From contig NZ_JAATJE010000001.1 in assembly GCF_011927695.1 (NCBI RefSeq), forward strand, positions 1,550,001 to 1,614,000: DNA of 64,000 bases, read 5' to 3'. A model generated the notes under the pieces. The model saw nothing but the letters and a program-made list of their open reading frames with translations. It searched no databases and had not been told where the DNA came from. The DNA comes from Sphingomonas jejuensis. GTDB lineage: Bacteria; Pseudomonadota; Alphaproteobacteria; Sphingomonadales; Sphingomonadaceae. Positions 1-64,000 of the stretch are shown here, piece after piece; the first letter of the stretch is position 1; each line of letters opens with the position of its first letter. The translations under genes and the position numbers were made by a program.

Positions 1-284
1 GGGGCGGCAAGCGTGCTCCACCCCCCTTCCACAAACGCATCATAGGCCGCCTTGAAGCCATCGGGCATGGTCACCCCATCGGGGGTCCATTTTGCGCCCA
101 CGGTGTCGCCGACCCGGTTCAAGGGCGCATATTCGCCTGATGCCAGCGCGCCTGCCCCTTCCAGGATCGCGTCCACCATGTCGGGGGTCGCGGCCTCGAA
201 CCGCTCCGCCTTGGACAGGTCGGCGATATCCACGACATGGTCCAGCACGAAACGCTGCTCGGTGATCGGCGGCGAATAGCTCAT
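1..284 (-). CDS. Acyl-CoA dehydrogenase, N-terminal part (truncated by window edge)
   Basis: Read on the minus strand from the ATG at 284, about 94 codons are visible before the window ends. The protein opens MSYSPPITEQRFVLDHV and continues with an alpha-helical stretch ending FKAAYDAFVEGGWSTLAA. This opening is typical of the large (about 600 residue) DmdC-type acyl-CoA dehydrogenases, which oxidise acyl-CoA thioesters with FAD. The FAD and catalytic regions lie outside the window, so substrate and function cannot be judged. It is divergent from tsaC, with only 49 nt between the two starts. Identification rests on the N-terminal pattern alone. Confidence 0.7.
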   Translation of the reverse strand, partial: MSYSPPITEQRFVLDHVVDIADLSKAERFEAATPDMVDAILEGAGALASGEYAPLNRVGDTVGAKWTPDGVTMPDGFKAAYDAFVEGGWSTLAA

Positions 285-333
285 CTGTTCCTCTCGGCTT
301 GGCTCTTTTCGGCCCCCGTTATACGCCCGCCGG

Positions 334-1278
334 ATGATCTCCCAAGAGCCTGTCGTCCGCCGCTACGGCGAGGCCGCCATTGCCGAGGCCGCAGCGCTCG
401 TGCTGGCAGGCAAGCCGGTGGGAATCGCGACGGAGACGGTCTACGGCCTCGCCGCCGACGCGACCAACGGCGTCGCTGTCGCATCGATCTACGCCGCCAA
501 AGGGCGACCCTCCTTTAACCCGCTGATCGTGCATGTGCCGGATGCCGAGACTGCCGCACGCATCGCGCGGTTCGACGATCGCGCCCGCCTGCTTGCCGCA
601 CGGTTCTGGCCGGGCCCGCTGACAATGGTGCTGCCCCTTCTGGCGGAGGCGGGCATCTCCACGCTGGCGACCGCCGGGCTGCCGACCGTCGCTCTTCGCA
701 TGCCAGCACATCCGGCCATCCGCGCATTGCTGTCTGCTGCAGGACGACCGCTTGCCGCCCCGTCCGCCAACGCCAGCGGCGGCATCAGCGCGACCACTGC
801 GGGGCATGTCGCGCACAGCCTTGCCGGCCGCATCCCGCTGGTGATCGACAGCGGCGCCACGCCGGTGGGGCTCGAATCGACCATCGTCGCGCTGGACGCG
901 CATGGCTGGCGGCTGCTCCGTCCGGGCCCGATCACGCGCGATGCGCTCGCCGCCCTGCTGGGTCCAGCGTCGCAGAACGAGAATGCCGGGATCGAGGCGC
1001 CCGGACAGCTCGCCAGCCACTATGCCCCTGCCAAGCCGCTGCGCCTGAACGCCGTGACGGCTGATACGGACGAATGGCTGATCGGCTTCGGCACAGTCTC
1101 CGGCCACGCCACGCTCTCGGCTGCCGGTAACCTTCAGGAGGCCGCTGCCACCTTGTTCGGGTGCCTGCACGAGGCCGACGCGTCCGGGCTCGGCAGCATC
1201 GCCGTCGCCCCCGTCCCGGACCTCGGGCTCGGCGAGGCGATCAACGATCGCCTGCGCCGCGCCGCCGCGCCGCGCTAG
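334..1278 (+). CDS. tsaC: L-threonylcarbamoyladenylate synthase (TsaC/Sua5/YrdC family)
   Basis: 314 residues. Makes threonylcarbamoyl-AMP from threonine, bicarbonate and ATP for the t6A modification of ANN-decoding tRNAs in the cytoplasm. The YrdC domain occupies roughly residues 10-200, with the recognisable stretches GIATETVYGLAADA, YAAKGRPSFNPLIVHV and ALRMPAHPAIR and the SANASGG segment. The remaining C-terminal ~100 residues match the extra Sua5 domain, so this is the long Sua5-type form rather than the short E. coli TsaC. The gene converges with the endonuclease/phosphatase gene and their stop codons overlap (TAG at 1276-1278 against the opposite stop at 1275-1277). Confidence 0.93.
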   Translation: MISQEPVVRRYGEAAIAEAAALVLAGKPVGIATETVYGLAADATNGVAVASIYAAKGRPSFNPLIVHVPDAETAARIARFDDRARLLAARFWPGPLTMVLPLLAEAGISTLATAGLPTVALRMPAHPAIRALLSAAGRPLAAPSANASGGISATTAGHVAHSLAGRIPLVIDSGATPVGLESTIVALDAHGWRLLRPGPITRDALAALLGPASQNENAGIEAPGQLASHYAPAKPLRLNAVTADTDEWLIGFGTVSGHATLSAAGNLQEAAATLFGCLHEADASGLGSIAVAPVPDLGLGEAINDRLRRAAAPR

Positions 1279-2111
1279 TTCTGGAAGCTTAGGTCTGCCA
1301 GCACCGGCCAGTGGTCGGAAGGAAACACTGCCCCCTCGCGCCGGGCGATCGTCCGCACCTCGCCGACCCGGAAGCCGTGCGTCAGCACCCAGTCGATCCG
1401 CCGGTCGCCCGCGCCGCTGAAGCCGTTGAACGTGCCGTCCGGGCCGGATCGTCGGGCGGCTGCGCGCCACCCATCGGACAGCCCGGTCGTCAGGATGCGA
1501 TATGTCGGGCTGTCCGGCACATCGTTGAAGTCGCCCGTCAGCACGACCGGGAGCCCGTCGGAGAGCTGCGCGATTCGGTCGGCAAGCAATCGCGCAGCCT
1601 TCGCCCGCGCCGCGCCATCCTCCGCACGGTAGGGGAAGTGCGTGTTGAAGACGATGAAGCGCCGCCCATCGCTCGGGCGTGAGAACTCGCCCCACGTCAC
1701 CATGCGCGGATAAAGGTTGCCCCAGCTTATGCTGCCGGGAACCTCCGGCGTGTCGGACAGCCAGAACTCGCCCCAGCGTATCAGCGTCAGCCGGTCGCGT
1801 CGCCAGAACAGGCCCATATGCTCATCGTCGCGCCCGCCACGCCGGCCGGCACCGACCCAGGAATAGGCCGGCAGCGCGTCGACGATGTCGCGACCCTGTT
1901 CGCGGAACATCTCCTGCATGCCGATCACATCGGGATCGGCGTCGGCGATCGTCCGGACGGCGAGGGCGCGGCGCAGCGGCCAACGGTTGGCGCCGTCATC
2001 CGGCGACGGATAGCGGATGTTGAAGCTCATCACCCGCAGCGGGCCGCGCGCCTCCGCCGCCGCGCCCCACAGGAGCGCCGCGACGAGCAGAACGACCTTT
2101 GCGAGGTTCAC
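1275..2111 (-). CDS. Exported endonuclease/exonuclease/phosphatase family protein
   Basis: 278 residues from a GTG start at 2111. Residues 1-21 form a hydrophobic signal peptide (NLAKVVLLVAALLWGAAAEA). The body has the DNase I/EEP fold: MSFNIRY near the N-terminus, DVIGMQEM with the metal-binding Glu, FNTHFPY, LTGDFNDVPDS with the catalytic Asp/Asn pair, and a C-terminal SDHWPVLADL with the Asp-His pair. The substrate could be a nucleic acid, a sugar phosphate or a phospholipid; the sequence does not decide. The start overlaps the galU stop by 4 nt (GTGA), so the two are probably cotranscribed, although a functional link to UDP-glucose is not evident. Confidence 0.85.
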   Translation of the reverse strand: MNLAKVVLLVAALLWGAAAEARGPLRVMSFNIRYPSPDDGANRWPLRRALAVRTIADADPDVIGMQEMFREQGRDIVDALPAYSWVGAGRRGGRDDEHMGLFWRRDRLTLIRWGEFWLSDTPEVPGSISWGNLYPRMVTWGEFSRPSDGRRFIVFNTHFPYRAEDGAARAKAARLLADRIAQLSDGLPVVLTGDFNDVPDSPTYRILTTGLSDGWRAAARRSGPDGTFNGFSGAGDRRIDWVLTHGFRVGEVRTIARREGAVFPSDHWPVLADLSFQN

Positions 2112-2974
2112 GCCTTCAGCAGATCGCCTGCGAATGCGCGCACCGCCGGCCCGACATCCTCCCGCTCGACCGCGATGGCCAGGTTGGCGTTGATGAAGCC
2201 GGCCTTGTCGCCGCAGTCGTAGCGGACGCCCTCGAAGGTGACGCCGTGGAAGGGCTGGTTGCCGATCATCTGCGCCATCGCATCGGTCAGCTGGATCTCT
2301 CCGCCCGCACCCTTTTCCTGCCGCTCCAGCACCTGCATCACCTCCGGCTGCAGGATGTAGCGGCCGATCACCGCGAGGTTCGACGGCGACGTTCCGGGCT
2401 TCGGCTTTTCAACAAGGCCCCTCACCTCCGTCACCGCGCCGTCGCGCGCGCCCGGCGTGATCACGCCGTACATGTGCGTCTTGTCGTCGGCGACTTCCTG
2501 CGCGCAGATGAGGTTGCCCCCGGTGCGCTGATAGGCGTCGACCATCTGCTTCAGGCAGCCCGGGCGGCCGACCATGAAATCATCGGCCAGCAGCACGGCA
2601 AAGGGCTCGTCTCCGACGATGTCGCGCGCGCACCAGACGGCATGGCCCAGGCCCATCGGCTCCTGCTGCCGCACATAGGCGACACGGCCCGGCTTCAGCC
2701 GCGTCGAATCGAGGATCTCCAGCGACTTGCCGCGTCCCGACATCGTGGCCTCGAGCTCGTAGGCAATGTCGAAATGATCCTCGATCGCCGACTTCCCGCG
2801 CCCGGTGACGAAGATCATCTGCTCGATGCCGGCCTCGATCGCCTCGTCCACGGCCCACTGGATCAGCGGACGATCGACGATCGGAAGCATCTCCTTCGGC
2901 ATCGCCTTGGTGGCGGGAAGGAAGCGGGTGCCAAGGCCTCCCACCGGAAACACGGCCTTGCGAAGCGGCTTCAT
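2108..2974 (-). CDS. galU: UTP-glucose-1-phosphate uridylyltransferase
   Basis: 288 residues, the usual length of bacterial GalU. Forms UDP-glucose from UTP and glucose-1-phosphate, the precursor for exopolysaccharide, lipopolysaccharide and UDP-galactose interconversion. The nucleotidyltransferase signature FPVGGLGTRFLPATKAMPKE (residues 9-28) is followed by LPIVDRPLIQW, and the later segments LLADDFMVG and LVEKPKPG are also typical. It is the first gene of a likely two-gene operon with the exported EEP protein, lies 69 nt downstream of msrA, and starts at the ATG at 2974. Confidence 0.95.
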   Translation of the reverse strand: MKPLRKAVFPVGGLGTRFLPATKAMPKEMLPIVDRPLIQWAVDEAIEAGIEQMIFVTGRGKSAIEDHFDIAYELEATMSGRGKSLEILDSTRLKPGRVAYVRQQEPMGLGHAVWCARDIVGDEPFAVLLADDFMVGRPGCLKQMVDAYQRTGGNLICAQEVADDKTHMYGVITPGARDGAVTEVRGLVEKPKPGTSPSNLAVIGRYILQPEVMQVLERQEKGAGGEIQLTDAMAQMIGNQPFHGVTFEGVRYDCGDKAGFINANLAIAVEREDVGPAVRAFAGDLLKA

Positions 2975-3043
2975 GCAGATGATCCCCTGTTCTTGCGTGT
3001 CGCCCCGCCCCTATTCGCCGCGGCGCGCGAGGCCAAGCCCGGA

Positions 3044-3583
3044 TCAGCGCTTCAGGCGCTCGGCATAGCTCTTGCGGAACTTGCGAAGCTTGGGCGCGAC
3101 CACCGCCATGCAGTAGGGATTGGCGTTGCCGACACGCTCGAAATATTCCTGGTGGTAGTCTTCTGCCGTCCACCAGGTGTCGGCATGCTCGATGGTGGTC
3201 ACCACGGGCGCGCTGTTCTCGGCCGCCGCCCGTTCAATCGCCGCGCGCGCTTCTGCTTCCTGCGCGTCGGACTGCGGGAAGATCGCCGATCGGTACTGCG
3301 TGCCGACATCGTTCCCCTGCCGGTTCAGCTGGGTCGGATCATGGGTGTGGAAGAAGATGTCGAGCAGGTCGGCGTAGGAGATCACGGCCGGATCGAAGTC
3401 GATCTTCACCGCTTCCGCATGCCCCGTCGTGCCGTCGCAGACCGCCTTGTAGCTGGGGCTGTCGACATGGCCGCCGATGTAGCCGCTCTCAACCGCCGCC
3501 ACGCCGATCACGTCGTCAAAAACGGCTTCCGTGCACCAGAAGCACCCTCCGGCGAGGATCGCAGTCTCCGTCGTCATCTTCAT
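3044..3583 (-). CDS. msrA: Peptide-methionine (S)-S-oxide reductase MsrA
   Basis: 179 residues. Reduces S-epimers of methionine sulfoxide in proteins using thioredoxin. The catalytic motif GGCFWCTEA is present with the active-site Cys at residue 14. The family segments [47 protein letters not shown] and GTQYRSAI are all intact. There is no signal peptide, so it is cytoplasmic. It is encoded upstream of galU on the same strand with a 69 nt gap. The start could also be the ATG two codons downstream, which changes little. Confidence 0.96.
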
Positions 3584-3673
3584 TCATCCCATGTCTGTGC
3601 AGACCCCATCTGGGCAGGCCGCGAGCGATCAACAAGGGACGTCGGAAGGAGCGGTGTTTCGCGAGCCGAAACG

Positions 3674-3702
3674 AAAAAGGGCGACCCGAGGGCCGCCCTT
3701 TC
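3674..3702 (-). terminator. Intrinsic terminator downstream of the 83-residue protein gene
   Basis: On the minus strand an AAAGGGCG arm and a CGCCCTTT arm form a GC-rich hairpin with one internal mismatch. It is followed directly by a short T run (complement of the A run at 3674-3678). It lies 22 nt beyond the stop of the 3724-3975 gene and upstream of msrA, so it should insulate msrA from that gene. Confidence 0.75.
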
Positions 3703-3723
3703 GTCTTGGCAGTGCCAAAAGCC

Positions 3724-3975
3724 TTAGGCGGAAACCGCCTCATCGTCGTCGCCGTCGGCAACGATCACGATGGCCGCGATCACCGCAGCAGCGGCCAGGA
3801 TGGCAACGATCACGCTGCCACCGCCCAGCTCGTTCTGGCCGTCGGTCGACGCGGACGCGCGCGCCACCGGAGCCGAGCGAGCGGCGTTCGAAGCCGTGGC
3901 GGCAACGGCCGAAGCCGGCATCGCGACGATCGAGGTCGCAGCAACCGCTGCCATCATCGCCTTCTTGAACGTCAT
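3724..3975 (-). CDS. Small secreted or single-pass membrane protein, unknown function
   Basis: 83 residues when started at the ATG at 3975, which has a good GGGAG ribosome binding site; the reading frame is open further upstream but without a comparable site. Residues 1-26 look like a signal peptide (MTFKKAMMAAVAATSIVAMP... ending AVAA). An Ala/Ser-rich linker follows, then GGGS and a strongly hydrophobic segment of about 20 residues (VIVAILAAAAVIAAIVIVA), and finally an acidic tail DGDDDEAVSA. I do not recognise a family. The layout suggests a small envelope protein with a transmembrane helix and an acidic end. It is monocistronic, with its own terminator. Confidence 0.6.
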   Translation of the reverse strand: MTFKKAMMAAVAATSIVAMPASAVAATASNAARSAPVARASASTDGQNELGGGSVIVAILAAAAVIAAIVIVADGDDDEAVSA

Positions 3976-4226
3976 GATAAACTCCCTTTTTGGCACACTC
4001 TTCAAACCCATCGCAGCTTTGGCAGCGCCCTTGCAGAGTTGCAACCCCCAAACCGGCTGGCCGAAATCCAGCTGCGACAAACGCTTTCACCTGTGTCCCG
4101 GTGGCAACGCTCGCACCGTTGGCCCTGACGCAAAAGAATGACTCTTTGGTGAATCTGTCACGGCTCGGCGTGGAACCTTGGCGCATCCGCTTGCCGCCGG
4201 CGGGATGACTGCGCCAAGGACGCCGG

Positions 4227-5693
4227 ATGACCGTCCAAATCGACATGGGGCTGGACGACCACCGCCAGCCGGCTGCGCTCGACCTGGCCGAGCTGCTCGC
4301 CACCCGGCTCCTCGTCCAGGGCAACAGCGGCTCGGGCAAGTCGCACCTGCTGCGGCGCCTGCTCGAGGAGAGCGCCCCCCATGTCCAGCAGGTCGTGATC
4401 GATCCTGAAGGTGACTTCGCGACCCTTTCCGACCGATTCGGCCATCTGGTCGTCGAGACCGTTGATTACGGCTCCGGCGAAATCCTGGCGATTGCCCAGC
4501 GTGCGCGTGCCCATCGGTTGTCGATCGTGCTCAACCTGGACGGGCTTGAGGCGGATGCGCAGCTTCGCTGTGCCGCCACCTTCCTGAACGGCCTGTTCGA
4601 TGCGCCGCGCGAGCAGTGGCTGCCCGTCTTGGTGGTCGTGGACGAAGCGCAGCTGTTTGCGCCGGCCGGCGGCGGCGAGGTGGGCGAGGAGGCGAGGCGC
4701 GCGTCCCTGTCGGCCATGACCAACCTGATGTGCCGCGGGCGCAAGCCCGGGCTCGCCGGCGTGATCGCGACGCAACGGCTGGCAAAGCTTGCCAAGAACG
4801 TGGCGGCGGAGGCGTCCAACTTCATGATGGGGCGCACGTTCCTGGACATCGACATGGCACGCGCGGCCGACCTGCTCGGCATGGAGCGCCGCCAGGCGGA
4901 ACAGATCCGCGACCTGGAACGGGGGCAGTTCCTGGCGCTCGGGCCCGCGATCTGCCGACGTCCGCGGCTCGTCCGGATCGGCGCGGTCGCCACCGGATCG
5001 CATGCCACGGGCGCCGCGCTCGCGCCGCTTCCGACGCGCACCGGCGAAGATGCCCGCGCGCTGCTGTTCGACGCGCTTGAACCCGCGCGGCTCGCGCCGG
5101 CGCCGCGCGCTGCGCCCGTTCCCCTGGCCGAACTGTTCGCGCGCGACGACAAACCGGCACTTGCCGCGTCCGCGACCGAAGCCGCCCGGCTCGCCCCGGA
5201 CCAGGTCGACGAGATCTTGGGCGCGATGGTGGCGGACGATGGCGCCGCGGACCGGCCGATCGCGGCACGCTACAGCGATTTCGCGCTCCGTTGCCGGCTG
5301 GCGGGCGCTTCCGACGCCGCGCTCGACCTGCCGACCTTCACACGGCGCATCACCATGGCCGAGGCCGGCCTCTTTTCACCGGCGGAGACCGACCCCGAAT
5401 GGCAGCATGCGATGCGCATCGCGGGCGACCTTCCGGACGATCTGCTCGGCGTCTTCCTGCGCATCGCACGCGCCGCGCGCGACGGGCGCCCCTGCCCCAC
5501 CGACGAGGATCTTGCCGCCGCCTACGGCACCGCCTCGCTGGGCCGGCTGCGTCGATTGCTGGGCTTCATGGAAACCCGGGGCGCCGTGACCTTCGCAACG
5601 GACTATAGCGGGCGCCGGACGGCGACGCTGCCGCTGTTGGGGTGGAGCACCGCTCCCGCCGACGATGCCGCGCCGAGAAGCGCGCGCGCCTGA
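4227..5693 (+). CDS. HerA/DUF87-like ATP-binding protein
   Basis: 488 residues. A Walker A motif GNSGSGKS lies at residues 32-39 and a Walker B LPVLVVVDEAQLF near 132-144. The IDPEGDF segment at 58-64 and the MCRGRKPGLAGVIATQRLAK region are typical of HerA/FtsK-like hexameric DNA-translocating ATPases of the DUF87 group. The C-terminal third has Ala/Pro-rich stretches and no recognisable domain. It could pump DNA or RNA, or serve a nuclease partner, but no NurA-like nuclease is adjacent. It stands alone between the small secreted protein and the chemoreceptor. Function beyond ATPase is not resolved. Confidence 0.8.
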   Translation: MTVQIDMGLDDHRQPAALDLAELLATRLLVQGNSGSGKSHLLRRLLEESAPHVQQVVIDPEGDFATLSDRFGHLVVETVDYGSGEILAIAQRARAHRLSIVLNLDGLEADAQLRCAATFLNGLFDAPREQWLPVLVVVDEAQLFAPAGGGEVGEEARRASLSAMTNLMCRGRKPGLAGVIATQRLAKLAKNVAAEASNFMMGRTFLDIDMARAADLLGMERRQAEQIRDLERGQFLALGPAICRRPRLVRIGAVATGSHATGAALAPLPTRTGEDARALLFDALEPARLAPAPRAAPVPLAELFARDDKPALAASATEAARLAPDQVDEILGAMVADDGAADRPIAARYSDFALRCRLAGASDAALDLPTFTRRITMAEAGLFSPAETDPEWQHAMRIAGDLPDDLLGVFLRIARAARDGRPCPTDEDLAAAYGTASLGRLRRLLGFMETRGAVTFATDYSGRRTATLPLLGWSTAPADDAAPRSARA

Positions 5694-5717
5694 CCTGCCT
5701 TCCAGAGCTACATCGCG

Positions 5718-7028
5718 TCAGGCGAGCGCGGCGGCAATGAAGCTTTCGGCCCTGCCTTGAAGGCGCGTTGCGGCTTCATTGACGCTGATCGACAGCGTGC
5801 CGAGCGTCGCTGCATCCTTTTCCACCGCCGTGGCACCGGACGTGATCGCACCTGCGCGCTGTCCGATGTCGCGGCCGGCAAGAAGCGCCTGCTCGACATT
5901 GGTGGCGATCGCGATGGTGGCGCTTCCCTGCCGCTCGATGGCGGCATCCATTGTGCCGGCGATGTCGGCGATCGCGGCGATCGCCCTGGCGATCCCCTCC
6001 TGGCTCTCCGTCACTCCGTCCACCACGTCGTGCACGCGCGCCACATGCTCCGCAATGTCTCCCGCCGCGCGCCGCGTCTGGTCGGCCAGCGACTTCACCT
6101 CTGCCGCGACCACCGCGAACCCGCGACCGGCCTCACCCGCCCGCGCCGCCTCGATCCCTGCGTTCAGCGCCAGCAGGTTGGTCTGCCGCGCCATCTGCTG
6201 GATCAGGCTCAGCATGGCATCGATGGCTGACGCGGTTTCGCCCAGCGCCCGGGTTCGCGCTCCCGCCTCTGCCACCCGGTCCTGCGCCCGCATGCGGATC
6301 TCGCGGGCATCCGCCGTCCCGCAGGTAATGCTCTTGATCGCATCCGCCAGCCCGCGCCCCCGCAGCGCGACCTCCTCCAGCCCCACGACGCTTTCCTCCG
6401 TCACCTGGGACACCGATGCTGCGCCCGACCGGGTGGCCCGCGCCCGTGCGGCAAGTTCGGCGGAAAGCGTCTGCACCTGCCCCGCCGCTTCCGACAGGTC
6501 CCGCGACAGGATGGCGACGTCGTTGCGAAAGGCCATCGCTGCTGCCTGGATGCGGTCGACCTGCTCGCCTCTCAGCGCGACCTTTGCCTGATCCTGCGCG
6601 AGCGCCAGCCGCGCGATCTGGATCGCATCTAGCGACTCGCGGAACCGCCCGTCCTCGTCGACCAGCAGGATGCCATCGCTGCCCCCGTTGACGTGGAAGG
6701 CGGCAAGCAGCTCGTCGACCGCCCGCCCCGCGCCGATCGTCGCGCAGGGCCGCACCAGCTTTGCGATCCCGCGACCAAAGGCCGGGTTCTGCATCAACGC
6801 ATGGCCGAATGGGTTCAGCAGCAGCGCGCGAACATCGATCTCACGGACGATGCCGGACGGCCGTCGGTCGCCATCCACGACCGTGACAAGGCGCAGGTCG
6901 GGATCGTTTCTGAACATCGCCAGCAGGTCTGCCAGCGGTGCCGCCAGATCGATCGCAATGCGTGACCCTCCTCGCTCACCGTGAAGAGCCCGGCTGCCAT
7001 GTGCAAATTGCTGCGCTGCGAGATGCAT
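5718..7028 (-). CDS. Soluble methyl-accepting chemotaxis protein with N-terminal CBS-like sensor
   Basis: 436 residues with no transmembrane segment, so a cytoplasmic chemoreceptor. Residues ~24-135 resemble a pair of CBS motifs ([19 protein letters not shown] and [17 protein letters not shown]), a fold that commonly binds adenine nucleotides. A helical linker leads to the signalling domain, whose tip [20 protein letters not shown] (281-300) and following [20 protein letters not shown] are strictly typical. It presumably signals to a CheA/CheW array; no che genes are in the window. The start at 7028 has a weak ribosome binding site, and an internal ATG at residue 39 would cut into the sensor. 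Confidence 0.85.
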
Positions 7029-7158
7029 GGAGGCCGCCCTAGGATCGCGCGATTAAACATAGATTGAGTTCTGATGACGGTTCGATGACATGCGCCAGTT
7101 CGCCGCGAGGGATCGGCGGCGGCGCGCGGGCGTTGGCCGCATCGCTGGGAGGAAAGAC

Positions 7159-8298
7159 GTGACAGACATGCGTGAGGCAGCCGAGCGGCCGCAGGTCAGC
7201 GAACCGGCTCCCGGCCCTTTCCCACCCTCGCGGCGCCTGGAACAGGGCGGCCTGATCGTCTTTCTTGTTCTGATCACGGTCGCGCTGGGGCTCGTCGTCA
7301 GCACCTTCCTCAACGCGCTGCTCTGGTCCGCACTGGCCGCCTTGCTGTTCCAGTCGCTCTTCCACCGCCTGCTTCGCCGCTGGCCCGGCAAGCGCAACCG
7401 CGCGGCGGCCGTGACGCTTCTGATCATCACGGTCGCCGTGGTTATCCCCGCGCTGATCGTCGCGACCCTGGTGGTGGATCAGGCAACGGGCGTCTACGCG
7501 CAGATCCGCAGCGGCAACATCAGCTTCGCCGCCTATTTCGAACAGATGCACGATGCGCTTCCGCGTCGCCTGCAGCAGATGCTGGACAGCGCGGGCTTCG
7601 GCAGTTTCGAACGCGCGCAGGCCAGCATCGCCGCGGCCGTCAGCAGTTCGGCGAGCACGCTGGCCAGCCGCGCCTTTTCCATCGGTGCCGACGCCGCGGC
7701 CTTCCTGCTGGCGTTCGGCGTCGCCTTCTACGTCACCTTCTTCCTGGTGCGGGACGGCGAATTCGTCGGACCAGCGGTGGTGCGGGCGCTTCCGCTCCGG
7801 CCCGACGTGGCGCGTCGCCTTTCGGACAAGTTCGTGTCGGTGGTGCGTGCGACCATCAAGGGATCGGGCGTCGTCGCCCTGGTTCAGGGCGCGCTGGGTG
7901 CCATCACCTTCTGGCTGGTCGGCATGCCGGCGGCGTTGCTGTGGGGCGTGCTGATGGCGATCGCCGCCCTGCTGCCCGCGGTCGGCCCCGCGATCATCTG
8001 GACGCCCGTCGCGCTCTACCTGTTCGCGATCGGATCGGTCGTTCCTGCGATCGTCGTGGTCGCGTCGGGCGTGGCCGTGATCGGGCTGGCCGACAACCTC
8101 CTCAGACCGATCCTGGTGGGCCGCGATACCGGCCTGCCCGACTGGCTGGTGCTGGTGACGACGCTCGGCGGCATCAGCCTTCTGGGTCTGTCCGGGATCG
8201 TCGTCGGGCCGCTAGTGGCGGCACTGTTCCTGACCGGGTGGCAGGTCCTGACCGAACAGCGGCTGGCTGCAGAAGGTCAGCCGGTCGCGTCGCACTGA
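7159..8298 (+). CDS. AI-2E/PerM-type permease-like membrane protein
   Basis: About 379 residues from the GTG at 7159, which is preceded by GGGAGGAAA with 3-5 nt spacing; the in-frame ATG at 7168 is the alternative. The frame is open further upstream, but that part is Arg-rich and has no ribosome binding site. It shows the multi-helix pattern of the PerM/TqsA family: two N-terminal hydrophobic helices, a third around LLIITVAVVIPALIVATLVV, a soluble central segment, then GVAFYVTFFLVRDG and a cluster of helices ending LADNLLRPILVGRDTGLPDW and GPLVAALFLTGWQVL. Members export diverse small molecules or ions, so the family name does not prove autoinducer transport. Confidence 0.85.
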   Translation: MTDMREAAERPQVSEPAPGPFPPSRRLEQGGLIVFLVLITVALGLVVSTFLNALLWSALAALLFQSLFHRLLRRWPGKRNRAAAVTLLIITVAVVIPALIVATLVVDQATGVYAQIRSGNISFAAYFEQMHDALPRRLQQMLDSAGFGSFERAQASIAAAVSSSASTLASRAFSIGADAAAFLLAFGVAFYVTFFLVRDGEFVGPAVVRALPLRPDVARRLSDKFVSVVRATIKGSGVVALVQGALGAITFWLVGMPAALLWGVLMAIAALLPAVGPAIIWTPVALYLFAIGSVVPAIVVVASGVAVIGLADNLLRPILVGRDTGLPDWLVLVTTLGGISLLGLSGIVVGPLVAALFLTGWQVLTEQRLAAEGQPVASH

Positions 8299-8335
8299 GG
8301 TCGGCCGCGGCGCGCCGGACCTGATGCGCAAAGAA

Positions 8336-8359
8336 AAAGCCCGGCGGAGGCCGGGCTTT
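8336..8359 (-). terminator. Intrinsic terminator between the permease gene and tRNA-Ala
   Basis: A perfect 10 bp stem AAAGCCCGGC / GCCGGGCTTT with a GGAG loop. On the minus strand it is followed by TTTTTCTTT, so it mainly terminates tRNA-Ala transcription. On the plus strand a short TTT run lies in its 3' arm, so it may also stop the permease transcript. Confidence 0.8.
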
Positions 8360-8366
8360 CTGGAGG

Positions 8367-8442
8367 TGGTGGAGACGAGGGGGATCGAACCCCTGACCTA
8401 CGCAATGCCATCGCGTCGCTCTCCCAGCTGAGCTACGTCCCC
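8367..8442 (-). tRNA. tRNA-Ala (anticodon GGC)
   Basis: 76 nt including an encoded CCA. Read on the minus strand it starts GGGGACG and ends with the pairing CGTCTCC followed by ACCA. The D arm GCTC..GAGC, the anticodon stem ACGCG/TGCGT with loop ATGGCAT (anticodon GGC), and the T arm with GGTTCGATCC are all present. It is followed by the terminator at 8336-8359. Confidence 0.95.
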
Positions 8443-8513
8443 GAAACCATCAAGCCGCCCGCTGGTGGGCAGCGCCGCCGTCCTAAAGCAAAGGCCGGCG
8501 GCGATTGCAAGCG

Positions 8514-8831
8514 TCAGCTGTCGTCGTCGTCGTCGCTGGTCGCAACGCCCAGATCGTCGTCGCCGCCCAGATCCACCTCGTCGTCCGGGCTCTCCTCGCC
8601 GTCCTCGTCGATCTCCAGCTCGTTGTCGCCGAGATCGCTGTCGGCTTCCTTCTTCTCGTCCTTCTTCTTGGGCGCATCGAAGGGCAGCGGCTGCTTCGAC
8701 TTCAGGACGGACTCGGGTTCCCACGCGTTGCCGCAATTGATGCAGGTCACGGGATCGTCCTTGCCCAGATCATAGAAGCGCGTGCCGCACTTGGGACAGG
8801 TGCGCTTGGCGCCCCATTCAGGCTTGACCAT
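8514..8831 (-). CDS. FYDLN-acid (TIGR02300) family protein
   Basis: 105 residues. The N-terminal half carries a zinc ribbon (CPKCG at 12-16 and CINCG at 30-34) that includes the eponymous FYDLGKDDP segment. A Lys-rich patch and then a long acidic tail dominated by Asp and Glu follow. This layout is the alphaproteobacterial TIGR02300/FYDLN_acid family, whose function is unknown; nucleic-acid or protein binding through the ribbon is a guess. It is divergent from aroA and just upstream of tRNA-Ala on the same strand. Confidence 0.9.
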   Translation of the reverse strand: MVKPEWGAKRTCPKCGTRFYDLGKDDPVTCINCGNAWEPESVLKSKQPLPFDAPKKKDEKKEADSDLGDNELEIDEDGEESPDDEVDLGGDDDLGVATSDDDDDS

Positions 8832-8965
8832 GTTTCGGTCGTCTCCGGTTCAACGAAAAGGGATGGCGGCGGCAGGGCGAACGCCCTCCGCCTGATCGGC
8901 GCGCGCCTTGCCAGATGCGGGTGCCGCTGTCAAAAACCGCCGCCGTCCTCCGACCCAAGGTGTTG

Positions 8966-10300
8966 ATGTCCGCCGCCGCCCCGCCCTCGCCCGCGCGCTT
9001 TGCCATGTCCGGGCCGCTGTCCGGCCGCATCCGCACGCCGGGCGACAAGTCGATCAGCCACCGCGCCATCATGTTTTCCGCCCTTGCGGTCGGCACCAGC
9101 CGCATCGCCGGCCTGCTTGAGGGAGAGGATGTGCTCGCGACCGCCGCCGCCATGCGCGCGATGGGGGCGTCGATCGAACGGCAGGACGACGGCACCTGGC
9201 ATGTCGACGGCGTCGGCGTGGGCGGCCTGCTCCAGCCGCGCCAGGCGCTCGACATGGGCAATTCGGGAACCTCGACCCGGCTGCTGATGGGGCTGGTGGC
9301 GAGCCATGGCATCACCGCCACCTTCATCGGCGACGCGTCTCTGTCGGCCCGCCCCATGGCCCGCGTCATCGATCCGCTGTCCCTGATGGGCGCGGACATC
9401 GTCGCGAGCCCCGGCGGCCGCCTGCCGCTCTCCGTGCGCGGCCTCGTGCCCGCGGTTGCGCTCAGCTACCGCCTTCCCGTCGCCTCCGCGCAGGTCAAAT
9501 CGGCGCTGCTGCTGGCCGGGCTCAACACGCCCGGCGTGACCCGGGTGATCGAGCCCGTGCCCACGCGCGACCACAGCGAACGGATGCTGCGCGGCTTCGG
9601 CGCCGACCTGTCGGTCACCGAGGAGGATGGCGCCAGAGTGATCGTGCTCCGCGGCGAGGCGGAGCTCCAGCCGCAGGACATCGTGGTTCCGGGCGACCCG
9701 TCGTCCGCCGCCTTCTTCATCGTCGCCGCCTTGATCGTGCCCGGCTCCGACGTGGTGGTGGAAGGGGTCGGCCTCAATGCCACCCGCGCCGGGCTGATCC
9801 GCGTGCTCAAGGACATGGGCGCCGACATCAGCGCGGCGAACGAGCGCGCGGTCGGCGGCGAGCCCGTGGCGGACCTCCACATCCGTCACTCTCGCCTGAC
9901 CGGCATCGACGTGCCGCCCGAGGTCGCGCCGTCGATGATCGACGAGTTTCCGGCTTTTTTCGTGGCGGCCGCCTTTGCCACCGGCACCACCCGCACGTGC
10001 GGCTTGGAGGAGCTGCGGGTGAAGGAATCGGATCGGCTGGCAACCATGGCCGCCGCGCTGGTCGCTGCGGGCGCCGGGGTGCGCGAGACGGAGGATGGCC
10101 TCGTCATCGAAGGCACCAGTGGAGAGCCGCTGCCCGGCGGCGCGACCGTCGCCACGCGCCTCGACCACCGCATCGCCATGAGCATGGCGGTGGCGGGCCT
10201 CCACAGCCGCGCCGCGATCGAGATCGACGACATGGCGCCGGTCGCGACCAGCTTTCCCGCTTTCACCCGGCTGCTCGACTCGCTTAGAACAAGCACATGA
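8966..10300 (+). CDS. aroA: 3-phosphoshikimate 1-carboxyvinyltransferase (EPSP synthase)
   Basis: 444 residues from the ATG at 8966, which has AAGG five bases upstream; an in-frame ATG 51 nt earlier is possible but adds a non-conserved extension. Catalyses the sixth shikimate-pathway step, joining PEP to shikimate-3-phosphate. Conserved pieces: RTPGDKSISHRA (substrate Lys), MGNSGTSTRLLMG, VPGDPSSAAFFIVAAL, the catalytic Asp in MIDEFPAFFVAA, LRVKESDRL and DHRIAMSMAVAG. The spacing and length fit the class II enzymes of alphaproteobacteria. It overlaps cmk by 4 nt (ATGA), a common arrangement. Confidence 0.97.
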   Translation: MSAAAPPSPARFAMSGPLSGRIRTPGDKSISHRAIMFSALAVGTSRIAGLLEGEDVLATAAAMRAMGASIERQDDGTWHVDGVGVGGLLQPRQALDMGNSGTSTRLLMGLVASHGITATFIGDASLSARPMARVIDPLSLMGADIVASPGGRLPLSVRGLVPAVALSYRLPVASAQVKSALLLAGLNTPGVTRVIEPVPTRDHSERMLRGFGADLSVTEEDGARVIVLRGEAELQPQDIVVPGDPSSAAFFIVAALIVPGSDVVVEGVGLNATRAGLIRVLKDMGADISAANERAVGGEPVADLHIRHSRLTGIDVPPEVAPSMIDEFPAFFVAAAFATGTTRTCGLEELRVKESDRLATMAAALVAAGAGVRETEDGLVIEGTSGEPLPGGATVATRLDHRIAMSMAVAGLHSRAAIEIDDMAPVATSFPAFTRLLDSLRTST

Positions 10301-10929
10301 TCATCGCCGTTGACGGGCCCGCGGCGTCGGGCAAGGGCACCATCGCCCGCGCGCTGGCGCGCCACTACGCCCTGCCGCACCTCGACACCGGCCTCCTGTA
10401 CCGGGCGGTCGCCCGCCGCCTGCTCGACGACGGAAGCGATCCGGCGGACCAGGACGCCGCCGCAGCGGCCTGCGACTTCGACGATGCGCTGCTTGGCGAT
10501 CCGCGGTTGAAGGCGGACGATGCCGGCAAGGTCGCCTCCATCGTGTCCGCGCATCCGGCGGTGCGCGCCGCGCTGATCGAGCGGCAGAAGCGGTTCGCCC
10601 GGCAGGATGGCGGCGCGGTTCTGGACGGCCGCGACATCGGAACGGTGATCGCGCCGGATGCCGATGCCAAGCTGTTCGTGCGGGCAACATCGGCCATCCG
10701 CGCGCGCCGACGCCATGATGAGCTTCGCAAGGCCGGCTCCGCGCTCAGCTACGACCGGGTGCTCGCCGATCTGAAGGCCCGGGACCTGCGGGACACGACG
10801 CGCGCGGCCGCCCCGCTTCGTCAGGCGCCAGATGCCGTCGCGCTCGACACCAGCTTCCTGTCGGTTGAAAGCGCGATCAGCCACGCCATCGAGATCGTGG
10901 AACGCTGTCGCTCGGCAAAAATCCCCTAG
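10297..10929 (+). CDS. cmk: Cytidylate kinase
   Basis: 210 residues. Phosphorylates CMP and dCMP with ATP. The P-loop reads DGPAASGKGTIARALA at the N-terminus, followed by LDTGLLYRAVA, the insert region, VLDGRDIGTVIAPDAD and RARRRHDEL near the lid. It is translationally coupled to aroA (4 nt overlap), and its stop overlaps the convergent cytochrome b561 stop. rpsA follows on the same strand after that interposed gene, a variation on the usual cmk-rpsA neighbourhood. Confidence 0.96.
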   Translation: MIIAVDGPAASGKGTIARALARHYALPHLDTGLLYRAVARRLLDDGSDPADQDAAAAACDFDDALLGDPRLKADDAGKVASIVSAHPAVRAALIERQKRFARQDGGAVLDGRDIGTVIAPDADAKLFVRATSAIRARRRHDELRKAGSALSYDRVLADLKARDLRDTTRAAAPLRQAPDAVALDTSFLSVESAISHAIEIVERCRSAKIP

Positions 10930-11483
10930 CGGGGGTTGCGGACGCCGAAGGGCGGCATGCGGTTCGCCGCGGCCGTGCGATCCACGAACTGATGCTTCAG
11001 CGCCGCTGCCACATGGATGGCCAGCAGCACGAACGTCATCCAGACCATCAGGACATGCGCTGACTCCGCGGGGTCGTGCAGCCCCTGCCCCAGCGGCAGC
11101 AGCGGCAGGTCAAGCCCGCCCACCATCGACGTGCTGGTCGCTCCTTCCCGCGCGGCGCGCCCGGTGGAGACGGCCGCCCAGCCGGTCAGCGGCAGGCCGA
11201 TCAGCACGACGTAGAACAGCGCATGGTTCAGCCCGGCGGCGAACCGCTCCCAACCCGCCACCTCGCCGCTGAGCGACGGCGGCGGGTTCACCAGGCGCCA
11301 GACGAGGCGCGCCACGCTCAGCACCAGGATCAGAATCCCGATCGTCTTGTGCCAGTCGAACGCGTTCCCCTCCGACCGGTTGAAGCCCAGCCAGATCTGC
11401 CACAGCAGCAGAGCGGCGATCAGCCAGTGCAGCACCACCGCCACCATGTTGTAGCGTTCGGTTTTGTTCCGCAGCGCCGCCAT
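10926..11483 (-). CDS. Cytochrome b561 family protein
   Basis: 185 residues from the ATG at 11483, which lies six bases after GGGGAGG; the ATG at 11489 abuts that site, so I prefer the second. Four hydrophobic segments are visible: VVLHWLIAALLLWQIWLGF, IGILILVLSVARLVWRLV, LFYVVLIGLPLTGWAAVS and VLMVWMTFVLLAIHVAAALKHQF. His residues in VLHW, DWHK, ESAH and AIHV plus ALKH fit the di-haem b561 fold of the YceJ/CybB type. It moves electrons between quinones and an unidentified partner in the inner membrane. It sits convergent between cmk and rpsA. Confidence 0.87.
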   Translation of the reverse strand: MAALRNKTERYNMVAVVLHWLIAALLLWQIWLGFNRSEGNAFDWHKTIGILILVLSVARLVWRLVNPPPSLSGEVAGWERFAAGLNHALFYVVLIGLPLTGWAAVSTGRAAREGATSTSMVGGLDLPLLPLGQGLHDPAESAHVLMVWMTFVLLAIHVAAALKHQFVDRTAAANRMPPFGVRNPR

Positions 11484-11797
11484 GCTCATCCTCCCCGTGG
11501 GTTCGGACAGCTTGCCCGACCGGCGCGAACAATCAACGGCAAAGCTGCTTTCGCCCATGTTGTTGAATCCGTGGCGATGCGCTATGGCGCCGCCCATCCT
11601 GTGGGTCGGGCGACTCGCGGAGATCAGCGCAGACCAGGCCAGCTTCCCGTTCGGGCGGATGAGCACGGGCGCTTTTCGCCGTTTCAGCCCCCGACCGGCG
11701 GGATGTCGCGACCGGCACCCGGCCGCCGCGGCACCTTGGCCAAGACCGCCGGAGACAACCGGCTGGCCAGCAACGACGTGAAGGTTAGGAAATCCAT
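11484..11797. other. Intergenic region with candidate rpsA promoter and leader
   Basis: 314 nt between the divergent cytochrome b561 and rpsA starts. On the plus strand TTGTTG at 11560-11565 and TATGGC at 11583-11588 are 17 bp apart and could be the -35 and -10 of rpsA, giving a leader of about 200 nt. I found no clear conserved leader structure or small ORF with a good ribosome binding site. S1 autoregulates through its leader in E. coli, so a long leader would not be surprising. Confidence 0.35.
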
Positions 11798-13510
11798 TTG
11801 GCCACTGCGGCAAATCCCACCCGCGATGATTTCGCGGCGCTCCTCAACGAAACGCTTGGCGGCGAGAACGAGGCCTTTGAAGGCCGCGTCGTCAAGGGCA
11901 CCGTCACCGGCATCGAGAACGACCTGGCCGTCATCGACGTCGGCCTGAAGTCGGAAGGCCGCGTGCCGCTGCGCGAGTTTGCAGCGCCGGGCCAGAAGGC
12001 CGATCTGAAGGTTGGTGACGAGGTCGAGGTTTATGTCGACCGCGTGGAGAACATCCACGGCGAGGCGATGCTGTCGCGCGACCGCGCCCGCCGCGAGGCC
12101 GCCTGGGACAAGCTGGAAGCCGATTTCGCGCAGGAAAAGCGCGTCGAGGGCGTGATCTACGGCCGCGTGAAGGGCGGCTTCACCGTCGATCTGGGCGGTG
12201 CCGTAGCCTTCCTGCCCGGCAGCCAGGTGGACATCCGCCCCGTCCGCGACGTCACGCCGCTGATGGATCTGCCGCAGCCGTTCCAGATCCTGAAGATGGA
12301 TCGCCGTCGCGGCAACATCGTCGTGTCGCGCCGCGCGGTGCTGGAGGAAACCCGCGCCGAGCAGCGTTCGGGCCTGATCCAGTCGCTGGCCGAGGGCCAG
12401 GTGATCGACGGCGTCGTCAAGAACATCACCGACTACGGCGCCTTCGTCGACCTGGGCGGCATCGACGGGCTGCTGCACGTCACCGACCTCAGCTACAAGC
12501 GCGTCCAGCACCCGTCCGAGATGATCAACATCGGCGACACGGTGCGCGTGCAGATCATCCGCATCAACCGCGACACCCAGCGCATCTCGCTCGGCATGAA
12601 GCAGCTTGAGAGCGATCCGTGGGAGGGCGCGTCGGCCAAGTATCCGGTCGGTGCCAAGCTGTCGGGCCGCGTGACCAACATCACCGAATATGGTGCGTTC
12701 GTCGAGCTGGAAGCCGGCATCGAAGGCCTGGTCCACGTCTCGGAGATGAGCTGGACCAAGAAGAACGTCCACCCGGGCAAGATCGTGTCCACCAGCCAGG
12801 AAGTCGATGTCGTCATCCTGGAGGTCGACGAGGAGAAGCGCCGCATCTCGCTGGGTCTGAAGCAGGCTCAGGCGAACCCGTGGGAGCGCTTCGCGGACGA
12901 GCATCCGATCGGCTCCGTGGTCGAGGGCGAGGTCAAGAACGCCACCGAGTTCGGCCTGTTCATCGGCCTGGACGGCGACGTCGACGGCATGGTCCACATG
13001 TCGGACATCGCCTGGGGCGTGAATGGCGAGGATGCGCTCGGCCTGCACCACAAGGGCGAGACGGTGAAGGCCGTGGTGCTCGACATCGATCCGGACAAGG
13101 AGCGCATCTCGCTCGGCATGAAGCAGATCGAGCGCGGCGCGCCGGCGGTCGGCGGATCTGCCGGCGGCGGCGACCGGATGGGCAAGAACAGCATCCAGAC
13201 CGTCACCGTGCTCGAGGTGCGTGACGGCGGGCTTGAGGTTCAGGCCGGTGACGACGGCGCGACCGGCTTCATCAAGCGGTCCGACCTTGGCCGCGACCGT
13301 GACGAGCAGCGTCCGGAGCGCTTCCAGGTCGGCCAGAAGTTCGACGCCATGGTGATCGGCTTCGACCGCTCCAAGAAGCCGAACTTCTCCATCAAGGCGA
13401 TGCAGCTCGCCGAGGAGAAGCAGGCCGTGGCGCAGTATGGTTCGTCCGACTCGGGTGCGTCGCTCGGCGACATCCTGGGCGAGGCGCTCAAGGCGCGCGA
13501 AGGCCGCTGA
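11798..13510 (+). CDS. rpsA: 30S ribosomal protein S1
   Basis: 570 residues. Binds mRNA upstream of start codons and brings it to the 30S subunit. Six S1/OB repeats can be followed, for example [97 protein letters not shown] and a diverged sixth one. The start codon is TTG at 11798 (then GCC ACT GCG), with AGGA seven bases upstream; the first in-frame ATG is far inside repeat one. A strong terminator follows at 13521. Confidence 0.97.
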
Positions 13511-13520
13511 GCCGAAGGCA

Positions 13521-13557
13521 GGGTGCCGGCCGGCTGACTGGCCGGCACCCTCCTTTC
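13521..13557 (+). terminator. rpsA intrinsic terminator
   Basis: A perfect 11 bp stem GGGTGCCGGCC / GGCCGGCACCC with an 8 nt loop begins 10 nt after the rpsA stop and is followed by TCCTTTCC. The T run is interrupted but the stem is strong. Confidence 0.75.
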
Positions 13558-13701
13558 CGACGAAGTGAAGATCGACCGTCTCGACGCGGCGACCATCTTC
13601 GTTCAAGGGGATTGATGTGGATCAGCCGGGGGGCGCGTCCACGGAACGGTCTCGACAACGCAGGAACGTCGTCGCGCCGGCATGATCGGGGGAGAGTGTC
13701 C

Positions 13702-13980
13702 ATGATACGCTCGGAGCTTGTCCAACATCTGGCTGAACAGCATCCGGACCTTTCGGCGCGGGAAGTGGAGCGGATCGTCTCCATCTTCTTCGACGAGATC
13801 TCCGCCCGCCTCGTCGCGGGCGGACGCGTGGAGCTGCGCGGCTTCGGCGCCTTCTCGACCCGGGCCCGCGACGCGCGCACCGGTCGCAATCCGCGGACGG
13901 GTGAGACGGTTGACGTGGATGCCAAGCGCGTCCCTTACTTCAAGCCCGGCAAGGAAATGCGCGCCCGTCTCAACGTGTGA
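13702..13980 (+). CDS. ihfB: Integration host factor subunit beta
   Basis: 92 residues from the ATG at 13702, placed by the GGGGGAGAG ribosome binding site and by the [11 protein letters not shown] opening; the frame is open 90 nt upstream but that part is not conserved. The DNA-bending HU/IHF fold is recognisable: helices [21 protein letters not shown], then [15 protein letters not shown] and the minor-groove arm [20 protein letters not shown], ending with [10 protein letters not shown]. It would pair with IhfA, encoded elsewhere. Located between rpsA and tRNA-Leu as in other sphingomonads. Confidence 0.95.
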
Positions 13981-14049
13981 GCCGCAGGCGCTCCGGCCGT
14001 CGATTGCATGGCGCCGTCCGCCTGGCTTGCCTATGGTGGGAGGGCTTCG

Positions 14050-14135
14050 GCGGACGTGGCGAAACCGGTAGACGCGGCGGACTTAAAATCCGCTTCTCGA
14101 GGAGAGTGCGGGTTCGAGTCCCGCCGTCCGCACCA
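14050..14135 (+). tRNA. tRNA-Leu (anticodon TAA)
   Basis: 86 nt including encoded CCA. Acceptor stem GCGGACG / CGTCCGC, anticodon stem GCGGA/TCCGC around loop CTTAAAA (anticodon TAA), a long variable arm TTCTCGAGGAGAG typical of class II tRNAs, and T arm GCGGGTTCGAGTCCCGC. The reverse complement of its 3' half is also read by the end of the GAF-protein frame. Confidence 0.96.
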
Positions 14136-14706
14136 TCCCTGCCCGACCATCCGTCGGCACCGCCTGGATGCGCTCGTCCTGCGGGGTCGCCCTCATGGCA
14201 GATCCGCCAGCGGCAAGCTTCACGATCTGCCGCGCCAGCTGGCGCAGCCGGCCTTCTTCTTCGTCTGACAGGCATTCGCGCGGCACCTTGCCCAGCACGC
14301 ACAGGGCGCCGCCTGCCCGACCATCCAGCATGATGAGGGGCGCCGCCGCATAGAAGCGGATCGCTGGATCGAAGATCACCGACGGATTCCCGGCAAAGCG
14401 GCTGTCCTCATGCGTGTCGGGCACGCAGAAGATCTCGTCGGGCGTGTTGATGGCGTGCGCGCAGAAGGACGTCGACCGCAGCGTCGTCAGGTTTTCGATC
14501 CCGATCGTCGCGACCAGACGCTGAAGCGCGCCATCGATGATGGACACGCCGACGATGGGCAGGCCCGTGCACAATGCCGCGGCCCACACGATGTTCTGGA
14601 TGGCCGGCATGGCGCCGACGTTCAGCAGCCCCGATGTCTCCAGGCTCCGCATGCGCGCCGCTTCATCGGTCGGGATCTCCGCCGGCACGTACACGTCGAA
14701 CGCCAT
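14083..14706 (-). CDS. GAF domain protein whose C-terminus runs antisense into tRNA-Leu
   Basis: 207 residues. A GAF domain spans about 25-165: EAARMRSLETSGLL, PIVGVSIIDGALQRLVATIG, STSFCAHAINTPDEIFCVPD and YAAAPLIMLDGRAGGALCVL. Standalone GAF proteins of this type usually sense small ligands or redox state; no output domain is visible. The start at 14706 has a GGAGGT site 8 nt upstream. The last ~17 codons (reading GLEPALSSRSGF at the end) are the antisense of tRNA-Leu, so the conserved protein probably ends near residue 190 and the tail is recruited by chance. A 6-1-6 dyad lies in the leader at 14721-14733. Confidence 0.75.
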   Translation of the reverse strand: MAFDVYVPAEIPTDEAARMRSLETSGLLNVGAMPAIQNIVWAAALCTGLPIVGVSIIDGALQRLVATIGIENLTTLRSTSFCAHAINTPDEIFCVPDTHEDSRFAGNPSVIFDPAIRFYAAAPLIMLDGRAGGALCVLGKVPRECLSDEEEGRLRQLARQIVKLAAGGSAMRATPQDERIQAVPTDGRAGMVRTAGLEPALSSRSGF

Positions 14707-15128
14707 GAAAATCCACCTCCGTTGCGGCGCAACGTCCTCGAACGCGGACTCTTGTGCAATAGCATGGATCGAGAGCGGACAAGATCTTATTCGACAAACG
14801 GGTCCTGCACTGCGGCGAAACCTGATGTAAGTTTCACTTAAATCCTCTGCGCTGCTCTCTTGGCTATTCGAGAACCTGACAATGTCGGCGAAAACAGCCG
14901 TTCGGTTTAGAAAGTCTTGCTCACTAGGCTTCCTCCTGATCAGTCCGCTTCGGACCTTTCCCGGGCAGGACGCGCGGTCGCGCCGGCTGAGCCGCTCCCC
15001 TCAACCGTCGTGACGACAGCGTTGGTGAAGCCCTCTCCATCTGTTCAGAAACTTGTTAGACGCTGTCTGTTAGGGACAACTTGAGGGACAACCCTTCCAC
15101 CACGATGCACTTGGGTTAAGGGCGGATC
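14707..15128. other. Intergenic region upstream of GAF and polysaccharide polymerase genes
   Basis: 422 nt, divergent. Lower GC than its surroundings, especially 14750-14900. It contains the dyad at 14721-14733 and, near the plus-strand gene, a direct repeat of AGGGACAAC (15072-15080 and 15084-15092). I see no tRNA, small ORF with a ribosome binding site, or clear terminator. It presumably holds the promoters of both flanking genes. Confidence 0.5.
14721..14733. promoter_or_regulatory. Perfect dyad GTTGCG-G-CGCAAC in the GAF gene leader
   Basis: A 13 bp inverted repeat with a single central base, 15 nt upstream of the GAF start codon and next to its GGAGGT ribosome binding site. It could be an operator or a small hairpin affecting translation. 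No family is assigned. Confidence 0.35.
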
Positions 15129-16709
15129 ATGCTGAGTCAGATCAAGAGCGTGGTGGTGGTCTTTGCCCTGTCGGGCATCGGCCTGTTCATTTTCTACAAT
15201 TGCCTGAAGCCGGCGACCCGCGCGGAGTTCGGCCGCGCGCCGATCGCCTTCGCGCTCGCCACGCCCGTCATCTTCTTCCTCGCGCCCGGCCTCTACGCCG
15301 TGCTCGCACTCAGCGCCCTCATGATCCCCATGCTCGCAAGGACGCCCGCTCAGGCGGCCGGCCTCTACGTCATGGGCGCGATGATGATGCCCAGCGTGAA
15401 CTTCAATCTGTCGGTCGCTGGCGCGTACATCACGAATGTCAGCACGCACCTCTTGTTCGGACTGTCGGCGATCCTCGTGACCATGTCGAAGGGCGACAAA
15501 CGGCTGAGCTCGCGCCCGTACGATCTGCCATTCCTTCTTCTGTTGTCCGCGATCGCCTTGATGACGCTGCGGGCCGACACCGCCACCGGCATGCTGCGCG
15601 GCGTGTTTTCGCTCACCGTATCGCTCATCATTCCCTATCTGGTGGTGAGCCGCGCCATCCGATCACGCGATGACGCCTCGCGGGTTCTTCTGCACCTCGC
15701 CTGTGCTGGCGTCGTCATCGGCATTGTCTTGATCTTCGAATCTGCGCGGCACTGGCCGCTTTATGCCGACCACATTCAAGCAACGACGGAGATCGCTGCA
15801 GCCTCCACGGCGAAGATGCGCGGCGGCATGCTGCGGGCGGCCGGGCCGGTCGGTGAGCCGATGCCGATGTCGGTCTACATGCTGGCCGGCACCATCGCAT
15901 GCCTTGCGACACGTGCCGCCTTCCGTTCTCCGATCCATTGGTTGGGGCTGGTCGGGATCGCTGCGTACGGCATGCTGATGCCGCAGTCGCGCAATGCCGT
16001 TTTGGGTCTGGCGATCGCCGTGACCGTCTACTTCCTCTATCGTGGACAATTCGCAACGCTGGCCAAGCTCGGCGTCGTCGGCGGCGGCCTGTATGCGGTG
16101 ATGCAGGTTGCGACGGGAAAGAACCCGATCCCCTTCATGTCAGAACCCGGCCTTGGTGGAGAGGATTACCGCACATCTCTCTTCTACCGCGGTATGGAGG
16201 AATTTTGGAAAAGCCCAATCATTGGTCGCCCCGTGGCTGCGGTCCTCGCGGACATGCAGGACATGGTCCAGGGCGAGGGCATTGTCGATTTCGTGAACGG
16301 CTATCTCTACATCGGCCTTCTGGCTGGCGGAATCGGCCTCGCGCTTTTCGCGGCCATGCTCTTCTTCGCCTACAGCCGGCTGTTGGCGGTCCGTAACAAG
16401 GTGATCCGGGATGCCGAGGTTTCTAGCCTGGTCGGGTTCCAGGTGGCCGGTCTGACGGCGATCGCGGTCATGCATGCCTTTATCGGAACCGAGAGCATCA
16501 TGTCCGTTCTGATCCTGCTCCTTTCCTATGTGGCGACTGCCAAGCTCGCGATGACAGCGCGTGACCTGAGCCCGCTTGTCGATGACGACGCCACGTCCAG
16601 CTCTCGTGAGGCGAGCACGCCGGCGGTGGCTGGCGGGATGCCGATCCGCGACCTGATTGCGCAGCCGCCGATGCGGGATATCGGCGGGCTGCCCAGCCTT
16701 CGGTCCTGA
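15129..16709 (+). CDS. O-antigen ligase/Wzy-like polytopic membrane protein
   Basis: 526 residues with about ten or more hydrophobic segments over residues 5-460, starting VVVVFALSGIGLFIFYNCL and including PVIFFLAPGLYAVLALSALM, SLIIPYLVVSRAI, AGVVIGIVLIFESARHW, GLVGIAAYGMLMPQSRNAVLG and LAGGIGLALFAAMLFFAYSR. The long periplasmic loop followed by QSRNAVLGLAIAVTVYFLYR resembles the Wzy_C region of O-antigen ligases and exopolysaccharide polymerases. The C-terminal 70 residues are soluble and Ser/Pro-rich. No glycosyltransferases are adjacent, so whether it polymerises exopolysaccharide or ligates to a lipid or protein cannot be told. Confidence 0.75.
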   Translation: MLSQIKSVVVVFALSGIGLFIFYNCLKPATRAEFGRAPIAFALATPVIFFLAPGLYAVLALSALMIPMLARTPAQAAGLYVMGAMMMPSVNFNLSVAGAYITNVSTHLLFGLSAILVTMSKGDKRLSSRPYDLPFLLLLSAIALMTLRADTATGMLRGVFSLTVSLIIPYLVVSRAIRSRDDASRVLLHLACAGVVIGIVLIFESARHWPLYADHIQATTEIAAASTAKMRGGMLRAAGPVGEPMPMSVYMLAGTIACLATRAAFRSPIHWLGLVGIAAYGMLMPQSRNAVLGLAIAVTVYFLYRGQFATLAKLGVVGGGLYAVMQVATGKNPIPFMSEPGLGGEDYRTSLFYRGMEEFWKSPIIGRPVAAVLADMQDMVQGEGIVDFVNGYLYIGLLAGGIGLALFAAMLFFAYSRLLAVRNKVIRDAEVSSLVGFQVAGLTAIAVMHAFIGTESIMSVLILLLSYVATAKLAMTARDLSPLVDDDATSSSREASTPAVAGGMPIRDLIAQPPMRDIGGLPSLRS

Positions 16710-16787
16710 TCTGATCGTCAGCAGCCTAGCGTTCTGCATCCCTTCTGCGTTCCTGACGTTCATTGCGCTCCAGGAACGGAGAAGAAC

Positions 16788-17204
16788 GTGGCGAACTTCA
16801 ACAAGGACATGGTGGAACTCGCGAAGGGCAACGACCTTTGGCAGAAGGAAGTCTACCGCGACGCCAAGCTGCAGATCGTTCTGATGAGCATTCCGGCTGG
16901 CGAGGAGATCGGCGTCGAGACCCATCCCGCCGACCAAGCGACCTTCATTGTCTCGGGCGAGGCGCAGATCAGCATCGACGGTCACGGCACGAAGGCTGGT
17001 CCCAACCACATGGTGGTCGTGCCCAAGGGGTCGAAGCACAACATCGTCGCCAAGGGATCAGATCCCTTGAAGCTCTTCTCCGTCTACACCCCGCCTGCCG
17101 AGCCGGAGGGCGCGGCTTTCCGGACCAAGGAAGAAGCGGAAGAGGCCGAGAAAGGCCTGCTCGAGAAGGCTGCCGACGCCGTGAAGGGCGCGATCAAGAG
17201 GTGA
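16788..17204 (+). CDS. Cupin domain protein
   Basis: 138 residues from a GTG at 16788, preceded by GGAACGGAGAAG. A single small-beta-barrel cupin occupies residues ~20-105: QIVLMSIPAGEEIGVETHPA, then ADQATFIVSGEAQISIDG and HMVVVPKGSKHNIVAKG, carrying His and Glu/Gln ligands for a metal. The C-terminal ~35 residues are a charged helix (FRTKEEAEEAEKGLLEKAAD). Small cupins of this shape include sugar isomerases, dioxygenases and binding proteins; the sequence does not choose. It lies 78 nt after the membrane protein on the same strand. Confidence 0.8.
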   Translation: MANFNKDMVELAKGNDLWQKEVYRDAKLQIVLMSIPAGEEIGVETHPADQATFIVSGEAQISIDGHGTKAGPNHMVVVPKGSKHNIVAKGSDPLKLFSVYTPPAEPEGAAFRTKEEAEEAEKGLLEKAADAVKGAIKR

Positions 17205-17259
17205 CGGCCTGGTTCGGCGCTGCGGCCGGAACCACGACCATCATGGCCGTCCCTCGCGA

Positions 17260-19050
17260 TCAATGGTTGTCGCGGGGGATGCCCTGCTCCTGCGCGATCC
17301 GCTGGAACGCCTCGGCGCCTTCCAGGATGGCCCCGGTTTCCAGCTGCCCGACCCGTTCCCGCTGGATCTGTTGCCAGGGTGTCTGCGAGGGCGGGTATCG
17401 GTAGCCGCCGGACGCCTCGAGCGCGTCCCGACGCTTCGCGATCTCGTCGTCGGGCACAAGGATGTTCGCCGTTCCGCGGCCGATGTCGATCCGGACATGA
17501 TCGCCGGTGCGCAACAGGGCCAGCATGCCGCCCGCCGCCGCTTCGGGGCTTGCGTTGAGGATCGACGGGCTCCCGCTCGTACCCGACTGCCGGCCATCGC
17601 CGATGCAGGGCAATGCCGTGATGCCCTGGGTGATCAGATGCGCAGGCGGCCGCATGTTCACCACTTCGGCCGCACCCGGATAACCGATCGGCCCGGCGCC
17701 GCGCATGAACAGCAACGTGCGCGCCGTGATGCCCAGCGACGGATCGTCGATGCGCGCGTGATAGTCCTCGGGTCCATCGAACACCACGACCGGCCCTTCG
17801 AATGCGTCCGGGTCATTCGAGTCGCTCAGATAGCGGGCGCGGAACTCGTCGGAAATGACACTCGTCTTCATGATCGCGGAGTTGAACAGGTTTCCGCTGA
17901 GCACGATGAAACCGGCGCGCGGGCGCAGCGGCTGCTCCAATCGGCGGATCACCGCCTCGTCCTCGATCACGGCGTGCGCGCAATTGTCGCCGATGGTGCG
18001 GCCGTTGACGGTCCGGGCATCCTCGTGGATCAGACCGGCCGACATCAGCTGGGACACAACGGCGGGAACACCGCCCGCGCGGTAGAAATCCTCCCCCAGA
18101 TACTCGCCTGCCGGCTGCAGGTTGACGAGCAGAGGCACATCGTGGCCAACCTCCTGCCAGTCGGTGAGCGGCAGCTCGACACCCGCATGCCGCGCGATCG
18201 CCGCAAGGTGGATGGGGGCGTTGGTCGACCCGCCGATGGCAGAGTTGACGCGGATGGCATTGTGGAAGGCGTCTCGGGTCAGGATATCCGACGGCTTCAG
18301 GTCCTCGTGCACCATCTCCACGATGCGCTTGCCGCTGTGGTATGCGCATTCCTGCCGGTCGCGGTAGGGAGCGGGGATCGCCGCCGACCCGGGCAGAGAC
18401 ATGCCCAACGCCTCGGTCAGCGAGTTCATCGTCGTCGCCGTTCCCATCGTGTTGCAATAGCCGGTCGAGGGTGCCGACGACGCGACGAGCCTGATGAAGT
18501 CGGCCTTGTCGATCTCGCCGGCCGCCAGCTGCTGGCGCGCCTTCCACACGATCGTGCCGGATCCGGTTCGTTCTCCCTTGTGCCACCCATTGAGCATGGG
18601 TCCGACCGACAGTGCGATGGCGGGGATGTTGACGGTCGCGGCCGCCATCAACGCGGCTGGCGTCGTCTTGTCGCAGCCGATCGTCAGCACCACGCCGTCG
18701 AGCGGATAGCCGTACAGGACCTCAACGAGACCGAGGTAGGAGAGGTTGCGATCCAGGCCGGCGGTAGGACGCTTGCCGGTTTCCTGGATCGGGTGAACCG
18801 GAAATTCGAGGACCACGCCACCCATCTCGCGAATACCCTCGCGCACGCGTTCGGCGAGCACGAGATGATGGCGGTTGCAGGGACTGAGATCGCTGCCGGA
18901 CTGGGCGATGCCGATGATCGGCCGGCCCGACTGCAGCTCGTCCAGGCTGAGCCCGAAGTTCAGGTAGCGCTCAAGGTAGAGCGCGGTCATGTCGATGTTG
19001 TCGGGATTATCGAACCAGGCGCGGCTGCGCAGAGGCCGGGCTTCGCTCAT
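17260..19050 (-). CDS. IlvD/Edd family sugar-acid dehydratase (pentonate or galactonate type)
   Basis: 596 residues, XylD-like length. Iron-sulfur aldonate dehydratases convert sugar acids to 2-keto-3-deoxy acids. The three cluster-binding Cys contexts are intact: [28 protein letters not shown] and [16 protein letters not shown]. It is a clear paralogue of the XylD at 48953-50725 but differs in substrate-region segments ([17 protein letters not shown] here, NCRRPTAALDRN there). Its start overlaps the mutarotase stop by 4 nt. With a sugar 1-dehydrogenase and an AraD1 protein across the divergent promoter, L-arabinonate or D-galactonate (possibly both) is the likely substrate; this is inference. 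Confidence 0.85.
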
Positions 19051-20195
19051 CGCGCCGCCTCGGCCGGTGCCACGCTCACACGGTAGATCATGCTGTGCCG
19101 GTACGGGCGGCCCGGCTCCACCCGTGCCGATCCGAACGCCGGCTGGTTCGGCGTGTCCGGAAACTTCTGCGGCTCGAACGCCAGGCCGTCGGTCATCCGG
19201 TAGACATGGCCCTGCTTGCCGACCAGCGATCCGTCGAGGAAATTGCCCGAGTAGAACTGGAGCCCCGGCTCCGTGGTCAACACCTCCAGCACACGGCCGG
19301 ATGCGGGATCCTCCAGCCGCGCCGCCAGCTCCGGCTGCGCCGTGGTGCCCTTGTCCAGCACCCAGTTATGATCCCAGCCATGCCCAACCACGATCTGCGG
19401 ATCGCGCCCGTCGCGCAGCCCGTCGCCGAGCAGGCGCCCCTGCTGGAAGTCGAACACGGTTCCCGCCACCGGGCGCAGTTCCCCCGTCGGGATCAACTTC
19501 TCGTCGACGGGCAGGTAGCGCGCCGCGGGGATCGTCAGCCGTTGCGACAGCGTGCTGGTGGGTGACCCCTCCCCCGCCATGTTGAACAGCGCGTGATTGG
19601 TCAGGTTGACGATCGTCGGCCGATCGCTGGTCGCGGCATAATCGATCGCCAGTGAACCGGCATCGTCGAGCGTGTATGTCACCGTCGCCTGCAGCGTGCC
19701 GGGATAGCCCTGGTCACCATCCGGGCTGGTCAGCGCCAGGGTGACGCTCGCACGCGGGCCGCTCGCCACGTTGGTGATGCGCCACACCCGCTTGTCGAAG
19801 CCGTCTGCGCCACCGTGCAGCGAATTCGTGCCGTCATTCTGCTGCAACTGGTAGGTCCGGCCATCCAGCACGAACCGACCGCCGGCGATCCGATTGGCGT
19901 AACGACCGATGGTCTGCCCCCAATAGTTCGGCTTGCCGACATAGCTTTCGAGATCGTCGTAGCCGAGCGTCACGTCGGCGACCCGCCCCTCCCGGTCGGG
20001 CGCATTCAGGGACTGCAGCGTCGCACCAAGTGCGATGATGCGGGCGCTGACGCCGTTCTCACCGGTCAGGGTGACCGCCTCGATCACGGTGCCGTCCGGC
20101 ATGGTACCGAACCGGCTGCGCTCCGCGGTTGCGGCATCGGCGGCGGCGGGTGCGAGCAGCACGGCCGCAAAGATCGAAAGCCGCGTCAGCACCAT
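19047..20195 (-). CDS. Secreted aldose 1-epimerase (mutarotase)
   Basis: 382 residues from the ATG at 20195, which has GGGAG six bases upstream and opens a signal peptide [18 protein letters not shown] ending ADA; the longer frame start is not supported. The galactose mutarotase fold is recognisable: [67 protein letters not shown] (catalytic His region), [13 protein letters not shown] and the Glu-bearing C-terminal [15 protein letters not shown]. It interconverts alpha and beta anomers of aldoses in the periplasm. First gene of an operon with the dehydratase. Confidence 0.92.
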
Positions 20196-20247
20196 CACCT
20201 TCTCCCGATCGGCAGCCTCCACGTTGACGGGGCGCTCGTCCGGCATG

Positions 20248-20258
20248 TAGTCCGACAA
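20248..20258. promoter_or_regulatory. Candidate FCD/GntR operator (TAGTCCGACAA) in divergent promoter
   Basis: Fits the TNGTnnnACNA pattern of FCD-type GntR regulators. It lies in the 112 nt between the divergent mutarotase-dehydratase and transporter-AraD1-dehydrogenase operons. The 11-mer TCCGACAAATG recurs upstream of the TonB receptor (25355-25365), and a closer palindrome occurs at 38811-38821. Confidence 0.45.
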
Positions 20259-20307
20259 ATGAAACCAGTGCAAGCCGGACCAGCCGGCGCGTTTGAGGGA
20301 GAATCGG

Positions 20308-21618
20308 ATGGCGGGTCCAACAGCCTCCGTCGCGGGTGCCGCTGCTTCGGCACGGCCGGCGGCGACCTACCGTTCGGCACTGACGCTGCTTGCGTCGCTG
20401 TTCTTCATGTGGGGCTTCATTACCGTCATCAACGGCACCCTGCTGCCGCATCTCAGAAGCGTTTTCGACCTCAGCTATTTCGAGGCCACGCTGATCGAGA
20501 GCGTCTGGTTCATCGCCTATTTCTTTGCCTCCTTGCCCTCGGCCAAGCTCATCGAGCGGATCGGCTATCAACGGTCGCTCGTGTGCGGCCTGCTAATCAT
20601 GGCGGCGGGCTCAGGTGGAATGATGCTGGCGGCCTGGCTTCCGTCCTATGGCGTCACGCTGTTCATGCTGTTCGTGATCGCCAGCGGCATCACGCTTCTT
20701 CAGGTGGCGGCGAACCCGTATGTCGCCGTGGTCGGGCCGGAGGAGACCGCGTCGTCGCGCCTGAACCTCGTCCAGGCCATGAACTCGGCCGGTACGATGC
20801 TGGCCCCGCTGTTCGGCGCCTACCTCATCCTCGGCCGGTCCAGGGGCGGCACCGCCGCGCAGGGCACGATCCTGACGGAAGCGGAGCGCATCGCGGACGC
20901 GCAATCGGTGATCCTTCCCTATGGCATCGTGGCGGCCGTGCTGATCGTGCTTGCGATCATCATCGCGCGCTTTCCGCTGCCGGCGATGGGTCAGGCGACC
21001 AGCCGCCTCGCCAAGGAGGAACGCCGCGGCCACTCGCTCTGGCGGCACCGCAACCTCGTTCTCGGCGTGCCGGCGATCTTCATCTACCTCATCGCCGAGA
21101 TCGGCGTCGGCAACCTGTTCGTGAACTTCGTCAGCCGCCCGGACATCGGCAACATGACCAATGAACGTGCAGGCCACTATCTCACTCTCCTGTGGGGCGG
21201 GATGATGGTCGGGCGTTTCCTGGGGGCGGCGCTCATGCAGCGCATCCGGGCGGAAACCGTGCTTGCCGTGTTCTCGATCGGTGCCTTCCTGGTGATGCTG
21301 GTGACGGTGTTCGCGGACGGGCCGACCGCCATGTGGTCGCTGATCCTCGTCGGGTTTTTCCACTCCATCATGTTCCCGACGATCTTCACCCTGGCGATCC
21401 GCGGCCTCGGCCCGCTGACGGAGGAAGGCTCCGGCCTGCTGATCATGGCGATCGCGGGCGGCGCACTCGTCTTCGTTCAGGGCATGATCGCCGACGCCTA
21501 TGGGCTGCAGCTGTCCTTCCTGCTGACGGCGGCGTGCGAGCTCTACGTGCTCTTCTATGCCCTGTGGGGCGCCCGCCCCTCGCCGTCCGCGTTGGCCGAC
21601 GAGCCGGCGCGCGGCTGA
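20308..21618 (+). CDS. FucP/GluP-type sugar:proton symporter (MFS)
   Basis: 436 residues from the ATG at 20308, which has GGGAG seven bases upstream. Twelve hydrophobic segments are apparent. The sequence FFMWGFITVINGTLLPHLRS and ESVWFIAYFFASLPSAKLIE, then LLQVAANPYVAVVGPEETA and LNLVQAMNSAGTMLAPLFG, are typical of the FucP/NarK-like sugar subgroup that imports fucose, glucose or galactose and arabinose. First gene of an operon with AraD1 and a sugar 1-dehydrogenase, so L-arabinose or D-galactose is the likely cargo. Confidence 0.9.
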   Translation: MAGPTASVAGAAASARPAATYRSALTLLASLFFMWGFITVINGTLLPHLRSVFDLSYFEATLIESVWFIAYFFASLPSAKLIERIGYQRSLVCGLLIMAAGSGGMMLAAWLPSYGVTLFMLFVIASGITLLQVAANPYVAVVGPEETASSRLNLVQAMNSAGTMLAPLFGAYLILGRSRGGTAAQGTILTEAERIADAQSVILPYGIVAAVLIVLAIIIARFPLPAMGQATSRLAKEERRGHSLWRHRNLVLGVPAIFIYLIAEIGVGNLFVNFVSRPDIGNMTNERAGHYLTLLWGGMMVGRFLGAALMQRIRAETVLAVFSIGAFLVMLVTVFADGPTAMWSLILVGFFHSIMFPTIFTLAIRGLGPLTEEGSGLLIMAIAGGALVFVQGMIADAYGLQLSFLLTAACELYVLFYALWGARPSPSALADEPARG

Positions 21619-21659
21619 GCGCACAGGCGCCCCCGCCCTTTCCTCCCCAGGAGCCCGCC

Positions 21660-22655
21660 TTGACCAGCACACGCCTGCTTCAACACCGCGACGCCGACGG
21701 CCGGCGCCGCGTCATCCTGGCGGACGGCGACGAGGCCGTCTTCATCGACGGGCCGTCCACCACGCTTGAGCTCGCGCAGGCCGCGCTGAAGGACGGCGTG
21801 ACGCTCGCCGACGCGGCCCGGCAGCGGCGCTCTGCAGACCGGATCGACCTGGACGAGGCGCTCGCCGCCGGGACCCTGCTGTCGTCCATCGATCACCCGG
21901 ACACGGCGCGGCTGATCATGTCGGGCACCGGCCTCACCCACCTCGGCTCGGCCGAGGGGCGGGACAAGATGCACAAGGCCGCGATCGACGCGGCGCAGCA
22001 GACCGATTCGATGCGGATGTTTCTGGAGGGGGTCGAGGGCGGAAAGCCCGCTCCCGGCCGCACCGGGCAGCAGCCCGAATGGTTCTACAAGGGTGACGGG
22101 CAGCAGCTGACCGGCCCGGAACAGCCGCTCGCCTCGCCGGCCTTTGCGCAGGATGGCGGCGAGGAGCCCGAACTCGCCGGCATCTACCTGATCGACGATG
22201 CCGGACGCCCGCGCCGCCTCGGGATCGCGCTTGCCAATGAATTCAGCGACCATGTCACCGAACGCCACAACTATCTGTGGCTTGCACATTCCAAGCTGCG
22301 CCCTGCCGCGATCGGGGCGGAGCTGCTGCTGGGCGATCCGCCCGCCGACATCCGCGGCACCAGCAGGCTGCGGCGCGGCGAGGACGTGATCTGGGAAAAG
22401 CCGTTCTGGACTGGCGAAGCCAACATGTCGCACCACCTCCGCAACCTGGAGGCGCACCACTTCAAATATGCGCAGTTTCGCCGTCCGGGCGACATCCACG
22501 TCCACTTCTTCGGCACGGCCACCTTGTCCTTCGCCGATGGCATCCGGGCGCAGGCGGGCGACCGGTTCGAGATCGCGGCGCCGCCCTTCCGGCTGCCGCT
22601 GCGCAACAGCCTGGCAATCGCGCCTCACGACACCGTCGAAGTCACCGCACTGTGA
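21660..22655 (+). CDS. AraD1/GguC family protein (fumarylacetoacetate-hydrolase fold dehydratase)
   Basis: 331 residues from a TTG start at 21660 with AGGAG about seven bases upstream; upstream in-frame ATGs lie deep inside the transporter gene. The body has the FAH-like fold: IMSGTGLTHLGSAEGRDKMH, PEWFYKGDGQQLTGPEQPL, EPELAGIYLIDDAGRPRRLG, ALANEFSDHVTERHNYLWLA and HLRNLEAHHFKYAQFRRPGD. The family includes 2-keto-3-deoxy-L-arabonate dehydratases and Agrobacterium GguC. In this operon, dehydration of 2-keto-3-deoxy-arabonate is the best guess. The gene after it overlaps by 4 nt. Confidence 0.82.
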   Translation: MTSTRLLQHRDADGRRRVILADGDEAVFIDGPSTTLELAQAALKDGVTLADAARQRRSADRIDLDEALAAGTLLSSIDHPDTARLIMSGTGLTHLGSAEGRDKMHKAAIDAAQQTDSMRMFLEGVEGGKPAPGRTGQQPEWFYKGDGQQLTGPEQPLASPAFAQDGGEEPELAGIYLIDDAGRPRRLGIALANEFSDHVTERHNYLWLAHSKLRPAAIGAELLLGDPPADIRGTSRLRRGEDVIWEKPFWTGEANMSHHLRNLEAHHFKYAQFRRPGDIHVHFFGTATLSFADGIRAQAGDRFEIAAPPFRLPLRNSLAIAPHDTVEVTAL

Positions 22656-23590
22656 CCACGCCGATCCGCATCGCCCTCGTTGGAATGGGCAAGATCGCAC
22701 GCGATCAGCATGTGCCGACCATCCAACAGGATCCGGTCTTTCAGCTGGTCGCGACGGTCAGCACGTCGGGCGGCAGCGTGGATGACCTGCCGGCCTTTGC
22801 GTCGCTGGAGGCACTTGCAGCCAGCGGCGTCGCCGTCGACGCTGTCTCCCTGTGCACCCCGCCGCAGGTGCGCCGCGCCATCGCGCACAGCGCGATCGAC
22901 CAAGGCTGGGCCGTCTTCCTGGAAAAGCCTCCTGCCGCAACGGTTTCGGAGGCGATTGCCCTTCGCGATCATGCCCGCGCGCGGGGCACCGGCCTGTTCG
23001 CAAGCTGGCACTCGCGCCACGCACCGGCGGTTGAACCCGCGCGCGTCTGGCTTGCCGACCGACAGGTCCTCGATGCCTCAATTATCTGGGCGGAAGATGT
23101 CCGGCAGTGGCATCCGGGTCAGGACTGGATCTTCGAACCCGGCGGCTTCGGCGTGTTCGACCCTGCGATCAACGCGCTGTCGATCGCGACCCAGATCCTG
23201 CCGCAGGCCTTGTTCGTCGAAGGCGCAGCGATCGACGTGCCGTCGAACCGGGGCGCTGCGATCGCCGCCGACGTCTCTCTGCGGACCGCGGCGGGCGCAC
23301 CGGTTCATGCGCGGCTCGATTTCCTGCAACGGGGCCGCCAGCGCTGGGACATCGCCGTCCGTACAAACGATGGCGACCTGCTTCTGTCCGACGGGGGCGC
23401 GGCGCTGTCGATCAACGGCGACAGCCTGTCCGTCGCGGACGCGCTGCACGGCGAATATGCCGGGCTCTATCGCCGCTTCGCCGAGATCGTGCCGGCGCGC
23501 GAGGTGGATATGGACCTCGCGCCGCTCACGCTTGTCGCCGACATCCATCTGGTTGCGCGTCGCACGGAAGTCGACGCCTTCGACTGGTGA
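22652..23590 (+). CDS. Gfo/Idh/MocA sugar 1-dehydrogenase (D-galactose / L-arabinose type)
   Basis: 312 residues from a GTG at 22652 overlapping the AraD1 stop (GTGA). The NAD(P)-binding motif LVGMGKIARDQHVPTIQ is at the N-terminus, the catalytic Lys sits in VFLEKPPAATV, and the segment AEDVRQWHPGQDWIFEPG followed by FGVFDPAINALSI closely resembles the Pseudomonas fluorescens D-galactose 1-dehydrogenase as I remember it. It oxidises the sugar to the lactone, the first step of oxidative galactose or L-arabinose degradation. No lactonase gene is in this operon; the XylC-type lactonase at 45588 might serve. Confidence 0.87.
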   Translation: MTTPIRIALVGMGKIARDQHVPTIQQDPVFQLVATVSTSGGSVDDLPAFASLEALAASGVAVDAVSLCTPPQVRRAIAHSAIDQGWAVFLEKPPAATVSEAIALRDHARARGTGLFASWHSRHAPAVEPARVWLADRQVLDASIIWAEDVRQWHPGQDWIFEPGGFGVFDPAINALSIATQILPQALFVEGAAIDVPSNRGAAIAADVSLRTAAGAPVHARLDFLQRGRQRWDIAVRTNDGDLLLSDGGAALSINGDSLSVADALHGEYAGLYRRFAEIVPAREVDMDLAPLTLVADIHLVARRTEVDAFDW

Positions 23591-23593
23591 TCG

Positions 23594-24601
23594 TCAGGCG
23601 CCGCGCAGCATCCGCATGATGGAGACGCGAAGCCGCTGATAGTTTCCGTCGGCCAAGGGCCCGAGCACGCCGCGTTCGCTTTCCGGCAGGAAGGCCAGCG
23701 GATGACCGTTGGGGCGAAAGGCATAATGGTCGAACCAGGCGCGCCAGGCCATCCGCTCCGCCGGGGGCCGCTCGGCAATCGCGATCATGGCCAGCAGCAT
23801 GGCGGCGTAGGGCTGGTCGGGCCCCGCGGCGAACCCGTCCCACCAGAAATTGGCGAGGACGTTCAGCGGCTCCAGCGCCTCGACCTTATGCCACCAGAGC
23901 TTGGGGATGTAGATCGCATCGCCGGGGCCGAGTTCCACCACCATCGCGCGATCCCGAACACGCTCGAACCGGGGATAGCGCTCGTCCCCCGGCGCACTGT
24001 CCGCCGCAAGGCTGACCGGCTGCCCGGCCATCGTATGGTCGATCGGCCCGACGTAGAGGTCCCGGATCGCTTCCGGCGGATACAGGGTGAAGCGCCGCCG
24101 CCCCGCGGCCACGCAGGCGACATTGTCCAGAACGTCGTAATGGCACGCGACCTGGGACGCATGGCCGATCCAGATGCGCGGGCGCACGCCGGCGGGCAGG
24201 AAAGGCAAAGCGGTGAGCGTCTCGATCCCCGGCAGGTAACGTTCCGCCGGCAGCGACCCCATGTAGAGGCTGTCCGCGCCGGCTTGGCCCGCCGTCGCGC
24301 TGATCCGCTCAAGCGCTTCGGCGAAGGGCACCGCCTCGCGATCGAAGTTGAAGCCCTGCGGCCCGTCGCCATAGTGGAAGCGGCCCGCGATCGCCGGTTT
24401 CCCCACGAACAGCTCCGCCACATTGCCGGCATCATGGGTACGCAGCGCATCGAGAACGCCCGCTTGGCCGCCCTTCAGGAGCGGCCATTCGCGCGCCGCG
24501 CCGGCAAGAACCACCGGCCGTCCGGGCACCATCACCTGTTCGCGAAAGGCCGCGTCGCTCCGCAGCGCATCGGCCTCGACGACCGGCACCTCCTGCGTCA
24601 T
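23594..24601 (-). CDS. Cupin-8/JmjC-like Fe(II)/2-oxoglutarate oxygenase
   Basis: 335 residues. The cupin_8 fold has a complete-looking iron triad: HYD in SQVACHYDVLDNVACVAAG and the distal His in PKLWWHKVEALEPLNVLAN, with GRRRFTLYPPEAIRDLY providing a likely 2-oxoglutarate-binding basic residue. Relatives hydroxylate protein side chains (FIH, JMJD types). It lies downstream of sapC with a 4 nt overlap, and the pair is divergent from a TonB receptor whose operon carries a halogenase-family gene. The substrate is unknown; a protein or peptide target is inferred from the family. Confidence 0.82.
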   Translation of the reverse strand: MTQEVPVVEADALRSDAAFREQVMVPGRPVVLAGAAREWPLLKGGQAGVLDALRTHDAGNVAELFVGKPAIAGRFHYGDGPQGFNFDREAVPFAEALERISATAGQAGADSLYMGSLPAERYLPGIETLTALPFLPAGVRPRIWIGHASQVACHYDVLDNVACVAAGRRRFTLYPPEAIRDLYVGPIDHTMAGQPVSLAADSAPGDERYPRFERVRDRAMVVELGPGDAIYIPKLWWHKVEALEPLNVLANFWWDGFAAGPDQPYAAMLLAMIAIAERPPAERMAWRAWFDHYAFRPNGHPLAFLPESERGVLGPLADGNYQRLRVSIMRMLRGA

Positions 24602-25275
24602 TGGCCCTCCAGCAGCCGGGCATTGCGGATCGCCGCCAGCCTTCGAAGGTGACGCACAGAATTGGTCTGTGCATAGATGAGCTGCAGGTCGCCCTGCCGG
24701 AAGAAGGCGAGCGCGGCCGCGTCCGACAAGGCGTGAAGCCGATCCAGGCTGATCGAATAAAGGCCGTTGAGCCGCAGTCGCCCGCCGTCATCGAAGTCGA
24801 GCGCGATGTCGATCGGTTCGAGCAGCTGATTGGCGAGAAGCCGCGCGATGAAGGCTTCCGTTTCCGGCAGCCCGGTCTTCAGCATATGCATCGCCGCCTG
24901 CACGCGCTTCAACGCGGCGGTGGCTTCCCCCTGCGGATCGAACAAGGGGTCGCCGGCCGGTGACCACACCGGATCTTCCGGATCGACGGCGATCCCGTCC
25001 GCGGTCAGGAAGACGCCCTGCCGGACGAGATCGGCGGGGCGATAACCGGAAAGCCGCCCTCCCTGCGTCAGCAGGTTCCTCCCGGCTTCAAGCCCCATCA
25101 CGGCCCCGGGATAAAAGGCGCCGGATTGCGGATGCTTGGTGAACAGGATGGGATAGTCGAGCGAGGCGGGCAGAAACTCGTCGACGACCAGCTGGACGAA
25201 ATGGCGATCGCCGGCATTGCCGATGTCGATGCGGAGCCCGGAATGACGCGTTCTCTCCAGCAGTTCGAGCGCCAT
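24598..25275 (-). CDS. SapC family protein
   Basis: 225 residues. Matches the SapC family, first named from Campylobacter S-layer loci: FVQLVVDEFLPASLDYPILF, TKHPQSGAFYPGAVMGLEAG, GYRPADLVRQGVFLTADG and the C-terminal ...SISLDRLHALSDAAALAFFR. No signal peptide or membrane segment, so probably cytoplasmic. In sphingomonads, caulobacters and xanthomonads it recurs next to TonB receptors and tryptophan-halogenase-family genes, as here. The biochemical role is unknown. It is the first gene of a pair with the cupin-8 oxygenase. Confidence 0.85.
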   Translation of the reverse strand: MALELLERTRHSGLRIDIGNAGDRHFVQLVVDEFLPASLDYPILFTKHPQSGAFYPGAVMGLEAGRNLLTQGGRLSGYRPADLVRQGVFLTADGIAVDPEDPVWSPAGDPLFDPQGEATAALKRVQAAMHMLKTGLPETEAFIARLLANQLLEPIDIALDFDDGGRLRLNGLYSISLDRLHALSDAAALAFFRQGDLQLIYAQTNSVRHLRRLAAIRNARLLEGQ

Positions 25276-25351
25276 GGCCTCTGCTCACTCCCCGTTATTT
25301 CGTTGCGATCAGCATGGCATGCGACGAACGGCATGCCAACCTGGGCCGAGT

Positions 25352-25362
25352 AACTCCGACAA
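25352..25362. promoter_or_regulatory. Degenerate FCD/GntR-like site sharing TCCGACAAATG with 20251-20261
   Basis: AACTCCGACAA keeps only the right half of the TNGTnnnACNA pattern. The exact 11-mer TCCGACAAATG is shared with the mutarotase/transporter promoter. It lies 15 bp upstream of a putative -35 box of the TonB receptor, where an activator or weak repressor site could sit. Confidence 0.25.
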
Positions 25363-25366
25363 ATGC

Positions 25367-25395
25367 TTGCAATCGGATTTGCTGCGGCATAGTGT
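25367..25395 (+). promoter_or_regulatory. Putative promoter of TonB receptor 1
   Basis: TTGCAA (25367-25372) and TAGTGT (25390-25395) are 17 bp apart. The xyl-box-like dyad starts on the fifth base of the -10 element, the same geometry as at 39918, 52937 and 61992. The transcript would start about 100 nt before the receptor gene. Confidence 0.5.
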
Positions 25396-25405
25396 GAGCG
25401 CTACC
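25394..25405. promoter_or_regulatory. xyl-box-like operator 1 (GTGAGCGCTACC)
   Basis: Imperfect 12 bp dyad around AGCGCT, upstream of the TonB receptor and facing sapC. It matches the core of the LacI-family XylR site known as the xyl-box (consensus TGGTAGCGCTAACA). Overlap with the -10 element suggests repression. Confidence 0.6.
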
Positions 25406-25500
25406 TTCTGAGCAGCCTGGCTGTCCAGAAGACCGGCGACGCAGGTCGTCGGCAAACGCCAGCCTCGAACAATGAGGCGGCTTGGAGGGGGATTGAAGGG

Positions 25501-28500
25501 ATGCGTTCTTCGAGGATCAATCGTCGTGCGTGCGCCACCTCGGGGCTCGGGCGGCGTTTCGGCTGCGCGACCAGCCTTGTGGCGCTCGCGTGGGCATCGC
25601 CGTCGCTCGCGGCCGACGCGCCGGACCTGGCCGACAGCGCGCAGCAGGCCACCACGCAGACCGCGCCCAACCCCGCCGATCCCGGCGTCACCACCGATAC
25701 GCAGAGCCAGCCCGGACCGGCCGGCACCTACAGCGACGATCCGACGCAGGACATCGTCATCACCGGTCTGCGCGGATCGCTCCAGCGCAACCTCGACATC
25801 AAGCGCAACTCCGCCGGCGTGGTGGACGTGATCTCGGCCGAGGACATCGGCAAGTTCCCGGATTCGAACGTTGCGGCATCGCTGCAGCGGCTTCCCGGTG
25901 TCTCCATCCAGCGCAGCGGATCGCGCGGCGAGCCGACCGGCATCACGGTTCGCGGTTTCGGCGGCGACTTCAACACCACGCTCTATGACGGGCGCCGCAT
26001 TTCAAGCGCGACCGGCGGGCGCCAGATCGACTTCAGCACTGTCGGCGTCGACTTCATCGGGCAGTTGAGCGTCCTGAAGACGCCAGACGTCACGCTGTCG
26101 TCCAACTCGATCGGCGCGACTGTCGACATTCAGTTCCCCAAGCCCTTCGACCGCCCCGGCTTCCGCGCGGCCGCGACCGCCTCGGGATCGATCCAGGATC
26201 GGGCCGGCAACGTGGTCCCCACGGTCGGCCTGCTGGTCAGCAACACGTGGAATGACCAGTTCGGCGTGCTCGCCAACGTCATCTACACCCGCCGGGATAC
26301 CGACACGAACCGCGTCTATGTGAGCGGCTGGCCGGGCGGCAACTTCGCGCCGTGCCAGCTCGCCGGCAGCACCGCCGCCACCTGCGCGCCGACGGCCGCG
26401 ACGCTTGATCCGTCGGTTCCGGCCTCGAACCAGCGCACGATCCCGGGCTGGTTCCCGCAGCAATATGGCGCGGAGCAGCAGCGCGTCGACGACGAGCGCA
26501 TCGACGCCCGCATCGCGCTGCAGTGGCAGCCCACCGACGGGCTGATGATCACCCTGGATGACAATTACTCACGCCAGGAGATCACGTCGAACAACTATGC
26601 GTTCGGCGTCTGGTTCAACCAGACCGACCTGCGCAACGTCTCGCTGGATGAGAACGGCACCGCTGTCGACTTCACGCAGGTCGGCACGCCCACCGATTTC
26701 ACCTCAGCGCTCAACAAGCAGATCCTGGAAACCAACCAGATCGGCCTCAACGCACGCTACGAGCTGTCGGACAGCTTCAGCTTCGACGTCGACGGCGCCT
26801 ATGCCAAGAGCCAGCTCAACCCCGGCGACGTGATCGGCAGCCTCAACGCCGACATCGGCTATGGCGGCGCGCTCGGCAGCAACGTGCGCTTCACCGTTGA
26901 CGGCGACAGCAGCGGCGCATTCCCGTCGCTCGGGAATTTTGGTCCCGCCGGCAACGCCGCAAACTGGGCGAACACGGCCCTCATCGGATCGCACGTCACC
27001 GTCAACCAGACGCAGCGCAACACGGACGAGCTGTGGCAGTTCCGCGCTACCGGCCAGTGGCAGCAGGACAACCTGACCATCCGGTTCGGCGGCCAATATT
27101 ATCGCGACAAGTTCGAGTTCGCGAACTTCAGCACCTTCGTGAACAACTTCTGGCAGGCCTATGCCGGCTACGGGGCGCCATCGGGCCGCACCACCGGCAT
27201 CGCGCCGCTGCCGGCCAACCTCTATTCCGGCAGCATCGGCCTCAACGACTTCATCCCCGGCTTCAACGGGTCGCTGCCGCCGTCGGTGTTCGTCTTCAGC
27301 CCGGTTGCCTATCAGCAATATCTGACCAGCCTCGGCAATCCGCAGACGCAGAACATCCCCGGCTTCAACTATAACGAGGTCAGGGGCTTAACCGGGACGT
27401 TCGACCAGGCGCTGGATGCCGGCAGCATCCGCGACATCACTGAAGAAACCTGGTCGCTGTTCCTGCGCGTCAACTTCGAAGCCGACATCGCCGGCATGCC
27501 GTTCTTCTTCAGCGCCGGCGTGCGAAACGAGAACACGCACATCACGGCCAATGGCAACGGCACGGTGCCGATCCAGATCCTGCCCAGCACGGCGGATCCG
27601 ACGCTGCTGACGGTGGTCTTGTCCGACCCGCAGGCGCTGCAGTCGCGGTCGAACTACAACTACCTGCTGCCGAGCCTCGATGCCCGGCTTGAGATCACGC
27701 CGGAGCTGCTGGCGCGGTTCAGCGCGTCGCGCACCCTCACCCGCCCGACGCTCAACCTGCTCTACCCGCAGCTCAACGTCGGCACCGGCCAGCGCGTGGG
27801 TGCGCTCAGCGCCGCGGGCGGCAACCCCAACCTGCTGCCCTATCTCGCAGACAACTTCGATGTCGCGCTGGAATGGTATTACCAGCGCAACTCGTATCTG
27901 TCGGTGAACGCCTTCCTGAAGAACGTCAGCAACTTCATCGTCGGCGGCGTGACCAACCAGCAGATCAACGGGGTTATCGATCCGACCACCGGACAGCCCG
28001 CCGTCTTTGCGGTGACGCAGCAGGTGAACGGACCGGACGCCACGGTGCGCGGCGTTGAAATCGCCTGGCAGAACGTGTTCGGCGACTCCGGCTTCGGCTT
28101 CCAGGCCAACGCCACCTTCGTCGACACCAACCGTCCCTACGATTCCTCGGATATTTCGCAGACCGGCTTTGCGGTGACGGGCCTGGCCAACTCCGCCAAC
28201 TTCGTCGGTTTCTACGACAAGGACGGCTTCCAGATCCGCGCCGCGCTCAACTGGCGCGACGAGTATCTGCTGCAGTTCGGCCAGAACCAGAACACGGGAT
28301 CGTTCGGTGCCGAGCCGACCTTCGTGGACCAGAGCTTCCAGGTCGACCTGAGCTCCAGCTACGACTTCAACGAGAACTTCAGCGTGTTTGGTGAAATCCT
28401 GAACATCAACAACAACCAGCAGAGCACGCACGGCCGCTTCTCGAACCAGCTGCTCGATGTGTTCGACTATGGTCGCCGCTACACGCTGGGCATCCGCGCC

Positions 28501-28509
28501 CGCTACTGA
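25501..28509 (+). CDS. TonB-dependent receptor (TonB-Xanth-Caul type)
   Basis: 1002 residues. A signal peptide ends near residue 38 (SPSLAADA), then a Gln/Pro-rich linker and a TonB-box-like DIVITGLRGSLQRN. The plug domain follows: SAGVVDVISAEDIGKFPDSN, VAASLQRLPGVSIQRSGSRG and TGITVRGFGGDFNTTLYDGR. A 22-strand barrel of about 800 residues ends with the C-terminal aromatic RYTLGIRARY. Size and plug match the TIGR01782 group that imports plant oligosaccharides in xanthomonads and caulobacters. It carries a xyl-box-type operator. A strong terminator separates it from the halogenase-esterase-GH27 genes, whose products suggest acetylated, galactosylated xylan-type oligomers as ligand. Confidence 0.93.
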   Translation: MRSSRINRRACATSGLGRRFGCATSLVALAWASPSLAADAPDLADSAQQATTQTAPNPADPGVTTDTQSQPGPAGTYSDDPTQDIVITGLRGSLQRNLDIKRNSAGVVDVISAEDIGKFPDSNVAASLQRLPGVSIQRSGSRGEPTGITVRGFGGDFNTTLYDGRRISSATGGRQIDFSTVGVDFIGQLSVLKTPDVTLSSNSIGATVDIQFPKPFDRPGFRAAATASGSIQDRAGNVVPTVGLLVSNTWNDQFGVLANVIYTRRDTDTNRVYVSGWPGGNFAPCQLAGSTAATCAPTAATLDPSVPASNQRTIPGWFPQQYGAEQQRVDDERIDARIALQWQPTDGLMITLDDNYSRQEITSNNYAFGVWFNQTDLRNVSLDENGTAVDFTQVGTPTDFTSALNKQILETNQIGLNARYELSDSFSFDVDGAYAKSQLNPGDVIGSLNADIGYGGALGSNVRFTVDGDSSGAFPSLGNFGPAGNAANWANTALIGSHVTVNQTQRNTDELWQFRATGQWQQDNLTIRFGGQYYRDKFEFANFSTFVNNFWQAYAGYGAPSGRTTGIAPLPANLYSGSIGLNDFIPGFNGSLPPSVFVFSPVAYQQYLTSLGNPQTQNIPGFNYNEVRGLTGTFDQALDAGSIRDITEETWSLFLRVNFEADIAGMPFFFSAGVRNENTHITANGNGTVPIQILPSTADPTLLTVVLSDPQALQSRSNYNYLLPSLDARLEITPELLARFSASRTLTRPTLNLLYPQLNVGTGQRVGALSAAGGNPNLLPYLADNFDVALEWYYQRNSYLSVNAFLKNVSNFIVGGVTNQQINGVIDPTTGQPAVFAVTQQVNGPDATVRGVEIAWQNVFGDSGFGFQANATFVDTNRPYDSSDISQTGFAVTGLANSANFVGFYDKDGFQIRAALNWRDEYLLQFGQNQNTGSFGAEPTFVDQSFQVDLSSSYDFNENFSVFGEILNINNNQQSTHGRFSNQLLDVFDYGRRYTLGIRARY

Positions 28510-28520
28510 GGTTCCTCCCT

Positions 28521-28559
28521 GAGGCGGGGTGCGACGCGATTGCACCTCGCCTCTTTTTT
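28521..28559 (+). terminator. Intrinsic terminator between TonB receptor 1 and the halogenase gene
   Basis: A 12 bp stem GAGGCGGGGTGC / GCACCTCGCCTC (one G-T pair) with a 9 nt loop and six T residues, starting 12 nt after the receptor stop. Only 17 nt remain before the next start codon, so downstream genes would depend on readthrough or on a promoter hidden upstream of the hairpin. Confidence 0.85.
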
Positions 28560-28576
28560 GATCACGATCGGGTGAC

Positions 28577-30115
28577 ATGAAACCGGTCAACAACATCGTC
28601 ATCGTCGGGGGCGGAACCGCCGGCTGGCTGACAGCCGGAGTGATCGCCGCGCGCCATCGCGGGCGGCAGCCGCACGGCTTTTCCGTTACCCTGATCGAAT
28701 CGCCGAACGTCCCCATCATCGGCGTCGGCGAAGGCACATGGCCGACGCTGCGCACGACGCTGCGCACCATCGGCGTGTCCGAAACCGACTTCTTCCGGCA
28801 ATGCGATGCCGCCTTCAAGCAGGGCGCGCGCTTCAACCGCTGGACAACCGGTGCGGTGGATGACGGCTACTACCACCCGCTGATGCTGCCGCACGGGTTC
28901 GCGCGCCTGAACCTGGTGCCGCATTGGCTGCTCGACGCGAGCGGCAGCTTCTGCGACGCCGTGACGCCGCAAGGGCGGCTCTGCGATGAGGGGCTGGCGC
29001 CCAAGACGATCGCCACCCCGGAATATGAGGGGCCGGCCAACTACGCCTACCATCTGGATGCCGGGAAGTTCTCCAGCTTCCTGCAGGCGCACTGCTGCGA
29101 CACGCTTGGCGTCCGCCATGTCCTCGCCGACGTGACGGACGTGCGGATGGCCGACAATGGCGACGTCGCCGCCGTCGACACGGCGCAGGCGGGCATGATC
29201 GAGGGCGACCTGTTCATCGATTGCACGGGGTTCAAGGCGCTGCTGATCGACGGGGCGATGAAGGTGCCGTTCCGCTCACTGACCGACACGCTGTTCTGCG
29301 ACACGGCGCTGGCCGTGCAGGTCCCCCATGACGACCCGACCGACCCCGTCGCCTGCCACACGATCTCGACCGCGCAGACGGCCGGATGGATCTGGGACAT
29401 CGGCCTGCCCACCCGCCGCGGCGTCGGCCATGTGTTTTCAAGCAGCCATATCTCCGCAGACGAGGCCGAGCGCGAGCTGCGCGCCTATATCGGCCCAAAG
29501 GCGGACGGCCTCACCGTGCGCCGCATCCCGATCCGGTCCGGGCACCGGGAGACCTTTTGGAAGAACAACGTCGTCGCGGTGGGCCTGGCGGCGGGTTTCC
29601 TCGAACCCCTCGAGGCATCCGCGATCGTCCTGATCGAGCTGTCCGCCAAGATGATCGCGGAGCAGATGCCCGCCTGTCGCGAGGTGATGGACGTCGTCGC
29701 GCGCCGGTACAACGAAACCAGCCATTATCGCTGGGGCCGCATCGTTGATTTCCTGAAGCTGCATTATTCGCTCACCCGGCGCACCGACAGCGACTTCTGG
29801 CGGGACAATCAGCGGCCGGAGACGATCCCCGATCGCCTGCGCGACCTGATGGAGCTGTGGCGATACCAATCGCCATGGCTGCACGATGAGTTCGACCGAG
29901 CCGAGGAGGTGTTCCCGGCCGCCAGCTATCAATATGTCCTCTACGGCATGGGACACCGGACGGCCGCGCTGCCCGGCGCCCATGATGCGGAAGCGGAGCT
30001 CGCGCGGCGGGCATGGCGCGACAACAAGGCGCAGACGGCGCGGATGATGAGCGCGCTTCCGCGGCACCGCGATCTGCTCAACAAGATCGCCGAACATGGG
30101 ATGCAACCGATATGA
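28577..30115 (+). CDS. Tryptophan-halogenase family flavoprotein (copy 1)
   Basis: 512 residues. FAD motif IVIVGGGTAGWLTAGVIAAR at the N-terminus; GVGEGTWPTLRTTLRTIG; catalytic-type Lys81 in AAFKQGARF; and FLEPLEASAI holding the conserved Glu near 343-346. The family WxWxIP motif appears as WIWDIG (271-276), so both Trp remain but Pro is Gly. Flavin-dependent halogenases use FADH2, chloride or bromide and oxygen to form HOX that the Lys guides to an aromatic carbon. A flavin reductase is not adjacent. It overlaps the next gene by 4 nt. The substrate is unknown; association with TonB receptors rather than natural-product genes is typical of this subgroup. Confidence 0.85.
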   Translation: MKPVNNIVIVGGGTAGWLTAGVIAARHRGRQPHGFSVTLIESPNVPIIGVGEGTWPTLRTTLRTIGVSETDFFRQCDAAFKQGARFNRWTTGAVDDGYYHPLMLPHGFARLNLVPHWLLDASGSFCDAVTPQGRLCDEGLAPKTIATPEYEGPANYAYHLDAGKFSSFLQAHCCDTLGVRHVLADVTDVRMADNGDVAAVDTAQAGMIEGDLFIDCTGFKALLIDGAMKVPFRSLTDTLFCDTALAVQVPHDDPTDPVACHTISTAQTAGWIWDIGLPTRRGVGHVFSSSHISADEAERELRAYIGPKADGLTVRRIPIRSGHRETFWKNNVVAVGLAAGFLEPLEASAIVLIELSAKMIAEQMPACREVMDVVARRYNETSHYRWGRIVDFLKLHYSLTRRTDSDFWRDNQRPETIPDRLRDLMELWRYQSPWLHDEFDRAEEVFPAASYQYVLYGMGHRTAALPGAHDAEAELARRAWRDNKAQTARMMSALPRHRDLLNKIAEHGMQPI

Positions 30116-32064
30116 TGCGTGCCGCTGTCCGGTACACCGGACGCACCGTTGCAGTGGCCGCGGCGCTGCTGGTAACGGCCGCACCCGCCCTCGCCGCGCC
30201 GCGCCTCGACGGGCTGTTCGGTGACCACGCGCTGGTTCAGCGCGATCAGCCGCTGACCGTCAGCGGCGATGCGCAGCCCGGCGAGACCGTCCTCGTCAAC
30301 TTCGGCGGCAGCAGCGCGCAGGCGACCGCGGACCGCCGCGGCCGCTTCGAAGCGCGCCTGCCAGCAATGGCCGCGGGGGGGCCCTACACGCTAACGGTCG
30401 CCGCACCCAGCGGCGCGCTTGTCGTTGACGATGTCATGGTCGGCGACCTCTTCCTGTGCTCCGGCCAGAGCAACATGGAGATGAGCGTCAGCGACGCGCA
30501 GTCGATGATCGCCGCCGCCAACGCGCCCGTCGATCCCGGTCTTCGGCTCGTGACCATCCAGAAGGCGACGGCCGTGGCTCCGCAGGAGCGGTTTGCCCAG
30601 CAGCCGCGCTGGCAGCTTGCGGGTCCGGACAGCATCCCCGGCTTCTCGGCCGCGTGTTTCTACATGGCGCAGGATCTGCGCCGTCGATCGGGCGTCCCGG
30701 TGGGCGCGATCCATTCGAGCTGGGGCGGATCCCGGATCAGCGCCTGGATGAGCGATCCTGCCCTGCGCACGGGCGGCTTGGGCGCCGATGCCGACCTGAT
30801 CGCGCTGTTCGCGCGCGATCCCGCCGCCGCGCGGCAGCGCGCACTGGCGACGTGGGAGGAGTGGTGGCGCGATCGCACCGGCGATCGCGACGGTGCGGAG
30901 CCGTGGCAGCCGGGTGCCGCGCTCGATTGGCAGCCCGTGCCCGCGATCACCAACTTCGAAGGCTGGGGCGTCCCTGCCCTTGCGACCTTCAACGGCATGC
31001 TCTGGTTTCAGCGTGAGGTGCAGGTGAGTGCGGCGCAGGCGCGTGGCCCGGCCGTGCTCTCGCTCGGCCGCATCGACGATGCCGACCAGAGCTGGGTCAA
31101 CGGCGTCGCGGTCGGCGGCAGCAGCCTTGCCTCGGAACTGCGCGTCTACGCGCTTCCGCCCGGCACGCTGCGCCCCGGCACCAACACCGTCACCGTGAAC
31201 GTCGACGACGTGTACGCAAACGGCGGCATGCTTGGCCCGGCGGAGGCGATGCAGCTGACATTTGCGGACGGCTCATCGGTTCGGCTGGGCGACGGCTGGC
31301 GCTATGCCGTCGCTCGCCCCGTGCCCGGTGCCGCCCCGCGCACGCCGTGGGGAGACATCAACGGCGCCGGCACGCTCTTCAACGCGATGATCGCGCCGCT
31401 GCGCTCGACGCGCATCGCGGGCATCGCCTGGTATCAGGGGGAATCGGATACCGGCCTCCCGGGTTATGACCGACGTCTGACGGCGCTGATCGCCGACTGG
31501 CGGCAGCGCTTCGGCACGCCGCAGACCGCCTTTGCGGTTGCACAGCTGTCCGCCTACGGCACGCCACCGGCGACGCCGTCGGACAGCGGCTGGGGCATCG
31601 TACGCGACGCGCAGCGCCGGGTCGCGGCGGAAGACGCTCATGGCGGGCTCGCGGTAACGCATGACATCGGCGACTTTACCGACATCCATCCCGGCGAGAA
31701 ATATCAGGTTGGCCTTCGCCTCGCCCGCGCGATGACGGCGGCGATGGCCGGCGCCGCCAGCCGCGCCGGCCCCGCGATCGCGAGCGCGTTCGCCGAGGGC
31801 GACGGTGTCCGCCTGCGCTTCGAAGGCGTCGACGGCGCGCTTCACCCGCGCAGCGCCGCGGTCGCGATCGGCTTTGAACTGTGCGGCGCCGAAGCGGGAA
31901 GCTGCCGTTGGGCCAGCGGACGGGTGCAGGGATCGGACGTGTTCCTGCCCGGCGACGGCCGCCCCGTCACCCATGTCCGCTACGCCTTTGGCGATGCACC
32001 CAGCACCAACCTCAGCGATGATGCGCTGCTTCCGGTCGGCACGTTCGACGTGCCGGTCCGCTGA
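30112..32064 (+). CDS. Sialate O-acetylesterase-like (SASA) secreted esterase
   Basis: 650 residues starting at the ATG at 30112, overlapping the halogenase stop (ATGA); a signal peptide AAALLVTAAPALAA follows. The catalytic Ser lies in LFLCSGQSNMEMSVSDAQ, a second block reads GIAWYQGESDTGLPGYD, and the Asp/His pair is in DFTDIHPGEKYQVG. Between them is a jelly-roll insert (residues ~300-400) with DQSWVNGVAVGG. Such enzymes remove acetyl groups from sialic acids or, in plant-polysaccharide loci, from xylan and other hemicelluloses; the context supports the latter. It is likely periplasmic. Confidence 0.87.
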   Translation: MMRAAVRYTGRTVAVAAALLVTAAPALAAPRLDGLFGDHALVQRDQPLTVSGDAQPGETVLVNFGGSSAQATADRRGRFEARLPAMAAGGPYTLTVAAPSGALVVDDVMVGDLFLCSGQSNMEMSVSDAQSMIAAANAPVDPGLRLVTIQKATAVAPQERFAQQPRWQLAGPDSIPGFSAACFYMAQDLRRRSGVPVGAIHSSWGGSRISAWMSDPALRTGGLGADADLIALFARDPAAARQRALATWEEWWRDRTGDRDGAEPWQPGAALDWQPVPAITNFEGWGVPALATFNGMLWFQREVQVSAAQARGPAVLSLGRIDDADQSWVNGVAVGGSSLASELRVYALPPGTLRPGTNTVTVNVDDVYANGGMLGPAEAMQLTFADGSSVRLGDGWRYAVARPVPGAAPRTPWGDINGAGTLFNAMIAPLRSTRIAGIAWYQGESDTGLPGYDRRLTALIADWRQRFGTPQTAFAVAQLSAYGTPPATPSDSGWGIVRDAQRRVAAEDAHGGLAVTHDIGDFTDIHPGEKYQVGLRLARAMTAAMAGAASRAGPAIASAFAEGDGVRLRFEGVDGALHPRSAAVAIGFELCGAEAGSCRWASGRVQGSDVFLPGDGRPVTHVRYAFGDAPSTNLSDDALLPVGTFDVPVR

Positions 32065-32073
32065 GCGCCCGGC

Positions 32074-33969
32074 ATGAGGGCCCTGCTTCACGCGCTTCTC
32101 GGCGCGTCGTTGGCGGTGATGAGCGTGCCTGCTGCCGCTGCCGCCGATCCGCTCGCGCCGACCGGGCGCTGGAGCGCGAACACTGCGGGTCAGGCGCCTT
32201 TGCCGCCGATGGGCTGGGCATCGTGGAACGCCTTTAACAGCGACATCGACGAGGAGAAGATCCTCGCCTCCGCCCAGGCGCTGGTGGACTCCGGCCTCGC
32301 CTCGCTCGGCTATCGGTACGTCAACATCGACGATGGCTGGTGGCTGCGCCGGCGGGCGGACGGCCGGCTGATCATCCGCACCGACCGCTTCCCCTCGGCT
32401 GCGATCGGGGCGGATCCGAGCTTCCGGCCGCTCACCGATCGGCTGCACGCGATGGGGCTGAAGGCCGGGATCTATTCGGATATCGGCCGCAACAGCTGCG
32501 GGCAGATCTACACGCCCGATTTCAGCAACCAGCCCGAAGGCACCGTGGCGGAGCGCGAGGTCGGTCTCTACGGCCATGTTGATCGCGACATCCGGCTGTT
32601 CTTCGCCGACTGGAACTTCGACTTCATCAAGGTCGACGGCTGCGGCATCCGCGGCCTTCCCGCCGATGCGCCGCACGTCCGCTCCGGCATGTACCGGGCG
32701 CTGACGCCGCTTGTGGACATGCAGTCGCTCGGCGTCACCGATGTTGCGGCCGTGCGCGCGCTCTACCAGGAGGTTGGGGAGGCGATCCGCACCCACAGCC
32801 GCGGCCGGCCCTATGTCTACTCTATCTGCCTGTGGGGTGCCGCCGACGTGCGGCAATGGGGCAAGGACGTCGGCAACATGTCGCGCACCAGCGACGACAT
32901 CCAGCCGAGCTGGGCCCGGATGCTCACCAACCTGGATACCGTGGTCACGCGGGCGCTCTATGCCGGGCCGGGCGCCTGGAACGATCCGGACATGCTGTTC
33001 GTGGGGACCGGCGACTTTGACGACCGGCATCTGACGCAGGCACGCTCGCACTTCTCGCTCTGGGCGATGCTCAATGCACCGCTGATCATCGGCTACGACC
33101 TTCGCCGCATGACACCGGCCCTCCGCGCGGTCTTCGGCAATGCGGAACTCGTCGCGCTCAACCAGGATGCGGCCGGCAACCAGGCCGTGCTCGCTTATGA
33201 TTCCGATCAGGTCCAGGGGTTCGTGAAGATGCTTGCCGATGGGTCGAAGGCGGTGGCGCTCTTCAACCGCACGGCATCGCCGGTGCAGGCGCTTGTCTCC
33301 GCCGATCAGCTGAAGCTGCGTCCTGACGCCGATGTCGCGCTGCGCGATCTCTGGTCCGGTCGGCAGCAGAGCTTCCGCGGCGAGCTCCCGCTGGAGCTGG
33401 CACCGCACGAGACGCGCGTGTTCCGCGCATCGGGCACGCGCCGACTGCCCGGCGGCCTCTACCTGTCGGAGATGCCCGGCTCCGTAAACCCGGCCGAGGA
33501 CGGCGTGCCCCAGCCAGAGGCTGATCCGACCATCGAGAGGTCGATCACGCCCTGGATGGGGACGCGGGGGTCCGGCGAGCACGCCCAATATGCCGGCTGG
33601 GGCGGCGCGGACGCAGACCGTGCGCCTTATCGCAAGCTGCTGAGGATCGCCGGGCGCGCGTTCGACACGGGCATCGGCATTCTTGCCAATTCACGCCTGG
33701 AAGTGCGCAACAGCGGCTTTCGCGCCTTCGAAGCGGACGTCGGCGTCAACGATTCCGGCCGTCAGGGTTCGTCCCCGGTCACCTTCGAGGTGTGGGGCGA
33801 CGGCGTTCTGCTGGCACGGTCTGAGCCGATGGGCTTTGGCGATCCCGCCGCTCGGCTCGCGGCCGATGTCGCCGGGCGTCGGATCGTCGAGCTGGTCGCG
33901 CGCTCTGCTGACGGGGCGACGCTCGCGCCGTCTCCTGTGACCTGGGGAAATGCCGCATTGCTGCGCTGA
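32074..33969 (+). CDS. Secreted GH27 alpha-galactosidase with C-terminal NPCBM-like domain
   Basis: 631 residues. Signal peptide LHALLGASLAVMSVPAAAAA, then the GH27 (beta/alpha)8 barrel: PPMGWASWNAFNSDIDEEK, YRYVNIDDGWWLRRRADGR, the nucleophile Asp in DFIKVDGCGI and the acid/base Asp in MSRTSDDIQPSW. A C-terminal antiparallel domain follows, and from about residue 490 a carbohydrate-binding NPCBM-like module (ITPWMGTRGSGEHAQ..., GIGILANSRLEVRN, FRAFEADVGVNDSG). It releases terminal alpha-galactose, or beta-L-arabinopyranose in some members, from plant glycans. It is 9 nt after the esterase. A 30 nt gap with a hairpin separates it from the GntR regulator. Confidence 0.92.
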   Translation: MRALLHALLGASLAVMSVPAAAAADPLAPTGRWSANTAGQAPLPPMGWASWNAFNSDIDEEKILASAQALVDSGLASLGYRYVNIDDGWWLRRRADGRLIIRTDRFPSAAIGADPSFRPLTDRLHAMGLKAGIYSDIGRNSCGQIYTPDFSNQPEGTVAEREVGLYGHVDRDIRLFFADWNFDFIKVDGCGIRGLPADAPHVRSGMYRALTPLVDMQSLGVTDVAAVRALYQEVGEAIRTHSRGRPYVYSICLWGAADVRQWGKDVGNMSRTSDDIQPSWARMLTNLDTVVTRALYAGPGAWNDPDMLFVGTGDFDDRHLTQARSHFSLWAMLNAPLIIGYDLRRMTPALRAVFGNAELVALNQDAAGNQAVLAYDSDQVQGFVKMLADGSKAVALFNRTASPVQALVSADQLKLRPDADVALRDLWSGRQQSFRGELPLELAPHETRVFRASGTRRLPGGLYLSEMPGSVNPAEDGVPQPEADPTIERSITPWMGTRGSGEHAQYAGWGGADADRAPYRKLLRIAGRAFDTGIGILANSRLEVRNSGFRAFEADVGVNDSGRQGSSPVTFEVWGDGVLLARSEPMGFGDPAARLAADVAGRRIVELVARSADGATLAPSPVTWGNAALLR

Positions 33970-33999
33970 CGGCGGCGCCGGTCCGGTGCCGGGCCGGCG

Positions 34000-34830
34000 A
34001 TGACGATTGACTTGCCACGCGCCATGGCCTTGATCCCGTCAATGAATGACGACGCCATAGCCACGACCGTTGAAGGCGACCGGTCGGCACGCACCCGCAG
34101 CCCCGGGCGGCGGCTGCGCGGCGCCGTCGCCAACCGGCTGGGCACGGCCATTCTTTCCGGCGAGTACCAGCCCGGCGACATCCTGCCCGGGGAGATCGCG
34201 GCGGCGGAGGCTCTGCAGGTGTCCCGAAGCGCTTATCGCGAAGCGATGCAGGCGCTCGCTGCGAAGGGCCTCGTTGAAAGCCGCCCGAAGACCGGGACAC
34301 GCGTCCTGCCCCGCGAACGCTGGAACCTCCTTGATCCCGAGGTGCTCGGCTGGGCCTTCAATGGGGAACCGGACGCCCGGCTGGTCCGCAGCCTGTTCGA
34401 ACTGCGCCTGGTGATCGAACCGGCCGCCGCCGCCCTCGCCGCCGGTCGCCGCGACAAGGCCGACATCAAGCGGATGCGCGACGCCCTGAACGGCATGCGG
34501 CGCCATTCGCTGGCGACGCCTGAAGGACGCGCCGCCGACCGCGACTTTCACGATGCGCTGCTGCGCGCGACCAACAACGATGCGTTCGTGGTGATCAGCG
34601 CCTCCATCGGCGCGGCGGTGGCCTGGACCACGCTTTTCAAGCAGCGAACCCGTGCACTCCCCCGCGATCCGATCCCGGATCACGCGCGCGTGTTCGACGC
34701 GATCAGCGCAGGGGATGTCGACGGCGCGTCGGCGGCCATGCGCATGCTCGTCGAACTCGCCGTCGACGACACGCAGGACGCCATGACCCGTCTGGCGCCC
34801 GAACCGGACGCGGCCGCGACCAAGGCTTGA
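34000..34830 (+). CDS. GntR family regulator, FadR/FCD subfamily
   Basis: 276 residues with the ATG at 34000; starts at 34024 or 34042 are also possible, and none has a strong ribosome binding site. Winged helix at ~35-105: LRGAVANRLGTAILSGEYQP, GDILPGEIAAAEALQVSRSA and GLVESRPKTGTRVLPRERWN. The FCD ligand domain (110-250) has LRLVIEPAAAALAAGRRDK, DRDFHDALLRATNNDAF and DHARVFDAISAGDVDGASAA, with Asp/His residues that would bind a metal and a sugar acid. It is the only transcriptional regulator in the carbohydrate region. Candidate sites of its family occur at 20248 and 38811. Confidence 0.88.
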   Translation: MTIDLPRAMALIPSMNDDAIATTVEGDRSARTRSPGRRLRGAVANRLGTAILSGEYQPGDILPGEIAAAEALQVSRSAYREAMQALAAKGLVESRPKTGTRVLPRERWNLLDPEVLGWAFNGEPDARLVRSLFELRLVIEPAAAALAAGRRDKADIKRMRDALNGMRRHSLATPEGRAADRDFHDALLRATNNDAFVVISASIGAAVAWTTLFKQRTRALPRDPIPDHARVFDAISAGDVDGASAAMRMLVELAVDDTQDAMTRLAPEPDAAATKA

Positions 34831-34853
34831 TCGCGCCGCGCCCGATCAGCGGG

Positions 34854-36518
34854 TCACTGCAGCTTCAGCACCACGATCGACTTGGCCGGCAGCGTCGCCG
34901 ACAGCGTCGATCCGGACAGGCTGGCGCCGTCGAAGGCGGCGGGCTGCACCACTTCCGGCGCGTCGAAGCTGTTGTGCGCGTCCATCGCGGCTGCCGTGAT
35001 GATCCGGCCGCTCGCCGCCTGCGCCTGCAGCCCCTGCAGATCGACGCTGATCGGATGCGCACGGTTGGGATCCACGTTCACCAGCGCGACATGCACCGCA
35101 CCGGTCCGGTCGCGCACGGCAGACACGCTGATCGCTGGCACCGCCACCTCGTCGCGATGATACCAGGGGGACTCCAGCGTGACCGGCAGGCTCGTCGCGC
35201 CCTGCCACGGCTTGTAGAGGTCGAACACCCAATAGGTCGGCGTCCGCACCATCCGCGGCCCGTCGGTCAGCAGCATGGCCTGCAGCACGTTCACCATCTG
35301 CGCGATCGCGGCCATCTTCACGCGCTCCGCATGGCGGGAGAAGATGTGGATGTTGAGCGCGGCCACCATCGCGTCACGCAGGCTGTTCTGCTGCTGCAGG
35401 AAGCCCGGGTTCGATCCCGGAGCCGGGTCATACCAGGTGCCCCACTCGTCCACCGCCAGCATCACGCGCTTTTCGGGATCGTAGCGATCCATGATGGCGG
35501 AATGCTTGGTGACATATTCGTCCATCTGCAGCGTGTGCTCGATGGTGGTCGCCCACTCCCGCTCCGGAAAGCCCAGCGCGGCGCCCTTGTCCTCCCACAC
35601 CGCGTCGCGCGGGCGAGTGTAGAAGTGAAGCGCGAGCCCGTCGATGTGCTTGGCCGACAGCCGCATCATCGTTTCCGTCCACTCGTAATTGGCGTCGGAC
35701 GGCCCGCTGGCGATCTTCAGCATCGGGCCATGGTCGCGCCCGGCCTTGGCGAAGGTGATGAAGCGGTTCGTCAGGTCGGATGCATATTCGGCGCGCATGT
35801 TGCCGCCGCAGCCCCACAGCTCGTTGCCGATGCCGAGATAGTTGACGGTCCAGGGCTCGGGATGCCCGTTCTCCGCCCGCTCGCGCGCCAGCATCGTGGA
35901 ATCGCGCGGAGCGGTCAGATACTCCACCCACTGCGACGTCTCGGCGGGCGTGCCGCTGCCGACATTGGCGGAGACATAGGTGCGCGCGCCGATCAGCTCG
36001 GCGAAGCCCATGAACTCGTGCGTGCCGAAGCTGTTGTCCTCGTTCACCCCGCCCCAGTTGGTGTTGACCTTCACCGGGCGGCGCGCGCGCGGCCCGATGC
36101 CGTCGCGCCAGTGATACTCGTCGGCAAAACATCCGCCCGGCCAGCGCACCATCGGCACTTCGATCGCGCGCAGCGCCTCCACCACATCGCGGCGATAGCC
36201 GCGGATGTTGGGGATCGACGATCGCTCGCCAACCCAGATGCCGCCGTAGATGCCCGTGCCCAGATGCTCCATGAACTGTCCGAACACATCGCGGTGGATC
36301 TGCGCACCCGGCTGATCGGCACGCACGGTCGCACGCGCTGCCGTCTCCGCCGCCGCGGTTTGCGCGACGGAGGCCACCGGCGTTGCAAGCGCGCCGGCGA
36401 ACATCAGCAACCCCGCAACCATCCCGCCACGCCGCCGGCGCCTCGCTCCGGGGCGACGGCTGGATTCCTGACCGTTCTGCGGGATCATCGCTGTCGCTGC
36501 ACCTTTGGTCACGCTCAC
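34854..36518 (-). CDS. Secreted GH51 alpha-L-arabinofuranosidase
   Basis: About 554 residues from a GTG at 36518 that follows GGAGG; an ATG at 36488 is the alternative. An Arg-rich n-region (RRPGARRRRRGG) precedes the hydrophobic core GLLMFAGALATPVASVAQ, so export is likely, possibly by Tat. The GH51 barrel has the acid/base Glu in NYLGIGNELWGCGG and the nucleophile Glu in VMLAVDEWGTWYDP, along with MVRWPGGCFADEYHWRDGIG and the C-terminal beta domain ending AKSIVVLKLQ. It removes arabinofuranosyl branches from arabinan and arabinoxylan. Last gene of a three-gene minus-strand operon with GH43 and a beta-sandwich protein. Confidence 0.93.
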   Translation of the reverse strand: MSVTKGAATAMIPQNGQESSRRPGARRRRRGGMVAGLLMFAGALATPVASVAQTAAAETAARATVRADQPGAQIHRDVFGQFMEHLGTGIYGGIWVGERSSIPNIRGYRRDVVEALRAIEVPMVRWPGGCFADEYHWRDGIGPRARRPVKVNTNWGGVNEDNSFGTHEFMGFAELIGARTYVSANVGSGTPAETSQWVEYLTAPRDSTMLARERAENGHPEPWTVNYLGIGNELWGCGGNMRAEYASDLTNRFITFAKAGRDHGPMLKIASGPSDANYEWTETMMRLSAKHIDGLALHFYTRPRDAVWEDKGAALGFPEREWATTIEHTLQMDEYVTKHSAIMDRYDPEKRVMLAVDEWGTWYDPAPGSNPGFLQQQNSLRDAMVAALNIHIFSRHAERVKMAAIAQMVNVLQAMLLTDGPRMVRTPTYWVFDLYKPWQGATSLPVTLESPWYHRDEVAVPAISVSAVRDRTGAVHVALVNVDPNRAHPISVDLQGLQAQAASGRIITAAAMDAHNSFDAPEVVQPAAFDGASLSGSTLSATLPAKSIVVLKLQ

Positions 36519-36571
36519 ACTTCCTCCAGATGAATGGTCAGGCCCGCCAGCCGCATCGCCGACGGCGCTGG

Positions 36572-38032
36572 TCATGGCTCCACGAAGCGCCAGCGCCCGG
36601 CATCGCTGCGCGCATCGAACCGCGCGAGCGTGGGCGTGCTGGTGCCGATCGCCATCAGCGCGAGATCGCCCTCGCCGCCGTCCTTGGGCGTGATGCGATA
36701 GCTGCCGTCGGTCAGCTGATCGATGCGCCACAGCTGCCGGTCTTCCTCGGCACGTGCGGTCGCCTCGACCTCGCCGGCTGCCGTTGTGGCAAGTGCCCGG
36801 TCCGTGCCGGCGATGACGATGCGGTAATAGGGCGCACCGAACCATCCGCCTGCGTCCGCCGCCGGCGTGATCGTCCAGCGCTGGTTGGGCCGGATCATGT
36901 CTGCGGACAGCTCCACCCGGACGGGACCGTCGGGCCAACCCGCCTCCACGTCGCCCAGCGTCTGGTCCGCAATCGGTCGCACCGGCGCATCGCGCGGCGC
37001 CGTCCAGCTACGCCGCGCGTCAAAGGGGATGCGGACGAAATCCACCTTCATCTGCAGCACGTTGCCGCTTCGCTCCGACCTGATCTCATAGGTGCCGGGC
37101 CGCAGGTTGCTGCCGCCGACCGGCCAGCCGTCGCGCCACAGCAGCGGCTCGATGGCCAGCACGCTGCGCCCGCTTCGATCCATGTCGGCTTCGTAGTGGA
37201 GCGAGAATTTCTGCAGGTCGCCGCCGAAATCGAGAAGCCCGAAATGGCCCGCGCCGATCATCCGCCCGTGGGCTGCCGCCACCAGCTTGCCCCCGCCCTG
37301 CAGCAGCGGCACGCCCATGTTGTCGAGGTATGGACCAAGCACGTTGCGCGACCGGCCGACGCGGATGTTGTATGTGGAATTGGGCCCGTCGCAGCAGGTC
37401 CCGTGCGTGCCCAGCAGATAGAACCAGCCATCGCGGTGCATCAGCGCGGTGGCTTCCATGTCGATGGCGATGTCGACCGGCTCGTTGCCCTCCACCCGCA
37501 GCCCTGTCGCGGGATCAAGCTCGATCAGGCGGATCGAGCCGAAATAGGTGCCGTAGCTCAGCCAAAGGCGCCCATCATGGTAGAGGAAGGCCGGGTCGAT
37601 CGCATCGTTGTTCTCGACCCCGTTGCTCGACACCACCGTGCCGACCTCGTGGTAGCCGAACTGCGGCGAGTTCGGGTCGAGCGAGCGCGTCCACATGATC
37701 TTAACATCGCTGGCATGCCCGCCGGACATGCCGCCGCCACCGACCGCCCAGGCCACATAATAGCGATCGCCAATCTTGATCACGTCGGGCGCGACGCCGC
37801 CGCCCGGCCGCACCGGGCCGCTCGCCCACGTCCAGCCGTCCTCCGACACCAGGCCGCCGCCGCGCGTGCCGAACGTGTACCACTTGCCGTCCGACTGCAC
37901 GATCGTGGATGGATCGTGGATCAGGACGTCACCGGCGAGCTGTGCGGACGCAGTGCCGCCCACCGTCAGCGTCAGCCCGGTCGAGAGCGCGAGAAGGATG
38001 TGCCGGATGGCGCGGCTGTGCGTCATGCTCAT
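36572..38032 (-). CDS. Secreted GH43 arabinanase/arabinofuranosidase with C-terminal accessory domain
   Basis: 486 residues. Signal peptide ILLALSTGLTLTVGGTASAQ. The five-bladed propeller shows the three GH43 acids: base Asp in VLIHDPSTIVQ, the pKa-modulating Asp in NDAIDPAFLYHDG and the acid Glu in IDMEATALMHRDG. GTRGGGLVSEDGWTWASGP resembles the arabinan endo-1,5-alpha-L-arabinosidase group. From about residue 300 the sequence is unlike the catalytic domain and ends in a ricin/beta-trefoil-like stretch (YYRIVIAGTDRALATT, QLWRIDQLTDGSYRITP). Its start overlaps the stop of the upstream small gene by 4 nt. Confidence 0.88.
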   Translation of the reverse strand: MSMTHSRAIRHILLALSTGLTLTVGGTASAQLAGDVLIHDPSTIVQSDGKWYTFGTRGGGLVSEDGWTWASGPVRPGGGVAPDVIKIGDRYYVAWAVGGGGMSGGHASDVKIMWTRSLDPNSPQFGYHEVGTVVSSNGVENNDAIDPAFLYHDGRLWLSYGTYFGSIRLIELDPATGLRVEGNEPVDIAIDMEATALMHRDGWFYLLGTHGTCCDGPNSTYNIRVGRSRNVLGPYLDNMGVPLLQGGGKLVAAAHGRMIGAGHFGLLDFGGDLQKFSLHYEADMDRSGRSVLAIEPLLWRDGWPVGGSNLRPGTYEIRSERSGNVLQMKVDFVRIPFDARRSWTAPRDAPVRPIADQTLGDVEAGWPDGPVRVELSADMIRPNQRWTITPAADAGGWFGAPYYRIVIAGTDRALATTAAGEVEATARAEEDRQLWRIDQLTDGSYRITPKDGGEGDLALMAIGTSTPTLARFDARSDAGRWRFVEP

Positions 38033-38727
38033 TGCACCTCGATGCTGAGATCGCGGATCGGGGCACCGGTCTCGTCCACGAAGCGCAGGCAGAAATCGCT
38101 GAGGCCCGGCCCGTTGATCACCGCGCCGCGGATGACGTTGCGCCCCGCGCGCAGCACCATCCTGTCGGACAGCACATCGTCCATCACCATTCGCCGGTCA
38201 TCGAACAGGCTGGCGGCCTCTTCGCCGTTCACCCACCACATCGATGCCGAATTGGACCCGACGGCCAGGCGAACGTTCCGGTGCTCGCGCGGGCTGTTCA
38301 CCACCGTCACGGCCCAGAAGACGACGCCATATTTCGGCTTGCCGAGCGCCTGAGCGAAATTGAACAGCTTCACGTCCCACAGCGTGGAATCGAGCGCGTG
38401 CCAGCGCAGGCCCTCCGTTCCTGCCGCAACTTGCCCGTCACGCGGCAAGGCACCCAAGTCGCCGGGGTAGCCGGCCGGATCCAGTGCCCGGCGGACATAG
38501 CTGCCGGTGAACACGGTGTTGGTCGGGTTTGGGCGGCTGATCGGCTCCAGCAGCAGCCAGCGCCGGATGAACCCCTGCTCGTCCGGGCGCGCCGGCGTGG
38601 ACGTGGCGGGGCGAAAATAATCGGACAGGGGCGGCACCGCCGGGACCTGCTGCGCGTGAAGCGGAGCAGGTGCAAGAACGACGCCTGCGAGCACAAGCCG
38701 CAGGATCGCGGATCGCATGGTCGACAT
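38029..38727 (-). CDS. Secreted beta-sandwich protein, standalone acetylxylan-esterase-associated domain
   Basis: 232 residues from the ATG at 38727 (AGGAG eight bases upstream). Signal peptide MRSAILRLVLAGVVLAPAPLHA follows three residues. The mature part reads EQGFIRRWLLLEPI, LRWHALDSTLWDVKLFNFAQ, VRLAVGSNSASMWWVNGEEA and AGRNVIRGAVINGPGLSDFC, with a jelly-roll flavour. Similar sequence is attached to some bacterial acetylxylan esterases as I recall, but no Ser hydrolase motif is here. It could bind glycan or be a scaffold for the GH43 and GH51 encoded behind it. It heads the three-gene operon. Family assignment is tentative. Confidence 0.6.
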   Translation of the reverse strand: MSTMRSAILRLVLAGVVLAPAPLHAQQVPAVPPLSDYFRPATSTPARPDEQGFIRRWLLLEPISRPNPTNTVFTGSYVRRALDPAGYPGDLGALPRDGQVAAGTEGLRWHALDSTLWDVKLFNFAQALGKPKYGVVFWAVTVVNSPREHRNVRLAVGSNSASMWWVNGEEAASLFDDRRMVMDDVLSDRMVLRAGRNVIRGAVINGPGLSDFCLRFVDETGAPIRDLSIEVQ

Positions 38728-38794
38728 CCCGGCCGCTCCTCCCTCTCGCCTGCGACATTGCCGCGCATGGCATCGACGCACCTTATGGCCGAGA

Positions 38795-38809
38795 TTGACG
38801 GGACGTCAA
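38795..38809. promoter_or_regulatory. Perfect dyad TTGACG-GGA-CGTCAA in the GH43 divergent promoter
   Basis: A 6-3-6 inverted repeat, two bases from the FCD-type site at 38811. Its TTGACG half also resembles a -35 element. Regulator unknown. Confidence 0.35.
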
Positions 38810-38810
38810 C

Positions 38811-38821
38811 TTGTCCTACAA
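38811..38821. promoter_or_regulatory. Candidate FCD/GntR operator (TTGTCCTACAA)
   Basis: Exact fit to TNGTnnnACNA with fully symmetric arms (CTTGT-CCT-ACAAG). It lies midway between the divergent starts at 38727 and 38879 of the arabinan-debranching genes. The GntR regulator at 34000 is the obvious candidate. Confidence 0.55.
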
Positions 38822-38878
38822 GTGCTTATGTTCCGGACGTCGCGGGCTCCACGCGATGCCGATCGGGAGAGTCGCTTC

Positions 38879-39895
38879 ATGATCCTGCGCCACCTTCTTC
38901 TCGCGTCACTGGCCTGCACGACGCTCGCAACGCCCCTTGGCGGCGCTGCACTGGATGCTCAGGGTTCGCCCCTGCCGACCGCTCCGGGATCCAATCCGAT
39001 CATCCGCGACAAGTTCACGGCCGATCCTGCACCGCTCGTGGTTGGTGATCGCCTCTACCTTTATGTCGGACATGACGAAGCGCAGCGAGACGAGATGTTC
39101 AACATGCGCGAATGGCTCGTCTATTCCACCACCGACATGCGCACCTGGACGGATCATGGTCCGATCATGCGGGTGGCCGATTTCCGCTGGGCGAAGCAGG
39201 ATGCGTGGGCCTCGCAGGCGATCGAGAAGAACGGCCGCTACTGGTTCTATGCGGCGGTGGAGCATGACGACACCAATCCGGGCAAGGCGATCGCCGTGGC
39301 AGTCTCGGACAGCCCGACCGGCCCCTTCGTCGATGCCAAGGGATCGGCGCTGATCACCAACAGCATGACGCCCAAGGGAACCCACAGCTGGGAGGATATC
39401 GACCCCACCGTCTTCACCGACGATGACGGCACCACCTGGATCGCGTGGGGCAATCGCCAGTGCTACATCGCCAGGCTGAAGCCCAACATGATCGAGATCG
39501 ACGGTGAGATCACCGAGATCACGCCGCCGAACTTCGAGGAAGGTCCCTGGCTGCACAAGCGCGGGCCGCTCTACTACCTCACCTATGCATCGCTCGATCG
39601 CAGCCGCCACCGGGACGAGCGCGTATCCTATTCCACCGCGCCGAGCATCCAGGGCCCTTGGACCCACCGCGGCGAGCTGACGGGCTCCGGCCGGTATAGC
39701 TTCACGATCCATCCGGGCATCGTCCAGTTCAAGGGCGACTGGTACCTGTTCCTCCACAACGCGACGCTTACGATCGGCGACCTCAACGGCGCCATTGGCC
39801 GGCGCGCGGTGACGGTCGAACGGCTGCGCTATCGCCCCGACGGTCTGATGGAACCGGTGGAGCAGACGGAGCTTGGCGTCGCCGCGCCGAGATGA
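38879..39895 (+). CDS. Secreted GH43 family glycosidase
   Basis: 338 residues from the ATG at 38879 (GGGAG eight bases upstream). Signal peptide ILRHLLLASLACTTLATPLG. A single GH43 propeller with base Asp in KFTADPAPLVVGDRLY, the second Asp in DIDPTVFTDDDGTTW and acid Glu in NFEEGPWLHKRGPLYYLTYA. Likely an exo-acting arabinofuranosidase or xylosidase on short oligomers; the subfamily cannot be fixed by eye. It is transcribed alone, divergent from the small beta-sandwich/GH43/GH51 operon, with an FCD-type site between them. Confidence 0.88.
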   Translation: MILRHLLLASLACTTLATPLGGAALDAQGSPLPTAPGSNPIIRDKFTADPAPLVVGDRLYLYVGHDEAQRDEMFNMREWLVYSTTDMRTWTDHGPIMRVADFRWAKQDAWASQAIEKNGRYWFYAAVEHDDTNPGKAIAVAVSDSPTGPFVDAKGSALITNSMTPKGTHSWEDIDPTVFTDDDGTTWIAWGNRQCYIARLKPNMIEIDGEITEITPPNFEEGPWLHKRGPLYYLTYASLDRSRHRDERVSYSTAPSIQGPWTHRGELTGSGRYSFTIHPGIVQFKGDWYLFLHNATLTIGDLNGAIGRRAVTVERLRYRPDGLMEPVEQTELGVAAPR

Positions 39896-39917
39896 TCGAA
39901 GTGATCGGATTGCCGGC

Positions 39918-39946
39918 TTGCGCGACCGGCGGTTGCAGGTTCATGT
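39918..39946 (+). promoter_or_regulatory. Putative promoter of the esterase-GH9 operon
   Basis: TTGCGC (39918-39923), 17 bp, TCATGT (39941-39946). The operator dyad at 39945 starts on the fifth -10 base. The same TTGCGC and TCATG elements occur at 52937. Confidence 0.5.
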
Positions 39947-39956
39947 TAGCGCTCAC
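39945..39956. promoter_or_regulatory. xyl-box-like operator 2 (GTTAGCGCTCAC)
   Basis: AGCGCT-centred dyad upstream of the esterase gene, overlapping the -10 element; resembles the XylR xyl-box. Confidence 0.6.
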
Positions 39957-39982
39957 GAAAAGATAAGTTCGGGAGAGGATTG

Positions 39983-40900
39983 ATGGGTCTGAGGCATCTT
40001 CTGATCGCCGCCATGATCGGTGCGGCAGCTGTTCCCGCAATGGCGCAGGACGATCGCATGACGCCGATCGCGATCCCCGCGCAGCCGCAAGCGATCGAGC
40101 TCGGCACCGGGCCGCTGCCCGGCGCCACCGCCAACGAGTCGTGGCACCAGCAATATGGCAGCCGCTTTGCCCGCAACGTGACGGTTGCAACGCTGACGCC
40201 CTTCCTGCCCGATCCCGCCCGTGCCACCGGCGCCGCGGTGATCGTCGCGCCGGGCGGCGGCTTTCGCACGCTCTCCATGGAGAATGAGGGCTGGGACGTG
40301 GCGCGGGCCCTGGCGGCGCGCGGCGTGGCGGCCTTCGTGCTCAAATACCGCCTCAACCAGACGCCGGCCGACATGGCGGGCTTTGAGCGGTCCATGCAGG
40401 AGATGTTTTCCGCCGCCGCGCCGCGCCCGCGCCCCGATCCACAGGCGGCAATGGCGGGCCTCGCGCCGCAGATCGCCGACGCGCGCGCGGCCTTTGCGCT
40501 GGTGCGGCGCCGCGCCGGTGAATGGCGCGTCGATCCCGACCGGATCGGCATGGTCGGCTTTTCCGCCGGCGCCATGCTCACGCTGGCGACGACGCTCCGG
40601 GGTGAGGACGCCCGTCCTGCGTTCATCGGCAACATCTATGGTCCGATCGGCGCGATGGAGGTGCCGGCCGATGCGCCGCCGCTGTTCATCGCGCTTGCGG
40701 CGGATGACCCCTTCTTCGCAAACAGCGGCTTTGGACTCATCGACAGCTGGAAGGCGGCTGAGCGCCCCGTCGAGTTCCATCTCTATGAACAGGGCGGCCA
40801 CGGCTTCGGCATGTATCCGAAGACCACGACCAGCACCGGCTGGTTCGACGCGTTCGCCCGCTGGCTGGGCATGCACGGGTATCTTGCGCCCGCCGCCTGA
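39983..40900 (+). CDS. Secreted alpha/beta-hydrolase esterase (acetyl-xylan/oligosaccharide type)
   Basis: 305 residues from the ATG at 39983, close behind GGGAGAGG. Signal peptide RHLLIAAMIGAAAVPAMA. The alpha/beta-hydrolase core shows the oxyanion region VIVAPGGGFRTLS, nucleophile Ser in IGMVGFSAGAMLTL, an Asp in ALAADDPFF and the His in EQGGHGFGMYPK. The family (Aes/BD-FAE-like) includes carbohydrate deacetylases, and FAMPA-like secreted xylan esterases share the SAGAML context. It precedes the GH9 gene by 48 nt, under a xyl-box, so deacetylation of imported oligosaccharides is likely. Confidence 0.87.
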   Translation: MGLRHLLIAAMIGAAAVPAMAQDDRMTPIAIPAQPQAIELGTGPLPGATANESWHQQYGSRFARNVTVATLTPFLPDPARATGAAVIVAPGGGFRTLSMENEGWDVARALAARGVAAFVLKYRLNQTPADMAGFERSMQEMFSAAAPRPRPDPQAAMAGLAPQIADARAAFALVRRRAGEWRVDPDRIGMVGFSAGAMLTLATTLRGEDARPAFIGNIYGPIGAMEVPADAPPLFIALAADDPFFANSGFGLIDSWKAAERPVEFHLYEQGGHGFGMYPKTTTSTGWFDAFARWLGMHGYLAPAA

Positions 40901-40948
40901 CGCGCGCCACCACCGACAGAGTTGATCAACAGCATGGGGAAGACCGTC

Positions 40949-43474
40949 ATGCCCGCTCGCCACCTGCTGCTGGCCACCCTTCTGGCCGCCGTCGCCCTTC
41001 CCGCCCAGGCGCAGGACGGCGGCCTCAGGCTCGACCGAAGCGACTATTTCGAGGCACCGGGCGTCAACTGGCTGATCTTCTCGAACGTCAACGAAGGCCT
41101 CTTCGCCGATGCCAAGATCAGCGGCGTCGAGCTGATCCAGCAGGGGGTGAGGACCGCCACCAACGGCGACGTCCGTCTGGCGGCGACGCCTGGCCAGTGG
41201 GATCCGTCCGCCCGCTTCGTCAGCCGCCGGGTGGACAAGGCCGCCGGCCTGATCGAGGCGGTCATGGCCTATCCGGACTTCAGCTACACCGTCCGGGCGG
41301 AGCGGCAGGGCGCCGCCATCCGCCTCTCGGTGGTGCTCGACCGGCCGCTTCCCGCCGCCATGGTCGGCAGGGCCGGCCTCAACCTGGAATTCGTACCCTC
41401 CGCCTACTGGCACCACAGCTTCCTGGCGGATGGTCGCGCCGGCCTGTTCCCGCGCCACCCCGCCGACGCGATGCAGCTGACCGCGGAGCGGAACCCGGCC
41501 AGCGGTCGCGCTGACGGTCCCGGCGCCGAGCCGCTCCCCTTTGCGAGCGGCCGCCGGCTCGTGCTCGCGCCGGAGGACCCGGCCCGCCATGTCAGCATCT
41601 CGACTGCTGACGGTGAACTGATGATGTTCGACGGCCGCAACCAAGCCGACAACGGCTGGTATGTCGTTCGGCAGCTGATCCCGGCGGACCGCACCGGCAC
41701 CGTGCTGCAATGGACGCTCGACGCCAACAGCGTGCCCGGATGGCTGCGACCGCCCGTGATCGCGCATTCGCAGGTCGGCTACGCACCCGGCGCGACGAAG
41801 ATTGCGACGGTTGAGCTCGACCGCGACGACAGTCGTTTGGGCGAGGCGCGCCTGCTGCGCGTCGATGCCGACGGGCGCACCGCGCCGGTGACCATCCCGG
41901 CGGCGACGCGCTGGGGCGATTACCTGCGCTACCGCTATCTGACGGTGGATTTCAGCCGGGTGACGCAGCCGGGCGTCTACATGCTGGAATATGGCGGCGT
42001 GCGCACCGCGCCCTTCCCGATCGCCTCCGGCCTGACCGGCACCTCGTGGCACCTCAGCAACGACGTCTACCTGCCGGTTGCAATGGACCATATGACGGTC
42101 AACGAGGCGTATCGCGTGTGGCATGGCGATCCGCACCGCGACGATGCGCGGCAGGCGCCCGTCAACCACGAACATATCGACCTCTACCGTCAGGGTCCGA
42201 CGACCGACACACGCTTCTCGCCGGGTGAGCACATTCCGGGCCTTGCGGTCGGCGGCTGGCTGGACGCCGGCGACTTCGACATCCGCACCCAGACGCAGTA
42301 TCAGGTGATCCGCCAGCTGGTGGACACCTGGGAAGAGTTCGGCATCGATCGCGATACGGTCGCGGTGGATTGGAACACCCGTCGGGTGGAGCTGCACGTG
42401 CCCGATGGCACGCCCGACATCCTTCAGCAGATCCGCCACGGCAGCATGCAGCTGCTCGCGCAATATGACGCGGTCGGCCACGCCATCAACGGCATCGTCG
42501 AGCCCGACGTCGCTCAGTATACCCATCTCGGCGACGCAGCGAGCAAGACCGACGGCCTCGTCTATGACGCGGCGCTGGCACCCTACCAGCGTGTGGTCGA
42601 TGCGGGCGGCGCGCGCAGCGGGACGCCGGACGACCGCTGGGCGTTCACCAGCAAGTCCACCGCTCTGGACTATGGCTCCGCCGCCGCGCTCGCAGCGACC
42701 GCGCGGGCCTGGCGCGGGCGCGACGACGCTTTCGCGGACCGCTGCCTCGATCGTGCGCGCCGGATCTGGGACGAGGAGCATGCGCGCGGGCCCGTCGTCT
42801 TCCGCCACGGCAACACCACGGGAGGTCCGCTGGAGGTCGAGGAGTTCACCGCCGCTGTTGAGCTGCTGCTCGCCACGCGCGACCGTCGCTATGCGGAGCG
42901 CGTCGGCGCGCTCGCCCCTGGCATGGCGGAAGCCTTCGGAATGACCGCGACCACCATGGTCCGGGCTCTGCCGCACATGCCGGCCGACTACCGCGCGCTT
43001 GTCGAGACGGCAGCCCGCCGCTGGGCTGCGAGTGCGGAGGCGTTCAGGCAGGCCAATCCATTCGGCGTTCCGATCACGGACGGCAGCTGGGCGGGCAGCG
43101 GCAGCGTGCTCGGCTTCGGGCTCACCGGATATGCGCTTCACCGCGCCTTCCCCGACATCGTCGATGCGGGCCCCGTCACCCGCGCGCTCGACTTCATCCA
43201 CGGCCATCATCCGGCGTCAGACCGCTCCTTCGTATCCGGCGTCGGTGCGGTGTCGAAGGAGATCGCCTATGGCAGCAATCGCGCCGACTTCTCCTTCATC
43301 CCGGGCGGGGTTGTCCCGGGCGTGCTGATCCTGAAGCCGGACTATCCAGAAAACCGCGACGACTGGCCCTTCTTCTGGGGCGAGAACGAATATGTCGTGC
43401 CCGAAGGCGCCATGTACATCGCGCTCGCCAATGCGGCGCACCGGCTGGAGGCCGAACGGCAGGCACAACCGTGA
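40949..43474 (+). CDS. GH9 family glycosidase with N-terminal Ig-like domain
   Basis: 841 residues; the ATG at 40949 follows GGGGAAG by seven bases and opens a signal peptide ARHLLLATLLAAVALPAQA. About 260 residues of an unassigned beta-rich N-terminal domain precede the CelD_N Ig-like domain (VIAHSQVGYAPGATKIATVE). The (alpha/alpha)6 GH9 domain has the catalytic Asp pair in GGWLDAGDFDIRTQ and the C-terminal acid Glu in FFWGENEYVVPEGAMYIAL. GH9 members are mostly endoglucanases or exo-glucosaminidases and glucosidases. In this xylan locus, attack on beta-1,4-linked oligosaccharides such as glucan or xyloglucan pieces is plausible, but specificity is unknown. Confidence 0.85.
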   Translation: MPARHLLLATLLAAVALPAQAQDGGLRLDRSDYFEAPGVNWLIFSNVNEGLFADAKISGVELIQQGVRTATNGDVRLAATPGQWDPSARFVSRRVDKAAGLIEAVMAYPDFSYTVRAERQGAAIRLSVVLDRPLPAAMVGRAGLNLEFVPSAYWHHSFLADGRAGLFPRHPADAMQLTAERNPASGRADGPGAEPLPFASGRRLVLAPEDPARHVSISTADGELMMFDGRNQADNGWYVVRQLIPADRTGTVLQWTLDANSVPGWLRPPVIAHSQVGYAPGATKIATVELDRDDSRLGEARLLRVDADGRTAPVTIPAATRWGDYLRYRYLTVDFSRVTQPGVYMLEYGGVRTAPFPIASGLTGTSWHLSNDVYLPVAMDHMTVNEAYRVWHGDPHRDDARQAPVNHEHIDLYRQGPTTDTRFSPGEHIPGLAVGGWLDAGDFDIRTQTQYQVIRQLVDTWEEFGIDRDTVAVDWNTRRVELHVPDGTPDILQQIRHGSMQLLAQYDAVGHAINGIVEPDVAQYTHLGDAASKTDGLVYDAALAPYQRVVDAGGARSGTPDDRWAFTSKSTALDYGSAAALAATARAWRGRDDAFADRCLDRARRIWDEEHARGPVVFRHGNTTGGPLEVEEFTAAVELLLATRDRRYAERVGALAPGMAEAFGMTATTMVRALPHMPADYRALVETAARRWAASAEAFRQANPFGVPITDGSWAGSGSVLGFGLTGYALHRAFPDIVDAGPVTRALDFIHGHHPASDRSFVSGVGAVSKEIAYGSNRADFSFIPGGVVPGVLILKPDYPENRDDWPFFWGENEYVVPEGAMYIALANAAHRLEAERQAQP

Positions 43475-43520
43475 GCCATGCTCATTTGCACTCTGGACGG
43501 CACCGACGGCATCAGCTTAG

Positions 43521-43532
43521 GTTAGCGCTAAC
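43521..43532. promoter_or_regulatory. xyl-box-like operator 3, perfect palindrome GTTAGCGCTAAC
   Basis: The only perfectly symmetric copy, upstream of the xylX-xylB-xylC-GH3 operon. CTGGAC at 43493-43498 could be the -35 box, as at 61992, with the dyad covering the -10 region. Confidence 0.7.
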
Positions 43533-43545
43533 GACCATGGAGGGG

Positions 43546-43626
43546 ATGATGGATGATTGGCGGTGCGTCGCGAGCGCGACGATGCTGACGGGCATGTCTC
43601 CGGCCCTGTATGCGGGGCGGCGCTGA
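43546..43626 (+). CDS. 26-codon leader ORF translationally coupled to xylX
   Basis: ATG at 43546 (or the adjacent ATG at 43549) directly follows GGAGGGG, the strongest ribosome binding site in this leader. The peptide reads MMDDWRCVASATMLTGMSPA and ends LYAGRR. Its TGA (43624-43626) shares its last base with the xylX ATG (43626-43628), while xylX itself has only a weak site, so ribosomes probably terminate and reinitiate. It may be just a coupling leader, or it may sense something through its codons. No homologue is known to me. Confidence 0.45.
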   Translation: MMDDWRCVASATMLTGMSPALYAGRR

Positions 43627-44771
43627 TGCCCGCCTTCTCGATCGATCAGCTTCCGGCCGACTGGCGGCAGGCGCGTTTCCTGGGGCGCATCGCGACGGCG
43701 CAGGGCCCGTCACCCGTGCTGGTGGACGGCGGCGAGCTGTTCGACATGAGCGTCGCTGCCCCCACGCTGTCGATGCTGGTGGAGGCGCGCGCTTTCGATC
43801 CGGCACAGGGACGGCTGCTCGGCCCGCTCGAGCATCTGCCGCTGGCCGCCGGCGACGGCGCGGCCCTTCGCCTCCTTGCTCCGGTAGACCTTCAATGCAT
43901 CAAGGCGGCCGGCGTGACCTTCGCCGTCTCGGCGGTGGAGCGCGTGATCGAGGAGCAGGCGCGCGGCGACGCGGGCGCTGCAGCCGCCGTGCGCGCACGG
44001 CTTGAGCAGGCGATCGGCGGCAACCTCGCGTCCGTCAAGCCGGGCTCCGATGCGGCGCAGGCGCTGAAGGCGCAGCTCATCGAGGACGGCATGTGGTCGC
44101 AGTATCTGGAGGTCGCGATCGGCCCGGATGCGGAGATCTTCACCAAGGCGCCCGTCCTCGCCTCGGTCGGCTGGGGCGATGATGTCGGCGTACGCTCCGA
44201 CTCCACCTGGAACAATCCGGAGCCGGAGGTCGTGCTGCTCGCCGACAGCCAGGGCAGTGCCGTCGGTGCGACGCTCGGCAACGACGTCAACCTGCGCGAT
44301 TTCGAGGGCCGGTCCGCGCTCCTGCTGTCCAAGGCCAAGGACAACAACGCGTCCTGCGCGATCGGCCCCTTCGTGCGGCTGTTCGATGACGGCTTCTCGC
44401 TCGACGACGTCGCGGCGGCTGAGGTCGATCTCCGGATCGAAGGTGAGGACGGCTATGTCCTGACCGGCTCCAGCAGCATGAGCCAGATCAGCCGCCCGCC
44501 CCAAGATCTGCTCCGCCAGAGCCTCAGCGAGCACCAGTATCCCGACGGCTTCGCGCTGTTCCTGGGCACGCTGTTCGCGCCGACGCAGGACCGCGGCGAA
44601 CCCGGGCGCGGCTTCACCCACAAGCGCGGCGATGTCGTCACCATCTCCACCCTGCAGCTCGGCACGCTGATGAACCGGGTGACCACGTCGAAGGCCGCCG
44701 CGCCGTGGACGTCGGGCATCGGCGACCTGATGCGGAACCTTGCCGCGCGCGGCCTGCTCCCCGCCGGCTGA
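43626..44771 (+). CDS. xylX: 2-keto-3-deoxy-D-xylonate dehydratase (FAH family)
   Basis: 381 residues. Converts 2-keto-3-deoxy-xylonate to alpha-ketoglutarate semialdehyde in the Weimberg pathway. Closely matches Caulobacter XylX as I know it: LLAPVDLQCIKAAGVTFAVS, VERVIEEQARGDAGAA, MWSQYLEVAIGPDAEIFTKA, WNNPEPEVVLLADSQGSAVG, LGNDVNLRDFEGRSALLLSK, and YPDGFALFLGTLFAPTQDR. Metal-binding Glu and Asp residues of the FAH fold are intact. First enzyme gene of an operon with xylB, xylC and a GH3 gene; the start is coupled to a leader ORF. Confidence 0.93.
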   Translation: MPAFSIDQLPADWRQARFLGRIATAQGPSPVLVDGGELFDMSVAAPTLSMLVEARAFDPAQGRLLGPLEHLPLAAGDGAALRLLAPVDLQCIKAAGVTFAVSAVERVIEEQARGDAGAAAAVRARLEQAIGGNLASVKPGSDAAQALKAQLIEDGMWSQYLEVAIGPDAEIFTKAPVLASVGWGDDVGVRSDSTWNNPEPEVVLLADSQGSAVGATLGNDVNLRDFEGRSALLLSKAKDNNASCAIGPFVRLFDDGFSLDDVAAAEVDLRIEGEDGYVLTGSSSMSQISRPPQDLLRQSLSEHQYPDGFALFLGTLFAPTQDRGEPGRGFTHKRGDVVTISTLQLGTLMNRVTTSKAAAPWTSGIGDLMRNLAARGLLPAG

Positions 44772-44801
44772 CACCACACCGCTCTTTCCCCGGAGACCAT
44801 C

Positions 44802-45584
44802 GTGCTCGATCCCACCCCGTCCGCCCGGACCGCCATCTATCCCAGCCTCGCGGACCGCCGGGTCGTCATCACCGGCGGCGGCAGCGGCATCGGCGCAGCC
44901 CTGGTCGAGGCTTTCGTGGCGCAGGGCGCGCGCGTCGCCTTCGTCGATGTGGCGGAGGCGGACAGCAAGGCCCTGGTGGAGCGGCTGTCGCCGCGCGCGC
45001 GGCACGAGCCCGTGTTCCGCCCGCTCGACCTCACCGACGTCAACGGCATCGCCCCGGCGATCGCCGAACTGGACACGAGTCTCGGCGGCATCGACATCCT
45101 GGTCAACAACGCCGCCAACGACGACCGGCACACGCTGGAAGAGGTGACGCCCGACTATTGGGATCAGCGCATGGCGGTCAACCTGCGCCACCTCTTCTTC
45201 GTCACGCAGGCCGCGCTTCCCGCCATCCGCCGCGCCGGGGGCGGTGTGGTGATCAACTTCGGGTCGATCAGCTGGCATCTCGGCCTTCCCGACCTCGTGC
45301 TCTATCAGACGGCAAAGGCCGCCATCGAAGGCATGACCCGGGCGATGGCGCGCGACCTCGGCCGCGACAACATCCGCGTGAACTCGATCATCCCGGGCAA
45401 TGTGCAGACCCCGCGCCAGATGAAATGGTACACGCCGGAGGGCGAGGCGGAGATCGTCGCCGGTCAATGCCTGGATGGCCGCATCCAGCCTGCCGACGTG
45501 GCCGCGCTTGCGCTGTTCCTCGCCTCCGACGATGCCCGGATGTGCACCGGCCACGACTACTTCGTGGACGCGGGCTGGCGCTGA
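44802..45584 (+). CDS. xylB: D-xylose 1-dehydrogenase (SDR family)
   Basis: 260 residues from a GTG at 44802 with CGGAGA six bases upstream. Oxidises D-xylose to xylonolactone with NAD. The Rossmann motif VVITGGGSGIGAALVE is near the N-terminus, then DILVNNAANDDRHTLEEVTP, the catalytic Ser in VINFGSISWHLGLPD and Tyr-x-x-x-Lys in VLYQTAKAAIEGMT. GNVQTPRQMKWYTPEGEAE and the ending CTGHDYFVDAGWR are nearly the Caulobacter XylB pattern. Located 30 nt after xylX and 3 nt before xylC. Confidence 0.94.
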   Translation: MLDPTPSARTAIYPSLADRRVVITGGGSGIGAALVEAFVAQGARVAFVDVAEADSKALVERLSPRARHEPVFRPLDLTDVNGIAPAIAELDTSLGGIDILVNNAANDDRHTLEEVTPDYWDQRMAVNLRHLFFVTQAALPAIRRAGGGVVINFGSISWHLGLPDLVLYQTAKAAIEGMTRAMARDLGRDNIRVNSIIPGNVQTPRQMKWYTPEGEAEIVAGQCLDGRIQPADVAALALFLASDDARMCTGHDYFVDAGWR

Positions 45585-45587
45585 GCC

Positions 45588-46505
45588 ATGCTTGGCCGGC
45601 CCGCCGTTGTCGCTTCCGTCGACGCCACGCTCGGCGAAGGGCCCTTCTGGGACGATGTCACCGCCCGCCTGTGGTTCGTGGACATCAAGGGCGATGCGAT
45701 CTTCTCCTTCGATCCCGCGCACAACAGCGTGGCGCGCTGGTCCGCGCCGACCGCCCCCGGCTGGGTGCTGCGGTCGGAGGCAGGCCACCTGCTGGTCGGC
45801 ACAAAGGGGGCGATCCACCGCTTCGACCCCGCCGGCGGCGACTTCACCCTCCTCACGCCCGTCGAGGACGACCGACCGGGCAATCGCCTGAACGATGCCA
45901 CCGTCGCTCCTGACGGCACGCTGTGGTTCGGCACGATGGACGATGGGGAGGTCGAGCACAGCGGACGCATCTACCGCCTCGATGGGGGCGCCCCGGTCGA
46001 CAGCGGCCTTGCGCCTGTGGTGATCACCAACGGCCCGGCCGTCTCGCCCGACGGTCGGACCCTCTACGTCACCGATACGCTGGGCCGCCGCATCTGGTGC
46101 GTTCCGATCGGCGGAGCGAATCAGCTCGGCCCGCCCGAACTCTTCACGGAGATCGAAGAGGGGGCCGGCTATCCCGACGGGCCGACGGTGGATGCCGAAG
46201 GCTGCCTGTGGACGGGTCTGTTCGGCGGCTGGGCGGTGCGCCGCTACTCACCCGACGGCCAGCTCATCGGTCATGTCCCGCTGCCGACCGCCAACGTCAC
46301 GAAGCTCGTCTTCGGCGGCGATGGCCTGCGGACCGCCTTTGTCACCACGGCGCGAAAGGGGCTCGATGACAGCGCCCTCGCCGCGCAGCCGGATGCCGGG
46401 CACCTGTTCGCGTTCGACGCCGGCGTCGCCGGCCTGCCCACGCCACGCATCCGCGAAGGAGCGACCATGACCGACACCGGATCATCCGGGCATCCCGCAT
46501 CGTGA
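45588..46505 (+). CDS. xylC: Xylonolactonase (SMP-30/gluconolactonase family)
   Basis: 305 residues. Hydrolyses D-xylono-lactone to xylonate. The six-bladed propeller metal site is visible: Glu in TLGEGPFWDD, Asn and neighbours in GNRLNDATVAPDGTLWFGTM, Asn in VVITNGPAVSPDGRTLYVTD and Asp in GYPDGPTVDAEGCLWTGLFG. No signal peptide, so cytoplasmic, consistent with XylB making the lactone inside. The last ~20 residues overlap the GH3 start (GTGA). It may also open arabinono- or galactono-lactone for the 17-24 kb pathway, which lacks its own lactonase. Confidence 0.92.
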   Translation: MLGRPAVVASVDATLGEGPFWDDVTARLWFVDIKGDAIFSFDPAHNSVARWSAPTAPGWVLRSEAGHLLVGTKGAIHRFDPAGGDFTLLTPVEDDRPGNRLNDATVAPDGTLWFGTMDDGEVEHSGRIYRLDGGAPVDSGLAPVVITNGPAVSPDGRTLYVTDTLGRRIWCVPIGGANQLGPPELFTEIEEGAGYPDGPTVDAEGCLWTGLFGGWAVRRYSPDGQLIGHVPLPTANVTKLVFGGDGLRTAFVTTARKGLDDSALAAQPDAGHLFAFDAGVAGLPTPRIREGATMTDTGSSGHPAS

Positions 46506-48898
46506 GCGTCGGACACACGCGCCGCGGCGCCTTGCGGCAGCTGGCATCGGTCTCCGCGATCGCGATGATCGCGCCCACCCTTCCCGCCAGCGCACAGGCC
46601 GGCCCGCCCCTCTATCGCAATCCCAATGCACCCGTGCCTGATCGGGTGGCCGATCTGCTCGGGCGGATGACGCTGGAAGAGAAGGTCGCGCAGCTCACGG
46701 CCTTGTGGGCCGGCAAGGCCGACATCATGGACGGGCTCGACTTCGATCCCGCGCGCGCCTCCGCCAGCCAGCCGCACGGCATCGGCCACCTCACCCGGCC
46801 GTCGGACAAGCGCGGCGGCCCGGGCGTCGGTGCCGCAGCCGGCGGCACGGCGGCGCGTTGGCGCACCCCGGCGGAAACGGTCGCCTTCGTCAACGCCGTG
46901 CAGCGCTGGGCGCGTGAGGACACGCGGCTGGGCATCCCCGTCCTGTTCCACGAGGAGTCGCTCCACGGCTACATGGCGACCGAAGCGACCATGTTCCCGC
47001 AGGCGATCGCGCTCGCCGGCAGCTTCGATCCCGATCTGATGCGGCGCGTGCAGGCGGTGATCGCGCGCGAGGTCCGCGCCCGCGGCATCCCGCTCGTGCT
47101 GTCGCCCGTCGTCGACATTGCGCGCGATCCGCGCTGGGGCCGCATCGAGGAAACCTTTGGCGAGGATCCGCACCTGTGCGCCGAAATGGGTGTCGCCGCG
47201 GTGGAGGGCCTGCAGGGCGTCGGCCGCATCGACCGTCTCGCCGCCGACAAGGTCTTCGCCACGCTGAAGCACATGACCGGCCATGGTCAGCCGCAGGCCG
47301 GCGAGAACATCGCGCCTGCGCTGATCGGCGGGCAACGCGACCTGCGGGAGGCGTTCTTTCCCCCGTTCCGCGAGGTCATCCGCCGCGCCCATGCGGCGGC
47401 GGTGATGCCGTCGTACAACGAGATCGACGGCATGCCGAGCCATGCCAACCGCTGGCTGCTGGGCGATGTGCTGCGTGGCGAGTGGGGTTTCGACGGACTC
47501 ATCGTCAGTGATTATGGCGCGGTGGAGGAGCTGGAGACGATCCACGGCATCGCGGCCGATGGCCCCGCCGCCGCCCGACTGGCGCTTGCGGCCGGGGTCG
47601 ACTCGAACCTCCCCGATGGCATCGCTTACCGCACGTTGGTCCAGCAGGTCCGCGCCGGCCGCGTGCCGATGGCCCAGATCGACGCTGCGGTGGGCCGCAT
47701 GCTTGCACTCAAGTTCCGCGCCGGGCTGTTCGAACAGCCGATGGGCGATGCCGCGCTGGCCGCCCGCCTTACCGGCGACGTCGAGGCGCGGGCCTTGGCG
47801 CTGGAGGCGGCGCGGCGTTCCATCTGCCTCCTGAAGAACGACGGAACCCTGCCGCTGCGCGCCGGCGCGCATTCCCGCGTCGCCGTGATCGGCCCCAACG
47901 CCGCCGTCACGCGGCTCGGCGGCTATTCGTCCGTGCCGAAAGTCGAAACCAGCCTCCTTGACGGGGTCCGCGCGCGGCTGAACGGCGTCGCCGAAGTCGT
48001 CCACGCGCAAGGTGTCTTCATCACGACCAGCGAAGACCGCTCCGCCGACGAGGTCGAACTGGCCGACCCGGTCCGCAACCGCAGGCTCATCGAGGAGGCG
48101 GTTGCCGTCGCGCGCGACAGCGACCTGATCCTGCTGGCGATCGGCGACACCGAACAGACCAGCCGCGAAGGCTTTGCGCGAAACCATCTCGGAGACCGCG
48201 CCACGCTGGGTCTCCTGGCGCAGCAGGACGATCTGTTCGATGCGCTTGCCGGCCTCGGCAAGCCGCTGGTCGTCCTCGCGATCAATGGTCGCCCACCAAG
48301 CTGGGTCAATATTGCGGATCGTGCCCCCGCGATCCTCGAATGCTGGTATCTCGGCCAGGAAGGGGGCACCGCAATGGCGGAGGCGCTGTTCGGCGACATC
48401 AATCCCGGCGCCAAGCTCCCCGTCACCGTGCTGCGTGAGGCGGGTCAGGCGCCCTTCTTCTACAACCACAAGCCGAGCGCGCGCCGTGGCTACCTGTTCA
48501 GCGACGGATCGCCGCTGTTCCCCTTCGGTCACGGCCTCAGCTACACGCGTTTCGATCTCGGCGCGCCGACGCTCGCCGCCGCGCGGATCGGGCGGGACGG
48601 GACCGCGGAGGTGTCGGTTCCCGTCGCCAATGTCGGACGCCGCGCCGGCGATGAGGTCGTGCAGCTCTACATTCGGCACAGGACCGCGTCGGTCACGCAG
48701 CCGGTAATGACGCTTAAGGCATTCCAGCGGGTCACCCTGGCTCCCGGTGAGCGCCGGACGGTGCGCTTCCGCCTCGGGCCGGAGACGTTCGCGATCTGGA
48801 ACGATGCCATGCAGGAAGTCGTGGAACCCGGCACGGTCGAGATCATGACCGGCAACAGCTCCGCCGCGCTGCAATCGACCGAACTGGCGATCGCTTAG
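46502..48898 (+). CDS. GH3 beta-xylosidase/beta-glucosidase, probably Tat-exported
   Basis: 798 residues from a GTG overlapping the xylC stop. Twin-arginine-like signal HTRRGALRQLASVSAIAMIA followed by PTLPASAQA. GH3 N-domain: RMTLEEKVAQLTALWAGKAD, LFHEESLHGYMATEATMFPQ, SPVVDIARDPRWGRIEETFG and the nucleophile Asp in FDGLIVSDYGAVEEL. C-domain and fibronectin-like domain follow (SVPVANVGRRAGDEVVQLYI). In the xyl operon, release of xylose from xylo-oligosaccharides in the periplasm is the likely role. Last gene of the xylX operon, facing xylD tail to tail. Confidence 0.9.
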   Translation: MSVGHTRRGALRQLASVSAIAMIAPTLPASAQAGPPLYRNPNAPVPDRVADLLGRMTLEEKVAQLTALWAGKADIMDGLDFDPARASASQPHGIGHLTRPSDKRGGPGVGAAAGGTAARWRTPAETVAFVNAVQRWAREDTRLGIPVLFHEESLHGYMATEATMFPQAIALAGSFDPDLMRRVQAVIAREVRARGIPLVLSPVVDIARDPRWGRIEETFGEDPHLCAEMGVAAVEGLQGVGRIDRLAADKVFATLKHMTGHGQPQAGENIAPALIGGQRDLREAFFPPFREVIRRAHAAAVMPSYNEIDGMPSHANRWLLGDVLRGEWGFDGLIVSDYGAVEELETIHGIAADGPAAARLALAAGVDSNLPDGIAYRTLVQQVRAGRVPMAQIDAAVGRMLALKFRAGLFEQPMGDAALAARLTGDVEARALALEAARRSICLLKNDGTLPLRAGAHSRVAVIGPNAAVTRLGGYSSVPKVETSLLDGVRARLNGVAEVVHAQGVFITTSEDRSADEVELADPVRNRRLIEEAVAVARDSDLILLAIGDTEQTSREGFARNHLGDRATLGLLAQQDDLFDALAGLGKPLVVLAINGRPPSWVNIADRAPAILECWYLGQEGGTAMAEALFGDINPGAKLPVTVLREAGQAPFFYNHKPSARRGYLFSDGSPLFPFGHGLSYTRFDLGAPTLAAARIGRDGTAEVSVPVANVGRRAGDEVVQLYIRHRTASVTQPVMTLKAFQRVTLAPGERRTVRFRLGPETFAIWNDAMQEVVEPGTVEIMTGNSSAALQSTELAIA

Positions 48899-48921
48899 AA
48901 CTGGACGACCCAACGGAGCAA

Positions 48922-48939
48922 GGCGGGTCCGGACCCGCC
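48922..48939. terminator. Hairpin between convergent GH3 and xylD genes
   Basis: Perfect palindrome GGCGGGTCC/GGACCCGCC in the 54 nt between the two stops. No T run follows on either strand, so it may be a weak bidirectional terminator or an RNA-stabilising hairpin. Confidence 0.4.
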
Positions 48940-48952
48940 CTGCCCCAGATCA

Positions 48953-50725
48953 TCAATGATTGTGCCGCGGCGTCTGGCGCGCAATGCCGCGATATTTCAC
49001 CGCCATGTCCATCACGCCGCCATTGGCAAGCTGGCCCGTCTTCTCGCGGAAGATTTCCTCCCAGGGCGTGTGGCTGGGTGGGATCGGCGGCGGCACCTCC
49101 GCCTGCCGGCGCGCGATCTCCGCCGGCTCCACCAGCGCGTCGCACCGCCCCCGATTGAGGTCGACGCGGATGATGTCACCGGTCCTCAGCCAGGCGAGCC
49201 CGCCACCGACCGCGCTTTCCGGCGACACGTTGAGGATCGAAGGACTGTCGGACGTTCCGGACTGACGTCCGTCGCCAAGCGTCGGCAGGGCTTGGACGCC
49301 GCGCCTCACCAGATGGTCGGGCGGCTGCATGTTCACCACTTCGGCTGATCCGGGCCACCCGATCGGACCCGATCCGCGGATGACCAGCATGCAATCCTCG
49401 TCGATCTGCAATGCCGGGTCATTGATGCGGTGGTGGTAATCGTCCGATCCGTCGAACACGATGGCCCGCGCCTCGAACACGCCCTCCATGCCCGGCCGCT
49501 CCAGATAGCGTTGGCGAAACGCGGGCGAGATCACGCTGGTCTTCATGATCGCGAAGTCGAACAGGTTCCCGCTCAGACCCAGGAAGCCGGCATCCGCCAT
49601 CAACGGATCGGCATAGGGGCGGATCATCTCGCGATCGCGCGTTTCCCGTCCCTCCAGGTTCTCGGCGATCGTTCGGCCTGTCACCGTCAGGCAGTCGCCG
49701 GCCAGCAGCCCCTGGTTCAACAGCTCCCACATCGCCGCCGGCACCCCGCCCGCGCGGTGGAACCGCTCACCCAGATATTTGCCCGCCGGCTGCATGTTGA
49801 CCAGCAGCGGCAGCTTGTGCCCGTGCTCCGTCAGGTCGGTCGGCGCCAGGTCCACGCCGGCATGGCGCGCCATCGCCATGATGTGCGGCTGCGCGTTGGA
49901 CGATCCACCGATCGCGGACACGGTGCGGATGGCGTTCAGGAAAGCATCGCGCGTCAGGATCTTCGACGGGGTCAGGTCCTCGTACGCCATCTCCACGATG
50001 CGTCGTCCCGTCAGGTACGCCATCTGCCCGCGCTCCCGGTACGGCGCGGGGATGGCCGCACAGCCGGTCAGCGACAGGCCCAGCGCCTCCGCGACCGCGT
50101 TCATCGTGGAGGCGGTGCCCATGGTGTTGCAATGCCCCGCCGATGGCGCGCTGTCGGTGGCGCGGGACAGGAACTCTTCCTCGTCGATCTCCCCGGCGGC
50201 GAGCTTGCGCCGTGACCGCCAGATGACGGTGCCGGACCCGACCAGGTCGCCCTCGTGCCAGCCGTCGAGCATCGGTCCGCCCGACAGCACGATGGCCGGG
50301 ATGTCGACCGTGGATGCGGCCATCACGCCGGCCGGCGTTGTCTTGTCGCATCCGGTGGTCAGCACCACCGCATCGATCGGATAGCCGTAGAGGATCTCGA
50401 CCAGCGTCATGTACGACAGGTTGCGGTCCAGCGCGGCCGTCGGCCGGCGGCAATTCTCGAAGATCGGATGGGTCGGGAATTCCAGTGGGATCCCGCCTGC
50501 GTCGCGGATGCCGTCACGGACCCGCCGTGCGAGGTCGATGTGGATCCGATTGCACGGGCTGAGATCGCTTCCCGACTGGGCGATGCCGATGATCGGCCGT
50601 CCGGATCGCAGTTCCTCGGGCGTCACGCCATAGTTCATGAAGCGCTCCAGGTAGAGCGCCGTCATGTCGGACCGGACGGGATCGGCGAACCAGTCGCGCG
50701 ATCGGAAGGGCTTGGCGGGGGTCAT
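48953..50725 (-). CDS. xylD: D-xylonate dehydratase (IlvD/Edd family)
   Basis: 590 residues. Dehydrates D-xylonate to 2-keto-3-deoxy-xylonate using an iron-sulfur cluster. Cys contexts: [34 protein letters not shown] and PSAGHCNTMGTASTMNAVAE. The opening FRSRDWFADPVRSDMTALYL, NCRRPTAALDRNLSY, PAPYRERGQMAYLTGRR, VNMQPAGKYLGERFHRAGG and the C-terminal VKYRGIARQTPRHNH follow Caulobacter XylD closely. It lies 10 nt downstream of GH67, so alpha-glucuronidase and xylonate dehydratase form an operon, convergent to xylXBC-GH3. Better supported as xylonate-specific than the paralogue at 17260. Confidence 0.94.
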   Translation of the reverse strand: MTPAKPFRSRDWFADPVRSDMTALYLERFMNYGVTPEELRSGRPIIGIAQSGSDLSPCNRIHIDLARRVRDGIRDAGGIPLEFPTHPIFENCRRPTAALDRNLSYMTLVEILYGYPIDAVVLTTGCDKTTPAGVMAASTVDIPAIVLSGGPMLDGWHEGDLVGSGTVIWRSRRKLAAGEIDEEEFLSRATDSAPSAGHCNTMGTASTMNAVAEALGLSLTGCAAIPAPYRERGQMAYLTGRRIVEMAYEDLTPSKILTRDAFLNAIRTVSAIGGSSNAQPHIMAMARHAGVDLAPTDLTEHGHKLPLLVNMQPAGKYLGERFHRAGGVPAAMWELLNQGLLAGDCLTVTGRTIAENLEGRETRDREMIRPYADPLMADAGFLGLSGNLFDFAIMKTSVISPAFRQRYLERPGMEGVFEARAIVFDGSDDYHHRINDPALQIDEDCMLVIRGSGPIGWPGSAEVVNMQPPDHLVRRGVQALPTLGDGRQSGTSDSPSILNVSPESAVGGGLAWLRTGDIIRVDLNRGRCDALVEPAEIARRQAEVPPPIPPSHTPWEEIFREKTGQLANGGVMDMAVKYRGIARQTPRHNH

Positions 50726-50735
50726 GGACGGCTCC

Positions 50736-52898
50736 TCAATCGCCGCGTCCGGGCGCGTGCGGAAAGGTCAGGGACTTATAGTGGTCGAGGTTGTGCGCCG
50801 GCGGCGCCGCACCGGGCGGCAGCGGCAGTTCGGATACCGACTGGAAATAGGCGACGCTCGCATCCCGCCACCACCGCGCTTCATTCGCCTGGATGTCCAG
50901 GAACGTCGCCGTCTTGGCATGGCGTTCCGCATCGACGAACGGCCTTGTCCGGCTCCACAGGCGGTCCATCTCCGCCACGCGTGCAACCCCGCGATCGTAG
51001 CGGGCGATCAGCCCGGCCCACAGCGTCTCTCCCGTCGACAGCCGATGATCCCAAGGAAGATGATGGAACCACAGGAGGAGGTTGTCCGGCGTGGTTGCCG
51101 GATCGCCGAAGCGCCGCGCGACCGCCGGTGCATATTGCGACACCGCGTTGCTGCCGGTCACCGAGCGATCGAAGCCGATCCCCTCCCGGTCTGCCCGATG
51201 GTAGTAGGTCGGGTTCCACTCGGGCCTGGCCAGGTCGCCGACCCATGGTCCCGGTCCATAATGATGGTCCGTCGCCATCAGGTGCGCCAAGCCCAGCGGC
51301 GTCATGTAATCAACCACCGCCTCCCGCGACATCATCAGGATGTCGGTCACCGGCGCGATTGCTTCGGCCCGCGGTGAGAAGGTCTGCGCCGCCCACTCCC
51401 GGGCGATCTCGTCGGCCGGCAGCGCCGCATCCCAGGCGAGCCGCCCGAACGCGTACCAGTTCGCCTGATTGAAGGTCGATCCGCTCCAGTCCCGGTCGTC
51501 GCCGATGTTGGCGACACCTGCGATGCCGGTCAGCCGATCGCCTTGTCCGCTCCCCGCCACCACATCCGCGACGGTGCCCGCCGGGTGGCCCGTGTCGGTA
51601 TCCAGCACCTCCTCGAACAGCGTGCCGAGATAGGCGATGTGCGTCGCGAAGCCGAGATACTCCTTGGTGATCTGCAGCTCCAGCATCAGCGGCGTCTGCG
51701 GCATGGCGCCGAACAGCGGGTGGAACGGCTCGCGCGGCTGGAAGTCGATCGCGCCGTTCTTCACCTGCACGATGACATTGTCGTCGAACCGGCCGTCGAG
51801 CGGCTGGAACTCGGCATAGGCCTGCTTGGCACGGTCCGCCGCGTCGGTCTCCGAATATACAAAGGCGCGCCACATAACGACCCCGCCATGCGGTGCGAGC
51901 GCCCGGGCGAGCATGTTCGCGCCCTCGGCATGGCTGCGGCCATAATCGCCGGGGCCCGGCTGCCCCTCTGAGTTGGCCTTGACGAGAAAACCGCCGAAAT
52001 CAGGGATGCGGGCGTAAATGCGATTCGCCGTCTGCGCCCACCATCTTCCGACGGCGGGGTCGACAGGGTCGGCGCTCTGCAGTCCGCCGATCTCGATCGG
52101 CGCGGAAAAGCGCGCGGAGAGGTACACCTTGATGCCGTACGGGCGCAGCATATCGGCAATCGCCGCGACCTTCTCCAGATAGCGGGGCGTCAGGATCTCG
52201 GCGCTGGCATTGACGTTGTTCAGCACCGTCCCATTGATGCCGATCGATGCGTTGGCGCGGGCGTAATCCGTCAGCCGCGGGTCGCGCCAATCCGGAAGCA
52301 GCCACCAGTCCCAGAGTGAATCGCCGGCATAGCCACGCTCGACATGCCCATCGAGGTTGTCCCAGTGATTGAGGACCCTGAGGCGCACCTTCGGCGCCGA
52401 TCGAAGGTCCAGCACGTCGATCGCGCGCCCCTGCCCCAGGTGACGCAGAAGACCGAAGCTGCCGTAGAGCAGCCCCTGCTCCGTTCGCGCCCCGATCACG
52501 GTCACCGGCACGCTGCCGACGCTCGCGGAGCGCAGCACGAACCCTTCGTCGCCAAGTCCCCGTAGGTCGACTCCGGCCTCGCGCAGCCTGGGATCGCCTT
52601 CCCGCAGCATCAGGATCGTCCCCGCCTGCAGGCGCGTGGTGCGGATCGGCGCGCGACCGACCATGCCCGCCAGCCCTCGCTCCAGCTCGGCCGCAGCGAC
52701 GGCCGCGACCGGCCCGGGTTCCGGGGGCAGCATGATGGCGGTCAGCGCCGGCCGAATAGCCGCAGCCTCGGCTTCGGCCAGCGGCGCGTAGCGCAGCCAC
52801 AGGCGGAAGCCATCCTCCGCCGATGCGGCCGCAGGCAGCAACAGCACCGCCATCGCAATCAGCAATCGTCGCACCCGTGTGATGATCGGCCTTGCCAC
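50736..52898 (-). CDS. GH67 alpha-glucuronidase
   Basis: 720 residues from a GTG at 52898 behind GGGAGGAG; the frame stays open through the antisense of the next gene, but the signal peptide VRRLLIAMAVLLLPAAASAE fixes the start. Removes 4-O-methyl-glucuronic acid from the non-reducing end of xylo-oligosaccharides. Family segments: LRVLNHWDNLDGHVERGYAG, DYARANASIGINGTVLNNVN, GGFLVKANSEGQPGPGDYGR, LQITKEYLGFATHIAYLGTL and EWNPTYYHRADREGIGFDR with the expected acidic residues. Normal GH67 length. First gene of an operon with xylD; a xyl-box lies in the divergent promoter region. Confidence 0.93.
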   Translation of the reverse strand: MARPIITRVRRLLIAMAVLLLPAAASAEDGFRLWLRYAPLAEAEAAAIRPALTAIMLPPEPGPVAAVAAAELERGLAGMVGRAPIRTTRLQAGTILMLREGDPRLREAGVDLRGLGDEGFVLRSASVGSVPVTVIGARTEQGLLYGSFGLLRHLGQGRAIDVLDLRSAPKVRLRVLNHWDNLDGHVERGYAGDSLWDWWLLPDWRDPRLTDYARANASIGINGTVLNNVNASAEILTPRYLEKVAAIADMLRPYGIKVYLSARFSAPIEIGGLQSADPVDPAVGRWWAQTANRIYARIPDFGGFLVKANSEGQPGPGDYGRSHAEGANMLARALAPHGGVVMWRAFVYSETDAADRAKQAYAEFQPLDGRFDDNVIVQVKNGAIDFQPREPFHPLFGAMPQTPLMLELQITKEYLGFATHIAYLGTLFEEVLDTDTGHPAGTVADVVAGSGQGDRLTGIAGVANIGDDRDWSGSTFNQANWYAFGRLAWDAALPADEIAREWAAQTFSPRAEAIAPVTDILMMSREAVVDYMTPLGLAHLMATDHHYGPGPWVGDLARPEWNPTYYHRADREGIGFDRSVTGSNAVSQYAPAVARRFGDPATTPDNLLLWFHHLPWDHRLSTGETLWAGLIARYDRGVARVAEMDRLWSRTRPFVDAERHAKTATFLDIQANEARWWRDASVAYFQSVSELPLPPGAAPPAHNLDHYKSLTFPHAPGRGD

Positions 52899-52936
52899 GG
52901 CTCTCCTCCCGCGCCACCCCGGTCTCGGCCGGACCT

Positions 52937-52965
52937 TTGCGCGCTTGGTCAAAGCGTTATCATGG
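52937..52965 (+). promoter_or_regulatory. Putative promoter of the DUF6445 gene
   Basis: TTGCGC (52937-52942), 17 bp, TCATGG (52960-52965). The operator starts on the fifth -10 base. Nearly the same elements as at 39918. The GH67-xylD promoter should be on the opposite strand nearby, but I could not place it. Confidence 0.45.
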
Positions 52966-52975
52966 TAGCGCTCCC
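52964..52975. promoter_or_regulatory. xyl-box-like operator 4 (GGTAGCGCTCCC)
   Basis: AGCGCT-centred dyad in the 114 nt between GH67 and the DUF6445 gene, so it could repress both divergent transcripts. Confidence 0.55.
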
Positions 52976-53012
52976 GCGCAAGGGCCGGGCATGGTGGCAG
53001 CGGGGAAAGATC

Positions 53013-53759
53013 ATGTCCAACGCGGAAGATGATCAGGGTCTGACGACGATCGCTCCCCTTGCGCCGGTCAGCACTCGGCTTGGTCGCGAAGGCGAGCAGC
53101 TGCTGAAGATCGAACGGCTGCTTTCCGATCCTTCCCCGCTCATCCGGGCGGCGGCGGTCGCGCGGTACACGCCCGCTTATGGTCCCGCCGGGGGCTATCC
53201 CGGCATCCGGGCGCCCGCGCCTCCTGCCTATGTGCGGGCGGTCGCTCTCGCCCTGTTCCCGCTCATCCGGGACGTCTTTGCTCTGGGCGACGTGCGGCTG
53301 GGTCGCGCCGAGGCCACGCTCTCGCTGGTGACGCTGCCGCCGGACACGCTCGTCCCCGCACAGCGCGTGCCGCATGTCGACACGCATCATCCCCTTCAGT
53401 TCGCAATCCTTCATTATCTTTGTGGGGAGGAGTTCGGCGGCACCGCCTTCTTCCGACATCGTGCCACCGGATTCGAGACATTGGCGCCCGATCGGCAGGA
53501 TCTGTTCGACACCGCGCAGGCTGACGAGCAGCGCGGCCATCCGCCGGAAGGGTATCGGGTGGGATCGGACCGCTGGTTCGAGGAGATCGGGCGGGTCGAC
53601 GCGGCCTTCAACCGCGTCGCCGTCTATCGCAGCCGGCTGCTGCATTCCGGTGTGATCGCATCGCCGGAACGCCTCTCCGCAGATCCGGCGCGCGGGCGGT
53701 TGACCGCCAACATCTTCCTGACGCTGCGGCAGAACGCGACCGCCGGCGGCACGTCCTGA
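53013..53759 (+). CDS. DUF6445 family protein, 2-oxoglutarate-oxygenase-like
   Basis: 248 residues from the ATG at 53013 (GGGGAAAGA upstream). No signal peptide. The core has an iron-triad-like pattern: His-x-Asp in RVPHVDTHHPLQFAILHYLC, a distal His in YRSRLLHSGVIASPERL and an Arg in GRLTANIFLTLR that could hold 2-oxoglutarate. This fits the DUF6445 family found beside TonB receptors and halogenase-family genes in sphingomonads. Target unknown; prolyl-hydroxylase-like chemistry on a protein is a hypothesis. Convergent with TonB receptor 2, sharing a terminator. Confidence 0.72.
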   Translation: MSNAEDDQGLTTIAPLAPVSTRLGREGEQLLKIERLLSDPSPLIRAAAVARYTPAYGPAGGYPGIRAPAPPAYVRAVALALFPLIRDVFALGDVRLGRAEATLSLVTLPPDTLVPAQRVPHVDTHHPLQFAILHYLCGEEFGGTAFFRHRATGFETLAPDRQDLFDTAQADEQRGHPPEGYRVGSDRWFEEIGRVDAAFNRVAVYRSRLLHSGVIASPERLSADPARGRLTANIFLTLRQNATAGGTS

Positions 53760-53764
53760 ACGAC

Positions 53765-53801
53765 ATGGGGCGCCGCCCTTCGGCGACGCCCCATATCTTT
53801 T
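53765..53801 (+). terminator. Intrinsic terminator downstream of the DUF6445 gene
   Basis: Stem ATGGGGCG-C-CGCC / GGCG-A-CGCCCCAT with CTTC loop, then ATCTTTT. It begins 6 nt after the stop; the same hairpin, without a T run, lies beyond the convergent receptor gene. Confidence 0.8.
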
Positions 53802-53829
53802 CGTCCGGGGGCAGGTGCCCTGCCGCGCC

Positions 53830-56800
53830 TCAGAAGTTGAAGCGCGCCAGCATCGAGAAGCGGCGGTCGTTCATGAACCAGCCGCGCGGGATGATGCGGA
53901 TGTCGTCCTCCCCGCCCGGCCCCTGCACCGCGACCGAGGTCTTGGTAATCGAGTTGGTCAGGTTCACGCCCTGGATACCCAGGCGGAAGTTCGGCGTGAC
54001 CTGCACGAACACCGATGCGTCGAGCTGGCCGTACGCCTCCTGAAACACGGGGTCGTAGGGCACGATCACGTCGCGGGTGGTCAGCAGATACTGCGACCGC
54101 CAGCTGTAGGCCGCACGCAGCGACACGCCGCCATATTCGTAAAATGGCGTGATGTTCACCGTGTGCTTGGACAGGCCCTGAAGACCGAAGCCCGAGACGT
54201 CGACGTTGGACACCAGGCCATCCGCGACCGAGAGATCGCCCGGATCAAGCGTCGGCTGCGGCACGCCGGAGCTGTCGACATAGGTGTAGTTCGCCTGCAA
54301 CCCCAGGCCCGCCAGTGCGCCGGGCAGGAAGTCGTAGGTCTGCTGGTACGCGATCTCCACACCCTTCACGGTTCCGGTATCGGGCGAGTTGATCTCGCGC
54401 GTCACCACGCCTTCGAAGGTCTGCCCGTTGTTGGTGAAGCTCTGCCGCTCCGTCGCGAACACGACGACGCCCTTCACCCGCTTGTAGAAGCCCGAGAGCG
54501 TCAGCGAGCCGACATCGTCGAAATACCACTCGGCCGTCAGGTCGAAATTGTCGGCAGTCACCGGCAACAGGTCGGGCGACCCGGCGCGGATGCCCGCACC
54601 CTCGATGCGCACCTGGCCCTCGCCGGAGATGATCCCGTCGTTGGGATCGTCCGTCGCCAGGTTCGGCGTCACCGTCAGCTGCGCGCCCGGCGGCGTCTGC
54701 GGGCCGATGCTGATCGGGTAGTAGTTGCGGATCTGCGTCGTGTTGGGCGGCGAGATCCCCTTGAAGTAGGCCGCGCGGAACTGCACCCCGCCGCCGACCT
54801 CAAGCCGCAGGTTCACCGCGGGCAGCACATAGTCGTAGCTCAGCTCGAAATCGTTCGGCTCGACCGCCGCGTTCGAGAAGGCGCGCGCCGCCGCACGGGC
54901 CTGCGGATTGCTGTAGAGGAAGGCGCAGCCCGCCGGCACCGTCGGTGTCGTCGGCGGGGTTTCGCCCGCCTGCGGATTCACGATCTGCCGGATCGCCGTG
55001 CGGCAGGTCGCGTCGTCGGTCAGCGGGTCGGTGCCGCCGAACTGGAAGAAGCCGCCGCTGGTCCGCTCGGTCTTGCTGTACCGCACGCCGACGTTGCCGG
55101 TGAAGCGGACGCCGTTGTCGAACTCCTGCTCCAAGTTCGCCATGATGTAGGCGGCGTTGTTGATCTCCTCGATCGGGTTCACCTCGCCCGGCAGGTAGGG
55201 CGAACCCGCAAGCACGCCCGGCCGCTCGGCAAGCGGAACCCAGCCGGTCGCTCCACCGGTCGGCACCGAACCCGCCGGCAGCCACTCGTCGCGGATGCTC
55301 TTCGCAAAGGCGATGTAGGACGCATAGTCCTTCGCCGGCTGGCCGGAATAATAGAGCCGCCCGAGCGCCGGTGACGGCACCTGCCCGCGCATGAAGTCGC
55401 CGAAGATGAAGGAGCGGTAGGATCCGACCTGCGAGTTGGGGCCGGTCTGGTCCGCGCCGGCGCCGCCGATCTGCTCGTCCAGCCAGACGGGACCGCCATT
55501 GCCCCACTGCTCCGACAGCACACCCCAGTTGTAGGTCGAGTTGCGGGCGATCTGGTCGCGATCGGCATAGCGATAGCCGGCGCGGATCGACTGCAGGAAG
55601 CCGGTTTCCGGGAAGCTCAGTTCGGCATCGAAGCGAAACGCGTCGGAGTTGCCCGACGATTCCTCCACATGGTCCATCGCCGAGCGCCAGAAGGTGCTGG
55701 CCGGATCAAGGAAGCCGTTCGTCCCTGCCAGATAGGTGGGATAATTGGCCGACGATCCCGGTGTTCCGATGCACTGGCCCTGCGCGTTGGTCGCCACCGT
55801 CTCGCAGGTCTGCGGCGCAACGAAGCGCACCTCGGGCAGGTCCTTGCCGCGCAGGTCGATGAACACGTCCTGGTAGGACGACGTCCACAATCCGTTGTCG
55901 ACAACCTCGCCACGCGATTCGACATGGCTGTAGTCGAACACGAAGCCGAGCCGATCGCTCGGATCCCAGCGGAAGTTGAAGCCATAGTCGTCGGTGACGC
56001 TCTGCTCCTCGTGGCCGCGATACTGGTTGTTCGACTGGAGGCCGAAGGCGGGCGTGCGCGTGCCGGCCAGGTTGGGGCCGGTGCCGGGTGCCGTCTGCTG
56101 GTCGGCGCGCCATCCGGTCGGGCCGGTGATCAGGCCCTGGTCGAACAGGTCGTCGTCGTCGAACGACACGGTGGTGCCGGCGCGCGCGCGGCTGTCGCCG
56201 GCTGCCGTCACGTTGTCCGTCGCGATCTCGATGGTGTTCTCGGTCCAGGACTGGCGCGCGTCCGACCGGAGGAACTGGAAGATCGCTTCCATCGAGCCGT
56301 CGTTGCTGCGCCACTGCGCGGCGGCGGCATAGCCATAACGCTCACGGTTGAAGTCCTGCGTGCCCATCACGGCGCCGCGCGGGAAGATGCCGCTGCCGGT
56401 CTGCGTCGCGCCGTCGAACGGCACCACGTCGGTGCGCGTGCCGTTGCTGTACACCGGGCGCGTCCGGAAGCTGGACACCTGCAGGCGGTCGTTCCGCGTG
56501 AACAGCTGCGAGTAGACGATGCTGCCCAGGATGCCGATGTCGCCGATGCCGGTTTCCCAGCGCGTGCTGCCGGTCAGCGACAGCGTCGGGGCCGACCTGT
56601 TGACGAAGTCGCCGTAATTGATCTCCGCCGATCCCGCGAGATAGGACTTGGCGCTGTCGAAGGGCTTGCGCGTGCGCAGGTTGACGATGCCGGAAATGCC
56701 GCCCTCGATGCGGTCCGCCGACGGCGACTTGAACACGTCCACGCCGCCGAGCAGCTCGGACGGCACGTCCTGGAAGCCGAGCGAGCGGCCATTGAGGGCG

Positions 56801-57366
56801 GAGAACGCCTCGCGGCCGTTGAATTCCGACCGCACATAGGTGAGGCCGCGCACGGTCGCCTGCGATCCTTCCACGGAGAAGTGGTCGGGATCGACGCCGG
56901 CGGCAAAGCGGCTGATCGACACGCCCGGGATGCGCTGCAGGGTCTCGACCACCGACCGGTCGGGCAACGCGCCGATGTCTTCCGACGTGACCGAATCCAC
57001 GATCACGTTGGAGTCACGCTTGATCGACTGGGCGTTCTGCAGCGACTGCCGGTAGCCGGTGACGATCACGTCCTCTTCGGAGGCGGTGGCGTCATCGTCC
57101 GTCAACGCGGCCGGCGGCGTCGAGGTTGCCGGCGTCACCCCCAGCGCCTCGGCAGACGATCCGCCGCTCGCGCCCGTCGTTCCCTGCGCCGGCGGCGTCG
57201 TGCGCGGCTGCGATGCCTGGGCGGTGGTGGCTGCGGTCGCCTGCTGCGCAAGCGCGGGGGTCCCGGCTCCAGCACCCGCAAGGACGAGCACGGAACAGCC
57301 CGACCACAGGCCGGACATCGCGCCGCGGCGCGAACGAGACATGACTCGAGGTTCGGCCTTCAGCAA
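53830..57366 (-). CDS. TonB-dependent receptor 2 (TonB-Xanth-Caul type)
   Basis: About 1178 residues from a TTG at 57366 that follows GGGAGGG; the ATG at 57342 is the alternative. The longest open start (57408) would place the operator inside the coding region, so I reject it. Signal peptide around VLVLAGAGAGTPALAQ, then a Thr/Ala/Pro-rich linker, TonB-box-like EEDVIVTGYRQSLQ, and a plug with SVTSEDIGALPDRSVVETLQ and GSQATVRGLTYVRSEFNGRE. The large barrel ends ERRFSMLARFNF-like (NDRRFSMLARFNF). Imports oligosaccharides across the outer membrane. Two operator-like dyads precede it; halogenase-family genes diverge upstream. Confidence 0.92.
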   Translation of the reverse strand: MLKAEPRVMSRSRRGAMSGLWSGCSVLVLAGAGAGTPALAQQATAATTAQASQPRTTPPAQGTTGASGGSSAEALGVTPATSTPPAALTDDDATASEEDVIVTGYRQSLQNAQSIKRDSNVIVDSVTSEDIGALPDRSVVETLQRIPGVSISRFAAGVDPDHFSVEGSQATVRGLTYVRSEFNGREAFSALNGRSLGFQDVPSELLGGVDVFKSPSADRIEGGISGIVNLRTRKPFDSAKSYLAGSAEINYGDFVNRSAPTLSLTGSTRWETGIGDIGILGSIVYSQLFTRNDRLQVSSFRTRPVYSNGTRTDVVPFDGATQTGSGIFPRGAVMGTQDFNRERYGYAAAAQWRSNDGSMEAIFQFLRSDARQSWTENTIEIATDNVTAAGDSRARAGTTVSFDDDDLFDQGLITGPTGWRADQQTAPGTGPNLAGTRTPAFGLQSNNQYRGHEEQSVTDDYGFNFRWDPSDRLGFVFDYSHVESRGEVVDNGLWTSSYQDVFIDLRGKDLPEVRFVAPQTCETVATNAQGQCIGTPGSSANYPTYLAGTNGFLDPASTFWRSAMDHVEESSGNSDAFRFDAELSFPETGFLQSIRAGYRYADRDQIARNSTYNWGVLSEQWGNGGPVWLDEQIGGAGADQTGPNSQVGSYRSFIFGDFMRGQVPSPALGRLYYSGQPAKDYASYIAFAKSIRDEWLPAGSVPTGGATGWVPLAERPGVLAGSPYLPGEVNPIEEINNAAYIMANLEQEFDNGVRFTGNVGVRYSKTERTSGGFFQFGGTDPLTDDATCRTAIRQIVNPQAGETPPTTPTVPAGCAFLYSNPQARAAARAFSNAAVEPNDFELSYDYVLPAVNLRLEVGGGVQFRAAYFKGISPPNTTQIRNYYPISIGPQTPPGAQLTVTPNLATDDPNDGIISGEGQVRIEGAGIRAGSPDLLPVTADNFDLTAEWYFDDVGSLTLSGFYKRVKGVVVFATERQSFTNNGQTFEGVVTREINSPDTGTVKGVEIAYQQTYDFLPGALAGLGLQANYTYVDSSGVPQPTLDPGDLSVADGLVSNVDVSGFGLQGLSKHTVNITPFYEYGGVSLRAAYSWRSQYLLTTRDVIVPYDPVFQEAYGQLDASVFVQVTPNFRLGIQGVNLTNSITKTSVAVQGPGGEDDIRIIPRGWFMNDRRFSMLARFNF

Positions 57367-57379
57367 TCCACCCTCCCGT

Positions 57380-57391
57380 TGTAGCGCTAAC
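57380..57391. promoter_or_regulatory. xyl-box-like operator 5 (minus-strand GTTAGCGCTACA)
   Basis: Upstream of TonB receptor 2. On the minus strand TGATGT (57395-57390) would be the -10, again with the dyad starting on its fifth base. Confidence 0.6.
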
Positions 57392-57413
57392 ATCACCGAG
57401 TTGCGCATTTGAT

Positions 57414-57425
57414 GGTGACGCTACC
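57414..57425. promoter_or_regulatory. xyl-box-like operator 6 (GGTGACGCTACC)
   Basis: Second, less symmetric dyad centred 34 bp from operator 5 in the same divergent region; it overlaps the expected -35 position of the receptor promoter. Two sites about three helical turns apart would suit cooperative LacI-type binding. Confidence 0.45.
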
Positions 57426-57547
57426 AACCAGCTGGTCGGACGATCAAGCCCCGCTGCGAAAAGTTTCTGCACTGTTGCCGAACTCACACCATCGCCCGAT
57501 TTCGGGACCGTTGACGGGGTGCATCGGTGCGCTAGGTTTCGCGCCCC

Positions 57548-59038
57548 GTGGAGCAGGATCGCATCAGGACCGTGTTGATCGTCGGCGGCGGCACCGCCGG
57601 CTGGATGACCGCGGCTGCCTTGGCTCACAAGCTTGCTGATACCGGTATCGCCGTCACTCTCGTCGAGTCGGAGGAGATCGGCACCGTGGGCGTGGGGGAA
57701 GCCACCGTGCCGCACATCCGGCACTTCAACGCCAGCCTCGGCTTCGACGAAGCCCACTTCATGTCGGAAACGCAGGCGACCTTCAAACTCGGCATCGAGT
57801 TTCGCAACTGGGGGCGGATCGGCGACAGCTATATCCACCCGTTCGGCGTGTTCGGCGCGCCGATCGATGGCGCCGAATTCCATCATCACTGGGTCCGGCT
57901 CCACCACGCCGGGCAGGCCGCCCCGTTCGATCATTATTCCTTGCCGTGCGAAATGGCGCGCACCAGCCGCTTCGCGCATCCGTCGACCGATCCGGCCTCG
58001 CCGCTGTCGACCTTCTCCTACGCCTATCAATTCGATGCGCTGCTCTACGCCCGTTACCTCCGGCGCTATGCAGAAGGTCGCGGCGTGCGGCGGACCGAAG
58101 GGCGCGTGGTCTCCGTCGACCGCAGCGAGGACAGCGGCGATGTCGCAGCCGTGCGGCTGGCGGACGGACGCGTGCTTGCCGCCGACTTCTTTGTCGACTG
58201 CTCCGGCTTTCGCGGGCTCCTGATCGAAGGGGCGCTCGGCGCGGGCTATGAGGATTGGAGCCACTGGCTGCCCTGCGACCGGGCGGTGGCCGTCCCGTGC
58301 GAGCGCCGGCCCGACAGCGGCATCACGCCCTACACGCGCGCCACCGCCCTGGCCGCCGGCTGGGCATGGCGCATCCCGCTTCGCCACCGCACCGGCAACG
58401 GCCATGTCTATTCCAGCCGCTTCACCGATGATGACGCTGCGGAGGCGGCGCTGCTGGCTGAACTTGACGGGGCGCCGCTTGCCGACCCGCGCCGGCTTCG
58501 CTTCACCACCGGCAAGCGCCGGCGTCAGTGGATCGGCAACACGGTGGCGATCGGTCTCGCCGCGGGCTTCCTGGAGCCGCTCGAGTCCACTTCCATCCAT
58601 CTGGTCCAGCTTGCGATCGGCCGGCTGCTCGACCTTTTCCCGACGGGAAGCCCCGACCCGGTCGACGCGACCGAATTCAACCGGCTGATGGATGCCGAAT
58701 ATGATCGGATCCGCGACTTCCTGATTCTTCACTATTGCGCGACGCAGCGGGACGACACCGCCTTCTGGTCCTATGTCCGCACCATGGAACTGCCGCACAG
58801 CCTGGCAGAAGCCATCTCGCTGTTCCGCGCGCGCGGTGTTGTTCCGCTCTACCGCCACGGCATGTTCCTGGAACCGAGCTGGCTGGCCGTCTTCCTGGGT
58901 CAGCGCATGATCCCCGATGCCGTCGACCCTCGCGCCGCCCGAACCCCGGTCCCGGACAGCGCGGCGTCGGCGCAGGCATGGCGCGGCGCGCTTGTCGCCC
59001 AGGCTGCCTCCCTCCCTCCGCATCTGGCGGATGCATGA
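57548..59038 (+). CDS. Tryptophan-halogenase family flavoprotein (copy 2)
   Basis: 496 residues from a GTG at 57548. FAD motif TVLIVGGGTAGWMTAAALAH; VGEATVPHIRHFNASLGFDE; catalytic-type Lys80 in ATFKLGIEFRNW; complete WAWRIP (272-277); and GFLEPLESTSIHLVQLAIGR with the conserved Glu. So the flavin, Lys and WxWxIP features of flavin-dependent halogenases are all intact. Divergent from TonB receptor 2 across a region with two operator-like dyads; overlaps copy 3 by 4 nt. Substrate unknown; relatives from Brevundimonas and Xanthomonas act on free indoles in vitro, but their native substrates are not established as far as I know. Confidence 0.88.
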   Translation: MEQDRIRTVLIVGGGTAGWMTAAALAHKLADTGIAVTLVESEEIGTVGVGEATVPHIRHFNASLGFDEAHFMSETQATFKLGIEFRNWGRIGDSYIHPFGVFGAPIDGAEFHHHWVRLHHAGQAAPFDHYSLPCEMARTSRFAHPSTDPASPLSTFSYAYQFDALLYARYLRRYAEGRGVRRTEGRVVSVDRSEDSGDVAAVRLADGRVLAADFFVDCSGFRGLLIEGALGAGYEDWSHWLPCDRAVAVPCERRPDSGITPYTRATALAAGWAWRIPLRHRTGNGHVYSSRFTDDDAAEAALLAELDGAPLADPRRLRFTTGKRRRQWIGNTVAIGLAAGFLEPLESTSIHLVQLAIGRLLDLFPTGSPDPVDATEFNRLMDAEYDRIRDFLILHYCATQRDDTAFWSYVRTMELPHSLAEAISLFRARGVVPLYRHGMFLEPSWLAVFLGQRMIPDAVDPRAARTPVPDSAASAQAWRGALVAQAASLPPHLADA

Positions 59039-60456
59039 TCGCGCCGGCCGCTCCCACGATCATCATCGCCGGCGACGGCCTTCTCGCCTGGCTGGCCGCG
59101 GTCAGGCTGGCGGCTGCGGTCGGCGGCAGCCGGGTGCGCGTCGTTCCTGCTGGCAGCGTCGACCATGGGATTGGACCGGTCGGCCCCAGCGCCATCGCCC
59201 TTCCGCAGTGGACCGCACGCGCGCTGGCGGCGGACAGTCCGGTCGCCGATGCGCTGGGCGAAGCGGCCACCGGCTGGGTTCAGGGGATCGGCTTTCGCGA
59301 CTGGTCGGGGCGCGGCACCGCCGCCTTCTGGTCCTTCGGCGATGTCGGCGCACCGCTCGACGGCATCCCCTTTCATCAGATCCTCGCCCGCTGGCGGGCG
59401 GATGGCCGACCGGCCCAGGGCGCCGACTTCTCGCTGGCCGCGCTGGCCGCCCGCGCCGGGCGCGGCATCGCGCCTGCGCCGCACCCCGGCTCTCCGCTGT
59501 CAACGCTCTCGCCTGGCGTGATGCTGTCGGTGACGCGCTTCGCAGCCGCGCTCCGCACCCGCGCGACGGCACGAGCCGTAGAGCTGCTGGCGCCGCTTGC
59601 GGAGGCTCGGATCGACGAAACCGGGCAGATCGACCATCTCCGGCTCCAGGATGAAACGGAGGTTCGCGCCGACCTTTACGTCGATTGCACGGGTGAACAG
59701 CGCCGGCTGATCGATCGCGTCGCCGGGGACGGGTTCGATCCCTGGCGCGACCGCCTCCCGTGCGACCGGGTGACGTGGACCACGGCCGCCCCCCGCGCGC
59801 CGCAACCCTTCGCCATCCACCGGGCGGAAGGTGCCGGCTGGGCCGTGGATCAATGGACCGGCGATGGCTGGGTGACCCAGCGCATCGGCGCCAGCATCTT
59901 CGGTGCGGACGGGGCTCCCTTCCTCCCGGGCGCGCATCGCCGTCCCTGGTCGGGCAATGTCGTCGCGCTCGGCTCCGCCGCCTTGGTGGTGGACCCGCTC
60001 CACGCGCTTCCCCTCGCCACCGCCGCTGATGCGCTCGACCTGCTGCTGACACTGCTTCCCGCCACGCCGGGCGGACAGGCGGAGGCCAGCCAGTTCAACC
60101 GCGTCGCATCCCGCCGGCATGCGCGGGTGCGCGACCTCTCTCAGCTGCCATACCGGCTCAACCGCCGGCGGGGCGAGCCATTCTGGGATGCGGTCCGCGC
60201 GGCACCCGCCGACGATGCGCTGCTGTCGAAGATCGCGCTGTTCGAAAGCCGCGGCCGCGTGTCGATGCTCGACGATGAGCCCGTCGACGAGGACGACTGG
60301 ATCTGGCTCCTCGACATGTTCGCCGCCTCTCCCCGCCGGCAGGAGCCGCGCGCAGCGGCACTTCCGCTGACCGCGATCGAAGCGCATCTTGCCCGCGTCC
60401 GGGACCGCCTGGTTGCGGCCGTGCGCGATCTCCCGCCGGTGGCGGCCACCCATTGA
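59035..60456 (+). CDS. Degenerate tryptophan-halogenase paralogue (copy 3, likely pseudoenzyme)
   Basis: 473 residues, ATG at 59035 overlapping copy 2 (ATGA). Same overall plan as its neighbours: N-terminal IIIAGDGLLAWLAAVRLAAA in place of the GGGTAGW FAD motif, DLYVDCTGEQRRLIDRVAGD matching the family DCSGFR..LI block, and a helical C-terminus. The catalytic features are gone: the Lys position reads GWVQGIGFRDW (Gln), WxWxIP reads WAVDQW, and FLEPLEST reads VVDPLHALPL. The frame is intact with normal codon use, so it appears to be maintained for a non-catalytic role, for example as partner of copies 2 and 4. FAD binding is doubtful. Confidence 0.75.
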   Translation: MIAPAAPTIIIAGDGLLAWLAAVRLAAAVGGSRVRVVPAGSVDHGIGPVGPSAIALPQWTARALAADSPVADALGEAATGWVQGIGFRDWSGRGTAAFWSFGDVGAPLDGIPFHQILARWRADGRPAQGADFSLAALAARAGRGIAPAPHPGSPLSTLSPGVMLSVTRFAAALRTRATARAVELLAPLAEARIDETGQIDHLRLQDETEVRADLYVDCTGEQRRLIDRVAGDGFDPWRDRLPCDRVTWTTAAPRAPQPFAIHRAEGAGWAVDQWTGDGWVTQRIGASIFGADGAPFLPGAHRRPWSGNVVALGSAALVVDPLHALPLATAADALDLLLTLLPATPGGQAEASQFNRVASRRHARVRDLSQLPYRLNRRRGEPFWDAVRAAPADDALLSKIALFESRGRVSMLDDEPVDEDDWIWLLDMFAASPRRQEPRAAALPLTAIEAHLARVRDRLVAAVRDLPPVAATH

Positions 60457-60467
60457 GAACAGGATCC

Positions 60468-61988
60468 ATGAACCAGGCGCCCCTTCCCCCCGATCGTATC
60501 CGCCGCATCGTCATCGTCGGCGGCGGCAGCGCCGGATGGATGGCCGCCGCCACCCTCGCCCGCATCCTGGGGCCGGACTATGCCGACGTCACCGTCGTGG
60601 AATCGGACGAGATCGGCACCGTCGGGGTCGGCGAGGCGACCATCCCACAGATGGCGACCTTCAACCGCATGCTCGGCATCGACGAGGACGAGTTCATCCG
60701 GGAGACCAAGGGCAGCTTCAAGCTCGGCATCGAGTTCGTCGACTGGGCCCGCATCGGCCACAGCTACTTCCACCCGTTCGGCAGCTTCGGCGTCAACATG
60801 GGCGGCGTGTCCTTCCACGCCTACTACCTGCGCGCACGCGCCAACGGCGACACCCGGCCGATCGAGGACTGGTCGCTGCAGGCGACCGCTGCCAGCCGCG
60901 GCAAGTTCATGCGCCCGATCGACGCCGGCCGATCACCGCTGTCGGAGATCGCCTATGCCTACCATTTCGATGCGGGCCTCTACGCGAACTACCTGCGCCG
61001 GTTCGCGGAGGCGCGCGGCGTCGTCCGGCAGGAAGGCCGCGTCGTCGATGTGCCGCTGCGGCCCGGCGACGGCTTTGTGGAGGCTGTGGTGCTCGCCGAC
61101 GGCACCCGGATCGGGGGCGATCTGTTCATCGACTGCTCCGGCTTCCGGGCGCTGCTGATCGGAAAGGCGCTCGGCACCGGCTTTGTGGACTGGTCGCACT
61201 GGCTGCCCTGCGACCGGGCCGTCGCCGTGCCCTGCGCCGGCAGCGACGCGATGACGCCCTTCACGCGCTCCACCGCGCGCAAGGCCGGCTGGCAATGGCG
61301 CATCCCGCTGCAGCATCGGGTCGGCAACGGCCATGTCTATTGCAGCCGCTACCTCAGCGACGACGAGGCAACGGCCATGCTGCTCGAAAACCTGGATGGG
61401 GAGCCGCTTGCCGATCCCCGTCTGGTGCCGTTCCGCACCGGGCACCGCACGTCCTTCTGGGTGCGCAACTGCGTCGCTCTGGGCCTCGCCGCCGGCTTCA
61501 TGGAACCGCTCGAATCGACCAGCCTCTGGCTGATCCAGAGCGGCATCTCCCGCCTCCTCGCCATGTTCCCGGATCGGCGCTTCGATCCTGCGGAGATCGA
61601 TCGCTACAACCGGATCCTGTCGACCGAATATGCCGAGATCCGCGACTTCCTGATCCTCCATTACCACGCGACCGAGCGCCGCGACTCCGCCTTCTGGGAT
61701 CATTGCCGCAACATGGCCGTGCCGGAACGACTGGCCGAGAAGATGCGCGTTTTCCAAAGCCACGGCCGCACGTTCCGGGAGAACGAAGAGCTGTTCAACG
61801 ACACCAGCTGGTTCGCCGTGATGCTCGGGCAGCAGCTGGCGCCGCGTGCCTATGATCCGGTCGCCGACATGATGAGCTGGGACGAAACGGAACGGCGGCT
61901 GGCGCATATCCGCGACGCGATCAACAACTCGGCCGACTACATGCCGCCCCACCGCGAATTCATCCGCGCCAACTGCGCGGCGACGTGA
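60468..61988 (+). CDS. Tryptophan-halogenase family flavoprotein (copy 4)
   Basis: 506 residues; the ATG at 60468 lies 11 nt after the copy 3 stop with AGGA just upstream. FAD motif RIVIVGGGSAGWMAAATLAR, GVGEATIPQMATFNRMLGID, Lys85 in GSFKLGIEFVDW, WQWRIP (275-280) and GFMEPLESTSLWLIQSGISR are all intact. It is closer to copy 2 than to copy 1 (shared DWSHWLPCDRAVAVPC and GNGHVY segments). Third gene of the tandem operon. Predicted FADH2-dependent halogenase or related oxidase with an unknown substrate; no flavin reductase is nearby. Confidence 0.88.
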   Translation: MNQAPLPPDRIRRIVIVGGGSAGWMAAATLARILGPDYADVTVVESDEIGTVGVGEATIPQMATFNRMLGIDEDEFIRETKGSFKLGIEFVDWARIGHSYFHPFGSFGVNMGGVSFHAYYLRARANGDTRPIEDWSLQATAASRGKFMRPIDAGRSPLSEIAYAYHFDAGLYANYLRRFAEARGVVRQEGRVVDVPLRPGDGFVEAVVLADGTRIGGDLFIDCSGFRALLIGKALGTGFVDWSHWLPCDRAVAVPCAGSDAMTPFTRSTARKAGWQWRIPLQHRVGNGHVYCSRYLSDDEATAMLLENLDGEPLADPRLVPFRTGHRTSFWVRNCVALGLAAGFMEPLESTSLWLIQSGISRLLAMFPDRRFDPAEIDRYNRILSTEYAEIRDFLILHYHATERRDSAFWDHCRNMAVPERLAEKMRVFQSHGRTFRENEELFNDTSWFAVMLGQQLAPRAYDPVADMMSWDETERRLAHIRDAINNSADYMPPHREFIRANCAAT

Positions 61989-61991
61989 ACG

Positions 61992-62020
61992 CTGGACCGA
62001 TCGTCCCCAGCCGCTATTGG
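61992..62020 (+). promoter_or_regulatory. Putative promoter of the GH43 lipoprotein gene
   Basis: CTGGAC (61992-61997), 17 bp, TATTGG (62015-62020), with the operator starting on the fifth -10 base. Confidence 0.45.
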
Positions 62021-62030
62021 TAGCGATACC
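62019..62030. promoter_or_regulatory. xyl-box-like operator 7 (GGTAGCGATACC)
   Basis: Dyad GGTAGC/GATACC directly upstream of the GH43 lipoprotein gene; one deviation from the AGCGCT core. Confidence 0.55.
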
Positions 62031-62056
62031 GAGCCATCAGAGCCCCGGGGAGGATT

Positions 62057-63778
62057 ATGTTCAGATCTTTGTGTGTCGGGCTGCTTGCGTCTGTCGCCGC
62101 CGGCTGTGCCTCGCTTCCGGCCGACCGCGCGGGGATCGATGCCGCAGGCCCCGGCCCGGTCGCCAGCTTCGACCGCTTCACATACTCCGGCAGCGATCCG
62201 ACCGACACGGTGGCCCTTGGGTCAGGCGACTATCGCAATCCGATCCTCCAGGGCTTCTACCCGGATCCCAGCATCACCCGGGTCGGAGACGATTATTACC
62301 TCGTCACCTCCACCTTCTCCTACTTTCCGGGCATCCCGGTGTTCCACAGCCGCGATCTCGTGACCTGGCGGCAGATCGGCAATGCGATCGACCGTCCGGG
62401 CCAGCTTGATTTCGGCCGGCTGGGCCTGTCGCGCGGTGTGTTCGCGCCGACCATCGAGCACCGGAACGGCACCTTCTATATCCTCAACACCTGCGTCGAT
62501 TGCGGCGACAATTTCGTCCTGACCGCAACCGATCCGGCAGGGCCGTGGAGCGATCCAACCTGGCTGCCCGATCTGCGCGGCGGCATCGATCCATCCTTCT
62601 TCTTCGACGAAGACGGCAGCGCGTGGATCCTGAACAACGGCCCGCCCGAAGGCACGCCCCGCTACGAAGGGCATCGCGCCATCTGGATCCAGCGGTTCGA
62701 CCTTGCCACGATGCAGACGACGGGGCCGCGCAAGGTGCTGGTCGACGGCGGCGTCGACCCCTCCACCAACCCCATCTGGATCGAAGGCCCGCACATCCTG
62801 AAGAAGGATGGCTGGTACTACCTGCTCGCGGCGGAAGGCGGCACGGCCGTCAACCATTCGCAGGTGGCGCTTCGATCGCGCCGTCCGGACGGCCCCTACA
62901 CGCCCAACCCCGCAAACCCGATCCTCACGCAAAGGGATCTGGCGGCCGACCGGTCCAACCCGATCACCTCGGCCGGCCATGCGGATCTTGTGCAGCTTCC
63001 GAACGGCGACTGGTGGGCCACCTTCCTGGCGGTGCGGCCCTATCGGGGCGATTTCTACAACACCGGGCGGGAGACCTTCCTGCTGCCGGTCCAATGGGTC
63101 GACGGGTGGCCCCGCATCACCCGTCCGGGCGAGCCGATCGCCACCGTCCACCCCCGCCCCGCCCTGCCGCGCAGCCCGGCAGGCTCCGTCCCGACGAACG
63201 GCCCGTTCACCGTCGCCTATGACTTCGCGGATGCGGAACTCGGGCCCGAGTGGATGATGATGCGCAATCCCGACGGACGCTGGTACCGGCTCGGCGATGG
63301 CGCCTTGCATCTTCAGGCTCGCGTCGCCGCGCTCGGCGACAACGGCAACCCGTCCTTCCTCGCGCGTCGCCAGCAGCACCGGGATGCCGTTGCCGAAACC
63401 ACGGTGCGCTTCGTGCCGGAGCGTGACGGCGACGAGGCCGGCCTGGTCGCCTTGCAGAGCGACGATCACTGGCTTTCGGTGACCATCGCCCATGTCGGCG
63501 GCCGCCCCGTGCTGCGCGCCGCTCTCCGCGACGGCAGCGACGATCCCGCAACCGGCCGCACTCTTGCGACGGCCCCGCTCCCGGGCGCTCCCGGCACACC
63601 GGTGGATCTCAGTATCACCGGCAACGCCCGGCGCTACCAGCTCGCGTGGCGCGCGGCAGGAACAGAATGGCGCACGCTTGCCGACGATATCGACCCCACC
63701 ATCCTCAGCACGGCGCATGCCGGCGGCTTCGTGGGTGCCGTCTTCGGCGTTTATGCGCACAGCGGCGCTTCCCGGTGA
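62057..63778 (+). CDS. GH43 beta-xylosidase-like lipoprotein with C-terminal beta-sandwich
   Basis: 573 residues. Lipobox: SLCVGLLASVAAGCASL, so lipid-anchored after Cys17. Catalytic propeller with base Asp in GFYPDPSITRVGDDYYLVTS, Asp in GGIDPSFFFDEDGSAWILNN and acid Glu in IWIEGPHILKKDGWYYLLAA, plus FPGIPVFHSRDLVTWRQIG as in beta-xylosidases. From about residue 385 a concanavalin-like beta-sandwich (FDFADAELGPEWMMMRNP-type, GDEAGLVALQSDDHWLSVTI) completes the substrate pocket in this subgroup. Probably trims xylo- or arabinoxylo-oligosaccharides at the membrane. Overlaps the next GH9 start by 4 nt. Confidence 0.9.
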   Translation: MFRSLCVGLLASVAAGCASLPADRAGIDAAGPGPVASFDRFTYSGSDPTDTVALGSGDYRNPILQGFYPDPSITRVGDDYYLVTSTFSYFPGIPVFHSRDLVTWRQIGNAIDRPGQLDFGRLGLSRGVFAPTIEHRNGTFYILNTCVDCGDNFVLTATDPAGPWSDPTWLPDLRGGIDPSFFFDEDGSAWILNNGPPEGTPRYEGHRAIWIQRFDLATMQTTGPRKVLVDGGVDPSTNPIWIEGPHILKKDGWYYLLAAEGGTAVNHSQVALRSRRPDGPYTPNPANPILTQRDLAADRSNPITSAGHADLVQLPNGDWWATFLAVRPYRGDFYNTGRETFLLPVQWVDGWPRITRPGEPIATVHPRPALPRSPAGSVPTNGPFTVAYDFADAELGPEWMMMRNPDGRWYRLGDGALHLQARVAALGDNGNPSFLARRQQHRDAVAETTVRFVPERDGDEAGLVALQSDDHWLSVTIAHVGGRPVLRAALRDGSDDPATGRTLATAPLPGAPGTPVDLSITGNARRYQLAWRAAGTEWRTLADDIDPTILSTAHAGGFVGAVFGVYAHSGASR

Positions 63779-64000
63779 GAACCGGGCTCGCCCTTGCCGC
63801 TGCATCGCTGCTGTGCGCGCCCGCCGCAGCGCAGCTGCACGTCAACCAGCTCGGCTACATTGCAGACGCTCCGAAGCGGGCGTTTGTGCAGTCGGACGCG
63901 ACTGCTCCGGTCGGATGGTCGGTTGTGGACGACGCCGGGCGGCCGGTGCTGACGGGGCAGAGCGTTCCGCTTGCGCCCGACGCGGCCGCGGGCGTGCCGC
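63775..64000 (+). CDS. GH9 family glycosidase, N-terminal part (truncated by window edge)
   Basis: 75 codons visible from a GTG at 63775 overlapping the GH43 stop (GTGA). A signal peptide RTGLALAAASLLCAPAAA is followed directly by QLHVNQLGYIADAPKRAFVQ, the start of the CelD_N Ig-like domain that precedes GH9 catalytic domains. Unlike the GH9 at 40949 it has no long domain before the Ig-like one. The catalytic part lies outside the window, so the assignment rests on this domain. Confidence 0.7.
   Translation, partial: MRTGLALAAASLLCAPAAAQLHVNQLGYIADAPKRAFVQSDATAPVGWSVVDDAGRPVLTGQSVPLAPDAAAGVP

Follow-up and report, generated by a model that had tools for sequence, protein, structure and literature searches.

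Copy 3, the middle one of three neighbouring halogenase genes of family PF04820 near the end of the analysed window (the whole stretch of 64,000 nucleotides from Sphingomonas jejuensis), has almost certainly lost the ability to halogenate, as judged from its motifs. Because genes of its kind, here called b, are paired near-exclusively with one halogenase subtype, here called a, we on balance favour the view that b is an old clade of pseudo-halogenases and that copy 3 is a dedicated non-catalytic partner of the a-type halogenase just upstream (copy 2).

The three plus-strand halogenase genes are divergent from a gene for a TonB-dependent receptor on the minus strand, and genes for GH67, GH43, GH3 and DUF6445 proteins surround the cluster in the window (Table 1). 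Judged by this gene content, the predicted role of the locus is the import and breakdown of plant glycans via the TonB-dependent receptor. The GH67 reading frame carries a long N-terminal extension that is probably not translated, since the domain only begins at residue 282. Copy 2 starts with GTG and is of the GVGEATVP subtype. Copy 3 runs from an ATG (59035) to a TGA (60456) with no internal stop, its stop lies 11 nt from the ATG of copy 4 (60468), and the frames of copies 2, 3 and 4 are all open. Elsewhere in the window, at 28577-30115, lies a third PF04820 subtype with relatives at L153:10206-11867, L119:17014-18663 and L194:3955-5562; the copies in the window, L153 and L119, at least, lie next to a TonB receptor, and the three tabulated relatives keep the lysine and have GVGEGTWP or GVGEGTFP for GVGEAT and WxWDIG for WxWxIP.

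Table 1. Genes and junctions of the halogenase locus, in window coordinates.
Feature	Position	Strand	Basis
GH67 alpha-glucuronidase	50736..53645	-	PF07488/PF07477/PF03648
DUF6445 protein; recurs in part of the orthologous loci	52962..53759	+	PF20043
TonB-dependent receptor, transcribed divergently from the halogenases	53830..57408	-	Pfam PF00593/PF07715
Copy 2 (a), intact BrvH-type halogenase, 496 aa	57548..59038	+	PF04820, motif alignment
ATGA start/stop overlap, copy 2 / copy 3	59035..59038	+	
Copy 3 (b), putative pseudo-halogenase, 473 aa	59035..60456	+	PF04820, motif alignment
Copy 4 (d), intact BrvH-type halogenase, 506 aa, GVGEATIP subtype	60468..61988	+	PF04820, motifs
GH43 beta-xylosidase-like	62057..63778	+	PF04616/PF17851

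Copy 3 belongs to PF04820 by homology, scoring 227 bits (cut-off 21, residues 9-443), which is above the gathering score but the weakest of the nine matches in the genome, against 654 bits for copy 2 and 662 for copy 4; no NCBIfam model matched it at E 0.01. With GWVQGIGF of copy 3 aligned over TFKLGIEF of the intact copies, the site of the catalytic lysine (K79 in PrnA, K83 in BrvH) is occupied by Val82, and Gln83 follows one position on. His323 (H323-A-L at EST) occupies the site of Glu346 of PrnA, the numbering of K79 and E346 having been checked on the 4z44 alignment (offset 16). WAVDQW stands at the WxWxIP site, DPLHAL at the EPLEST site and GDGLLAW at GGGTAGW, the GxGxxG FAD module, and the FAD-loop motif GVGEAT is broken to GPSAIA (GPSAIALP at GVGEATVP), while VDCTG is retained. 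Thus the lysine, Glu346/EST, WxWxIP and GxGxxG, which characterize a functional halogenase, are all missing. The difference in length from copies 2 and 4 stems mainly from the region of the WxWxIP segment and what follows it, and the GC content by codon position (0.78/0.58/0.83) is highest at the third, as in copies 2 and 4. The original prediction, which described copy 3 as an in-frame paralogue free of frameshifts and stops, with these motif losses, a kept VDCTG and tight junctions to two intact neighbours, is borne out in all these points; its loss of the lysine also stands, but the residue in register is valine rather than the glutamine that was named, and the length is not fully kept.

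Among solved structures, BrvH of Brevundimonas BAL3 (PDB 6FRL) is the nearest to copy 3, both in sequence (1.1e-43) and in fold. According to the available text of its report, BrvH is active on indole, has Lys83, Glu349, GxGxxG and WxWxIP, and is inactive as the Lys-to-Ala mutant K83A (PMC5945002). The motifs which that text names are present in copies 2 and 4, whereas copy 3 has none of the four. Because K83A kills BrvH, and because WxWxIP and EST are gone as well, the sequence evidence, as far as it can go, rules out that b halogenates.

The AF2 model of copy 3 (11 rows) has a pLDDT of 68.6 and a pTM of 0.76, with values below 50 at residues 42-71, 77-84, 149-164 and 245-295, in the regions of the FAD-loop motif, the lysine site and WxWxIP. 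With the same 11 rows, copy 2 reached 87.7 and fell below 50 only at residues 1-3, a contrast that is confounded by the rows, which share 31-57% identity with copy 2 but 23-33% with copy 3. The rows include seven of the nine loci (25-31% identical) from a contig scan with copy 3 alone, whose class, b or canonical, was unassigned. The active-site loops are ill-defined in the model of copy 3 and not in that of copy 2, which counts as weak evidence. The best Foldseek match of the copy 3 model was BrvH (5.5e-26, TM 0.72).

Orthologues of copy 3 were collected in two ways. A search with copy 3 itself among 397 genomes of the same family set three more genomes well apart by score from all others. 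A profile of these four sequences (A2), run on 151 genomes from the genus to which one of the relatives belongs, reached 531 bits or more in 19 genomes, the relative's own among them. A cut at 531 bits was dropped as a means of separating b from canonical copies, since two lower A2 matches, with 444 and 441 bits, also occupy the b position and some b-position copies score far lower. In the resulting 24 orthologous loci the gene order is a-b-(c)-d. A TonB receptor lies within the stretch in all 24, divergent and adjoining a in 23; in the remaining one (L116) it shares the strand of the halogenase genes and lies upstream, separated from them by other genes. Relatives of GH43 or GH67 are found in 16 of the 24 stretches. 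Each b frame is open, and none of the 24 b copies has the catalytic lysine, which is kept in 67/67 neighbours (24 a, 19 c and 24 d; c is missing in four loci, and a fifth, that of G412, is frameshifted and was left out of this count). The losses of the lysine, WxWxIP and EST recur in 23/23 further orthologous loci. Some orthologous b copies still have the FAD motifs (GGGVAGW with GPGEATLP); others, like copy 3, have lost them, and most orthologues show fewer broken motifs than copy 3. Two further halogenase copies occur in these stretches, one of them without the lysine. In G412, where b is open, the neighbouring c halogenase falls into two frames (L109, about 7984-10042): either the canonical copy rather than the degenerate one is broken there, or the assembly is wrong.

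The b clade is under purifying selection, weaker than that on a, as measured in relatives of copy 3; copy 3 itself is only about 39-40% identical to the nearest b, too far for dS, and all omega figures therefore refer to relatives. Of 49 close b pairs, 27 were usable in YN00, the other 22 having failed or fallen outside the dS limits, and these gave an omega for b of 0.05-0.24 (median 0.131, maximum 0.237), against a median of 0.074 and a maximum of 0.136 for a; b exceeded a in 27/27 pairs, by about 1.8 times. In a previous run, in which a, c and d served as controls, b had values of 0.05-0.26 by YN00 and 0.11-0.38 by NG86. By NG86, c copies paired with G502 reached 0.47-0.54, above b, and the G502 c, which shares just about 65% identity with the other c copies, is perhaps not orthologous to them. 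In an unrooted tree of 144 rows, b falls on one side of a branch (support 99), and so does a (98); without seven short or long b rows the support for b is again 99, and that for a drops to 23. Paths through b are 3.1 times as long as those through a, and copy 3 has one of the tree's five long end branches (1.64). Selective retention of the pseudoenzyme is, from these comparisons, a well-supported reading. The original prediction had named relaxed selection, or a lack of orthologues with the same losses, as the signs of a recent decaying duplicate; in the clade the omega values lie far below 1, and the losses are widespread.

Beyond the orthologous loci, low-scoring matches in three other receptor loci proved to be degenerate copies wedged between intact ones, and gaps of 1.0-1.6 kb between intact copies in further genomes held more of them, the shortest being 304-416 aa as trimmed. 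The a subtype was first recognised on these earlier loci and then tried on 40 stretches (L157-L196), ranked by similarity to copy 2 in a search of 199 genomes. The rule was fixed before the test sample was fetched: a GVGEAT[VL]P copy is followed directly by a copy without the lysine, and single-copy I-type loci have none. In the 40 stretches such a follower stood directly downstream of 26/26 GEATLP copies, 0/1 GEATVP copies (the a-like copy of L193 has no b) and 0/45 other copies with the lysine (44 I, 1 F). Together with 12 earlier ones these make 52 stretches, which cover the 58 best matches of copy 2 and in which a follower was found after 37/38 L or V copies and after 0/66 other intact copies. 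Over all loci the figures are 63/64 for L or V, 5/132 for I and 0/3 for F or W, the five I-type copies being those at the a position of orthologous loci. Only L157-L196 and the set of 58 were free of choice by b content; L046-L048, L098-L124 and L137-L151 were mostly picked for holding, or seeming to hold, b or a gap, and L152-L156 hold intact copies, taken from this genome and from two more. ORFs below 280 aa were left out of the counts, so that a b in small pieces would be uncounted, as was L123, which overlaps L116. From the 70 rows scored as lacking the lysine, the larger piece of the split G412 c was set aside, since a gap alone had placed it there and it is not a b.

Of the 69 copies of at least 280 aa without the lysine, 68 directly follow a copy that has it. 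These 68 a-b pairs are distributed over 67 genomes, 29 genera and two families. The 68 b copies retain the catalytic lysine, WxWxIP and EST in no case, GxGE in 5 and GxGxxG in 31, with the Glu at the Glu346 site alone kept in 6, while among 199 copies with the lysine WxWxIP is found in 192, EST in 192, GxGE in 199 and GxGxxG in 198. Position between two intact copies, stressed in the original prediction, holds here but is not general, as 23 of the 68 b copies have no halogenase directly downstream; the general rule is position directly after an a-type copy. The large genome searches scored 3 to 10 candidates per genome and do not imply absence from any genome. In a draw of 385 genomes of the class, with three candidates per genome, a-type copies of at least 800 bits outside the family of the window came from one genus only (G713 and G808). 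A further PF04820 copy without the lysine (L103:17035-18549, G478) lies beside a DUF6445 gene and not after an a-type copy; it has Arg for Lys, GAQATLP and GWQRRLP.

In an alignment of 47 pruned b rows, the columns of the lysine, GxGE, WxWxIP and EST are among those lost relative to a, and conserved sites peculiar to b lie in the C-terminal half, at R-G-R (406-408 of copy 3) and E350. The six shortest rows have lost most of the part equivalent to copy-2 residues 237-316, which hold WxWxIP, and mostly kept the rest. Eight of nine members of a b subgroup (L157, L160, L161, L164, L169, L171, L173, L182 and L192) have S-A-D at and after the EST place, L164 having C-G-D instead; S-A-D is possibly a new conserved site of the subgroup's own. 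One b gene, on the Niveispirillum cyanobacteriorum plasmid NZ_CP025614.1 (175704-177137; L197), is annotated as 'tryptophan 7-halogenase'. The residue at its lysine site is Ser, as read in L137, and the label is likely a misannotation.

Signals of gene linkage do not single out the pair. NTGA overlaps, counted with the start codon nearest to the overlap, join a and b in 57/68 cases and two intact copies in 38/44, and the ATGA overlap was consequently rejected as special evidence for a-b; coordinated expression, which the original prediction had argued from overlaps or tight spacing with both neighbours, is plausible. Evolutionary distances of a and b correlate with r 0.815 over 37 loci, compared with 0.748 for a and the receptor and 0.669 for b and the receptor; over 28 loci r was 0.737 for a and b and 0.731 for a and the next copy. 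Within the tree, the a subtree correlates with the b subtree (r 0.739), and 22/44 splits are common to both. Because the linked-gene controls nearly match a-b, mirroring of the two trees is little above linkage and was rejected as special evidence as well. Eleven of the 68 pairs have no receptor ORF of at least 550 aa in the stretch, and the receptor may lie outside it. The structural or regulatory partner that the original prediction had proposed is supported indirectly, through the near-exclusive subtype pairing, which points to a putative partnership of b with a and suggests that b is a helper subunit mislabelled as an enzyme.

How b might assist a can be framed by analogy. In the available text of their reports, BrvH elutes as a dimer (PMC5945002), and the crystal dimer of Xcc4156 from Xanthomonas campestris (PDB 6Y1W) resembles that of tryptophan halogenases, although its authors read it as possibly a monomer in solution (PMC7336383). 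A b chain could replace one chain of an a dimer, and b would most likely take one place in the dimer that fold relatives form with themselves, giving an a-b heterodimer or heteromer. Xcc4156 has the same fold as copy 3 and an open substrate site; it differs in that the active-site lysine is present, and the available text mentions no pseudo-partner (PMC7336383). The site of BrvH is likewise open and solvent-exposed, which its authors take, in the part available, as a hint at larger substrates (PMC5945002). The tryptophan 7-halogenases PrnA and RebH share the family fold, and Lys79 and Glu346 of PrnA define the sites discussed above; they act on free tryptophan, and copy 3 is without both residues. 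In the proposed complex, a would do the chemistry, and the part of b would be to recognise the substrate, to position it or to exert control. What a halogenates might be a large substrate belonging to the glycan-uptake system, which b would help to bind or control, and b could also serve the receptor or another operon protein. As a tentative extension, on the doubtful side, a and an obligate pseudo-subunit b would form the first two-subunit flavin-dependent halogenase, with the b half recognising a large substrate, such as the TonB receptor or some other protein encoded in a glycan-uptake locus, and the loci carrying a machine dedicated to protein halogenation. Dead paralogues that assist live ones are an already known kind: the trypanosome AdoMetDC prozyme and plant PDX1.2 are pseudoenzyme activators, in which the dead paralogue is needed for the activity of the live one. 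They resemble b in being retained beside the live paralogue, and differ in fold and kingdom and in that a complex has been shown there, whereas for a and b it is proposed. We found no description of a paired pseudo-halogenase in the open-licence PMC literature, and one may be in print elsewhere.

A rather unlikely account, though one that the linkage data suit, is that b is a free-standing binder on the old fold, for glycan fragments, the receptor or a metabolite, that makes no contact with a and is paired with it through operon inheritance. Its mirror-tree and overlap signals are hardly above those of linked genes, and its long paths in the tree are what a repurposed binder might show; yet b occurs only after the a subtype, and none of the 66 other halogenases of the rank-chosen set, often in the same operon, is followed by one. 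That b lost halogenation and became a different flavoenzyme, binding FAD in some lineages and catalysing another reaction, seems very unlikely. The b copies of G244, G450 and G465 do keep both GxGxxG and GxGE, but 37 of the 68 are without GxGxxG and 63 without GxGE, copy 3 among them, and short b copies are without a large part around WxWxIP, which makes one flavin chemistry common to the whole clade unlikely. Decay by drift, in which copy 3 would be a duplicate caught before its first stop, we hold to be extremely improbable: the long end branch and the many broken motifs of copy 3 are what it predicts, but the same position, the same lysine loss and open frames in 24/24 loci, with low omega in the relatives, contradict a recent decaying duplicate for the clade.

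Should b indeed serve a in this way, many of the PF04820 genes in this bacterial family would encode inactive enzymes, each tied to a specific functional halogenase. Screens in which BrvH-type halogenases of the a subtype are expressed alone may then miss the true activity and substrate, and the role of halogenases beside TonB receptors would become testable through the co-expressed pair.
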